A stretch of DNA of 35,798 nucleotides from Cellulomonas triticagri (GTDB lineage Bacteria; Actinomycetota; Actinomycetes; Actinomycetales; Cellulomonadaceae), in the NCBI RefSeq assembly GCF_003696205.1, contig NZ_RFFI01000034.1, positions 1-35,798 on the forward strand, written 5' to 3'. The translations under genes and the position numbers were made by a program. Shown in pieces: positions 1 through 35,798 of this stretch (the first letter of the stretch is position 1; the number at the start of each line of letters is the position of its first letter). Below the pieces are notes generated by a model, which did not search any database, had not been told where the DNA came from, and saw nothing but the letters and a program-made list of their open reading frames with translations.

Positions 1-268
1 GACGCCGGCGGGGCGGCGACGCGGCGGGGGTGGCCGGGATCCCGCTCCCGTCGAGCCCCGGCAGCGTGCCGGGCGCGGGGGCGTCGACGGTGCCGGGCTG
101 GGTGGGCGAGGTGGGCGCCGGGGTCCGGCGCTGGGTCGGGATCGTGCCCGGAGCAGCCGTGGTGCCGTGGGCCGGGGCGCCCGCACGGGCGGAGCGCGGG
201 GCCGGCGTGGGGTCTCCGGGGACGATCGGGGTGGGCTGGTGCCTCGGCGTGGTGCCGGCTGCAGGCAT
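1..268 (-). CDS. Pro/Ala/Thr-rich protein, N-terminal part only
   Basis: The reverse strand is open from an ATG at 268 to the left edge of the window, so only about 89 N-terminal residues are visible. They begin MPAAGTTPRHQPTPIVPGD and are almost all Pro, Ala, Thr, Gly and Arg, with no signal peptide, membrane segment or recognisable domain. A GAGAGG ribosome-binding site lies 8 nt before the ATG, which supports a real start. The composition looks like a disordered leader or linker preceding a folded domain that is outside the window. Function cannot be assigned. The opposite strand is also open here, but its product has no family character and no good start signal. Confidence 0.5.
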   Translation of the reverse strand, partial: MPAAGTTPRHQPTPIVPGDPTPAPRSARAGAPAHGTTAAPGTIPTQRRTPAPTSPTQPGTVDAPAPGTLPGLDGSGIPATPAASPPRRR

Positions 269-539
269 TCCTCGTTCCTCTCGTTCCGTCCCCCTGTCAC
301 GAAGCCCATCGGTGCCTCGGGAAAGCGTGTGAACGCGCCACCAGGGCGTTCACCCGGATCATGGGACGAAACGCCTGGCGGGCCACGGCTCCGTCACCCG
401 CACGGGGGACGTGCTGCGCCGACCGGGGGACCCCCACCTGCCGCGCCGCCTCACCCGGCTCGGCCCCGTCCGCCCGGCACCGGGCTCCGATGCCTGTGCC
501 TGCGGGAGCCGGCAGGACCCGGAGCGGGCGTGCGGTTGG

Positions 540-1025
540 ATGGGGGGCGTGGTCAGTGCGTACTCCGGGGGCCTCGACCCCATCGACGAGGCGATCCTGC
601 GCGAGCTCGCCGTGGACGCCCGCGCGTCCTACGCGGACATCGGCGCGGTCGTGTCCCTGTCCGCGCCCGCGGTGAAGCGCCGGGTCGACCGGCTGCGGGA
701 GCGCGGCGTCGTCCGCGGGTACACGGTGCTGCTGGACCCGGCCGCGCTGGGGTGGGCGACGGAGGCGTTCATCGAGCTGTTCTGCCAGGGCTCCACGAGC
801 CCGGCGACGATGCGCGCGGCGGTGGAGCGCTACCCGGAGGTCGTGGCGGCGAGCACCGTCACGGGCGATGTGGACGTGGTGGTGCAGGTGCGGGCGCGCG
901 ACATGCGGCACCTGGAGCAGGTGGTGGAGCGGCTGGCTGCGGAGCCGTTCGTCACGCGGACGCGCTCGACCATCGTGCTGTCGGCCCTGGTCCGCCGCCC
1001 GGACGTCCCCCCGCCGCCCGCCTGA
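540..1025 (+). CDS. Lrp/AsnC-family transcriptional regulator
   Basis: A 161-residue DNA-binding regulator of the feast/famine (Lrp/AsnC) family, about the usual family length. An N-terminal winged helix-turn-helix (residues about 10-60; LDPIDEAILRELAVDARASY is the typical opening) is followed by a ligand-binding RAM domain (about 65-145) with the expected V-x-G-DVDVVVQV strand. Family members bind amino acids or small effectors and oligomerise. The ATG at 540 is preferred because it is close upstream of the conserved LDxxDxxIL segment; a GTG at 549 is the alternative. The longer reading frame upstream is Arg/Pro-rich and not family-like. The gene is convergent with the UspA gene, only 18 bp away, and has no obvious target gene beside it. 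The Pro-rich tail is unremarkable. Confidence 0.9.
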   Translation: MGGVVSAYSGGLDPIDEAILRELAVDARASYADIGAVVSLSAPAVKRRVDRLRERGVVRGYTVLLDPAALGWATEAFIELFCQGSTSPATMRAAVERYPEVVAASTVTGDVDVVVQVRARDMRHLEQVVERLAAEPFVTRTRSTIVLSALVRRPDVPPPPA

Positions 1026-1046
1026 CCCGGCGGGCGCCCGGGGTCA
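1023..1046. terminator. Possible shared terminator between convergent lrp and usp genes
   Basis: The 24 bases from the stop codon of the Lrp gene to the stop codon of the Usp gene form an imperfect inverted repeat with TGACCC and GGGTCA outer arms and a GC-rich interior. Both stop codons lie in the arms. There is no T-tract, so a terminator role is inferred from position and symmetry only. Confidence 0.3.
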
Positions 1047-2018
1047 GCCCGCGGTGCTCTCCCCCGCGGCCGCGCCCCCGGCGGCGACGGCCTGCTCGGT
1101 GCACCGGTTGGTCACGACCATGACGGGGCACGCCGCGTGGTGCAGCACGGCCTGGCTGGTGGAGCCGAGCAGCAGCCCGGTGAACCCGCCGCGCCCGCGC
1201 GAGCCGACGACGATGAGGTCGGTGGCGGACGAGAACTCGGTGAGCAGCTCGGCGCCGGTGCCGTCGAGGACGTGCCGGCGCACGGTGGTGCCGGGGTGGT
1301 CGGCGAGCGCGCGGTCCACGACGACGTTGAGGCCCTCGGTCACGTCGGCGAGGATCTGCGTCTGGTCGACGGTGGCGGGCAGCCACGCCATGACGCCGGA
1401 GCCGGTGCCGACGGGCACGCCCGCGACAGCGGTGAGCTCCGCGCCCCACGCCTGGGCCTCGGCGATGGCGTGCCGCAGGGCGAGGTCGGCCTGCGGGGAC
1501 CCGTCGACGCCGACGATCATCCGCCGCACCGGCCGCACGACGGGGGTGGACTCGTCGGCGGGGACGACGCCGCCGCGCCGCTGGTCGCGCAGCGGCACGA
1601 CGACGGTCGGGCAGTAGGCGTGCGCGGGCAGCGTGGAGGACACGGTGCCGAGCAGCCGGTCCGCGAACCCGCCCTTGCCGCGGGTCCCGACGACGGCGAG
1701 GGAGGCGTCCCGCGACATCTCGACCAGCACGGCGGCGGCGTCCCCGGTCGCGACGGTGGTGGTGACGGCGACGTCGCCCTCCCCCACGCGCTGGCGCGCC
1801 TCGGCGAGCACCGCGCGGGCGCCCTGCTGGATGGCGGTGTCGTCCAGGGCGGCGTACCCGCCGTCGAGGGACGCGGCCGTGAACGACGGCAGCGTGTACG
1901 AGCACACGACGTGCAGCGGGGCGCGCCGCGTGCGGGCCTCCGCCGCCGCCCAGTCGAGGGCGTGCATGCTCGCCGCCGACCCGTCGACCCCGACGAGGAC
2001 CTCTGCGTCTCGCTTCAT
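1044..2018 (-). CDS. Universal stress protein, tandem UspA domains
   Basis: A 324-residue cytoplasmic protein with two UspA domains (about 1-143 and 165-305), the common tandem arrangement in actinobacteria. Both halves carry the ATP-binding signature: VGTRGKGGFADRLLGTVSS in the first and VGSRGRGGFTGLLLGSTSQ in the second; VGVDGS occurs at the start of each half. Such proteins bind ATP and support survival in stress, hypoxia or stationary phase, but their biochemical role is often unclear. The ATG at 2018 is chosen because AAGGAGG sits 8 nt upstream; a start seven codons earlier would place that site inside the gene. A perfect 18-bp palindrome lies just upstream of the ribosome-binding site and may control expression. 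The C-terminal 15 residues are Ala/Gly-rich. Confidence 0.92.
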   Translation of the reverse strand: MKRDAEVLVGVDGSAASMHALDWAAAEARTRRAPLHVVCSYTLPSFTAASLDGGYAALDDTAIQQGARAVLAEARQRVGEGDVAVTTTVATGDAAAVLVEMSRDASLAVVGTRGKGGFADRLLGTVSSTLPAHAYCPTVVVPLRDQRRGGVVPADESTPVVRPVRRMIVGVDGSPQADLALRHAIAEAQAWGAELTAVAGVPVGTGSGVMAWLPATVDQTQILADVTEGLNVVVDRALADHPGTTVRRHVLDGTGAELLTEFSSATDLIVVGSRGRGGFTGLLLGSTSQAVLHHAACPVMVVTNRCTEQAVAAGGAAAGESTAG

Positions 2019-2034
2019 GGCGGTGACCTCCTTC

Positions 2035-2052
2035 GGCACACTCCAGTGTGCC
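2035..2052 (-). promoter_or_regulatory. 18-bp palindrome in the usp leader
   Basis: GGCACACTGGAGTGTGCC reads as 8-bp perfect arms around a 2-bp centre. It ends a few bases before the AAGGAGG ribosome-binding site of the UspA gene. It could be an operator or a small RNA hairpin that affects ribosome access. It does not match the DosR box seen before many mycobacterial usp genes. Confidence 0.5.
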
Positions 2053-2130
2053 TCCGATCATGCCTGATCCGCACCCAGGACGGGGGACGACGTGGCGGAT
2101 CCTTGACGCGGGCTTGGGGCGGGCCGCCCC

Positions 2131-2637
2131 TCAGGCGGCGAGGTAGGCGCTCCACGCGGGCTCGTCGGCCGCGACGCCCCGCAGGAACGCGTGCACGCCG
2201 CGCGGCGCGGTCGGCGTCCAGGGCAGCACCCAGCCGATCTCGTGCAGCAGGTGGTCGGCCTTGCGGTGGTTGCAGCGACGGCACGCGGCGACGACGTTGC
2301 CCCACTCGTGGCGGCCGCCGCGCGAGCGCGGGTGCACGTGGTCGACCGTGTCGGCGTGCGAGCCGCAGTACGCGCACCGGTGGTCGTCCCGCTGCAGGAC
2401 GGTGCGCCGGGTCGGCGGCAGGGGCCGCCGGACGGGGACGTGCACGTAGCGGGTGAGGCTGAGCACGACGGGCAGCGGCAGCGCCGTGCGCTCGGAGTGC
2501 AGCAGGCGGCCGTCGGACTCCAGCACCGTGGCCTTGCCGCTCATGACGAGGGTGACGGCGCGGGACAGGGCGACGACGCAGAGGGGCTCGAGACTGGCGT
2601 TCAGGAGCAACGTCCTGGGGGGCGCGGGCAGCAGCAC
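2131..2637 (-). CDS. HNH endonuclease
   Basis: A 168-residue HNH nuclease of the small actinobacterial type that begins with an RTLLLNASLEPL strand. The C-terminal half has the zinc-bound HNH fold: paired Cys at residues 88/91 (CAYC) and 119/122 (CRRC), the DH pair at 99-100 (VDHVHPRSRGG), and an Asn (WGNVV) between them. A GTG at 2637 is taken as start: AGGAG lies 6 nt upstream and the protein then begins right before the conserved domain. The longer reading frame starts at 2766 inside a terminator-like region and adds 43 Arg/Pro-rich residues. The family is chromosomal and common; the cellular role is unknown. There is no restriction-system or phage context here. Confidence 0.88.
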   Translation of the reverse strand: MLLPAPPRTLLLNASLEPLCVVALSRAVTLVMSGKATVLESDGRLLHSERTALPLPVVLSLTRYVHVPVRRPLPPTRRTVLQRDDHRCAYCGSHADTVDHVHPRSRGGRHEWGNVVAACRRCNHRKADHLLHEIGWVLPWTPTAPRGVHAFLRGVAADEPAWSAYLAA

Positions 2638-2755
2638 GGCGTACTCCTGGATCCGTGGGACCCGGCTGGCTGCCGGGGTCCGCTGGCAGGGCAAGCAAGA
2701 GCAGGGTACGCGCCCGGGGCCGGGACGTCGCAGGTGAATCTCCCGGGTGCACGAC

Positions 2756-2788
2756 GAGACCCCCACCGCCGGGGGCGGTGGGGGTCTC
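2756..2788 (-). terminator. Rho-independent-type hairpin after the NlpC/P60 gene
   Basis: Fifteen-base arms (2756-2770 and 2774-2788) pair perfectly around a GGG loop, 25 bases beyond the stop codon of the NlpC/P60 gene. The U-tract is weak, as usual in high-GC actinobacteria. The hairpin also separates that gene from the HNH gene. Confidence 0.75.
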
Positions 2789-2812
2789 GGGGAGAGGCTG
2801 CGGAGCCGGTGC

Positions 2813-3592
2813 TCAGCCGATGCGGATGAACGTCGGGTTGCTCTGCCAGATGCTGCGGAACTGGACCGACTTGCCCGGGCGGGGGGCGTCGATCTGCTGG
2901 TCGCCGCCGGCGTAGATGGCCACGTGGCCCGGGGTCCAGATGATGTCGCCGGGCTGCGCGTCGGCGGCCGAGACGACGGTGCCGGAGGCCTTGATGGCCG
3001 ACGACGTGCGCGGCAGGGAGATGCCGAGCTGCGCGTAGACGTAGGACACGAAGCCGGAGCAGTCGAAGCCGTCGGGCGTAGTGCCGCCGGAGACGTACGG
3101 GGTGCCGACGTAGCGGGCGGCGACCTCGAGCACGGCGTTGCCGGCGACCGACTGCGGCACCGCGGCGGCGGCGACGGGCGCGGCCTCCGCGGCGGCGGCC
3201 GTCGTGCGCTGCGAGCTGCGCGACGCGGTGACGACGGGCTCCGGCTCGGGCTCGGGCTCCGGGACGACCGCGGTCGCGGCGGGGGCCTCGAAGGTCCACG
3301 CGGCGTCGGCGGGGGCGGTGACGACCGGGGCGGTCTCGAGGACCGTCTTCGCGGACGCGGTGAGCGCGGCGGTGTCGACGGCCGGGAGGGCCGCCTGGTC
3401 GCCGGACGCGGTGGCGGCGCTGGCCGGGGCGGCGGCGACCACGGAGACCATGAGGCCCGTGGAGGCGGCGACGACCCCTGCGCGACGGCCGGCCTGGGCG
3501 AGGGTGCCCGTGGCGGCGGTGGCGAGGTCGGTCAGCGGGGTGACGGGGCGACGCGCCGAACGGTGTCGGGCGCGCACAGCACTAGCGGTCAC
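2813..3592 (-). CDS. NlpC/P60 peptidoglycan hydrolase
   Basis: A 259-residue secreted D,L-endopeptidase that would cut peptide stems in peptidoglycan during growth or division. Residues 1-60 hold a long basic signal peptide (hydrophobic run GVVAASTGLMVSVVAAAPASA). A low-complexity Ala/Pro linker follows, with a PEPEPEPEP stretch at about 111-119. The C-terminal NlpC/P60 domain (about 150-259) shows the catalytic Cys at 178 in FDCSGF and His at 223 in PGHVAIY. The third polar residue of the triad, often His, is less clear (QIDAP, about 233-237). The GTG at 3592 follows AGGAGAGG by 7 nt; a TTG two codons earlier is possible. The gene is preceded by a ydaO-class riboswitch, so it is probably controlled by cyclic di-AMP, as is known for cell-wall hydrolases in this phylum. 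Confidence 0.92.
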   Translation of the reverse strand: MTASAVRARHRSARRPVTPLTDLATAATGTLAQAGRRAGVVAASTGLMVSVVAAAPASAATASGDQAALPAVDTAALTASAKTVLETAPVVTAPADAAWTFEAPAATAVVPEPEPEPEPVVTASRSSQRTTAAAAEAAPVAAAAVPQSVAGNAVLEVAARYVGTPYVSGGTTPDGFDCSGFVSYVYAQLGISLPRTSSAIKASGTVVSAADAQPGDIIWTPGHVAIYAGGDQQIDAPRPGKSVQFRSIWQSNPTFIRIG

Positions 3593-3606
3593 GTACAAGC
3601 CTCTCC

Positions 3607-3785
3607 TGGCGCCTACGAGGTGAGCTGTCGGGTTCGGGTGGAGATACCCGGCCACGTGGCTTCCGGTCGAGACCGGCTGCACCGCGTGGCTTCACCCCAA
3701 GGACGCTGTCCGGAGACGGCGCCCGCTTGTGGTTCCCCCGCCCCTGCCGGCGAGTCGTACGGACCGTGGGCGGCGGCAGGGCTCG
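3607..3785 (-). ncRNA. ydaO/yuaA riboswitch (cyclic di-AMP)
   Basis: The leader of the NlpC/P60 gene carries, in order on the minus strand, the conserved blocks of the ydaO class: GGGGGAACCAC, GGGGTGAAGCC, then CCGAACCCGACAGCT followed by CACCTCGTAGGC. The last block ends 15 to 20 bases before the start codon, next to the ribosome-binding site. This class senses c-di-AMP and in actinobacteria commonly sits before NlpC/P60 and Rpf-type wall hydrolases, where ligand binding lowers expression. The outer limits given are approximate, because the P1 pairing was judged by eye. Confidence 0.88.
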
Positions 3786-3835
3786 GCGTACCGCTCACGG
3801 GCTCGGACGGAGGAGGGTTCCGTCGAGCAGGACCG

Positions 3836-3865
3836 ACCGTACCCGACCCGTACGGCCATTGTCAC
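3836..3865 (-). promoter_or_regulatory. Candidate promoter of the riboswitch-nlpC transcript
   Basis: On the minus strand GTGACA (3865-3860) is followed after 18 bases by TACGGT (3841-3836), a plausible housekeeping-sigma -35/-10 pair. It would start a leader of about 235 nt that contains the whole riboswitch. Assigned by pattern and position only. Confidence 0.4.
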
Positions 3866-4000
3866 GTTCCGGTCACGGTCCGTTTCCTCCCGGATGTCGG
3901 ACGCTCACACGCCCTGGACGGCGCCGGTCGGCGTCGCGTGGCGGCGACCCCCAGGTCAGCGCACCGCGCCGCCGCCGCGCCGACCGACCCCGGACGCGCG

Positions 4001-4039
4001 GGAGCCCCGCGTGTGGCTCGTGCCACACCGCGGGGCTCC
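4001..4039 (-). terminator. Hairpin terminator after dtxR
   Basis: GGAGCCCCGCGTGTGG (4001-4016) pairs with CCACACCGCGGGGCTCC (4023-4039) with a single bulged base. The hairpin lies about 65 bases beyond the dtxR stop codon and would end its transcript before the nlpC promoter. Confidence 0.65.
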
Positions 4040-4085
4040 GGGGCGCTGTCCCGCTCCACGAGCGGGATCCGCGGACGGGTGCGCG

Positions 4086-4103
4086 GGGTCAGCCCGCCCG
4101 GGG

Positions 4104-4115
<12 letters not shown>
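4086..4115 (-). repeat. 15-bp tandem duplication across the dtxR stop codon
   Basis: GGGTCAGCCCGCCCG occurs twice in direct succession (4086-4100, 4101-4115). Read on the minus strand it duplicates the last codons and the TGA of dtxR, giving a second in-frame copy of the end just beyond the real stop. Confidence 0.7.
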
Positions 4116-6028
<1,913 letters not shown>

Positions 6029-6035
6029 CGCCCGC

Positions 6036-6785
6036 TCAGCCGAGGTGGTGCCGCCGCCGGGCGGCGAGCGCCACCAGGGTCACGCCGAGCAGCAGCAGCG
6101 CGCCGCCGCCCAGCAGCAGCGGCCCGGTGGTGACGCCGGTGGCGGCGAGCACCGCGGACGCGACCTCGACGGGCGCGGCGGGGAGCTCCGGTGCCGCGAG
6201 CACGCCGGACGTCGTCTGCACGCTCGCGACCCGCTCGACCCGCGGCCCGGCGCACTCCGCCGACTCGGGCGGGTAGGAGACCACGGTCTGCAGGCTGGGG
6301 TTCACCTCGAGCGTGACCGTGACCTCCGGCCGCGTGAAGTCGTACGCGTCGTGCTCGACCCAGGACCCCGAGTCGTCCAGGGTCCACCCGGGCCAGTCGA
6401 CGACGACCCCGTCCTGGACGACCGTGCCGGGCCAGTACACCCGCCCGCTCAGCGGCAGGCCCTCCTGCACCAGGTCCTCGCCCTGGGGGTTCCGCCAGGT
6501 GAGGGTGAGGGTGCCGGCGCTCGTGCCGATCGCCTCGACGGCGTAGTCCAGCACCGGCGCCGCCCCGAGGCAGATGCCCTCGGCGCGCAGCAGGACGAGC
6601 TCGCAGCGGCCGCGCGGGGCGTAGCCCTGGGCGTCGGCCTGCTGCTCGCACGCGTCGAGCACCGCGGCGGGGGCGGGGGCGGCGGGACTGCTGGCCGGGC
6701 TGGTCGCCAGGGCCGGCGCCGCCGCTCCGGCGGTCAGGAGCACGGCCAGCACCACCGCTCCGAGCGTCCGTCGTGCACGAGTCAT
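6036..6785 (-). CDS. LAXTG-anchored secreted surface protein
   Basis: A 249-residue wall-anchored protein of unknown function. It has a signal peptide (RARRTLGAVVLAVLLTAGAA, cleavage near ALA-TS), an extracellular region of about 180 residues with four Cys that could form disulfides, and a C-terminal sorting signal: LAATG, then a hydrophobic segment (PLLLGGGALLLLGVTLVALAA), then a basic RRRHH tail. LAXTG is the motif recognised by class E sortases of high-GC actinobacteria. The middle (TLTLTWRNPQGEDLV and VTVTLEVNP) looks like beta-sandwich strands. No sortase gene is in the window. The ATG at 6785 is preceded by GGGGGTGA; a longer in-frame extension upstream would disrupt the signal peptide. 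A motif shared with the next gene lies 50-67 nt upstream. Confidence 0.8.
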   Translation of the reverse strand: MTRARRTLGAVVLAVLLTAGAAAPALATSPASSPAAPAPAAVLDACEQQADAQGYAPRGRCELVLLRAEGICLGAAPVLDYAVEAIGTSAGTLTLTWRNPQGEDLVQEGLPLSGRVYWPGTVVQDGVVVDWPGWTLDDSGSWVEHDAYDFTRPEVTVTLEVNPSLQTVVSYPPESAECAGPRVERVASVQTTSGVLAAPELPAAPVEVASAVLAATGVTTGPLLLGGGALLLLGVTLVALAARRRHHLG

Positions 6786-6834
6786 CGCGCTCACCCCCGT
6801 CTGCTCGGCCCCGTTGCCTCGCGGTGCCCGATTC

Positions 6835-6852
6835 GTACAAATCGGACATTTC
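6835..6852 (-). promoter_or_regulatory. Upstream motif, copy 1
   Basis: Read on the plus strand, GTACAAATCGGACATTTC matches 13 of 18 positions of a sequence before the neighbouring DUF4012 gene. The common core is ACAWAYCGGACATWTC. It lies 50-67 nt upstream of the LAXTG gene start. A shared regulator is inferred, not shown. Confidence 0.35.
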
Positions 6853-6906
6853 ACTCATGGTAGGCACAGTCCCTCGCCCGCCGTCGAGGGCCGGGGGCGG
6901 GCGAAC

Positions 6907-6926
6907 TTCCGCATGATCACGCGGAA
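6907..6926. promoter_or_regulatory. Inverted repeat in the gap between LAXTG and DUF4012 genes
   Basis: TTCCGC and GCGGAA form perfect 6-bp arms around ATGATCAC. It lies about 120 bp upstream of the LAXTG gene and downstream of the DUF4012 gene. It could be an operator or a weak terminator. Confidence 0.3.
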
Positions 6927-7042
6927 TCGTCGTCACCCGCGCCGGGACGGCGGTCCCACCAGCGCGGACGCCCACCCACGACGTGAAAGACCGCCGACCC
7001 CACCCCGCGACCGCCCGGGCGTGTCGTCGGCGTGTCGGCCGC

Positions 7043-8812
7043 TCACCCCGCGCAGGACGCCGACGTGACCCCCGGACCCGCGAGCGTCGGCGTCGACCAC
7101 ACCGTCAGCGCCCCGCCGGGCGCCGGGACGGTCAGGACGTACTCCTCCCCCGCGCCCGGGGCGAGCCGCGAGGTGAGGCCGACGACCGGGCGCCGCGCCT
7201 CCCGCGCCGCCGGACCGCCCACCGCGGCCCCGTCCCGCAGCACCCCGCCCACCGAGCCGTCGCGCGCGCCGTAGAACGAGACGTTGGTCGCCAGCCAGCC
7301 CGGCGGCAGCGCGGACGACCCGTCCCCGAGCACCTGGGCGGGGTACGTCGTCACGTCGCCCGGCGGCCGGAAGTCGAGGCGGACCGTCACGGTCGCGACC
7401 GGGACGTCCTCGTCGCAGCCGGACAGCGTGACCCCCACCGCGACGTCGAGGTCGTAGCCGAGCTTGCCCGCCGTGGCGTCGTCGAGGAACACCCCGACGG
7501 CGCCGCCGACGTCGCCGGTCGGCGTCGGCGCATCGCCCGACAGGAACGCACCCCCCAGCGGCGACGCCGCGAGCCGCGCCTGCTCCGCCGGGACCGCCGA
7601 CCACGCGAGCACCCGGCGCTCCGCGACCGCGTCCGCGACGGCGGGCAGCACCGACCGGGCCGCCGCCGGGTCCGCGAGCGCGTCGGCCAGCACCCCGAAC
7701 GCCGCGGCCGCGACCTGCGCGTAGAACGCGTCACCGGAGCGCGGGTCCCCGTAGCCGAGGTACGCGTCCCGCAGCAGCGCGGCGAGCAGCGCGTCGCCGC
7801 CGATCTCCCGGCCGTCCGCCGTGACGGTCCGGCCCGTGGCGGCGAGCACGTCGGCGACCACGACCGGGTCGGTCGCCAGCACCCCGTCCACCGGCTGCCC
7901 CGTCGACGCGGTCCAGAACGCCGCCGCGAGCTGCGCGGCCCGGGGGAAGTCCGGGCTGAGCACCGTGTCCTGCACCCAGCGGCCCAGCCGGTCGCCGTGC
8001 AGCGCATGCTCGGCCTCGGTGAGCGGCAGCACGGACGCGGGCCGCTCCGGCAGGTCCGCGGTGCTGCGCTGCCCCACCAGCCCGACGGCACCGTCCCGCA
8101 CCTGCAGCACGGCGACCGCGCCGACGATGCCGCCCTGCGCGCGCAGCTCCGCGGGGTTGAGCGACAGCAGCAGGTAGGTGCGGGGGCCGTCGGCGCCGAG
8201 CAGGGCGGGCAGCACGTCGGCGAGGTCCTGGACGGAGCGCAGCGCGTCACCGGAGAGGGCGTCGCGCAGCGTCGTCACCGGACCCGCGACGGGGCCGACG
8301 AGGTCGGCGGGGTCGTGCCGGTCGAGGTCGTCGCGCAGGCCGTCGAGGACCGCCGCGGCCCGGGAGACCGCCGGGGCGGCGTCGGCGAGCGCCGTCAGGT
8401 CCACCCAGCCGCGGGGGGTCGTGGTGGGCGACGGGGCGGGGCCGGTGAGGGCCTGCGCCGCAGCGAGCAGGTCGGGAGCGGCGTCGCGGGTCAGCGCGTC
8501 GGCGGCCCGGGCCACGGCACCGACCGCGGCGAGGTCGTCGCCGACGAACGGCAGGTGCGTCGCCGCACGCCACACCGGGTCGTCGGCGGCGTCGGCCGCC
8601 CGGTGCGCGGCGTCCTGCGCGGCGGGGAGCCGAGCGGACAGGGCGGTGACGTCGAGGGCGTCCACCTCGGGCCGGGCGCCGTCGGCCGCCGCCTGCAGGT
8701 CGCGCAGCGCACCGGCGGCCTGGGCCACCCGGACGGCGAGCCAGCCCGCCAGGACCAGCAGGACGCCGAGCAGCACCGCCAGGACGATCAGCACCCGTCG
8801 TCGGACTGCCAT
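7043..8812 (-). CDS. DUF4012 membrane-anchored protein
   Basis: A 589-residue protein with one N-terminal membrane helix (about 6-30, VLIVLAVLLGVLLVLAGWLAV) and a large extracytoplasmic part, the form of DUF4012 proteins. An Ala-rich helical stretch (about 35-220) precedes the conserved core (about 225-400), which includes RTYLLLSLNPAELRAQGGIVGAV and the DPVVVADVLAATGRTV segment. DUF4012 proteins are frequent in actinobacterial exopolysaccharide or wall-glycan neighbourhoods, but the activity is not established. The ATG at 8812 has no clear ribosome-binding site and lies close to a candidate regulatory motif, so the transcript may be nearly leaderless. The MFS gene upstream is on the same strand, with an 82-bp gap. 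Confidence 0.82.
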   Translation of the reverse strand: MAVRRRVLIVLAVLLGVLLVLAGWLAVRVAQAAGALRDLQAAADGARPEVDALDVTALSARLPAAQDAAHRAADAADDPVWRAATHLPFVGDDLAAVGAVARAADALTRDAAPDLLAAAQALTGPAPSPTTTPRGWVDLTALADAAPAVSRAAAVLDGLRDDLDRHDPADLVGPVAGPVTTLRDALSGDALRSVQDLADVLPALLGADGPRTYLLLSLNPAELRAQGGIVGAVAVLQVRDGAVGLVGQRSTADLPERPASVLPLTEAEHALHGDRLGRWVQDTVLSPDFPRAAQLAAAFWTASTGQPVDGVLATDPVVVADVLAATGRTVTADGREIGGDALLAALLRDAYLGYGDPRSGDAFYAQVAAAAFGVLADALADPAAARSVLPAVADAVAERRVLAWSAVPAEQARLAASPLGGAFLSGDAPTPTGDVGGAVGVFLDDATAGKLGYDLDVAVGVTLSGCDEDVPVATVTVRLDFRPPGDVTTYPAQVLGDGSSALPPGWLATNVSFYGARDGSVGGVLRDGAAVGGPAAREARRPVVGLTSRLAPGAGEEYVLTVPAPGGALTVWSTPTLAGPGVTSASCAG

Positions 8813-8820
8813 CGCTCGAT

Positions 8821-8840
8821 GGTGACATACCGGACATATC
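8821..8840 (-). promoter_or_regulatory. Upstream motif, copy 2
   Basis: The plus strand reads GGTGACATACCGGACATATC; on the coding strand it contains TATGTC twice, as a direct repeat separated by CGG. It resembles the element before the LAXTG gene. It lies 9-28 nt before the DUF4012 start codon and could overlap a -10 region. Confidence 0.35.
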
Positions 8841-8894
8841 GGGCGGAGGTGCGGGCGAGGACTTCACCCGGGGAGCGCCGCGCGCCCGCGGGGC

Positions 8895-10220
8895 TCAGAG
8901 CGCGGTGTCGGCCGCCTCGCGCGCCGCGACCTGGTCCGCCGCGGCCCGGCGCGGCGACGGCACCCGCGGGTGCACGACCTCCAGGTGCGGACGGGACAGC
9001 ACCCGGTAGCGGACCTGCACCCGCCAGCGCTTCTTCGCCCACAGCGCCGCCGCCGTCGCCACCAGCAGCGCCGAGATCGAGCCGATGCCGATGGACCAGC
9101 GCGGGCCGAACGTCTCGCCGATCCAGCCCACGATCGGCGCGCCCACGGGCGTCGCCCCCAGCATGACGATCAGGTACAGCGACATCACGCGGCCCCGGAC
9201 CGCGGGGTCGGTCGACATCTGGATCGTCGTGTTCGCCGCCGTCAACATCGTCAACGACGCCAGGCCCACCGGGATGCACGCCACCGCGTACGACACGTAC
9301 GTCGGCATCAGCGCCTGCACCCCCGTCGCGACCCCGAACGCGAACGCCGCCCCGATCACCAGCCGCACCCGCGGCCGCTCCCGCCGCGCGGCCAGCAGCG
9401 CCCCGAACACCGAGCCGATCGCCAGCACCGAGCCGAGGACCCCGTACTCCCCCGCGCCCTTGCCGAACTCCGCGCGGGCCATCAGGGCGCTCGTCATCTG
9501 GAAGTTCAGGCCGAACGTCGACACCACGCCGATCACGACCATGATCACCAGGATGTCGCTGCGCCCCCGCACGTAGCGGATGCCCTCCCGGATCTGCCCC
9601 TTCGAGCGCGGGGCCACCGGCATCGGGTGCAGGTCGGAGGTGCGCATCAGCACCAGCGCGAGGATCGTCGCCGCGAACGACACCCCGTTGATCACGAACA
9701 CCCACCCCGAGCCGACCGCCGCGATCAGCAGGCCCGCCAGGCCCGGGCCGATCAGCCGCGCGGCGTTGAACGACATGCTGTTCAGCGCCACCGCGTTCGA
9801 CAGCCGCCCCGCCGGGACGAGCTCCGCCACGAACGTCTGCCGCACCGGCTGGTCCAGCGCCGCCACCGCACCGAGCCCGAGCGCGAACAGGTACACCTGC
9901 CACAGCTGCGCGTGCCCGGACAGCACCAGCGCGCCCAGCCCGAACGCCAGGACGCCCTGCGCACCCTGCGTGAACATCAGCAGCTTGCGGCGGTTCACCC
10001 GGTCCGCGAGCACGCCCGCCCACGCGGACAGCAGCAGCGTCGGCGCGAACTGCAGCGCCGTGGTGATCCCGACCGCGAGACCGGAGTCGTCGGAGAGGTC
10101 GGTCAGCACCAGCCAGTCCTGGGCGACGCGCTGCATCCACGTCCCGACGTTGGCGACGAGCGCCCCCGCGAACCACAGCCGGTAGTTGACGAACCGCAGC
10201 GAGGCGAAGGTCTGGCTCAC
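8895..10220 (-). CDS. MFS transporter (MFS_3-like exporter)
   Basis: A 441-residue major facilitator with about twelve hydrophobic segments and the cytoplasmic loop LADRVNRRKLL (loop 2-3) typical of MFS drug or siderophore exporters of the EntS/MFS_3 type. It opens with FASLRFVNYRLWFAGALV, a common start in this subfamily, and ends with a basic cytoplasmic tail of about 60 residues. The GTG at 10220 is chosen because GTGA overlaps the stop codon of the marR gene and GGGGGAG lies just upstream; the longer reading frame adds 35 Arg/Pro-rich residues. The coupling to a MarR regulator suggests an inducible efflux pump. The substrate cannot be predicted from sequence. Confidence 0.92.
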   Translation of the reverse strand: MSQTFASLRFVNYRLWFAGALVANVGTWMQRVAQDWLVLTDLSDDSGLAVGITTALQFAPTLLLSAWAGVLADRVNRRKLLMFTQGAQGVLAFGLGALVLSGHAQLWQVYLFALGLGAVAALDQPVRQTFVAELVPAGRLSNAVALNSMSFNAARLIGPGLAGLLIAAVGSGWVFVINGVSFAATILALVLMRTSDLHPMPVAPRSKGQIREGIRYVRGRSDILVIMVVIGVVSTFGLNFQMTSALMARAEFGKGAGEYGVLGSVLAIGSVFGALLAARRERPRVRLVIGAAFAFGVATGVQALMPTYVSYAVACIPVGLASLTMLTAANTTIQMSTDPAVRGRVMSLYLIVMLGATPVGAPIVGWIGETFGPRWSIGIGSISALLVATAAALWAKKRWRVQVRYRVLSRPHLEVVHPRVPSPRRAAADQVAAREAADTAL

Positions 10221-10654
10221 CGGCGCTCCCCCTCGCCCGCCGCGATCCGGCGCAGCAGCGCGGCGGCGGCCGCGAGCGTCTCGCGCTCCTGCGCGGTCAG
10301 GGCCCGGAGCCGGTCGGCGAGCCACGCGTCCCGACGGCGGCGGGTCTCCCGGACCTCGGCCTCACCCGCGTCGGTGAGGCTCACCACGACCTGCCGCCCG
10401 TCCGTCGGGTGCGCGGCCTTGGTCGCGAAGCCCAGGTCCACCAGGGCGTTCACCGTCCGGGTCATCGTCGGCGGCTGCACGTGCTCGACGTCCGCGAGCG
10501 CCCCCGGGGTCAGCGGCCCCTCGCGCAGCAGGATCGCGAGCACGTTGAACTGCGGGTCCGGCAGGTCGGCGGCCCCGCGGTGCGACCGGATGCGCCGCGA
10601 CGACTTCGCGAGCGCGACCCGCAGCTCCCCGGCCAGCTCAGAGGACGATCCCAT
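10217..10654 (-). CDS. MarR-family transcriptional regulator
   Basis: A 145-residue winged-helix repressor of MarR type. The recognition region QPPTMTRTVNALVDLGFATK (about 60-79) and the wing with DGRQVVVSLTDAG (about 84-96) are characteristic, and helical dimerisation segments flank them. It is first in a two-gene operon with the MFS exporter, overlapping it by 4 nt (GTGA), the usual layout in which the repressor is released by the pump's substrate. An AAGGA ribosome-binding site precedes the ATG. The leader of about 25 bases repeats the words TTAG and GGTAA, where an autoregulatory operator might lie, but no clean palindrome is evident. Confidence 0.93.
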   Translation of the reverse strand: MGSSSELAGELRVALAKSSRRIRSHRGAADLPDPQFNVLAILLREGPLTPGALADVEHVQPPTMTRTVNALVDLGFATKAAHPTDGRQVVVSLTDAGEAEVRETRRRRDAWLADRLRALTAQERETLAAAAALLRRIAAGEGERR

Positions 10655-10708
10655 GATCCTTACCCTAACTCATTACCCCTGCTAACCACCCGTGCTCACG
10701 ACCCCGCG

Positions 10709-10753
10709 CCCCCTTCGCTCCCCTTCGCCCCTCTTCGCCCTCCCCTCTTCGCC
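10709..10753. repeat. Imperfect CCTTCGC-type repeats
   Basis: The plus strand has four to five imperfect repetitions of CCCCTTCGC/CCCTCTTCGC in about 45 bases, between marR and the first palindromic element. The opposite strand is a run of GGGG-AAG blocks. No coding or structural role is evident. Confidence 0.55.
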
Positions 10754-10812
10754 GAGCGGTCAGCAGGTGCGGGGTCCCACGCCGCGAACCCCGCACCTGG
10801 TGACCACTCGAC
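10753..10812. repeat. Long palindromic element, copy 1
   Basis: The left arm CGAGCGGTCAGCAGGTGCGG continues GGT; the right arm is its reverse complement with two mismatches, ending GGTGACCACTCG. The stem is about 23 bp with a loop of about 13 bases. It closely resembles a second element at 11874-11935. The two flank the DUF559-domain gene. Confidence 0.8.
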
Positions 10813-10860
10813 GGGGGTGCGGGGGTGCGGGGGTGCGGGGGTGCGGGGGGTGCGGGGGCA
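10813..10860. repeat. G-rich 8-bp tandem repeat
   Basis: GGGGGTGC is repeated four times without a break, then once with an extra G, then once partially. A further run of nine G lies at 10875-10883. Four G5 tracts with 3-base spacers fit a G-quadruplex on the plus strand. The array lies directly after palindrome copy 1 and before the DUF559 gene. Confidence 0.85.
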
Positions 10861-10956
10861 CCGAGCCGTCCCCAGGGGGGGGGTGCGGTGCGCACCGTCC
10901 CCAGGTGGCGCCGTCGGCGCACCGCGCATCCGCCGCTGCCGGGAGACGCTCGCCCC

Positions 10957-11910
10957 GTGCCCCGCCCTCCCGCTCCGCTGCCGCCTCCGCTCGCCCGCGC
11001 ACCGTTCGCGGTCGCGACCGGACGGGAGCACGTGCTCACGCCCGCACAGCTGCGCCGGTCATCGCTGCGCGCCCCCACCCGCGGCATCCGTGCGGCCACA
11101 CCCGCGCCCGCGCGGACGGACCTGCACGCGCGCGCCCGGGACCTGCTGCCCGTCCTGCCCGCCGGCGCGGTGTTCTCGCACGCGACGGCGCTGGCCCTGC
11201 TGGGCCTCGACCTCCCCGACGCCTCGCTCGCCGACGGGCTGCTGCACGTGGAGGTCGGACCGGGCACCTCGCGGGTGCGCCGGCCCGGAGTGCGGGCGCA
11301 CCGCCGGTCGAGCACGGAGGTCCGCTCGCTCGTCCTTCCCGGCCCGCTCCCGGTGCTGGTCCCGGAAGCGGCCTGGGCCCGGCTCGGCGCTCTGCTCCCC
11401 CTCGACGACCTCGTGGTCGTCGGCGACCTGCTGACGCGTCGCCGCAACCCGCCGTACACCCTGGCCGGTCTGCGCGACGCGGTGGCCGCACGGGGACGGG
11501 GGCGCGGCATCCGCACCCTGCGGGACGCGCTGGGTCTCGTCCGGCCGCGCACCGACTCACCGATGGAGACCCGGCTGCGGCTGCTGATCGTGCGCGCGGG
11601 CCTGCCCGAGCCGGCGGTCAACGCCCTGGTGCGAGCGCGCGACGGCGAGGTCGTCGCGATGCCGGACCTCAGCTACGCACGCGAGCGCGTCGCGGTGGAG
11701 TACGACGGGGACGTCCACCGCACGGACCGCCGGACGTGGCGCCGCGACATCGCCCGCCGGCAGGCGCTCGAGCACCTCGGCTGGCGCGTCGTCACGTGCA
11801 CCGCGGACGACGTCCTCGCGTCACCGGCCCGCGCGACCACCTGGATCCGCGCCGCACTCGCGCGCCCCACGGCGTCGAGCGGTCAGCAGATGCGGGGTCC
11901 GCAGACGTGA
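10957..11910 (+). CDS. DUF559 / AbiEi-like protein with PD-(D/E)XK-type C-terminus
   Basis: A 317-residue protein of a type common in actinobacteria and often labelled as AbiEi-type (type IV toxin-antitoxin) domain or DUF559 protein. The N-terminal two thirds contain LTPAQLRRSSLRAPTRGIRA (about 27-46), like the helix-turn-helix of AbiEi relatives, and SHATALALLGLDLP (about 74-87). The C-terminal third resembles a Vsr/DUF559 nuclease: METRLRLLI (Glu204), MPDLSY (Asp237), VAVEYDGDVH (Glu248, Asp250), then an Arg-rich helix and LGWRVVTC. The GTG at 10957 follows GGGAG by about 10 nt. No AbiEii toxin partner is present. The stop codon lies within the loop of palindrome copy 2, so the last residues (SSGQQMRGPQT) are encoded by the repeat. 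Activity is inferred from fold resemblance only. Confidence 0.75.
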   Translation: MPRPPAPLPPPLARAPFAVATGREHVLTPAQLRRSSLRAPTRGIRAATPAPARTDLHARARDLLPVLPAGAVFSHATALALLGLDLPDASLADGLLHVEVGPGTSRVRRPGVRAHRRSSTEVRSLVLPGPLPVLVPEAAWARLGALLPLDDLVVVGDLLTRRRNPPYTLAGLRDAVAARGRGRGIRTLRDALGLVRPRTDSPMETRLRLLIVRAGLPEPAVNALVRARDGEVVAMPDLSYARERVAVEYDGDVHRTDRRTWRRDIARRQALEHLGWRVVTCTADDVLASPARATTWIRAALARPTASSGQQMRGPQT

Positions 11911-11935
11911 GACCCGCGTCTGCTGACCACTCGAC
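11874..11935. repeat. Long palindromic element, copy 2
   Basis: GTCGAGCGGTCAGCAG at the left and CTGCTGACCACTCGAC at the right begin a stem of about 24 bp with few mismatches, around a loop that contains the TGA of the DUF559 gene. The outer halves are nearly identical to copy 1. As RNA it would also act as a strong hairpin at the end of that gene. Confidence 0.82.
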
Positions 11936-11998
11936 GCAACCTGCGCGCGGGTGGGCTCGCGGGTGGGTGGGCGCGCGGGAGGGCGCGCGCGGGTGGGG

Positions 11999-13324
11999 TC
12001 ACGGGCGGCCCAGGGCTCGGTAGGTCCAGCCTGCGGAGCGCCAGAGGGCGGGGTCCAGGACGTTGCGGCCGTCGAGGATGCGCCTCTCGCCGACCAGGGG
12101 CGCCAGCGCCTCCGGGTCCAGGGCGCGGTACTCGGACCACTCGGTCGCGAGCAGCACCACGTCCGCGCCCGCGACTGCCTCGGCGACGGTGTCGGCGAAC
12201 GCCAGGCCCGGCCACGTACGGCGGGCGTTCGCGACGGCCTGCGGGTCGGTGACCGTGACCTGCGCGCCCTGCAGCTGCATCTGGCCCGCGACGGACAGCG
12301 CCGGGGAGTCCCGGACGTCGTCGGAGTCGGGCTTGAACGCCGCGCCGAGCACCGCGACGCGGGCGCCCACGATGGAGCCGCCGCAGACCTCGCGGGCCAG
12401 GTCGACCATCCGCACCCGGCGGCGCATGTTGATCGCGTCGACCTCGCGCAGGAACGACAGCGCCTGGTCGACGCCGAGCTCGCCCGCGCGGGCCATGAAC
12501 GCCCGGATGTCCTTGGGCAGGCAGCCGCCGCCGAACCCGAGCCCGGCGTTGAGGAACCGGCGGCCGATGCGCGCGTCGTAGCCGATGGCGTCGGCGAGGC
12601 GGGCGACGTCCCCGCCGGTGGCCTCGCAGAGCTCGGCCATCGCGTTGATGAACGAGATCTTGGTGGCGAGGAACGAGTTCGCGGCGACCTTGACGAGCTG
12701 CGCGGTGGCGTAGTCCGTGACGACCAGCGGGGTCCCCTCGGCGAGCGGGGCGGCGTAGACCTCGTCGAGGACCTCGCGCGCGGTGACGCCGGCGGGGGTG
12801 GCGACGCCCGCGTCGTCGGTCGGAACGCCGTAGACGAGGCGGTCGGGGTGCAGGGTGTCCTGGACGGCGAAGCCCTCACGCAGGAACTCCGGGTTCCACA
12901 CCAACGTGGCGCCGGTCCCCTCGAGGCGCTCGGCCAGGGTCTCCGCGGTACCGACCGGGACGGTGGACTTGCCGACCACCAGGTCGCCGGGCCGCAGGTG
13001 CGGGAGCAGCGCCACGAACGCGCTCTCGACGTGGCTGAGGTCCGCCCGGAACTCGCCGTGCTGCTGCGGGGTGCCGACGCACAGGAAGTGCACGCGCGAG
13101 CCCGCGGCAGCCGCCATGTCGGTGCTGAACGTGAGTCGTCCGGAGTCGCGCGCCCCGGTGAGCAGCTCGGGCAGGCCGGGCTCGTAGAAGGGTGCCGTGC
13201 CGGAGGCCAGCAGGTCGATCTTGGACGGGTCGACGTCGATGCCGATGGCGGTGTGCCCGAGCGTGACCATGCTCGCGGCGTGCACCGCGCCGAGGTAGCC
13301 GCACCCGATGACCGAGACCTGCAT
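11999..13324 (-). CDS. ugd: UDP-glucose 6-dehydrogenase
   Basis: A 441-residue cytosolic enzyme that oxidises UDP-glucose twice with NAD+ to UDP-glucuronic acid, a precursor of acidic glycans. The Rossmann fold begins at residue 2 (VSVIGCGYLGAVHA). The NPEFLREG motif is at about 144-151, Lys212 is in VKVAANSF, and the catalytic Cys268 is in GLGFGGGCLPKD; the C-terminal UDP-binding domain has VAVLGAAFKPDSDDVRDSP. The ATG at 13324 follows AGGAGGAG and is the family start. The same frame stays open far upstream, antisense to nothing real, which is a high-GC artefact. It lies 1.8 kb from the polysaccharide locus and could supply it, although it is not in that operon. Confidence 0.95.
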   Translation of the reverse strand: MQVSVIGCGYLGAVHAASMVTLGHTAIGIDVDPSKIDLLASGTAPFYEPGLPELLTGARDSGRLTFSTDMAAAAGSRVHFLCVGTPQQHGEFRADLSHVESAFVALLPHLRPGDLVVGKSTVPVGTAETLAERLEGTGATLVWNPEFLREGFAVQDTLHPDRLVYGVPTDDAGVATPAGVTAREVLDEVYAAPLAEGTPLVVTDYATAQLVKVAANSFLATKISFINAMAELCEATGGDVARLADAIGYDARIGRRFLNAGLGFGGGCLPKDIRAFMARAGELGVDQALSFLREVDAINMRRRVRMVDLAREVCGGSIVGARVAVLGAAFKPDSDDVRDSPALSVAGQMQLQGAQVTVTDPQAVANARRTWPGLAFADTVAEAVAGADVVLLATEWSEYRALDPEALAPLVGERRILDGRNVLDPALWRSAGWTYRALGRP

Positions 13325-13385
13325 CGCTGCTCCTCCTGAGCGGACCCTGCGTGGAGCCGTCAACCTACCTCGCCCGGGGGACGAC

Positions 13386-13418
13386 GACGCCCACCGGCCG
13401 CGGGGACCGGTGGGCGTC
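13386..13418 (-). terminator. Hairpin terminator after the purine permease gene
   Basis: GACGCCCACCGG (13386-13397) pairs perfectly with CCGGTGGGCGTC (13407-13418) around a 9-base loop, 20 bases beyond the permease stop codon. Confidence 0.7.
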
Positions 13419-13437
13419 GGGGGGTGCGCCGGAGGCG

Positions 13438-14937
13438 TCAGATGTCGAACAGGTCCTTGATCGGCTCCAGCAGGAAGTACACGGCGAACAGCGCCGCGGC
13501 GACCCACATGAGCGGGTGCACGCCGCGGACCTTGCCGAGCGCGAGCTTGATCACGACGAACGCGATGACGCCCGCGCCGATGCCCACGGTGATCGAGTAC
13601 GAGAACGGCATGAGGATGATCGTGAGGAACGCGGGGATCGCGACCTCGAGGTTCTTCCAGTCGATGCCGGTGACCTGCATGAACATGAGGAAGCCGACGA
13701 CGACCAGCGCGGGGGTGGCGGCCTCGAACGGCACCATCTCGACGATCGGCGCGAGGAAGGTCGCGAGCAGGAACGCGATGCCGGTGACGACCGACGCCAG
13801 ACCGGTGCGCGCGCCGTCGCCGACGCCGGCGGCCGACTCCACGTAGGAGGTGTTGGACGACACCGAGCCCGCGCCACCGGCGACGGCGGCGATCGAGTCG
13901 ACGACGAGGATCTGCTTGGTGCGCGGCGGGTTGCCGCCCGCGTCGAGCAGCTTGGCCTCGCCGCCGACGGCGACCATCGTGCCCATCGTGTCGAAGAAGT
14001 CCGCGATGAGGACCGAGAACACCAGCAGCACGACCGCGACGATCCCGATCTTCTCGATCGAGCCGAACAGCGAGAACTGGCCGAGCAGCGAGAAGTCCGG
14101 GGTGGCGACCACGGAGTCCGGCAGGGCGGGGACGTTGAGCTCCCAGCCGCCGGGGTTGACCACGGCGCCGGTCTCGTCGGTCTGGCCGCCGATCTTGCCG
14201 ACGGCCTCGATGACGACCGCGAGCACGGTGGACGTGACGATGGCGATCAGCAGGGCGCCGCGGACCTTGCGGACCATGAGGATCACCGCGAGGAACAGGC
14301 CCACCACGAACACGAGCAGCGGCCAGGAGCCGAGCGACCCGCCGATGCCGAGCTCGACCGGGGTGGCCTGGCTGAACGGGATGCGCACGAACCCGGCGTC
14401 CACCAGGCCGATGAACGCGATGAACAGGCCGATGCCGACGCTGATCGCGACCTTGAGCTCCATGGGCACGGCCCGGAACACGGCCTCCCGGAACCCGGTC
14501 AGCACCAGCACCAGGATGATCAGGCCCTCGAGCACGATGACGCCCATGGCGTCGGCCCAGGTCATGTCCGGCAGCGACGCGATGGAGTACGTCACCACGG
14601 CGTTCAGCCCGAGGCCCGCGGCGAGCGCGAGCGGGAAGTTCGCGACCACGCCCATGAGGATCGACATCACGCCGGCGACGAGCGCGGTGGTCGCGGCGAT
14701 CATCGGGATGTTCGGGGCGTCGCCGCCGCCGAGGAAGCTCCCGGTGCCGTCCTGGACGGTGCCGATGATGAGGGGGTTCAGCACGATGATGTAGCTCATC
14801 GCGAAGAAGGTGACCAGGCCGCCGCGGATCTCGGTGCCGATGGTCGAGCCGCGCTCGCTGATCTTGAAGAACCGGTCGAGCGCGTTCTTCGGCGCGGCGG
14901 GCGCCGGCGCGGGCGCCCCCGTGGAGGTGGTGGACAT
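13438..14937 (-). CDS. NCS2-family purine permease (AzgA/PbuG-like)
   Basis: A 499-residue inner-membrane symporter with about twelve to fourteen hydrophobic segments, likely taking up hypoxanthine, guanine or adenine with protons. AzgA/PbuG subfamily signatures are clear: RGGLVTFFAMSYIIVLNPLI near residue 39, ADFFDTMGTMVAVG in the middle, and SSNTSYVESAAGVGDGARTG, matching the family's T-x-Y-IESA-AGV-x-G-GRTGL. The first 17 residues are a Pro/Ala leader. The ATG at 14937 has no Shine-Dalgarno sequence, so translation may be leaderless or weak. A 25-bp palindrome starts 13 bp upstream and may be an operator. It is divergent from the polysaccharide operon. Confidence 0.92.
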   Translation of the reverse strand: MSTTSTGAPAPAPAAPKNALDRFFKISERGSTIGTEIRGGLVTFFAMSYIIVLNPLIIGTVQDGTGSFLGGGDAPNIPMIAATTALVAGVMSILMGVVANFPLALAAGLGLNAVVTYSIASLPDMTWADAMGVIVLEGLIILVLVLTGFREAVFRAVPMELKVAISVGIGLFIAFIGLVDAGFVRIPFSQATPVELGIGGSLGSWPLLVFVVGLFLAVILMVRKVRGALLIAIVTSTVLAVVIEAVGKIGGQTDETGAVVNPGGWELNVPALPDSVVATPDFSLLGQFSLFGSIEKIGIVAVVLLVFSVLIADFFDTMGTMVAVGGEAKLLDAGGNPPRTKQILVVDSIAAVAGGAGSVSSNTSYVESAAGVGDGARTGLASVVTGIAFLLATFLAPIVEMVPFEAATPALVVVGFLMFMQVTGIDWKNLEVAIPAFLTIILMPFSYSITVGIGAGVIAFVVIKLALGKVRGVHPLMWVAAALFAVYFLLEPIKDLFDI

Positions 14938-14949
14938 GGAGGAAGTGTG

Positions 14950-14974
14950 GCAGACGGGTGATCACCCGGTCTGC
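14950..14974 (-). promoter_or_regulatory. Palindromic operator candidate before the purine permease
   Basis: A perfect 12-bp palindrome GGGTGATCACCC is flanked by GCAGAC and GTCTGC with one extra base on the right side, giving about 25 bp of dyad symmetry. It lies 13-37 bp upstream of the permease ATG and could bind a dimeric regulator. Confidence 0.5.
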
Positions 14975-15083
14975 GCCCGCCGCGGGTCGGTCGCGCACGC
15001 GGCGTCGACGGACCGCACGAAAATCGTGATCGGACTACTAGGTGCTCGACCGTCCCTCGCCAGGCTGCGGCTGGTACCGGCCT

Positions 15084-15111
15084 TTGAGTGCCCTGAGCGG
15101 CCCGGTAGCCT
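15084..15111 (+). promoter_or_regulatory. Candidate promoter of the plus-strand polysaccharide operon
   Basis: TTGAGT (15084-15089), a 16-base spacer and TAGCCT (15106-15111) resemble a housekeeping-sigma promoter of an actinobacterium. Transcription would begin near 15118, about 50 bases before the first start codon. Confidence 0.5.
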
Positions 15112-15166
15112 CGCCGTGGCCCAGCGCGGCCGACCTTCGGACGACCAGAGGCAGGAGTGACGGCGG

Positions 15167-16390
15167 GTGCACATCGTCCTCGTCACCCACCACTACCTCC
15201 CCGAGGTGGGTGCTCCGCAGCGCCGGTGGGCGGCCCTCAGCGCGCGCTTCGTCGCCGCCGGGCACCGCGTCACCGTGCTGACCCCGCCGCCCCACTACCC
15301 CGAGGGACGTGCCGGCGACCTCACGGAGGACCTGCGCGTGCACGCGGTCGCGACGGGCCCTGGCGGGGAGCGGATCCACCGGGTGCGGTTCCGCGAGCAC
15401 GGTTCGGATCTGCGCAGCCGGACCCGTGACCAGGCGGTTGCCGCCGCGCACAGCGTCATCGTCGGCTGGCGACGCCTGCGGGGACCCGACCAGCCCGATG
15501 TCGTCGTCGCCACCGCGCCGGGGATCCCCTCGCTCGGAGCCGGCCACGTGCTCGCACGTGCCCTCGGCGTCCCCCTGGTGGTCGAGATGCGCGACGCCTG
15601 GCCGGACCTCATCGCCCCGAGCGGCATGTGGGGTGACGCCCGACGTCGCGGGTGGAAGCGGTTGGCGACCCGCCTCGCGCACCGCGGCGTCACGGCGATG
15701 CAGCGGCAGGCCGACGCCGTCGTCACGACCACGGCGTCGTTCGCGGACGTCCTGCTGGCGCGCCGCGTCACGAGCGTCGACGTCGTGCGCAACGGCGCCC
15801 CGCTGCACGAGCCCCTGCGGTCCGCCCCGGTGCCGGGGCCCCGGTTCCGGATCCTCTACCTCGGGACGATGGGCCGCAGCCAGGGCCTGACGACGGCACT
15901 GCGGGCGGCAGCCGACCTCGACCGTCGCGGGGTCCCCGCGACGCTGCGCCTCGTCGGTTCCGGGCACGAGGAGCCGTTGCTCCGCGCCGAGGCCCGCGCG
16001 CTGGGGGCTCCGGCGGAGTTCCTCGGTCGCGTCGCCCGCGCGCAGGTCTCCGAGCACTACGACTGGGCCGACACGGTCCTCGTGTCGCTGCGCGCGTGGG
16101 ACCCGTTCGAGTGGACGGTGCCGTCCAAGCTGTACGAGGCGATGGCCGCGGGGCGGCACGTCTCGGCGTCGTTGGCGGGTGAGGCCGCGTACGTGGTGCG
16201 GGAAGCAGGCGCCGGCGACGTCGTCCGGCCGGAGTCGCCGGAGGGGCTGGCCGACCTCTGGGCGGCTCTCGCCGCGGATCGTCGGCGTCTCGACGTGGGT
16301 GACCGCGGACGGCGCTGGGTCGCCGAGCACGCCAACTTCGACCGGCTCGCGGCGCACTACCTCGAGGTCATCGAGGGAGTGGTCGGGTGA
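15167..16390 (+). CDS. Glycosyltransferase family 4 (WbuB/RfaB-like)
   Basis: A 407-residue GT-B glycosyltransferase that would add one sugar from a nucleotide-sugar donor at the cytoplasmic face of the membrane. The N-terminal domain opens with HIVLVTHHYLPEVGAPQRRW, the typical start of the WbuB-like GT4 group, with VVEMRDAWPD near residue 140. The C-terminal domain shows FRILYLGTMGRSQGL and the donor-site segment PFEWTVPSKLYEAMAAGR. There is no membrane segment or signal peptide. The GTG at 15167 follows AGGAG by 9 nt. It is first in a five-gene operon and overlaps the next gene by 4 nt (GTGA). The sugar specificity cannot be read from sequence. Confidence 0.92.
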   Translation: MHIVLVTHHYLPEVGAPQRRWAALSARFVAAGHRVTVLTPPPHYPEGRAGDLTEDLRVHAVATGPGGERIHRVRFREHGSDLRSRTRDQAVAAAHSVIVGWRRLRGPDQPDVVVATAPGIPSLGAGHVLARALGVPLVVEMRDAWPDLIAPSGMWGDARRRGWKRLATRLAHRGVTAMQRQADAVVTTTASFADVLLARRVTSVDVVRNGAPLHEPLRSAPVPGPRFRILYLGTMGRSQGLTTALRAAADLDRRGVPATLRLVGSGHEEPLLRAEARALGAPAEFLGRVARAQVSEHYDWADTVLVSLRAWDPFEWTVPSKLYEAMAAGRHVSASLAGEAAYVVREAGAGDVVRPESPEGLADLWAALAADRRRLDVGDRGRRWVAEHANFDRLAAHYLEVIEGVVG

Positions 16391-18120
16391 ACGTCGCACG
16401 CGACGCGGCCCGCTCGCTCGCCCTGGCCGTGACGGCGGTCGCGGGGATGCTGCGCGAGGACCCGTGGTTCCTGGCCGTGCAGGTCGCGCGGCGGCTGCCC
16501 CGCCCCCTGAGCGGTCTCGTCGCCCGGGGGCTGCTGCGCGGGGCGCCGACGACCGCGGTGCGCGCGGTCGTCGGGCACTGGCTCGCCGGACGACGCGCCC
16601 AGGCGACCAGCCAGGTGCCGGCCGCCCGTCCCCGGGGCCGCCTCGGCGCGCGCGTCCTGCGGGAGGTCGCGGCCGAGCTGGAGGCCGTCCCGATCGAGCA
16701 GCTCCCCGCCGGGACGACCCGAGCGCGGGCGGCGTGGCGGGCCGGGGCGCTCACCGCCGCGCGGGAGGAGGCCGACCGCGCAGGCGCTCGCCACCTCGCC
16801 GAGCGGTACGCGGCGGAGTCCGCGATGCTCCGACCGGGGTTCCGGGTGCCGACGCGTCCGGGGCCGGCGCCCATCGCGTCGCGGGCACGCGGCGGACCGC
16901 GCGCGCTCCACCTGCTCACGAACTCGTACCCGCACACGAGCAGCGGGTACGCGGCTCGTTCCCACGCAGTGCTGCGCGCCCAGGCCGGCGCGGGGATCCA
17001 GGTGCTCGCCGCGACGCGGCTCGGCTACCCGGTCTCCGTGGGACGGTGGACCGCCCGCAGCGCCGACGTCGTCGACGGGGTCACGTACGCGCGCCTGCTG
17101 CCCGCGCGGATGCCCGCCACGGCGGTCGATCGCGCCGCGCGCACCGTGGACGGGCTCCGCCCGTTGGCCAGGTCCGCCGGCAGCACCGTCGTGCACACGA
17201 CCACGCCGTACGGCAACGGCCAGATCGCGCGTGCGCTCGCCGACGAGGTCGGCGTCCCCTGGGTCTACGAGGTCCGGGGGCTGCTCGAGCAGACCTGGGT
17301 CGCCGGTAGGCCGGACGCCGCGTCCCGGTCACGAGCCGCGGCCAGCGAGCGGTTCTCCCTGCTCCGCGCGCAGGAGGCCGCGGTGGCGGCGGCTGCTGAC
17401 CACGTGGTGACGCTCAGCGCCACCATGCGCGACGACCTCGTCGCGCGCGGAGTCCCCGCCGAGCGGGTGACCTTGGTCCCGAACTCCGTGGACGAGCGAC
17501 TGCTGACCCTCCCGGACGCCGGGCCGGGAGCGGCGCGTCGGGACCTCGGACTGCCGGAAAGCGGATTCTGGGTCGGTACTGTGAGCAGCCTTGTGGGATA
17601 CGAAGGACTGGACGCGCTCGTCGACGCGGTCGTGGCGCTCCGCGCGCGCGGCGTCGATGCGCGTGCCTGCCTGGTCGGTGACGGCGTCGCACGGCCCGAG
17701 CTGGAGCGTCGGGCGCAGGCAGCGGGGCTCGGAGACGCACTCGTGCTCCCGGGACGCGTGCCGGCCGCCGACGCCCCCCGCTGGCACCGGGCGCTCGACG
17801 TCTTCGTCGTCCCCCGCCGCGACGTCGAGGTGTGCCGCCAGGTGACACCGCTCAAGCCGGTCGAGGCGATGGCCCTCGGACGCCCCGTGGTCGCGAGCGA
17901 CCTGCCTGCGCTCGCCGAGGTGCTGTCCGGCGGCGCCGGCCGCCTGGTCGCACCGGAGGACCCCGAGGCCCTCGCCGACGCCCTGGACGACCTCCGGAGC
18001 GACGAGGCCGCTCGCGCCGACCTGGTCGCGGCCGGCCGCGAGGTCGCGGCCGGCCGGACCTGGGCCGCGGCGGGCTCGCGGTACCGCGAGCTGTACGAGC
18101 GACTGGGCGCGGGCGCGTGA
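16387..18120 (+). CDS. Glycosyltransferase family 4 with N-terminal helical extension
   Basis: A 577-residue GT-B enzyme, longer than the usual 380-420. Residues 1 to about 165 are a helical, Arg/Ala-rich extension without a recognised domain; it contains FLAVQVARRLPRPLSGLVARGL, which could be an amphipathic membrane-binding helix. The glycosyltransferase begins at about 175 (ALHLLTNSYPHTSSGYAARS), continues with VPWVYEVRG, and the C-terminal domain shows VTLVPNSVD, WVGTVSSLVGYEGLDAL and the donor-site region PLKPVEAMALGRPVVASD. It overlaps both neighbours by 4 nt (GTGA), so it is translated with them. It probably extends the same glycan. Linkage and sugar are unknown. Confidence 0.9.
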   Translation: MNVARDAARSLALAVTAVAGMLREDPWFLAVQVARRLPRPLSGLVARGLLRGAPTTAVRAVVGHWLAGRRAQATSQVPAARPRGRLGARVLREVAAELEAVPIEQLPAGTTRARAAWRAGALTAAREEADRAGARHLAERYAAESAMLRPGFRVPTRPGPAPIASRARGGPRALHLLTNSYPHTSSGYAARSHAVLRAQAGAGIQVLAATRLGYPVSVGRWTARSADVVDGVTYARLLPARMPATAVDRAARTVDGLRPLARSAGSTVVHTTTPYGNGQIARALADEVGVPWVYEVRGLLEQTWVAGRPDAASRSRAAASERFSLLRAQEAAVAAAADHVVTLSATMRDDLVARGVPAERVTLVPNSVDERLLTLPDAGPGAARRDLGLPESGFWVGTVSSLVGYEGLDALVDAVVALRARGVDARACLVGDGVARPELERRAQAAGLGDALVLPGRVPAADAPRWHRALDVFVVPRRDVEVCRQVTPLKPVEAMALGRPVVASDLPALAEVLSGGAGRLVAPEDPEALADALDDLRSDEAARADLVAAGREVAAGRTWAAAGSRYRELYERLGAGA

Positions 18121-18998
18121 GCGCCGCGACGTCCTCGACCCGGCGTGCGGTCAGGACCGAGGTGGTCGACGGGAGCCAGCTCGCCCCGGTCACCCAGCGA
18201 CCTCCGCTCCGCGAGTACCTGGGCCGGTTGTGGGAGCGCCGCCACTTCATCCGGGCCGACGCCCGGGCGAAGGTCGTGGCCGGTTCCCGGGGCACGCTGC
18301 TCGGCACCGCCTGGTTGGTGCTGCGCCCGGTCCTCGACGCTGCCGTCTACCTCGTGATCTTCGGGCTCGTGCTGCGCGCGGACCGCGGGATCGAGAACTT
18401 CCTCGGGTACCTCGTGATCGGGACCTTCATGTTCCAGTTCACCTCTCGTTGCCTGAGCACCGGCGCGCAGTCGCTGATCAGCGGGAAGGCGCTGATGAAG
18501 TCGTTCGCGTTCCCCCGCGCCGCACTGCCGGTCGCCACCGTGGTCCGGGAGACGATCAGCTACGGACCCGTCCTGGTGGCGATGGTCGCGATCCTCCTGG
18601 TGCTGCCGGACTCGCCCGTGCTGAGCTGGCGGTGGGCGCTGGTCCCCCTGGCGATCGCGCTGCAGGTCGTCATGGGCCTCGGGCTGGCCCTGCTCGCGGC
18701 GCGGCCGACCGCGCGCGTCCCCGACCTCCAGCACATCATCGGGTTCTTCAGCCGGTTCTGGCTGTACGGGTCGGCGGTGTTCTTCTCGTACGAGCGATTC
18801 GTGTCGCACCCGCAGGTCCTCGAGCTCGTGCAGCTCAACCCCATGTTCCGGGTCCTGGAGATCACGCGGGACTGCCTGCTCTACGGCATCACCCCGGGTG
18901 CGGAGGCCTGGGTGATCCTGGGCGCGTGGGCCGGCGCGCTCCTGACGGCGGGCCTGGTCGTGTTCTGGCGCGGGGAGGAGCGCTATGGCGCCCTCTGA
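18117..18998 (+). CDS. ABC polysaccharide exporter, membrane subunit (Wzm/TagG-like)
   Basis: A 293-residue ABC-2-type permease with about six membrane helices, forming the channel half of a glycan exporter. A cytoplasmic N-terminus (REYLGRLWERRHFIRADARA, about 29-48) and the motif GTLLGTAWLVLRPVLDAAVYLVIFGL are characteristic of TagG/RfbD/Wzm proteins; LNPMFRVLEITRDCLLYG near 240 is the family's C-terminal signature. The GTG at 18117 overlaps the preceding stop codon by 4 nt. A much longer open frame upstream in this phase is a shadow of the glycosyltransferase gene. Its partner ATPase begins 14 nt before this gene ends. Confidence 0.93.
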   Translation: MSAATSSTRRAVRTEVVDGSQLAPVTQRPPLREYLGRLWERRHFIRADARAKVVAGSRGTLLGTAWLVLRPVLDAAVYLVIFGLVLRADRGIENFLGYLVIGTFMFQFTSRCLSTGAQSLISGKALMKSFAFPRAALPVATVVRETISYGPVLVAMVAILLVLPDSPVLSWRWALVPLAIALQVVMGLGLALLAARPTARVPDLQHIIGFFSRFWLYGSAVFFSYERFVSHPQVLELVQLNPMFRVLEITRDCLLYGITPGAEAWVILGAWAGALLTAGLVVFWRGEERYGAL

Positions 18999-19902
18999 CC
19001 GGTTCCCCGCCGAGGTGCAGGTGGCGGTGGACGACGTGCACGTCCGGTACCGGACCGCGTCCGACGACGCCACGCTGCGCCGCGGCCTGCCCCGTTGGCA
19101 GCGCGCCGCGAACCGGCTGGTCGGGCGGGAGCCGACCGTGCTGGTCCGCGCGCTCGCCGGGGTCTCCCTGGTCGCGCGCGCGGGCGAGGCGGTGGGCGTC
19201 GTCGGTCTGAACGGCTCGGGCAAGAGCACGCTGCTGCGGGTGATCGCCGGGCTCGAGACCCCGCACCGTGGACGCGTGCGTGCCCGCTCCGCACCGGTCC
19301 TGCTGGGGGTGAACGCCGCCCTGCTCCCCGAGCTCTCCGGCAGCCAGAACGTCCGTCTGGGGTGCCTCGCCATGGGGATGACCCCCGACGAGGCCGAGGC
19401 CGCGTACCCGCAGGTCGTCGAGGTCGCCGGGATCGGACCGTCGATCCACCGCCCGATGAAGACCTACTCCTCGGGGATGGCGGCCCGGCTGAAGTTCGCG
19501 ATCGCTGCCGCCTCGGACCCGCAGATCCTGCTCATCGACGAGGCCCTGGCCACCGGGGACGCGGCCTTCCGCGAACGCAGCGAGGAGCGCATGAACCACC
19601 TGCGGCGGCAGGCCGGTTGCGTGTTCCTGGTGAGCCACGCCGCGAAGACCATCGAGGAGACGTGCACGCGAGCGATCTGGCTCCACCGCGGGCACGTCGT
19701 GACGGACGGACCCGCCTACGACGTCGCCCAGGCCTACCGGTGGTGGGCCTGGAACCTCGCCAAGGGGCAGACCGAGACCGCGGCGTCGCTCCTCGAGGAC
19801 GCCTTCCGCCAGGGGACCGACACCCGCGTGGTCCTGGCCCCGGAGGACGCGGGCAGCGCCGTCCCCCGGCACGCACGACTCCGATCCGGAGGTTCCGTAT
19901 GA
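18985..19902 (+). CDS. ABC polysaccharide exporter, ATPase subunit (Wzt/TagH-like)
   Basis: A 305-residue ATPase that powers export of a lipid-linked glycan with the preceding permease. It has Walker A GLNGSGKST (74-82), signature YSSGM (161-165), Walker B ILLIDEALATGD (181-192) and the switch His in VSHAA (about 218). The long segment between the first strands and Walker A (about 25-65) is typical of Wzt/TagH. Only about 50 residues follow the nucleotide-binding domain, so the C-terminal carbohydrate-binding domain found in Wzt proteins that sense a chain-end cap is absent. The ATG at 18985 follows GGGGAGGAG and overlaps the permease gene by 14 nt. The stop codon overlaps the next start (ATGA). 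Confidence 0.93.
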   Translation: MAPSDRFPAEVQVAVDDVHVRYRTASDDATLRRGLPRWQRAANRLVGREPTVLVRALAGVSLVARAGEAVGVVGLNGSGKSTLLRVIAGLETPHRGRVRARSAPVLLGVNAALLPELSGSQNVRLGCLAMGMTPDEAEAAYPQVVEVAGIGPSIHRPMKTYSSGMAARLKFAIAAASDPQILLIDEALATGDAAFRERSEERMNHLRRQAGCVFLVSHAAKTIEETCTRAIWLHRGHVVTDGPAYDVAQAYRWWAWNLAKGQTETAASLLEDAFRQGTDTRVVLAPEDAGSAVPRHARLRSGGSV

Positions 19903-21044
19903 CCCTGCGCGTGATGACCGTGTACGGCACCCGACCCGAGGCCATCAAGTGCGCGCCGGTGGTGCAGGCACTGGCCGCATCCCCCGACTTCGAGGGGATC
20001 ACCGTGGTCACCGGGCAGCACCGCGAGATGCTCGACCAGGTCAACGAGCTGTTCGGGATCGTGCCGGACCACGACCTGGACGTCATGAGCCACGGGCAGA
20101 CGTTGAGCGGGATCTTCGCCCGCGTCCTCGACGGCCTGGATCCCCTGCTGGTGAGCGAGCAGCCCGACGCCGTGGTCGTGCAGGGGGACACGACGACGTC
20201 CACCGCGGCGGCGCTCGCCGCGTTCTACCGCGGGATCCCCGTCGTGCACCTCGAGGCGGGGCTGCGCTCCGGTGATCTCGCGTCCCCCTTCCCGGAAGAG
20301 GGAAACCGGCGCCTGACCAGCCAGATCGCCTCGGTGCACCTCGCGCCGACGACCACCAGCCGGGACAACCTGGTCGCGGAGGGCGTGGATCCTGACCGCA
20401 TCGTCGTCACCGGGAACACGGTGATCGACGCACTGCTCGACACGGTGCGCCGCGGACTGCCGTTCGCCGACGGCGCGCTGGAGGACGCCGTCACCTCAGG
20501 GCGCAAGGTGCTGCTGGTCACCACCCACCGGCGGGAGAACTGGGGCGGTGCGATGCAGGGGGTGGGACGCGCCGTGGCCCGTCTCGCACGTGACCACGAG
20601 GACCTGCTCGTGGTGCTGCCCGCCCACCGCAACCCCGTGGTGCGGGAGGCGATCCTCCCCGAGCTGTCGGGCCTGCCCAACGTCGTCGTGACCGAGCCGC
20701 TCCCGTACGGGGAGTTCGCACGGCTGATGTCCGAGGCCCACGTGATCCTGTCCGACTCCGGCGGTGTGCAGGAGGAGGCGCCGTCTCTCGGCACCCCTGT
20801 GCTCGTGATGCGGGACACCACGGAGCGACCGGAGGCCGTCGCCGCGGGAGCGGTCCGGCTCGTGGGCACCGACGAGGAGACGATCGTCTCCGAGGTCGGA
20901 CGACTGCTGCGTGACGCCGAGGCGCACGCCTCGATGGCGACGGCCGCGAACCCGTACGGCGACGGGACCGCGGCCCGGCAGAGCCTCGACGCGATCCGGG
21001 CGATGGTGCCGGCGCAGCGCGGGCCTCAGGGTTCCCCGTCCTGA
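19899..21044 (+). CDS. wecB: UDP-N-acetylglucosamine 2-epimerase
   Basis: A 381-residue non-hydrolysing epimerase (WecB/MnaA) that interconverts UDP-GlcNAc and UDP-ManNAc in the cytoplasm. Family motifs are clear: VMTVYGTRPEAIK at the start, VTGQHREMLDQV (about 40-51), VQGDTTT, HLEAGLRSGD, PFPEEGNR, TTHRRENWG in the middle, and SDSGGVQEEAP near 290. The ATG at 19899 follows CGGAGG and overlaps the ATPase gene by 4 nt; longer frames in this phase are shadows. It is the last gene of the plus-strand operon. Together with the UDP-ManNAc dehydrogenase gene of the opposite operon it completes a route to UDP-ManNAcA, as in enterobacterial common antigen and some teichuronic acids. Confidence 0.96.
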   Translation: MTLRVMTVYGTRPEAIKCAPVVQALAASPDFEGITVVTGQHREMLDQVNELFGIVPDHDLDVMSHGQTLSGIFARVLDGLDPLLVSEQPDAVVVQGDTTTSTAAALAAFYRGIPVVHLEAGLRSGDLASPFPEEGNRRLTSQIASVHLAPTTTSRDNLVAEGVDPDRIVVTGNTVIDALLDTVRRGLPFADGALEDAVTSGRKVLLVTTHRRENWGGAMQGVGRAVARLARDHEDLLVVLPAHRNPVVREAILPELSGLPNVVVTEPLPYGEFARLMSEAHVILSDSGGVQEEAPSLGTPVLVMRDTTERPEAVAAGAVRLVGTDEETIVSEVGRLLRDAEAHASMATAANPYGDGTAARQSLDAIRAMVPAQRGPQGSPS

Positions 21045-21050
21045 GTGCCG

Positions 21051-21088
21051 TGTCGCGTCCCCGCCCCGCTGCGGGTGGGTACGCGACA
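21051..21088. terminator. Bidirectional terminator between converging polysaccharide operons
   Basis: TGTCGCGT (21051-21058) and ACGCGACA (21081-21088) form perfect outer arms, and the C-rich and G-rich inner segments extend the stem. The plus strand then reads GCGTTTA, a short T-tract. Only 48 bases separate the two stop codons, so one hairpin would serve both operons. Confidence 0.7.
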
Positions 21089-21092
21089 GCGT

Positions 21093-23090
21093 TTACCGGG
21101 CCGTCTCCCCGGGCGCCGCAGCCGGGCTGAGATCCGGCGCCTCGCGCTGCTCGACCCGGTCGAACGCGGAGACCAACGACGTCTCGAACAGGTCCCGAGA
21201 CACGGGGACGTGTCCCTCCCCGAGGTCCACGGGAACGACCCGCACGCGACCGTCGGCGGAGGTGCCTCCGGTGGTCGAGAGCCCGAACACGGCAGCGAAC
21301 GGCTGGCAGTGCTCCTGGACGTGATGTGTGTCCCCCTGGTTGATCACCAGATCGACCAGGTTGGACGTGCCCAGCTCGTATCTGCGCGTGACATCCACGC
21401 GCTCCCGCACCCGCGGGTCCGACTGCGGCTCGTCACAACCGAAGACGGTCCGCGCGGCACGTTCCCAAGCCGCCCGGTTGTAGCGCCAGAGGATCGTCTG
21501 CGGCGCGAAAGCCACCGCGATGCTCTGAGGTATCCGCGCCGCGAGCTGCAGGGCCGCGAACCCACCACCGCTCCCTCCGGTCACGGCGAGCGCGCTCGCC
21601 GAGCTGGCATCTCTCATGCGCGACGTCAACGCGTGGACGACGTCGAGCAGGTCGTCGTCGGCGGACCCGAGGAACCAGCCGAGCCCGAGGTCCGGATCTC
21701 GCACGAGTGTGGCGTCCGAGACCAGCAGGAACGACCAGGCAGCCTCCTTCTGCGACGTGACGCGCTCGAAGTACGGGTACTCGGTGCTGGCCCTGTCGAC
21801 CGCGCCGTGGAATCCCACCGCGAGCCTGCTGCTGCGGCGCACCCCCGCCATCGTCCACACGCGCACCTCGCCGTCGTCCACCGGGTACAGGGCCACGACG
21901 CCACGCGCGGGGGCAAACCCCTCGACGGGCGTGGGCTCCGCGATCGGGAGCTGGTAGCGCGGGTGCCACCCCGCCACGTGGAGCATGCCGCCATCGGCAT
22001 GACGGTCTGCGCGCGCGACCCGCGCAGCCCCGACAACCAGTGCCGCACCCGCCAGGCCCGGCACCCCGCTGACGTAGAACCGGATCGCCTCGACGGGTGC
22101 TCCCTCGGCGGTCTGTCCCCGGACGTCGGTGAGCAGCTCGCGCGGAACCGCCAGTCGCAGCACCTCGTCTTGTTCGACAGCAGAGAACATCATGCGGTGG
22201 TACACCCCGCGGGACACGGTGCCGACCGCGACGTACCGGAGGCTCGCCCACCCGACGAGGCACACCTCGATCTCGAGCTGGTCACCGTGAGCGGTGGTCG
22301 GGATGTCGACCACGTGCCGGTCCCCGGGACCATCGAACGCCCACTGGTGCCCGTGCGCAGGACCGTCGCTCGGCGCCACCTGCGCCAGGCCCGCTCGGAA
22401 GTGGTCGTAGAACGACGGCACCAGGTGGAACGGTGAGGCGCCCCACCTGTGCTCCCGCGCCGCGACGAGGTCACGCGAGCGAGGCTCGACGAACTGGTGC
22501 TCCGACAGGTCCTGGCGCATCCGTGCGTAGAGGCGGGCCAGGAAGGCGTTCGCAGCCGCGATGCGCTCGTCGGAGTAGATCGCTGGGAGCGGACCCCCGT
22601 CGTCGACCTCCGATGCCCACCGCGCCGCGTTGACCCGGAGGTCCGCACGCCGACCTCGGGCGTCCAGCACACGGAGAAGGCGCTCCCAGCCGGCTTCCCA
22701 CAGCCGGAAGAACTCGTCGCTGCCCGACCGGATTCGCCGGCCCGCTGGCGGAGTGGTGACGCGGCTGAGCTCTGCGGACCACGTGCAGAGCGCCCCGGAG
22801 GTCGGGTGCTCCAGCAGGTCGAAGCGTTCGTCGACCGGGTCGTACACCACCAGCTCGCTGTCGTCCGTCGCCAGGAGCACCGGTAGCGACTTCCGCAGGT
22901 CCTGCTCGACCATGCGCCGCTGGAACGCGGACTCGATCCCCTCCAGGTCGACGTCGTCGAACGGCACCGCCCCGAACGCGCTCGCCAGTGACGTCCGCGC
23001 GTAGTAAGTGCTGATCTGCCACCGGTCGGCGTCCTGAGGGCCGAAGGCGTCCCGCGTGACGCAGCTGCCGACGATCGCGACCCGTGTCAT
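21093..23090 (-). CDS. DUF6270 + alpha/beta-hydrolase two-domain protein
   Basis: A 665-residue protein without signal peptide or membrane helix. The N-terminal part (1 to about 235) begins TRVAIVGSCVTRDAFG, the mark of DUF6270 proteins found in polysaccharide loci; the GSC block resembles the first block of SGNH esterases. Residues about 245-380 look like a beta-sandwich. The C-terminal part (about 390-645) has an alpha/beta-hydrolase pattern: nucleophile elbow TGGSGGGFAAL with Ser507, DTHHVQEH at about 587-594, and GEGHVP with His627. A plausible role is adding or removing acyl groups on the glycan, loosely like Asp2 of the accessory Sec system; this is inference. The ATG at 23090 overlaps the stop of the giant gene by 4 nt (ATGA), so both are made together. 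It is the last gene of the operon. Confidence 0.75.
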   Translation of the reverse strand: MTRVAIVGSCVTRDAFGPQDADRWQISTYYARTSLASAFGAVPFDDVDLEGIESAFQRRMVEQDLRKSLPVLLATDDSELVVYDPVDERFDLLEHPTSGALCTWSAELSRVTTPPAGRRIRSGSDEFFRLWEAGWERLLRVLDARGRRADLRVNAARWASEVDDGGPLPAIYSDERIAAANAFLARLYARMRQDLSEHQFVEPRSRDLVAAREHRWGASPFHLVPSFYDHFRAGLAQVAPSDGPAHGHQWAFDGPGDRHVVDIPTTAHGDQLEIEVCLVGWASLRYVAVGTVSRGVYHRMMFSAVEQDEVLRLAVPRELLTDVRGQTAEGAPVEAIRFYVSGVPGLAGAALVVGAARVARADRHADGGMLHVAGWHPRYQLPIAEPTPVEGFAPARGVVALYPVDDGEVRVWTMAGVRRSSRLAVGFHGAVDRASTEYPYFERVTSQKEAAWSFLLVSDATLVRDPDLGLGWFLGSADDDLLDVVHALTSRMRDASSASALAVTGGSGGGFAALQLAARIPQSIAVAFAPQTILWRYNRAAWERAARTVFGCDEPQSDPRVRERVDVTRRYELGTSNLVDLVINQGDTHHVQEHCQPFAAVFGLSTTGGTSADGRVRVVPVDLGEGHVPVSRDLFETSLVSAFDRVEQREAPDLSPAAAPGETAR

Positions 23091-26000
23091 GCGCCCGCCG
23101 ACCGGGGAGCGATCAGCTCGATCTCGGTCGAGATCACGGCACGGGCAGAGGACTGCCGTCCCACCCGGGCTGCGGCCGCAGCAGACATCCGGCTGAACTC
23201 CTCCGGGTCACGGACCAGTGCCAGGACGCCGTCCGCCATGGCCCGGGCGTCCTCCGCCGGAGCGAGGATCCCGCACGTGCCGTCCACGAACTCAGGGATC
23301 GCCGCGACGTCATTCGTCACCGGGACCAGGCCAGACGCCATGGCCTCGTCGCGGGACACTCCATGCGTGTCCATCCGGGTGGGCACGAGGAAGATGCCGT
23401 GCTCCGCGTGGAGGTCCACGATCTCGTGCTGGCTGAGGAACCGGCGGTCGAGTACGACGTTCGGCAGGTGCTTGATCGGCGCGAGGGTCTCGTCGAACAG
23501 CGGGCCGTCACCGACGAACCGGAACCGCAGGCTCGCGAACTCCGGCTCGTCCCGCAGCATGAGCACAGCCTGCACCGCCAGGTCGTTGGCGTACGTGCGC
23601 GACGCGTACGGCCGGATCGACAGGATCGCGAACCGGAGACCAGGATCCTTGACCTGGAAGCGGAACAGGTCCGTGTCGATCGGGTTGTGGACGATCGCGT
23701 ACCGGGGCTCGTCGAGCTCGACCCCGACGTCGGACATCACCTCGTCTGCCAGGTACCGGGAGACGAACACGAACCGCACCCCGTCCCCCGGGTCCTGGAA
23801 GACGGAGCGCCAGAACGCGAGCCGGGCGTCGCTCTTCGCCTTCTCCGCCTCCAGCTCGTCGTCGCTCGTGATGTTGTACGCCCGCCGCCACCACGGCTGG
23901 ACCTCGGACCCGTGGATCCAGATGACCACGCGGGTCCCTGCAGGACGGTGCTGCAGCGCGGCCCACATCGCGGGGTCGAGGAAGTGCACCATCACGACGT
24001 CGTGCCCCCCGGACTGCAGTACCGACGACAGTGCACCAGCCGAGCCGGTCACGACGTCGATGCCCTCGAACTCGCGGTACCCGATCGACGCGCCCTCGCT
24101 GAGGCAGAAGACCTCGCAGTCGAGCCCGCGCTCGCGATAGCTCCGCACGCGCGAGTGCACGAAGCCGTTGCGGTAGAGATCGGCGTACGAGGGGTAGATG
24201 TTCGTGAGCACGAGCGCGCGCGCCCGCGGCAGGACGACCGCAGGTTCGGTGTCGCGGTGCCCCCACGTGACGCCGGCCAGCTCGGCGGAGCCCGACCCGC
24301 GCACCCGGATCCCGAGTTTGACACCCGTGGCGTCAGCGGGCACGGGGACGACCGTGTTGACGTGGCTCCGCACCACGGTCGAGCCGAGCCTCGTCTCGTC
24401 GTCGTCGTAGAACACCAGCGCGAGCTGCAGGTCGAGCCCGGTCGAGGTGTCGACGTGCACCGCCCCGGACGAGATCCATGCCGGCGCCAGGGGGACCATC
24501 TCGGTCGCGTAGATGTAGTCGTGCACGTTGTCGTCCAACCCAGCGGAGACGCGAAGCCCTGTGACGCCAGGCTCCAGGGTGATGCCGGCCCTGCTCGAAC
24601 GGTGGAAGAGCGCGGCGAGCTCGGTCCCGTACAGCCCCCTGGACTCCGTCGTTGCCGGCGGCGCCGGGCGGACCCGCTCCGCCGCGCTGAGGAGATCGGA
24701 CAGCTCGACCCCGTGGTCGACCACACGCCCGTCGACAGCGGCGGCGACCTGTTCGTCTCCGGCTGCCGCGCAGTAGCTGAGCCGGTCGATACTGGTCTGA
24801 GGGCCGAGGTCCGACGCTCCGTCCTGGCGGATCAGCTCCAGCAGGTCGTGGGCGACCAGCTGCCCACAGCTCGTGACCCTGATGACCGAGCGGCGCACCC
24901 CGAGTCCTTGCGTCAGCCGGTACTCGGTCCCGCCGACGAGCTCGACGCGATGGTCTCGCCACCGGTGGTAGCGGCTCTTGCCGATCACGGGGGACGACGT
25001 GTACCGGGTCGCCAGTGCGAGGTCGACCAGGTAGTCGGGCCCGTAGTAGTCGTCTCCCTCGAAGCAGGCGACGAGCTCGGCGTCGCCGGCGAGGTCCTGG
25101 ACCCGCGCACCGGCATCGCGCTGCGGCGCGAGCCGCACCCGCCCGTCCGCGACGTCGCGGCCCAGGAGCGCGTCGTCGACGAAGACGGTGGCCCGCCACT
25201 CCTGGTGGTTCTGCCGACCGAGCGAGTGCAGAACCCGATCCAGCGCCGGCTCGTCCGCAGCGGTCGCGACGACGTGGACGCCGATCGACCAGGGCTTCCA
25301 GTCCTGCCCGGTGACCCGGGACCACAGGTAGGCGGCTCGGTCCGCGTAGGTGTGCTGACGCATGACGTTGCGCAGTCCGGCCAGACGGAGCTCGTCCACG
25401 GCGCCCGACTCGGTGATGCCACGCAGCCGTCGCTCGGCCTCGAGCCCGTCATCCGTCGTCACCACGAGGTCACCGAAGAGGACCCGAGCTGCGCGGGCGT
25501 AGTTGCTGACAGTCAGGGTGTTGGACGCCAGCAGCTCGAAGACCCGTCGCGCCAGCATCGTCTGGGACTGCTTCACGGAGTTCAGGTTGACCGCGAAGCG
25601 GTAGCCCCGGTAAGCGTCTGCCACCTCGTGAGGGGCCAGCGTCCCGACGATCAGCTCCTGGTACTCCTCGGGGAAGCGGTAGGCCTCGTCCGTCCCGCCG
25701 AGGTTGCGGTCGAAGATCTCGACCGGCCGCAGCGCCGGGAGCGCCCGCACGAGGCTGGCCAGATCCCGCGTTCGCTCCGGGTACCTCCGGTAGTAGGCCC
25801 CGGCGAACACGAAGGCGTCCCGCCGGTCCTCGCTCTCGATGGGGTGGTGCTCGGCCGGCTGCGCCGCGAACGGGAGCAACCAGACACGGTCGTGCCCGAG
25901 TGCGGCCTTGTAGTGCTCGACACGGTCCAGGTCCGTGGTGAAGACGTGGTCGAAGAGCCCGGCCGCGTTGAGGAACGTCGTGTAGTGCACGGGGTCTTCC

Positions 26001-27931
26001 TTGTTCCAGAAGACGCTGGGAACCCCACGGACCCGGCACCACTCGACGATGGCCCGCAGTTCCGGTCCGGCACGATGGACCATGTTGTGCCAGCTGCCGT
26101 CCTGGCCTCGCCACGCCGACTCGACGAACAGCAGGTCAGGTGAGGCACCTGCCAGCTGCTCCTCCCACCCCTCCGGAGTCAGATCGACGAGGTCCCACTC
26201 CGGTGCGAACGACAGCCGCGTGAACTCGTCCATGATCGCCGCCACCCGCAGCCGCCCGCCGGGCTGGCGCACATCGGCCGCCACCGGTGTGGCCGTCCTG
26301 ACCGGCGCGCGCGGGTCGCGCCCATCGGACGCAGCCGGATCACCTGCGCCGCGGGTCGGCGCGGCAGGCTCGATCTGCTTCGGATGCGACGTGCGCGATG
26401 AGCGCGCGAGGCGAGCGAGCGCGAGAGGAAGCCGCAGTGCCGCCCCCACCGACGACGACGCGCGTCGGACCTCCTGCCCCGTCCGGAACGTCACGCTGCC
26501 CCGAAGTCGGCGCAGGTCGGCCTCGCTCGCCGCCGCACGGATGCGGGCTGCGTCGCGCTGCTGGGACAGCGTCCGGTTCTCGTCACGGAGGAGCTGGACG
26601 CGCAGCGCTGCCTCGTCTGCTGCCTGCGCCGTCGATCGCTCCAGGGCGACGCGGGCGGCCCGCTCGCGTTCCACCTCCTGCGACACCTCCGAGGCCGCGC
26701 GAGCCGCCACGTCATGGGCGTCGCGCTCGCGCTCCGCGATCTCCTGGTGTCGCTCGAGCGCACGCTCGAGCTCGGCGATGCGGCTCGTCGCGCGCTGCAG
26801 CTGCTCGGCGGCGTCCCGCCTGTCCGTCCGCGCCTGGAGGGTCGCTCGTCCGAGCGCGCTGCTGGCCGCCGACTCCGCCTCTCGCGCGGTCTGGAGCGCA
26901 CGACGGTGGTCCGCGACATCGATCCGGGCGCGCTCGCGCTCGGCTACGGCACTGCCCTCCCGCTCCGACGCCGCGCGACGGGCCTGCTCCGCGTCGGTCA
27001 GGCGCTCACGGAGCTCGAGCTCCGCGTCCTGGAGCGTCCGCTCGGTCTCGGCCGCGGCGTCGCGGACCGTGGTGAGCTCTGCCTTCGCCTGCGCGTACGC
27101 GGCGGTCAACGCGCGGTACTTGGCATTGGTCTCCGCGAGTCTGGCCTTCGTCGCTCCGAGCTGATCGACCGCTTCGAACCGTTCGCGCAACGCGCGAGCG
27201 ATCGCGCGGTCGAGGCGCTCGACCTCGGAGAGCCGCTCCGCCGGCTCGATCCGGAAGGTCGGCGTGGCGTTGAACTCGTCGCACAGCACGTAGTGGTGCG
27301 CAGCCGCCCACCGGTCGAGCTGGCTGAGGTCGTCGCGCGTCCGGCACTCGACGTAGATCGAGGGGCGGTGCGTCGCGATCATCGACTCAGCCCCGCGAAG
27401 GACCTCCACCTCCATGCCCTCGACGTCGATCTTGACGAGGGTCGGCGGGCCAGGCAGCACCTCGTCGTCCAGGCGCACCACCTCGATCGGCCCGGTGCCG
27501 AGACTGATCGACTGCCCGCCCAGGTTCTCCGGGGTCTCCTCGGCGAAGGTCCCGACCCCGGCCGCCTCTCCGACGGCGACCTGGCGGACCGACACCAGGT
27601 CGTCCAGACCGTTCAACCGCACGCTGCGGCGCAACGCGGTGACGAGGTGACCGTTCGGCTCGTAGGCGACGACCGAGCACCCGACGGTCGCCGCCAGGTA
27701 CACCGTGTGGTTCCCGACGTTCGCACCGAGGTCGAGCACGACGTCGCCCGGCCCGAGCCTGCTCGCCATGTCCTCGAGCATCGCCTGCTCGTACGGCAGA
27801 CCCGTGCTCGCGATCTTCCCCTGGATGTAGTCCGTCGCCGCATCGGGCACCGACAGCCGGAAGCTGGAGCTTCCGGACCGGACCACGACCGAGCCGGAGG
27901 TGTCGTCCTCGCGGGCGTCGGTCACCGCCAC
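23087..27931 (-). CDS. Giant fusion: FkbM methyltransferase, coiled coil, and multiple glycosyltransferase domains
   Basis: A 1614-residue cytoplasmic multi-domain protein. (1) Residues 35-220: FkbM-type SAM methyltransferase, with VVLDLGANVGNHTVYLA (64-80), YEPNGHL (90-96) and LVKIDVEGMEVEVLRGA (165-181). (2) 235-475: continuous Glu/Arg/Ala-rich heptads, a coiled coil of about 240 residues. (3) 480-555: linker. (4) 560-875: CgeB-like GT-B domain (LLFVESAWRGQDG, VPSVFWNKEDPVHY), close to the upstream 638-residue protein. (5) 880-1080: GT2-like GT-A domain with FEGDDYYGPDYLVD. (6) 1105-1230: beta-sandwich. (7) 1238-1610: GT4 domain (LVLTNIYPSYADLYRNGF, WIHGSEVQPWW, GVSRDEAMASGLVPV). Such a protein could polymerise, methylate and perhaps size a glycan. 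GTG at 27931 is the longest start; GTG at 27925 gives a 4-nt overlap with wecC and fits the ribosome-binding site better. Confidence 0.88.
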   Translation of the reverse strand: MAVTDAREDDTSGSVVVRSGSSSFRLSVPDAATDYIQGKIASTGLPYEQAMLEDMASRLGPGDVVLDLGANVGNHTVYLAATVGCSVVAYEPNGHLVTALRRSVRLNGLDDLVSVRQVAVGEAAGVGTFAEETPENLGGQSISLGTGPIEVVRLDDEVLPGPPTLVKIDVEGMEVEVLRGAESMIATHRPSIYVECRTRDDLSQLDRWAAAHHYVLCDEFNATPTFRIEPAERLSEVERLDRAIARALRERFEAVDQLGATKARLAETNAKYRALTAAYAQAKAELTTVRDAAAETERTLQDAELELRERLTDAEQARRAASEREGSAVAERERARIDVADHRRALQTAREAESAASSALGRATLQARTDRRDAAEQLQRATSRIAELERALERHQEIAERERDAHDVAARAASEVSQEVERERAARVALERSTAQAADEAALRVQLLRDENRTLSQQRDAARIRAAASEADLRRLRGSVTFRTGQEVRRASSSVGAALRLPLALARLARSSRTSHPKQIEPAAPTRGAGDPAASDGRDPRAPVRTATPVAADVRQPGGRLRVAAIMDEFTRLSFAPEWDLVDLTPEGWEEQLAGASPDLLFVESAWRGQDGSWHNMVHRAGPELRAIVEWCRVRGVPSVFWNKEDPVHYTTFLNAAGLFDHVFTTDLDRVEHYKAALGHDRVWLLPFAAQPAEHHPIESEDRRDAFVFAGAYYRRYPERTRDLASLVRALPALRPVEIFDRNLGGTDEAYRFPEEYQELIVGTLAPHEVADAYRGYRFAVNLNSVKQSQTMLARRVFELLASNTLTVSNYARAARVLFGDLVVTTDDGLEAERRLRGITESGAVDELRLAGLRNVMRQHTYADRAAYLWSRVTGQDWKPWSIGVHVVATAADEPALDRVLHSLGRQNHQEWRATVFVDDALLGRDVADGRVRLAPQRDAGARVQDLAGDAELVACFEGDDYYGPDYLVDLALATRYTSSPVIGKSRYHRWRDHRVELVGGTEYRLTQGLGVRRSVIRVTSCGQLVAHDLLELIRQDGASDLGPQTSIDRLSYCAAAGDEQVAAAVDGRVVDHGVELSDLLSAAERVRPAPPATTESRGLYGTELAALFHRSSRAGITLEPGVTGLRVSAGLDDNVHDYIYATEMVPLAPAWISSGAVHVDTSTGLDLQLALVFYDDDETRLGSTVVRSHVNTVVPVPADATGVKLGIRVRGSGSAELAGVTWGHRDTEPAVVLPRARALVLTNIYPSYADLYRNGFVHSRVRSYRERGLDCEVFCLSEGASIGYREFEGIDVVTGSAGALSSVLQSGGHDVVMVHFLDPAMWAALQHRPAGTRVVIWIHGSEVQPWWRRAYNITSDDELEAEKAKSDARLAFWRSVFQDPGDGVRFVFVSRYLADEVMSDVGVELDEPRYAIVHNPIDTDLFRFQVKDPGLRFAILSIRPYASRTYANDLAVQAVLMLRDEPEFASLRFRFVGDGPLFDETLAPIKHLPNVVLDRRFLSQHEIVDLHAEHGIFLVPTRMDTHGVSRDEAMASGLVPVTNDVAAIPEFVDGTCGILAPAEDARAMADGVLALVRDPEEFSRMSAAAAARVGRQSSARAVISTEIELIAPRSAGA

Positions 27932-29175
27932 ACCCCGCGCGTGTCGATGACGACCTTCTCGCGCAGGCGGAGGCGGCGTCGGTCGGCCGCCTTGAACTGC
28001 GTGTGGTCGACGAGCAGGACGACGATGTCGGCCTCACGCACGGCTTCCTCCAGCGGCTCGAGGGTCACGTTCGGCAGCTCCGCGAGGTCGCCGGGCAGCG
28101 ACTCGATGTTCGGTTCCACCGCGGCGATCTTCGCACTGGGCAGGGCCGACGCGAGCCGGGAGACGATCGCTCGGGCGGGCGACTCGCGCAGGTCGTCGAT
28201 GTCGGGCTTGAACGCGAGACCGAGCGCGGCGATACGGGGCTCGCGCAGGCGCTCGGCCTTGGCGACGACGCGGTCGACGACCAGCCCGGGCTTGGCGTCG
28301 TTGACCTCGCGGGCGGTGCGGATGAGTCGCGCCTCGTCGGGCGCGGACGACACGATGAACCACGGGTCGACGGCGATGCAGTGCCCACCGACGCCGGGGC
28401 CGGGCTGCAGGATGTCGACCCGCGGGTGGTGGTTCGCGAGCTCGATGAGCTCCCAGACGTCGATGCCGAGCTTGCCGCAGATGACGGAGAGCTCGTTCGC
28501 GAACGCGATGTTGACGTCGCGGTAGGAGTTCTCCACCAGCTTCGCCATCTCGGCGGTCACCGCGTCGGTCGTGACGATCTCGCCCTGGCAGAAGGTCGCG
28601 TAGAGGTCCTTCGCGCGTCGAGCGGCCTCGGTCGTGAGGCCGCCGACGATCCGGTCGTTCGTGACCAGCTCGACCATGACCCGCCCGGGCAGCACCCGCT
28701 CGGGGCAGTGGGCGACGTGCAGCAGCGGACGCCCGCCGGTTCCGTCCAGGCTGAGGTCGGGACGGGCCGCGAGCAGGCGGTCCGCGAGGTGCTGGGTCGC
28801 ACCCGGGGGCGAGGTCGACTCCAGGATCACGAGCTCGTCGCCCCGCAGCTGCGGGGCGATCGCGTCGGCCGCCGCGTCGATGTACGCGAGGTCGGCGGTG
28901 TGGTCGTCCTGGAACGGCGTGGGCACGGCCACGACGTACACCTCGGCCTGCGGCGTCTCACGCTGCGCCCGCAGGCGTCCCTGGGAGACCGCGCCGGCCA
29001 CCGAGACCGACAGGTCGGGCTCGACGAACGGGACCTCGCCGCGGTTCACGGCCTCGATCGTCGACGCGTTGACGTCGACGCCGATCACGTCCGCGGCATG
29101 GGTGGCCAGGACGGCGGCGGTGGGCAGGCCGATGTAGCCGAGACCGATGACGGCGACGGTGGGACGGTCGGACAC
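27922..29175 (-). CDS. wecC: UDP-N-acetyl-D-mannosamine dehydrogenase
   Basis: A 417-residue NAD-dependent dehydrogenase that oxidises UDP-ManNAc to UDP-ManNAcA (uronic acid). It opens with a Rossmann fold, TVAVIGLGYIGLPTAAVLA. VAVPTPF (83-88), AHCPERVLPG (155-164), the KLVENSYRDVNIAFANEL helix (Lys212) and the catalytic Cys266 in GPGVGGHCIAVDPWF are WecC-type, and distinct from the GGGCLPKD of the UDP-glucose dehydrogenase at 12-13.3 kb. The C-terminal domain has IAALGLAFKPDIDDLRESP. The GTG at 29175 is the family start; AGAGG lies upstream. A longer open frame upstream in this phase is a shadow. It pairs functionally with wecB in the opposite operon. WbpA/UDP-GlcNAc dehydrogenase is an alternative specificity, made less likely by wecB. 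Confidence 0.92.
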   Translation of the reverse strand: MSDRPTVAVIGLGYIGLPTAAVLATHAADVIGVDVNASTIEAVNRGEVPFVEPDLSVSVAGAVSQGRLRAQRETPQAEVYVVAVPTPFQDDHTADLAYIDAAADAIAPQLRGDELVILESTSPPGATQHLADRLLAARPDLSLDGTGGRPLLHVAHCPERVLPGRVMVELVTNDRIVGGLTTEAARRAKDLYATFCQGEIVTTDAVTAEMAKLVENSYRDVNIAFANELSVICGKLGIDVWELIELANHHPRVDILQPGPGVGGHCIAVDPWFIVSSAPDEARLIRTAREVNDAKPGLVVDRVVAKAERLREPRIAALGLAFKPDIDDLRESPARAIVSRLASALPSAKIAAVEPNIESLPGDLAELPNVTLEPLEEAVREADIVVLLVDHTQFKAADRRRLRLREKVVIDTRGVWR

Positions 29176-29221
29176 GGTGGAGGACCTCTTCTCGGGCGAC
29201 GTGCGTGGGTGGGTGGGGGGG

Positions 29222-31138
29222 TCAGACGAGGACGTGCGGGAACGGGTCGGGTCCGACGACCTGCACGTCACCGCTCGCGAGCAGCTCGGTGTCGGTCGCG
29301 GTCCAGGTGTGTGCTGCGCCCCCGGCCGCGCGCACCTGGACGAAGTTGAAGCGGTCGGCCGAGTACACGCGTCCACCGGCCGCGACGACCGCGTCCAGGA
29401 ACCCCGTGTCCTCGCCGCGGGGCCGCGCGGGGAACGGCGTGCTGCGCAGGACCTCACGGCGCGCGACGATCGTCGGCCCCGAGACGCGGTCGCCGAACCG
29501 GTGCTCGCGGCCGGGGGACCGGAGCACCGTGACGCCCGGGCCGCGCAGGTGCAGGTAGTGGGCCTGCTTGCCGACGACCTCGGCGCGGCTGTACGCGAGC
29601 GCCGCTGCCTGGTCCGCGAGGTACGCCGGTCCGTAGAGGTCGTCGTCGTCGATCTTGGCGAGCAGGTCGCCGTCGGCGGCGTCGGCGAGGAGGTTGAGGC
29701 ACGCGCCCAGCGGCACCTCGGCGGGTGCCGCGAGGACGACGACGTCGGTGAGCCCGCGGTCGGCTGCCCGGGCCCGCACCTCGGCGGCGGGCAGGTCGAC
29801 GCCGTGCGCGAGGAGGACGACCTGCAGGTCGACGTCGGTCTGCTGCCCCAGGGTGCGCAGCACGTGGTCCAGCTGACCGGGGCGGCGGGTGGCCACCAGC
29901 GCGGACACCCGTGGACGGGTGCCCGTGACCGTGGCGTCGGCCCGTCCCACCGCCCGGAGCACCGCGTCCACCCGGTGGGAGTACGTGTGGCCGGCCCAGA
30001 TGCGGCGTTGCGCCCGGTGCACCATGCGGTCACGCAGCTCGGCGTTGCGTGCGAGTGCACGCAGCGCGTGCTCGGCCTCGTCCGGACCGGCGACCTGCAC
30101 CACCTCGTCCGCACCGAAGACGGCGGAGACGGCCGGGCTGGGGGTGCTGACCACAGGGGTGCCGGAGGCCGTGATCTCGAAGATGCGGCGCGCGCACATC
30201 GTGGGTGACCCGACCACCGTGTTGACGTTGAGGAACACCTTGTAGGCGCGGTACGCCGTGAGCATGCGGGGGTAGGTCAGGGAGCCGACCACGCGGGACG
30301 CGTACGGCTCCGGGAACTGGTAGCGCGCGTCGCCGCCGAGCTGGCGGGAGAAGATCTCCAGGCCCGTGGTCATCCGGGACCCGGCGCGCAGGGCGGCACC
30401 GAGCAGCAGGTCCATCTGGGCGCGCCGCTCCGGGTGCCGGTGCGCGAAGTACATCCCGGCGAACGCGATGTCGCGCTCGTGGTGGCCGTCCCCGTGCCGG
30501 ACCGGGTGGTGCAGCGCGGGCTGCGCGGCGAACGGCAGCACGTCGACGCGGTCGTGCCCGAGATCGCGTCGGTAGTCCGGCAGGCGGTCGGCGTCCGTGG
30601 TGAACACGTGGTCGAACAGCCGGGCGGACGCGAGGAAGTCGGCGTAGTGCGCCGGGTCCTCCTTGTTCCAGAACACCGTGGGGATCCCCCGCTCGTGGCA
30701 CCACGAGACGAGCGCCGCGAGCTCGGGACGTGGCGCGGAGTCGCCGGCGAGGTGGTACCGCCAGGCACCGTCGTTGCCGTGCCACGCGGACTCCACGAAC
30801 AGCAGGTCGACGGGCTCCCGCTCGAGGGTCGCCCTCCAGTCGGTCGGCCGCACCTCGACCTGCTGCCACTCGAACCCGAGCGCGAGCCTGCTGAAGTCGT
30901 CCAGCACGACGGCGACGCGCAGGTCTCCCCGGCGGAGCGGCGCGCCCGGCACCGCGAGCTCGGGGAAGGTCAGACCGTCCCGTCCCCGCTGCGCCCGGAC
31001 GTCACCGCGCTCGGCACCCGGCGGCCGCTGCCGTGCGCGCCACCGACGCCACCCGGCCACACCGCCGGTCCGCAGGTGCCACAGCCCCCGTCGCCACGTC
31101 GCGACGCGATTCCCCGCACTCTCCCCCGATGCCCCCAC
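29222..31138 (-). CDS. Bifunctional glycosyltransferase: CgeB-like GT-B + GT2
   Basis: A 638-residue cytoplasmic protein with two glycosyltransferase modules. Residues 73-395 are a CgeB/YkvP-like GT-B domain: LLFVESAWHGNDGAW (112-126), IPTVFWNKEDPAHY (152-165), HVFTTDADRLPDY, and IFEITASGTPVV (319-330). Residues 408-610 are a GT2 GT-A domain with VSALVATRRPGQLDHVLRTL at its start and the metal-binding run KIDDDDLYGPAYL (495-507). The first 70 residues are Arg-rich and possibly disordered. The same domain order, with about half the positions identical in the conserved blocks, occurs inside the giant fusion protein, so the two are paralogues. The GTG at 31138 lacks a clear ribosome-binding site and begins 8 bp after the LCP gene stop, so translation may be coupled. 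Confidence 0.88.
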   Translation of the reverse strand: MGASGESAGNRVATWRRGLWHLRTGGVAGWRRWRARQRPPGAERGDVRAQRGRDGLTFPELAVPGAPLRRGDLRVAVVLDDFSRLALGFEWQQVEVRPTDWRATLEREPVDLLFVESAWHGNDGAWRYHLAGDSAPRPELAALVSWCHERGIPTVFWNKEDPAHYADFLASARLFDHVFTTDADRLPDYRRDLGHDRVDVLPFAAQPALHHPVRHGDGHHERDIAFAGMYFAHRHPERRAQMDLLLGAALRAGSRMTTGLEIFSRQLGGDARYQFPEPYASRVVGSLTYPRMLTAYRAYKVFLNVNTVVGSPTMCARRIFEITASGTPVVSTPSPAVSAVFGADEVVQVAGPDEAEHALRALARNAELRDRMVHRAQRRIWAGHTYSHRVDAVLRAVGRADATVTGTRPRVSALVATRRPGQLDHVLRTLGQQTDVDLQVVLLAHGVDLPAAEVRARAADRGLTDVVVLAAPAEVPLGACLNLLADAADGDLLAKIDDDDLYGPAYLADQAAALAYSRAEVVGKQAHYLHLRGPGVTVLRSPGREHRFGDRVSGPTIVARREVLRSTPFPARPRGEDTGFLDAVVAAGGRVYSADRFNFVQVRAAGGAAHTWTATDTELLASGDVQVVGPDPFPHVLV

Positions 31139-31146
31139 GTCGGTCG

Positions 31147-32223
31147 CTACTCGACCACGGGCGGCAGCACGTCGACGAGATCGGAGCGTGTCGCGAGGAA
31201 GGCGTCGACGGCGTCGTCGCGGACGGAGGTCATGAGCTCGTCGAGCGCCGGCTGGTCCAGCACGACGATGCTCTGCGCGCCGTCCGGGCTGCGGCCGGTG
31301 CCGTTGGTCGGCACGGTGAAGAACGCGATGTCGTTCGACCCCAGGTTGCGTGCCATGTTCTGCAGCTGGGACATGACGCCGTCATCCAGGCCCGGGTCGG
31401 TGGCGACGGAGTCGCCCACGGCGCGCAGGAACGGAACCGACTTCACCGGGTTGGACAGCGTGCCCTCGTTGCGCATCCGCGCGACCATCGCGCGGATCCA
31501 CGCCTGCTGACGCTGCACCCGGTCGAAGTCGCCGCGCGCGAGGGTCTTGCGCTCGCGCACCCAGCGCAGGGCCTGCTCGCCGCTCAGCAGCTGGTGCTTA
31601 CCAGCCGGCACCGTGGTGCCGCCCACGGTGAGGTCCGTGTCGAGCGTGATCCGCACGCCACCCATCGCGTCCGTGATGGCGACGAACGACTCGAAGTCCG
31701 CGATCGCGAAGTGGTCGATCCGGACACCGGTCAGCTGCTCGACGGTCTGGATCATCAGCGGCGCGCCGCCGTAGGAGAACGCCGCGTTGATCTTGGCCTG
31801 GCCGTGCCCCGGGACGTCGACCCAGGAGTCGCGCGGGATCGACATGACGTACGCCGCTTCGCCGTCCGCGGGCAGGTGCACCAGCATGATGGTGTCGGTG
31901 CGCTGCGCACCGGCCTGCCACTGCGACGGGTCTCCCGCGGAGATGCGGCTGTCGGAGCCGAGCAGCAGCAGGTTCATCGGCGCGTCCCACTCGTCCTCGG
32001 CCACGTCCGCCGGGGCGGTGGCGGCCGGCGGACGCGTCGGCAGCGCCGCGAACGGGTCGTCGATCTTCTCGACCCGCCCCGCCAGCCACTGCTGGATGCC
32101 CCAGACGCCGCCGAGCCCGATGCCGGCGAGACCGACGAGCAGGCACAGGCTGATCACGAGCGCACGGCGACCTCGGCTCGTCGTCGAGCGGGCACGCCTC
32201 GATCGGCGGGTGTGGGAGCGCAT
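31147..32223 (-). CDS. LCP-family (LytR-CpsA-Psr) glycopolymer ligase
   Basis: A 358-residue membrane-anchored phosphotransferase that moves lipid-linked glycopolymers onto peptidoglycan outside the cell. A basic cytoplasmic N-terminus (RRSRRARSTTSRGRR) leads to one membrane helix (about 22-45, ALVISLCLLVGLAGIGLGGVW). The extracellular LCP domain (about 80-240) has LLLGSDSR, QRTDTIMLVHL, the SIPRDSWVDVPGHGQAKINAAF block with the catalytic Arg/Asp cluster, and the later DFDRVQRQQAWI segment. The ATG at 32223 follows AGGA by 8 nt. It is the first gene of the minus-strand operon, so attachment of the polymer is encoded together with its synthesis. A terminator and 130 bp separate it from the chemotaxis genes. 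Confidence 0.94.
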   Translation of the reverse strand: MRSHTRRSRRARSTTSRGRRALVISLCLLVGLAGIGLGGVWGIQQWLAGRVEKIDDPFAALPTRPPAATAPADVAEDEWDAPMNLLLLGSDSRISAGDPSQWQAGAQRTDTIMLVHLPADGEAAYVMSIPRDSWVDVPGHGQAKINAAFSYGGAPLMIQTVEQLTGVRIDHFAIADFESFVAITDAMGGVRITLDTDLTVGGTTVPAGKHQLLSGEQALRWVRERKTLARGDFDRVQRQQAWIRAMVARMRNEGTLSNPVKSVPFLRAVGDSVATDPGLDDGVMSQLQNMARNLGSNDIAFFTVPTNGTGRSPDGAQSIVVLDQPALDELMTSVRDDAVDAFLATRSDLVDVLPPVVE

Positions 32224-32281
32224 AGCAGAAATCCTACGGTCGGGTGAGGGGGTAAACACCCAACAGGGTGGCAAATGGGTG

Positions 32282-32309
32282 AGCCCCGGCGGAAGATCCC
32301 GCCGGGGCT
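32282..32309 (-). terminator. Hairpin terminator after the chemotaxis operon
   Basis: AGCCCCGGCGG (32282-32292) pairs perfectly with CCGCCGGGGCT (32299-32309) around AAGATC. It lies 45 bases beyond the stop of the last chemotaxis gene and upstream of the LCP gene. Confidence 0.75.
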
Positions 32310-32353
32310 GCCATCCCATGTCGCCACCCACCCACGACCTAGGGCCCGGGTGG

Positions 32354-32842
32354 TCAGATGACGAGCACCGAGGCGGTGCCCTTGCCGTAGCCCGGGACCT
32401 CGACGGTCAGGTCGAGGCGCCGCACGTACGCCAGCACCCACTGGGCGACGTCGGCGGGCAGCGGCTCGCGCGGGGCGTACCACTTGTCGAGCTTGAGGTG
32501 CGGGGCGTCCCCGACGTTGAACAGCGCGGCGGTCACGTTGAGGATCTCCGCGGCGTTCTCGGCCAGCGTCGAGGGCAGCTGCTCCTCCTCGGCGGCGGTC
32601 TGCGCCGTGCGCGCGGGCACCAGGGCGATGGACGCCCCGAGGTGCGCGGCGAGCGGCAGGTCGAACAGCACGAGCGCCGAGAGCTTCATGAGCCGGTCGA
32701 CGTAGACGCCGACGAGGGCGCCGCCGTTCAGCACGGGGTCGACCATCGGGCCGCCGGTGGCGACCTCGACGTCCCGACCGATGAGGCCCTCCCACAGCTC
32801 GCGCACCTCGAGGGCGGCGGGCAGCGGGGTCTGGTCGCTCAT
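32354..32842 (-). CDS. CheX/CheC-like protein, divergent
   Basis: A 162-residue soluble protein without clear family match. LAENAAEILNVTAALFN (93-109) resembles the E-x-x-N active-site helix of CheC/CheX phosphatases (Glu99, Asn102), and the predicted strand-helix pattern before it (VGVYVDRLMKLSALVLFDLPLAAHLGASIALVP) is compatible with that fold. The second E-x-x-N helix of CheC is not obvious. It follows a cheY gene with a 4-nt ATGA overlap, which is the context expected for a CheY-P phosphatase or a CheY-regulated partner. The assignment rests on this motif and its neighbours; a PilZ-like or unrelated fold cannot be excluded. It is the last gene of the chemotaxis operon. Confidence 0.55.
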   Translation of the reverse strand: MSDQTPLPAALEVRELWEGLIGRDVEVATGGPMVDPVLNGGALVGVYVDRLMKLSALVLFDLPLAAHLGASIALVPARTAQTAAEEEQLPSTLAENAAEILNVTAALFNVGDAPHLKLDKWYAPREPLPADVAQWVLAYVRRLDLTVEVPGYGKGTASVLVI

Positions 32843-33201
32843 GCGAGCACCGGGTCGATCGCCTCGCGGAACGTGTCCGCGGTGAACGGCTTCGCGATGA
32901 GGAACAGCGCCCCGGCCTCGTCGGCGAGGGTCCGCATCTCGTCCGAGCCCTCGGACGTCACGAACCCGAACGGGGTGCCGAAGCCCTCGGCGCGCAGGGC
33001 GCGGAGGAAGTCGATGCCCGTGAGGTTGGGCATGTTCCAGTCGGACAGGACGACGTCGGGCTCGTCGGCGCGGACCGCCTCGAGACCCTCCTGGCCGTCG
33101 GAGGCCTCCCGGATGTCCCAGTCGTAGCCGGCCTGGCGCAGCGTGCGGATCACGATCTGCCGCATCACCCGGCTGTCGTCGGCGATGAGCACGCGGATCA
33201 T
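32839..33201 (-). CDS. cheY: CheY-like single-domain response regulator
   Basis: A 120-residue receiver domain without output domain. Acidic pair Asp8/Asp9 (IADDSR), phosphoacceptor Asp54 (VVLSDWNMP), Thr82 (FVTSE) and Lys104 (IAKPF) are all present. CheY-P binds the flagellar switch or acts as a phosphate sink. The ATG at 33201 follows GGAAG by 8 nt; a longer frame upstream adds 36 Arg/Pro-rich residues across the gap after the cheX gene. It is the second cheY of the operon and differs clearly from the first. Its stop overlaps the following CheX-like gene by 4 nt, suggesting a dedicated pair. Confidence 0.93.
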   Translation of the reverse strand: MIRVLIADDSRVMRQIVIRTLRQAGYDWDIREASDGQEGLEAVRADEPDVVLSDWNMPNLTGIDFLRALRAEGFGTPFGFVTSEGSDEMRTLADEAGALFLIAKPFTADTFREAIDPVLA

Positions 33202-33268
33202 GCTCGTCACTTCCCTTCGGTGGCGGGTCCCGCGACGGTGGACGCGGGGGAACGGGGGTCGGCGTGGG

Positions 33269-33721
33269 TCACTGGAACAACCAGACCACGACGACGATGG
33301 AGCGGCCACGCCAGTCGAGGCGCAGCTCGTGGGTGAGCGAGGTCCCGGGGACCTCCGGGAGCACGGTGGCGACGACCGGCAGGCTCAGCGAGCCCTGGGT
33401 CGGGAGCAGCGCCTTGACGTTGCCGCCGACGACGTTGGCGACCTCGCCGAAGGCGTCGTTCAGGTCCTCGGGACCGACCGGCTCGTCGGCGCCCATGCCC
33501 AGCAGGGCGCGGGTGAGCTCGTGGGCGGTCTCGAGGTCCGTGGTGACGGCGGCGCGACCGGCCAGCTCGCCGTGCACGTCGACCCAGGCGACCAGCGGCT
33601 CGGCGGCGACGGGCAGCTCGCCGTCCCAGGGGCGCAGGTAGCCCGGCTCGCCGTCGATCATCGCGGAGAAGACCTCCTCGGCGATCGCGTACACCTGGTC
33701 GTGCTCGACGGCGGCGGTCAT
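33269..33721 (-). CDS. cheX: CheX-family CheY-P phosphatase
   Basis: A 150-residue cytoplasmic protein whose central helix EDLNDAFGEVANVVGGNVKALLP (85-107) has the CheX/CheC E-x-x-N signature (Glu93, Asn96) with the trailing Gly-Gly-Asn. Beta strands with VAWVDVHGELAGRAAVTTD before it, and a C-terminal LRLDWRGRSIVVVVWLF strand, fit the CheX fold. CheX dimers remove the phosphate from CheY-P and so reset motor signalling. Its start codon overlaps the stop of the preceding cheY by 4 nt (ATGA). A 67-bp gap follows before the second cheY. Confidence 0.85.
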   Translation of the reverse strand: MTAAVEHDQVYAIAEEVFSAMIDGEPGYLRPWDGELPVAAEPLVAWVDVHGELAGRAAVTTDLETAHELTRALLGMGADEPVGPEDLNDAFGEVANVVGGNVKALLPTQGSLSLPVVATVLPEVPGTSLTHELRLDWRGRSIVVVVWLFQ

Positions 33722-34101
33722 ACGTGCTCCTCGGCAGGGATCAGCCCGAGCAGGTCGAGCTTGTCGCGGATGGCGTCAGGGGTGAACGGCTTGATCAGGT
33801 ACTCGTGGGCGCCCGCCGCGAGGGCGCGCACGATCTGGCCGTGCTCGCTCTCGGTGGTGACCATCATCAGCGTGATGTCGCGCCAGGCGCTGTTGGCGCG
33901 GACCCTCGTGACGAAGGTGAGGCCGTCCATCACGGGCATGTTCCAGTCGATGCAGGCGAGGTCGACCTCCTCCCCGGACTCCAGCAGGTCGAGGGCCTGC
34001 TGGCCGTCTCCCGCCTGGAGCGTGGTGAACCCCAGCTCCTCCAGGGCCGCCGAGACGATGCGTCGCATCGTCCTCGAGTCGTCGATGACGAGGGCTCTCA
34101 T
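33718..34101 (-). CDS. cheY: CheY chemotaxis response regulator
   Basis: A 127-residue receiver domain. Asp7/Asp8 (VIDDSR), phosphoacceptor Asp52 (CIDWNMPVMDG), Thr82/Thr83 (MVTTESE) and Lys104 (LIKPF) are intact. The ATG at 34101 has AAGGAG 8 nt upstream; a longer open frame in this phase, reaching 34878, is a shadow of cheR. The start overlaps the cheR stop by 4 nt and the stop overlaps the cheX start by 4 nt. The direct link with cheR, cheB and cheX makes it the better candidate for the motor-binding CheY of the two. Confidence 0.95.
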   Translation of the reverse strand: MRALVIDDSRTMRRIVSAALEELGFTTLQAGDGQQALDLLESGEEVDLACIDWNMPVMDGLTFVTRVRANSAWRDITLMMVTTESEHGQIVRALAAGAHEYLIKPFTPDAIRDKLDLLGLIPAEEHV

Positions 34102-35105
34102 CGCGTCACTCCTTGTTCGAATGCCGAGCCGGTGGGGCGCGTGCGCGTCGGGGGGAAGGTGGTCGTGGTCGTGCTCGCCGTGACCGGCCGGGCGAGGCCC
34201 GGGCGGGTGGCGGGTGCGAAGGGCGCCGGGGTCGTTCCCGGGACGACCCCCGCGAGGGTGCTGGGTGCGGGGCGCGGGCTGGGGACCGCACCGGCCTGCA
34301 CGGGCCGGTAGACCGACCCGCGGTCGACCGGCACGCGCTCCCAGTCGTGGTCCACGCCGATGGTGGTCTCCGCGGCCCCGAGGACGAGGAACCCGCCGGG
34401 CCGGAGCACGCGGTGCACCCGGGACAGGATCGAGCGCTTGGTCTCGAGGTCGAAGTAGATGAGCACGTTCCGCAGGAACACGATGTCGAACGGGCCGTGC
34501 GGCGGGAGGTCCAGCAGGTTGTGCTGCTGGAACGTGATGGTGCGGCGCAGCTCCTCGGCGATCTGCCAGTCGTGGCCGTTGCGCGTGAAGTAGCGGACCA
34601 TCATCGGCGCGGGCAGGCCGCGGTTGACCTCGAGCTGGGAGTACCGGCCGGAGCGGGCCTGGGCGAGCACCCGCTCGGACAGGTCGGTCGCGGTGATGTC
34701 GAACCGGGCCCCGGGGCCGAGCACGTCGGACAGCGTCATGGCCAGCGAGTACGGCTCCTGCCCGGTGGAGCAGGCCGCCGACCAGACGCGCAGCGTGTCG
34801 AGCACCGGCCGCTCGGCCCGCAGCGCAGGGACGATGTGGGTGCGCAGCGCGCTGAACGGGGTGTTGTCGCGGAACCACGACGTCTCGTTGGTGGTGAGGG
34901 CGTCGACGATCTGCGTCAGGTCGGCCTCGCGCTGGGCGGCGCGGACCTCGCGGATGTAGGCGTCGACGCCGGGGTGGCCGGCGTCGCGGGCGATGGGCAG
35001 CAGGCGCGACTCGACGAGGTACTCCTTGCCGGTCTCCAGCTGGATGGCGCTGCGTCGGCGGACCACGTCGGCGACGAACGCGAAGGTGTCCTGGGTCAGG
35101 CTCAC
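34098..35105 (-). CDS. cheR: CheR chemoreceptor methyltransferase
   Basis: A 335-residue SAM-dependent enzyme that methylates glutamates of chemoreceptors. The N-terminal helical domain (1-70) and TTNETSWFRD (71-80) are classical; the SAM site has SAACSTGQEPYSLAM (109-123), ITATDLSERVL, and FLRNVLIYFD (210-219), followed by LRPGGFLVLGAAE. Residues about 270-335 are an added Pro/Thr/Ala-rich tail (with a TTTTT run) beyond the usual 270-290 residues, probably disordered and perhaps a tether. The GTG at 35105 overlaps the cheB stop by 4 nt (GTGA) and has GGAGG upstream; the longer frame upstream is a cheB shadow. Confidence 0.95.
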   Translation of the reverse strand: MSLTQDTFAFVADVVRRRSAIQLETGKEYLVESRLLPIARDAGHPGVDAYIREVRAAQREADLTQIVDALTTNETSWFRDNTPFSALRTHIVPALRAERPVLDTLRVWSAACSTGQEPYSLAMTLSDVLGPGARFDITATDLSERVLAQARSGRYSQLEVNRGLPAPMMVRYFTRNGHDWQIAEELRRTITFQQHNLLDLPPHGPFDIVFLRNVLIYFDLETKRSILSRVHRVLRPGGFLVLGAAETTIGVDHDWERVPVDRGSVYRPVQAGAVPSPRPAPSTLAGVVPGTTPAPFAPATRPGLARPVTASTTTTTFPPTRTRPTGSAFEQGVTR

Positions 35106-35798
35106 GGCCGACCTCCGATCGGGGATGCGGGGCGTCCTGCGCGGGCGAGGACGGACTCGAGGGTGGGGGCGACCTCGCCCAGGGGCAGCACGCGGTGGGC
35201 GAACCCGGCGGACGCGACGGCCCCGGGCATGCCCCACACGACGCTGGTCGGCTCGTCCTGCACGAGCACGGTGCCGCCGGCGCCGACGACGTCCTCGCAC
35301 CCGGTGCGGCCGTCGGCGCCCATGCCGGTGAGCACGACGGCGAGCAGCTGCCCGCCGAGCTCCCGGACGGCGGAGCGGAACAGGACGTCGACGGCGGGCC
35401 GGCAGAAGTTCACGGGCGGGCCGTCGGTGAGCTTGGCCCGGAGCATCCCCGCGGAGCGGCTGAGCTCGAGGTGGTGGTCGCCGGGCGCGATGTACACGGT
35501 GCCGGGCTGCAGCAGGTCGCCGTCGGCGGCCTCGACCACCGTCGCCGGTCCGAGCCGGTCCAGGCGGGTGGCGAGCTGCCGGGTGAACACCGGCGGCATG
35601 TGCTGCACCACGAGCACGGGCACGGGCGGCGGGGCGGACAGCGACCCGAGCACCTTGGACAGCGCCTCGGGGCCGCCGGTGGACGAGCCGATGATGATCG
35701 CGCTGACCGGGTGCGGGGCGGGCGCCGTGCGGGGCACGACGGTCCGGCGCGCGGCGACCGGGGCGGGGGCCGCGGCGGCACCGGCGAGCGGGCGGCGG
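35102..35798 (-). CDS. cheB: CheB methylesterase, C-terminal part (runs off window)
   Basis: The reading frame is open from the stop at 35102 through the right edge of the window, so the N-terminus is missing. The visible 231 residues are an Ala/Pro/Arg-rich linker of about 30 residues, then the whole methylesterase/deamidase domain. The catalytic Ser is in GSSTGGPEAL, the His in VVQHMPP and the Asp in LTGMGADG; IAPGDHHLEL and VNFCRPAVDVLF are also typical. The linker implies an upstream receiver domain, as in standard CheB, outside the window. A GTG at 35737 is inside the linker and is not considered the true start. CheB removes methyl groups that CheR adds, for adaptation. Confidence 0.94.
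   Translation of the reverse strand, partial: RRPLAGAAAAPAPVAARRTVVPRTAPAPHPVSAIIIGSSTGGPEALSKVLGSLSAPPPVPVLVVQHMPPVFTRQLATRLDRLGPATVVEAADGDLLQPGTVYIAPGDHHLELSRSAGMLRAKLTDGPPVNFCRPAVDVLFRSAVRELGGQLLAVVLTGMGADGRTGCEDVVGAGGTVLVQDEPTSVVWGMPGAVASAGFAHRVLPLGEVAPTLESVLARAGRPASPIGGRP

Follow-up and report, generated by a model that had tools for sequence, protein, structure and literature searches.

How bacteria gauge the length of their surface polysaccharides is understood for few O antigens so far. In all the cases of ABC-exported O antigens discussed in one account, the terminator is located at the far end of a coiled coil, and proteins that unite terminator, ruler and polymerase on one chain have been described, with WbbB of Klebsiella pneumoniae O12 and ORF6 of K. 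pneumoniae O7 holding all or nearly all of these elements (PMC11231755). ORF6 consists of a methyltransferase-kinase, a coiled coil and two GT2 modules, whereas the terminator of WbbB is a Kdo-transferase, not a methyltransferase, and its glycosyltransferases belong to other families (PMC11231755). In Escherichia coli O8 and O9a, the terminator WbdD and the polymerase WbdA are separate proteins and the Wzt ATPases possess a cap-reading module; the O8 WbdD lacks a kinase and the O9a WbdD contains a coil (PMC3482155). Among Gram-positive bacteria, WsaE of Geobacillus stearothermophilus, encoded in a wzm/wzt locus, combines an N-terminal methyltransferase with two glycosyltransferase domains, and a 2-O-methyl cap has been proposed for its glycan (PMC2943079). 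The teichuronic acid synthetase of Micrococcus luteus builds a wall polymer with ManNAcA derived from UDP-ManNAcA (PMC3005890).

The window, i.e., the entire stretch of 35,798 nucleotides of Cellulomonas triticagri DNA that was analysed, encodes on the minus strand a 1614-aa protein (P0001; 23087-27931) in which AlphaFold models and family searches delineate, from the N- to the C-terminus, an FkbM methyltransferase, a long helix, a CgeB-like GT-B module, a GT-A-like module, a beta-sandwich and a GT4 module. The family matches cover residues 64-200 (FkbM), 740-869 (CgeB-like Glyco_trans_1_2) and 1262-1601 (within which the GT4 families fall). With O7 ORF6 this protein shares an N-terminal terminator-type enzyme, a coil, C-terminal polymerase modules and an ABC export locus, and with WbbB the predicted combination of polymerisation, termination and a coil in one polypeptide (PMC11231755); a methyltransferase as the candidate terminator is common to it and WbdD (PMC3482155). 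Unlike ORF6, it has an FkbM head, a GT-B/GT-A/GT4 core in place of two GT2 modules, and ManNAcA rather than rhamnose precursor genes in its vicinity (PMC11231755), and a kinase or CBM-like domain is excluded because the helix begins ~6 residues past FkbM. WsaE likewise comes from a Gram-positive bacterium and a wzm/wzt locus, but its glycan is an S-layer rhamnan, and the available text of the paper, with whose description rather than sequence we compare the fusion, mentions no coil (PMC2943079). The M. luteus synthetase resembles our system as a maker of a Gram-positive wall polymer, but the accessible part of its description presents an octamer of two subunits of ~54 and 52.5 kDa and neither a methyltransferase nor a coil (PMC3005890). 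The anatomy fits a terminator-ruler-polymerase of known kind that differs in head, core, precursor and Wzt. Distinct from these precedents are the FkbM-type head, the ManNAcA-linked core, the lack of a kinase domain and an ATPase devoid of the cap-reading module. The original prediction saw here a WbdD/WbdA-like plan brought onto one chain; the order is indeed real and recurrent, but ORF6, WbbB and WsaE are closer precedents. Literature searches, with most subscription journals outside their coverage, returned no paper joining FkbM, a coiled coil, glycosyltransferases and chain length, and this fusion family is named in none of the titles and abstract openings listed.

A scan of genome contigs yielded 279 relatives, the best 80 of which were retained and correspond to 79 distinct loci; a plasmid search added three loci, in Leisingera (L001, L002) and Caballeronia (L003), where the core adjoins wecB and/or wecC in each case, for a set of 82 loci with 84 core ORFs. 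Two more loci fall outside the 84, L005, in which a C-terminal GT2 replaces the GT4, and L004, with a different core. An FkbM head is present in 19 of the 84 core ORFs and another class I methyltransferase (Methyltransf_11/23) occupies the same end in 24, and no head was found in 41, all proportions being biased by the single scan, by patterns placed inside the CgeB module and by the choice of the best 80 of 279. When ten long non-FkbM extensions were searched against Pfam, nine proved to be methyltransferase heads and one a GT4; these nine account for the Pfam-based part of the 24 heads of the other type, and the remainder were assigned with a profile made from six of the nine. Among the taxa with FkbM heads are Cellulomonas, Nocardioides, Aeromicrobium, Arthrobacter, Nitrospira, Desulfovibrio and 13 Pseudomonadota.

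The fusion ORF is confirmed as a real gene by its start, which overlaps the 3' end of the upstream wecC by a few bases, by its GC content at the three codon positions (0.74/0.49/0.90), which resembles that of other gene-like ORFs in the window, and by the preservation of the architecture in relatives. There is hardly any chance that the long frame is a fortuitous fusion, a sequencing artefact or a dead methyltransferase, even if the frequent loss and exchange of heads among relatives would agree with such an explanation. The same module order in relatives rules out the first two, C. iranensis in particular retaining it at 69% identity in FkbM and 65% in the core, and the recurrence of the FkbM head and the invariance of its SAM motifs make a dead enzyme unlikely. 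These motifs comprise D67, G69, A70, N71, G73, N74, H75, E91, K167, D169, E171 and G172, identical in 20 of 20 FkbM heads, which we take to be the key SAM-binding and family motif positions.

The head itself (aa 14-230; 27242-27892, minus strand) belongs to the FkbM family as originally predicted, scoring 90.4 bits against TIGR01444 (cut-off 37.7) and 46.7 bits against PF05050 (cut-off 22.7), and is modelled as such a domain with pLDDT mostly >90 from 20 aligned sequences. Many class I methyltransferases match this model structurally, the solved FkbM protein 2py6 included (Z 16.2, rmsd 2.0 over 163 residues). With a profile of the FkbM domain and coil together, 45 solved sequences were matched, 2py6 among them and none named WbdD; for the profile of the other-type heads, WbdD is absent among the 60 matches listed of 108. 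A kinase-type terminator in the style of O9a or O7 is ruled out, since FkbM ends at ~230 and the helix begins at 236 in the AlphaFold model, leaving no room for that domain.

The helical region (aa 236-514; 26390-27226, minus strand) was modelled, as a monomer with pLDDT of about 53-88, together with the FkbM domain. It consists of helices at 236-325 and 335-514, with minor interruptions, on either side of a predicted weak break at 326-334 (26930-26956, minus strand; pLDDT about 53-55), and its hydrophobic periodicity is strongest for a period of 3.5 residues (z 4.1 relative to shuffled sequences). If straight, the 279-residue helix would be ~41 nm long. Thus, of the coiled coil at 235-475 that had been proposed, the long heptad-periodic helix stands, but it extends to about 514 and is interrupted by one weak break.

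Between coil and core, a scan of the tails delineated a junction element (aa 479-514; 26390-26497, minus strand) with the pattern [FY][QR]xG...LPxxL. The pattern was composed post hoc, after inspection of the tails: a first, narrower version was found in 5 of 20 FkbM-headed, 2 of 24 other-headed and 3 of 41 headless proteins, and the widened one matches the tails of 29 of the 44 proteins with a methyltransferase head and of 8 of the 41 without, compared with none of 510 core windows, 6 out of 1700 shuffled tails and 22 of 1942 other ORFs. The hydrophobic moment reaches 0.58 at aa 483-500. An amphipathic, membrane-associated helix is located beyond the coil in WbdD (PMC11231755), and by analogy the junction element might act at the membrane in a similar manner.

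The polymerase core was modelled with high confidence (pLDDT 93.5, pTM 0.91; 69 sequences), the module borders being our approximate reading of the model. The CgeB-like GT-B module (aa 560-877; 25301-26254, minus strand; PF13524) retains R795 and R796 in 69 of 69 aligned cores and E799 in 65. The GT4 module at the C-terminus (aa 1236-1612; 23096-24226, minus strand) is of the retaining type and a member of GT4, with a GT-B fold and with the acidic pair D1521 and E1529 as well as H1340 conserved in 69 of 69 cores; it matches GT4-type structures such as 6kih (Z 33.0) and 3c4q (Z 32.3), in a list by which the other core domains were barely probed. Judged by conservation, then, the motifs of both the methyltransferase and the GT4 module are intact. 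The GT-A-like module between them (aa 882-1092; 24656-25288, minus strand) lacks a conserved DxD, with D at position 960 in only 21 of 69 cores and D961 in 66, and additionally keeps D970 (69/69), K985 (67/69) and D1049 (65/69). A neighbouring CgeB plus GT-A protein (P0006; 29222-31138, minus strand) is paralogous to the CgeB-like and GT-A-like modules of the core (41% identity over 464 columns) and has an intact DDDD motif at the place of the lost DxD; given this erosion next to an intact paralogue, the GT-A-like module of the fusion may have become degenerate or inactive. Accordingly, the count of three glycosyltransferase domains made in the original prediction applies with intact motifs to the CgeB-like and GT4 modules, but perhaps not to the middle one, and the beta-sandwich that it listed is present as modelled strands at about 1112-1227 (24251-24598, minus strand).

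With respect to the genomic context, the minus-strand genes follow each other in the order of transcription as LCP glycopolymer transferase (31147-32331), P0006, wecC (UDP-ManNAc dehydrogenase; 27922-29163, start approximate; NF008286, 578.9 bits, cut-off 459), the fusion and a DUF6270 protein (21093-23090) whose esterase match is weak (E 0.003, short of the cut-off). Converging on them are plus-strand genes for two GT4-type glycosyltransferases (15167-16390 and 16387-18120), a Wzm-like ABC permease (17832-18998, the real start probably lying after 17832; PF01061 at residues 164-348), a Wzt/TagH-like ABC ATPase (18985-19902) and wecB (UDP-GlcNAc 2-epimerase; 19899-21044; TIGR00236, 454.5 bits, cut-off 210.15). 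To call the fusion a self-contained polymerase was an overstatement, as at least three further glycosyltransferase genes belong to the locus, and the exporter genes predicted to adjoin it are indeed present in the locus but lie ~3.2 kb away (17832-19902), in convergent orientation, with wecB and the DUF6270/esterase gene in between. Together, WecB and WecC produce UDP-ManNAcA, and the presence of both genes suggests that the locus makes a ManNAcA-containing polymer; wecB flanks 63 and wecC 65 of the 84 core ORFs (flanks of 8-9 kb or less, shorter at some contig ends). Given the LCP gene, the polymer is most likely attached to peptidoglycan, in the manner of M. luteus teichuronic acid (PMC3005890). 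Proteins resembling at least part of the DUF6270 protein are encoded near 11 of the 19 FkbM-headed core ORFs; as a guess, this protein possibly is an acyl-modification enzyme. Chemotaxis-type genes (response regulators, CheX, CheR, CheB; 32839-35737, minus strand) adjoin the polysaccharide locus, and a DUF4012 protein is encoded at 7043-8812 (minus strand).

We propose, with slightly better than even confidence, that the fusion unites a polymerase with a built-in chain terminator, and that in it the spacing provided by the coil sets the length of methyl-capped chains. Under this hypothesis, the CgeB-like GT-B and GT4 modules of the C-terminal core, perhaps aided by the GT-A-like one, would work at the membrane, presumably as part of an oligomer, and extend a lipid-linked wall polysaccharide that contains ManNAcA, while the coiled coil would keep the N-terminal FkbM domain tens of nanometres off. 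As soon as the chain had grown far enough to reach FkbM, its non-reducing end would be methylated and elongation would stop; Wzm and Wzt would then export the chain, and the LCP protein would join it to peptidoglycan. The terminator reading is favoured by the module order, by the intact motifs, by the precursor genes near most core ORFs, by the occurrence of two families of class I methyltransferases at the same distal place, by the fixed core as against the variable linker, by the coupling of head and coil and the restriction of duplications to coils (see below), and by the published one-chain precedents (PMC11231755; PMC2943079). A caution comes from WsaE, whose methylation was independent of chain length in vitro (PMC2943079).

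Of the traits of the ruler class, the fusion locus displays a predicted terminating-type enzyme in the distal position, an extended coil and ABC transporter genes; the cap-reading module on the ATPase, which couples the cap to export, is lacking. The window ATPase has about 41 residues beyond the ATPase homology and no match to Wzt_C, the cap-reading carbohydrate-binding module, at E 0.01, which counts against cap-gated export and is the reason why we do not count the fusion as a full member of the class of WbdD, WbbB and ORF6. Near the core ORFs of relatives, KpsT-like ATPases (>60 bits; 26 of 84) and Wzt-like ones (11 of 84) were detected, and among the seven Wzt-type and one KpsT-type ATPases that were checked, Wzt_C was found only in L044. 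We know of no cap reading by KpsT-type exporters.

The same missing module, the lack of a detectable head in 41 cores, which is to be expected of an optional decoration, and the broad range of substrates methylated by FkbM enzymes are compatible with the strongest rival explanation, namely that FkbM decorates repeats along the chain with internal O-methyl groups, with the coil merely a tether and oligomeriser. We consider this unlikely, because a linker of such length would be superfluous for a decorating enzyme, two methyltransferase families share the distal place, and duplications within coils mostly preserve the heptad register.

The linker from the methyltransferase to the core measures 145-1047 aa (median 390) in the 44 headed proteins, window included, whereas the core, from the start of CgeB to the end of GT4, spans 1003-1090 aa in 84 of 84 (1046-1064 for the 5-95% range); in the headed Pseudomonas relatives, linkers run to about 440 to 1047 aa. 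The original prediction named coil length that varies freely, with no link to polymer size, as evidence against a ruler, and the about sevenfold range of linkers bears out the first half of that condition. Even the two nearest relatives have linkers of 372 and 442 aa compared with 327 in the window (45 and 38% linker identity), with core spans of 1052 and 1059 aa (65 and 54% core identity); a rule by which coil length shifts solely by multiples of 7 among near relatives is unsupported by these lengths. Of the 43 linkers of relatives, 39 exceed z 3 at the heptad-type periodicity of 3.5, with 3.5 the best of seven periods in 35 and 3.6 in 8. Against a terminator-ruler count the variation in the three nearest proteins, the four linkers below z 3, the helix break in the window, the headless cores, frequent head exchange, and L050, a headed protein with about 40 coil residues.

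The exchange of heads is apparent on a quick LG+G4 tree of 69 of 85 cores (four plasmid cores and twelve near-duplicates excluded), which carries warnings for composition and long branches. Head class changes 25 times on this tree, compared with a shuffled mean of 28.4 and equally low values in 15 of 200 shuffles, and the starred branches force at least 11 changes for headless, 7 for FkbM and 6 for the other kind. Thus, head and core are loosely tied. The core, with no head found in 41 of 84, evidently can do without one. Head and coil, however, go together, with the core unchanged by either. Coils of 150 residues or more track the head in about 8 of 11 independent pairs on starred branches (69 rows) and oppose it in none, coil length being called by our own heuristic; the median p values of this test are 0.0156, 0.039, 0.008 and 0.008 at coil cut-offs of 80, 100, 150 and 200.

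This coupling bears on another alternative, that the coil is mainly a scaffold for oligomerisation, for membrane placement through the junction element and for docking of other glycosyltransferases, with its length nearly neutral. The wide variation in coil length, nearest relatives included, the junction element with which the coil of 29 of the 44 headed proteins ends, and the role of the helical bundle in driving WbdD trimer formation (PMC3482155) would all agree with it. A pure scaffold, however, would be expected equally often in headless proteins, whereas 40 of the 41 headless cores have fewer than 200 coil residues, the sole exception being L059 with about 220; we therefore regard the scaffold explanation as quite improbable.

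Tandem duplications at the DNA level were detected in 14 of 43 coils compared with 0 of 43 cores; their periods are whole heptads (multiples of 7 aa) in 11 of 15 distinct arrays (binomial p 4e-7), or, when the three arrays of 7 aa are set aside, in 8 of 12 (p 5e-5), p values that are optimistic because some loci are related and heptad composition may favour short arrays. The four arrays off the heptad have periods of 79, 39, 95 and 39 aa. In the window coil, the only tandem repeat is a 9-base unit in 2.5 copies, and no long one was found there. Tandem duplication is indicated as one route by which rulers change.

More tentatively, these proteins could represent a widespread family of ManNAcA-polymer synthases with an exchangeable methyltransferase head and an evolvable rod, lengthened mostly through whole-heptad duplications, that set length by reach alone with no cap-reading transporter. 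If so, bacteria would retune the length of capsules or wall polymers by copying or deleting coil repeats; the natural linkers, from <150 to >1000 residues, would measure some 20 to 155 nm if helical throughout. Overall, the original interpretation is partly supported. A near-constant core combined with a sevenfold range of linkers and with two methyltransferase families or none amounts to a ready-made length series, spanning Gram-positive wall polymers and Gram-negative capsules, on which the rule relating polymer to coil length can be tested with seemingly one chemistry.

For the headless cores, a possible lead is a ruler acting in trans. Separate long coil proteins, called with the same heuristic, are encoded near 15 of 41 headless compared with 1 of 43 headed core ORFs, a contrast that is not significant in independent pairs; among the 15, the ORF of L051 runs antisense to the core, and the one entered for L003 lies in antisense over a genuine coil ORF. 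Such proteins accompany the headless cores of L003, L029, L030, L034, L037, L058, L061, L062, L070, L078, L080 and L084, and Pfam searches with nine of the separate coil proteins gave no match. By our reading, a putative methyltransferase-like domain lies at the end of those from L003, L061 and L037.

Two plasmid-borne genes deserve mention. In Leisingera L001 (7372-12315), the annotated start is at 7918, but the reading frame is open as far upstream as 7372, and the stretch thus omitted holds a Methyltransf_23 domain; the start site is likely misannotated. On pSymB of Sinorhizobium meliloti (L004, 5947-9075), a single 1042-aa protein joins FkbM to a coil-like stretch and a match to GT2, and its gene adjoins a KpsT-like gene and, in our reading, a putative KpsE-like one.
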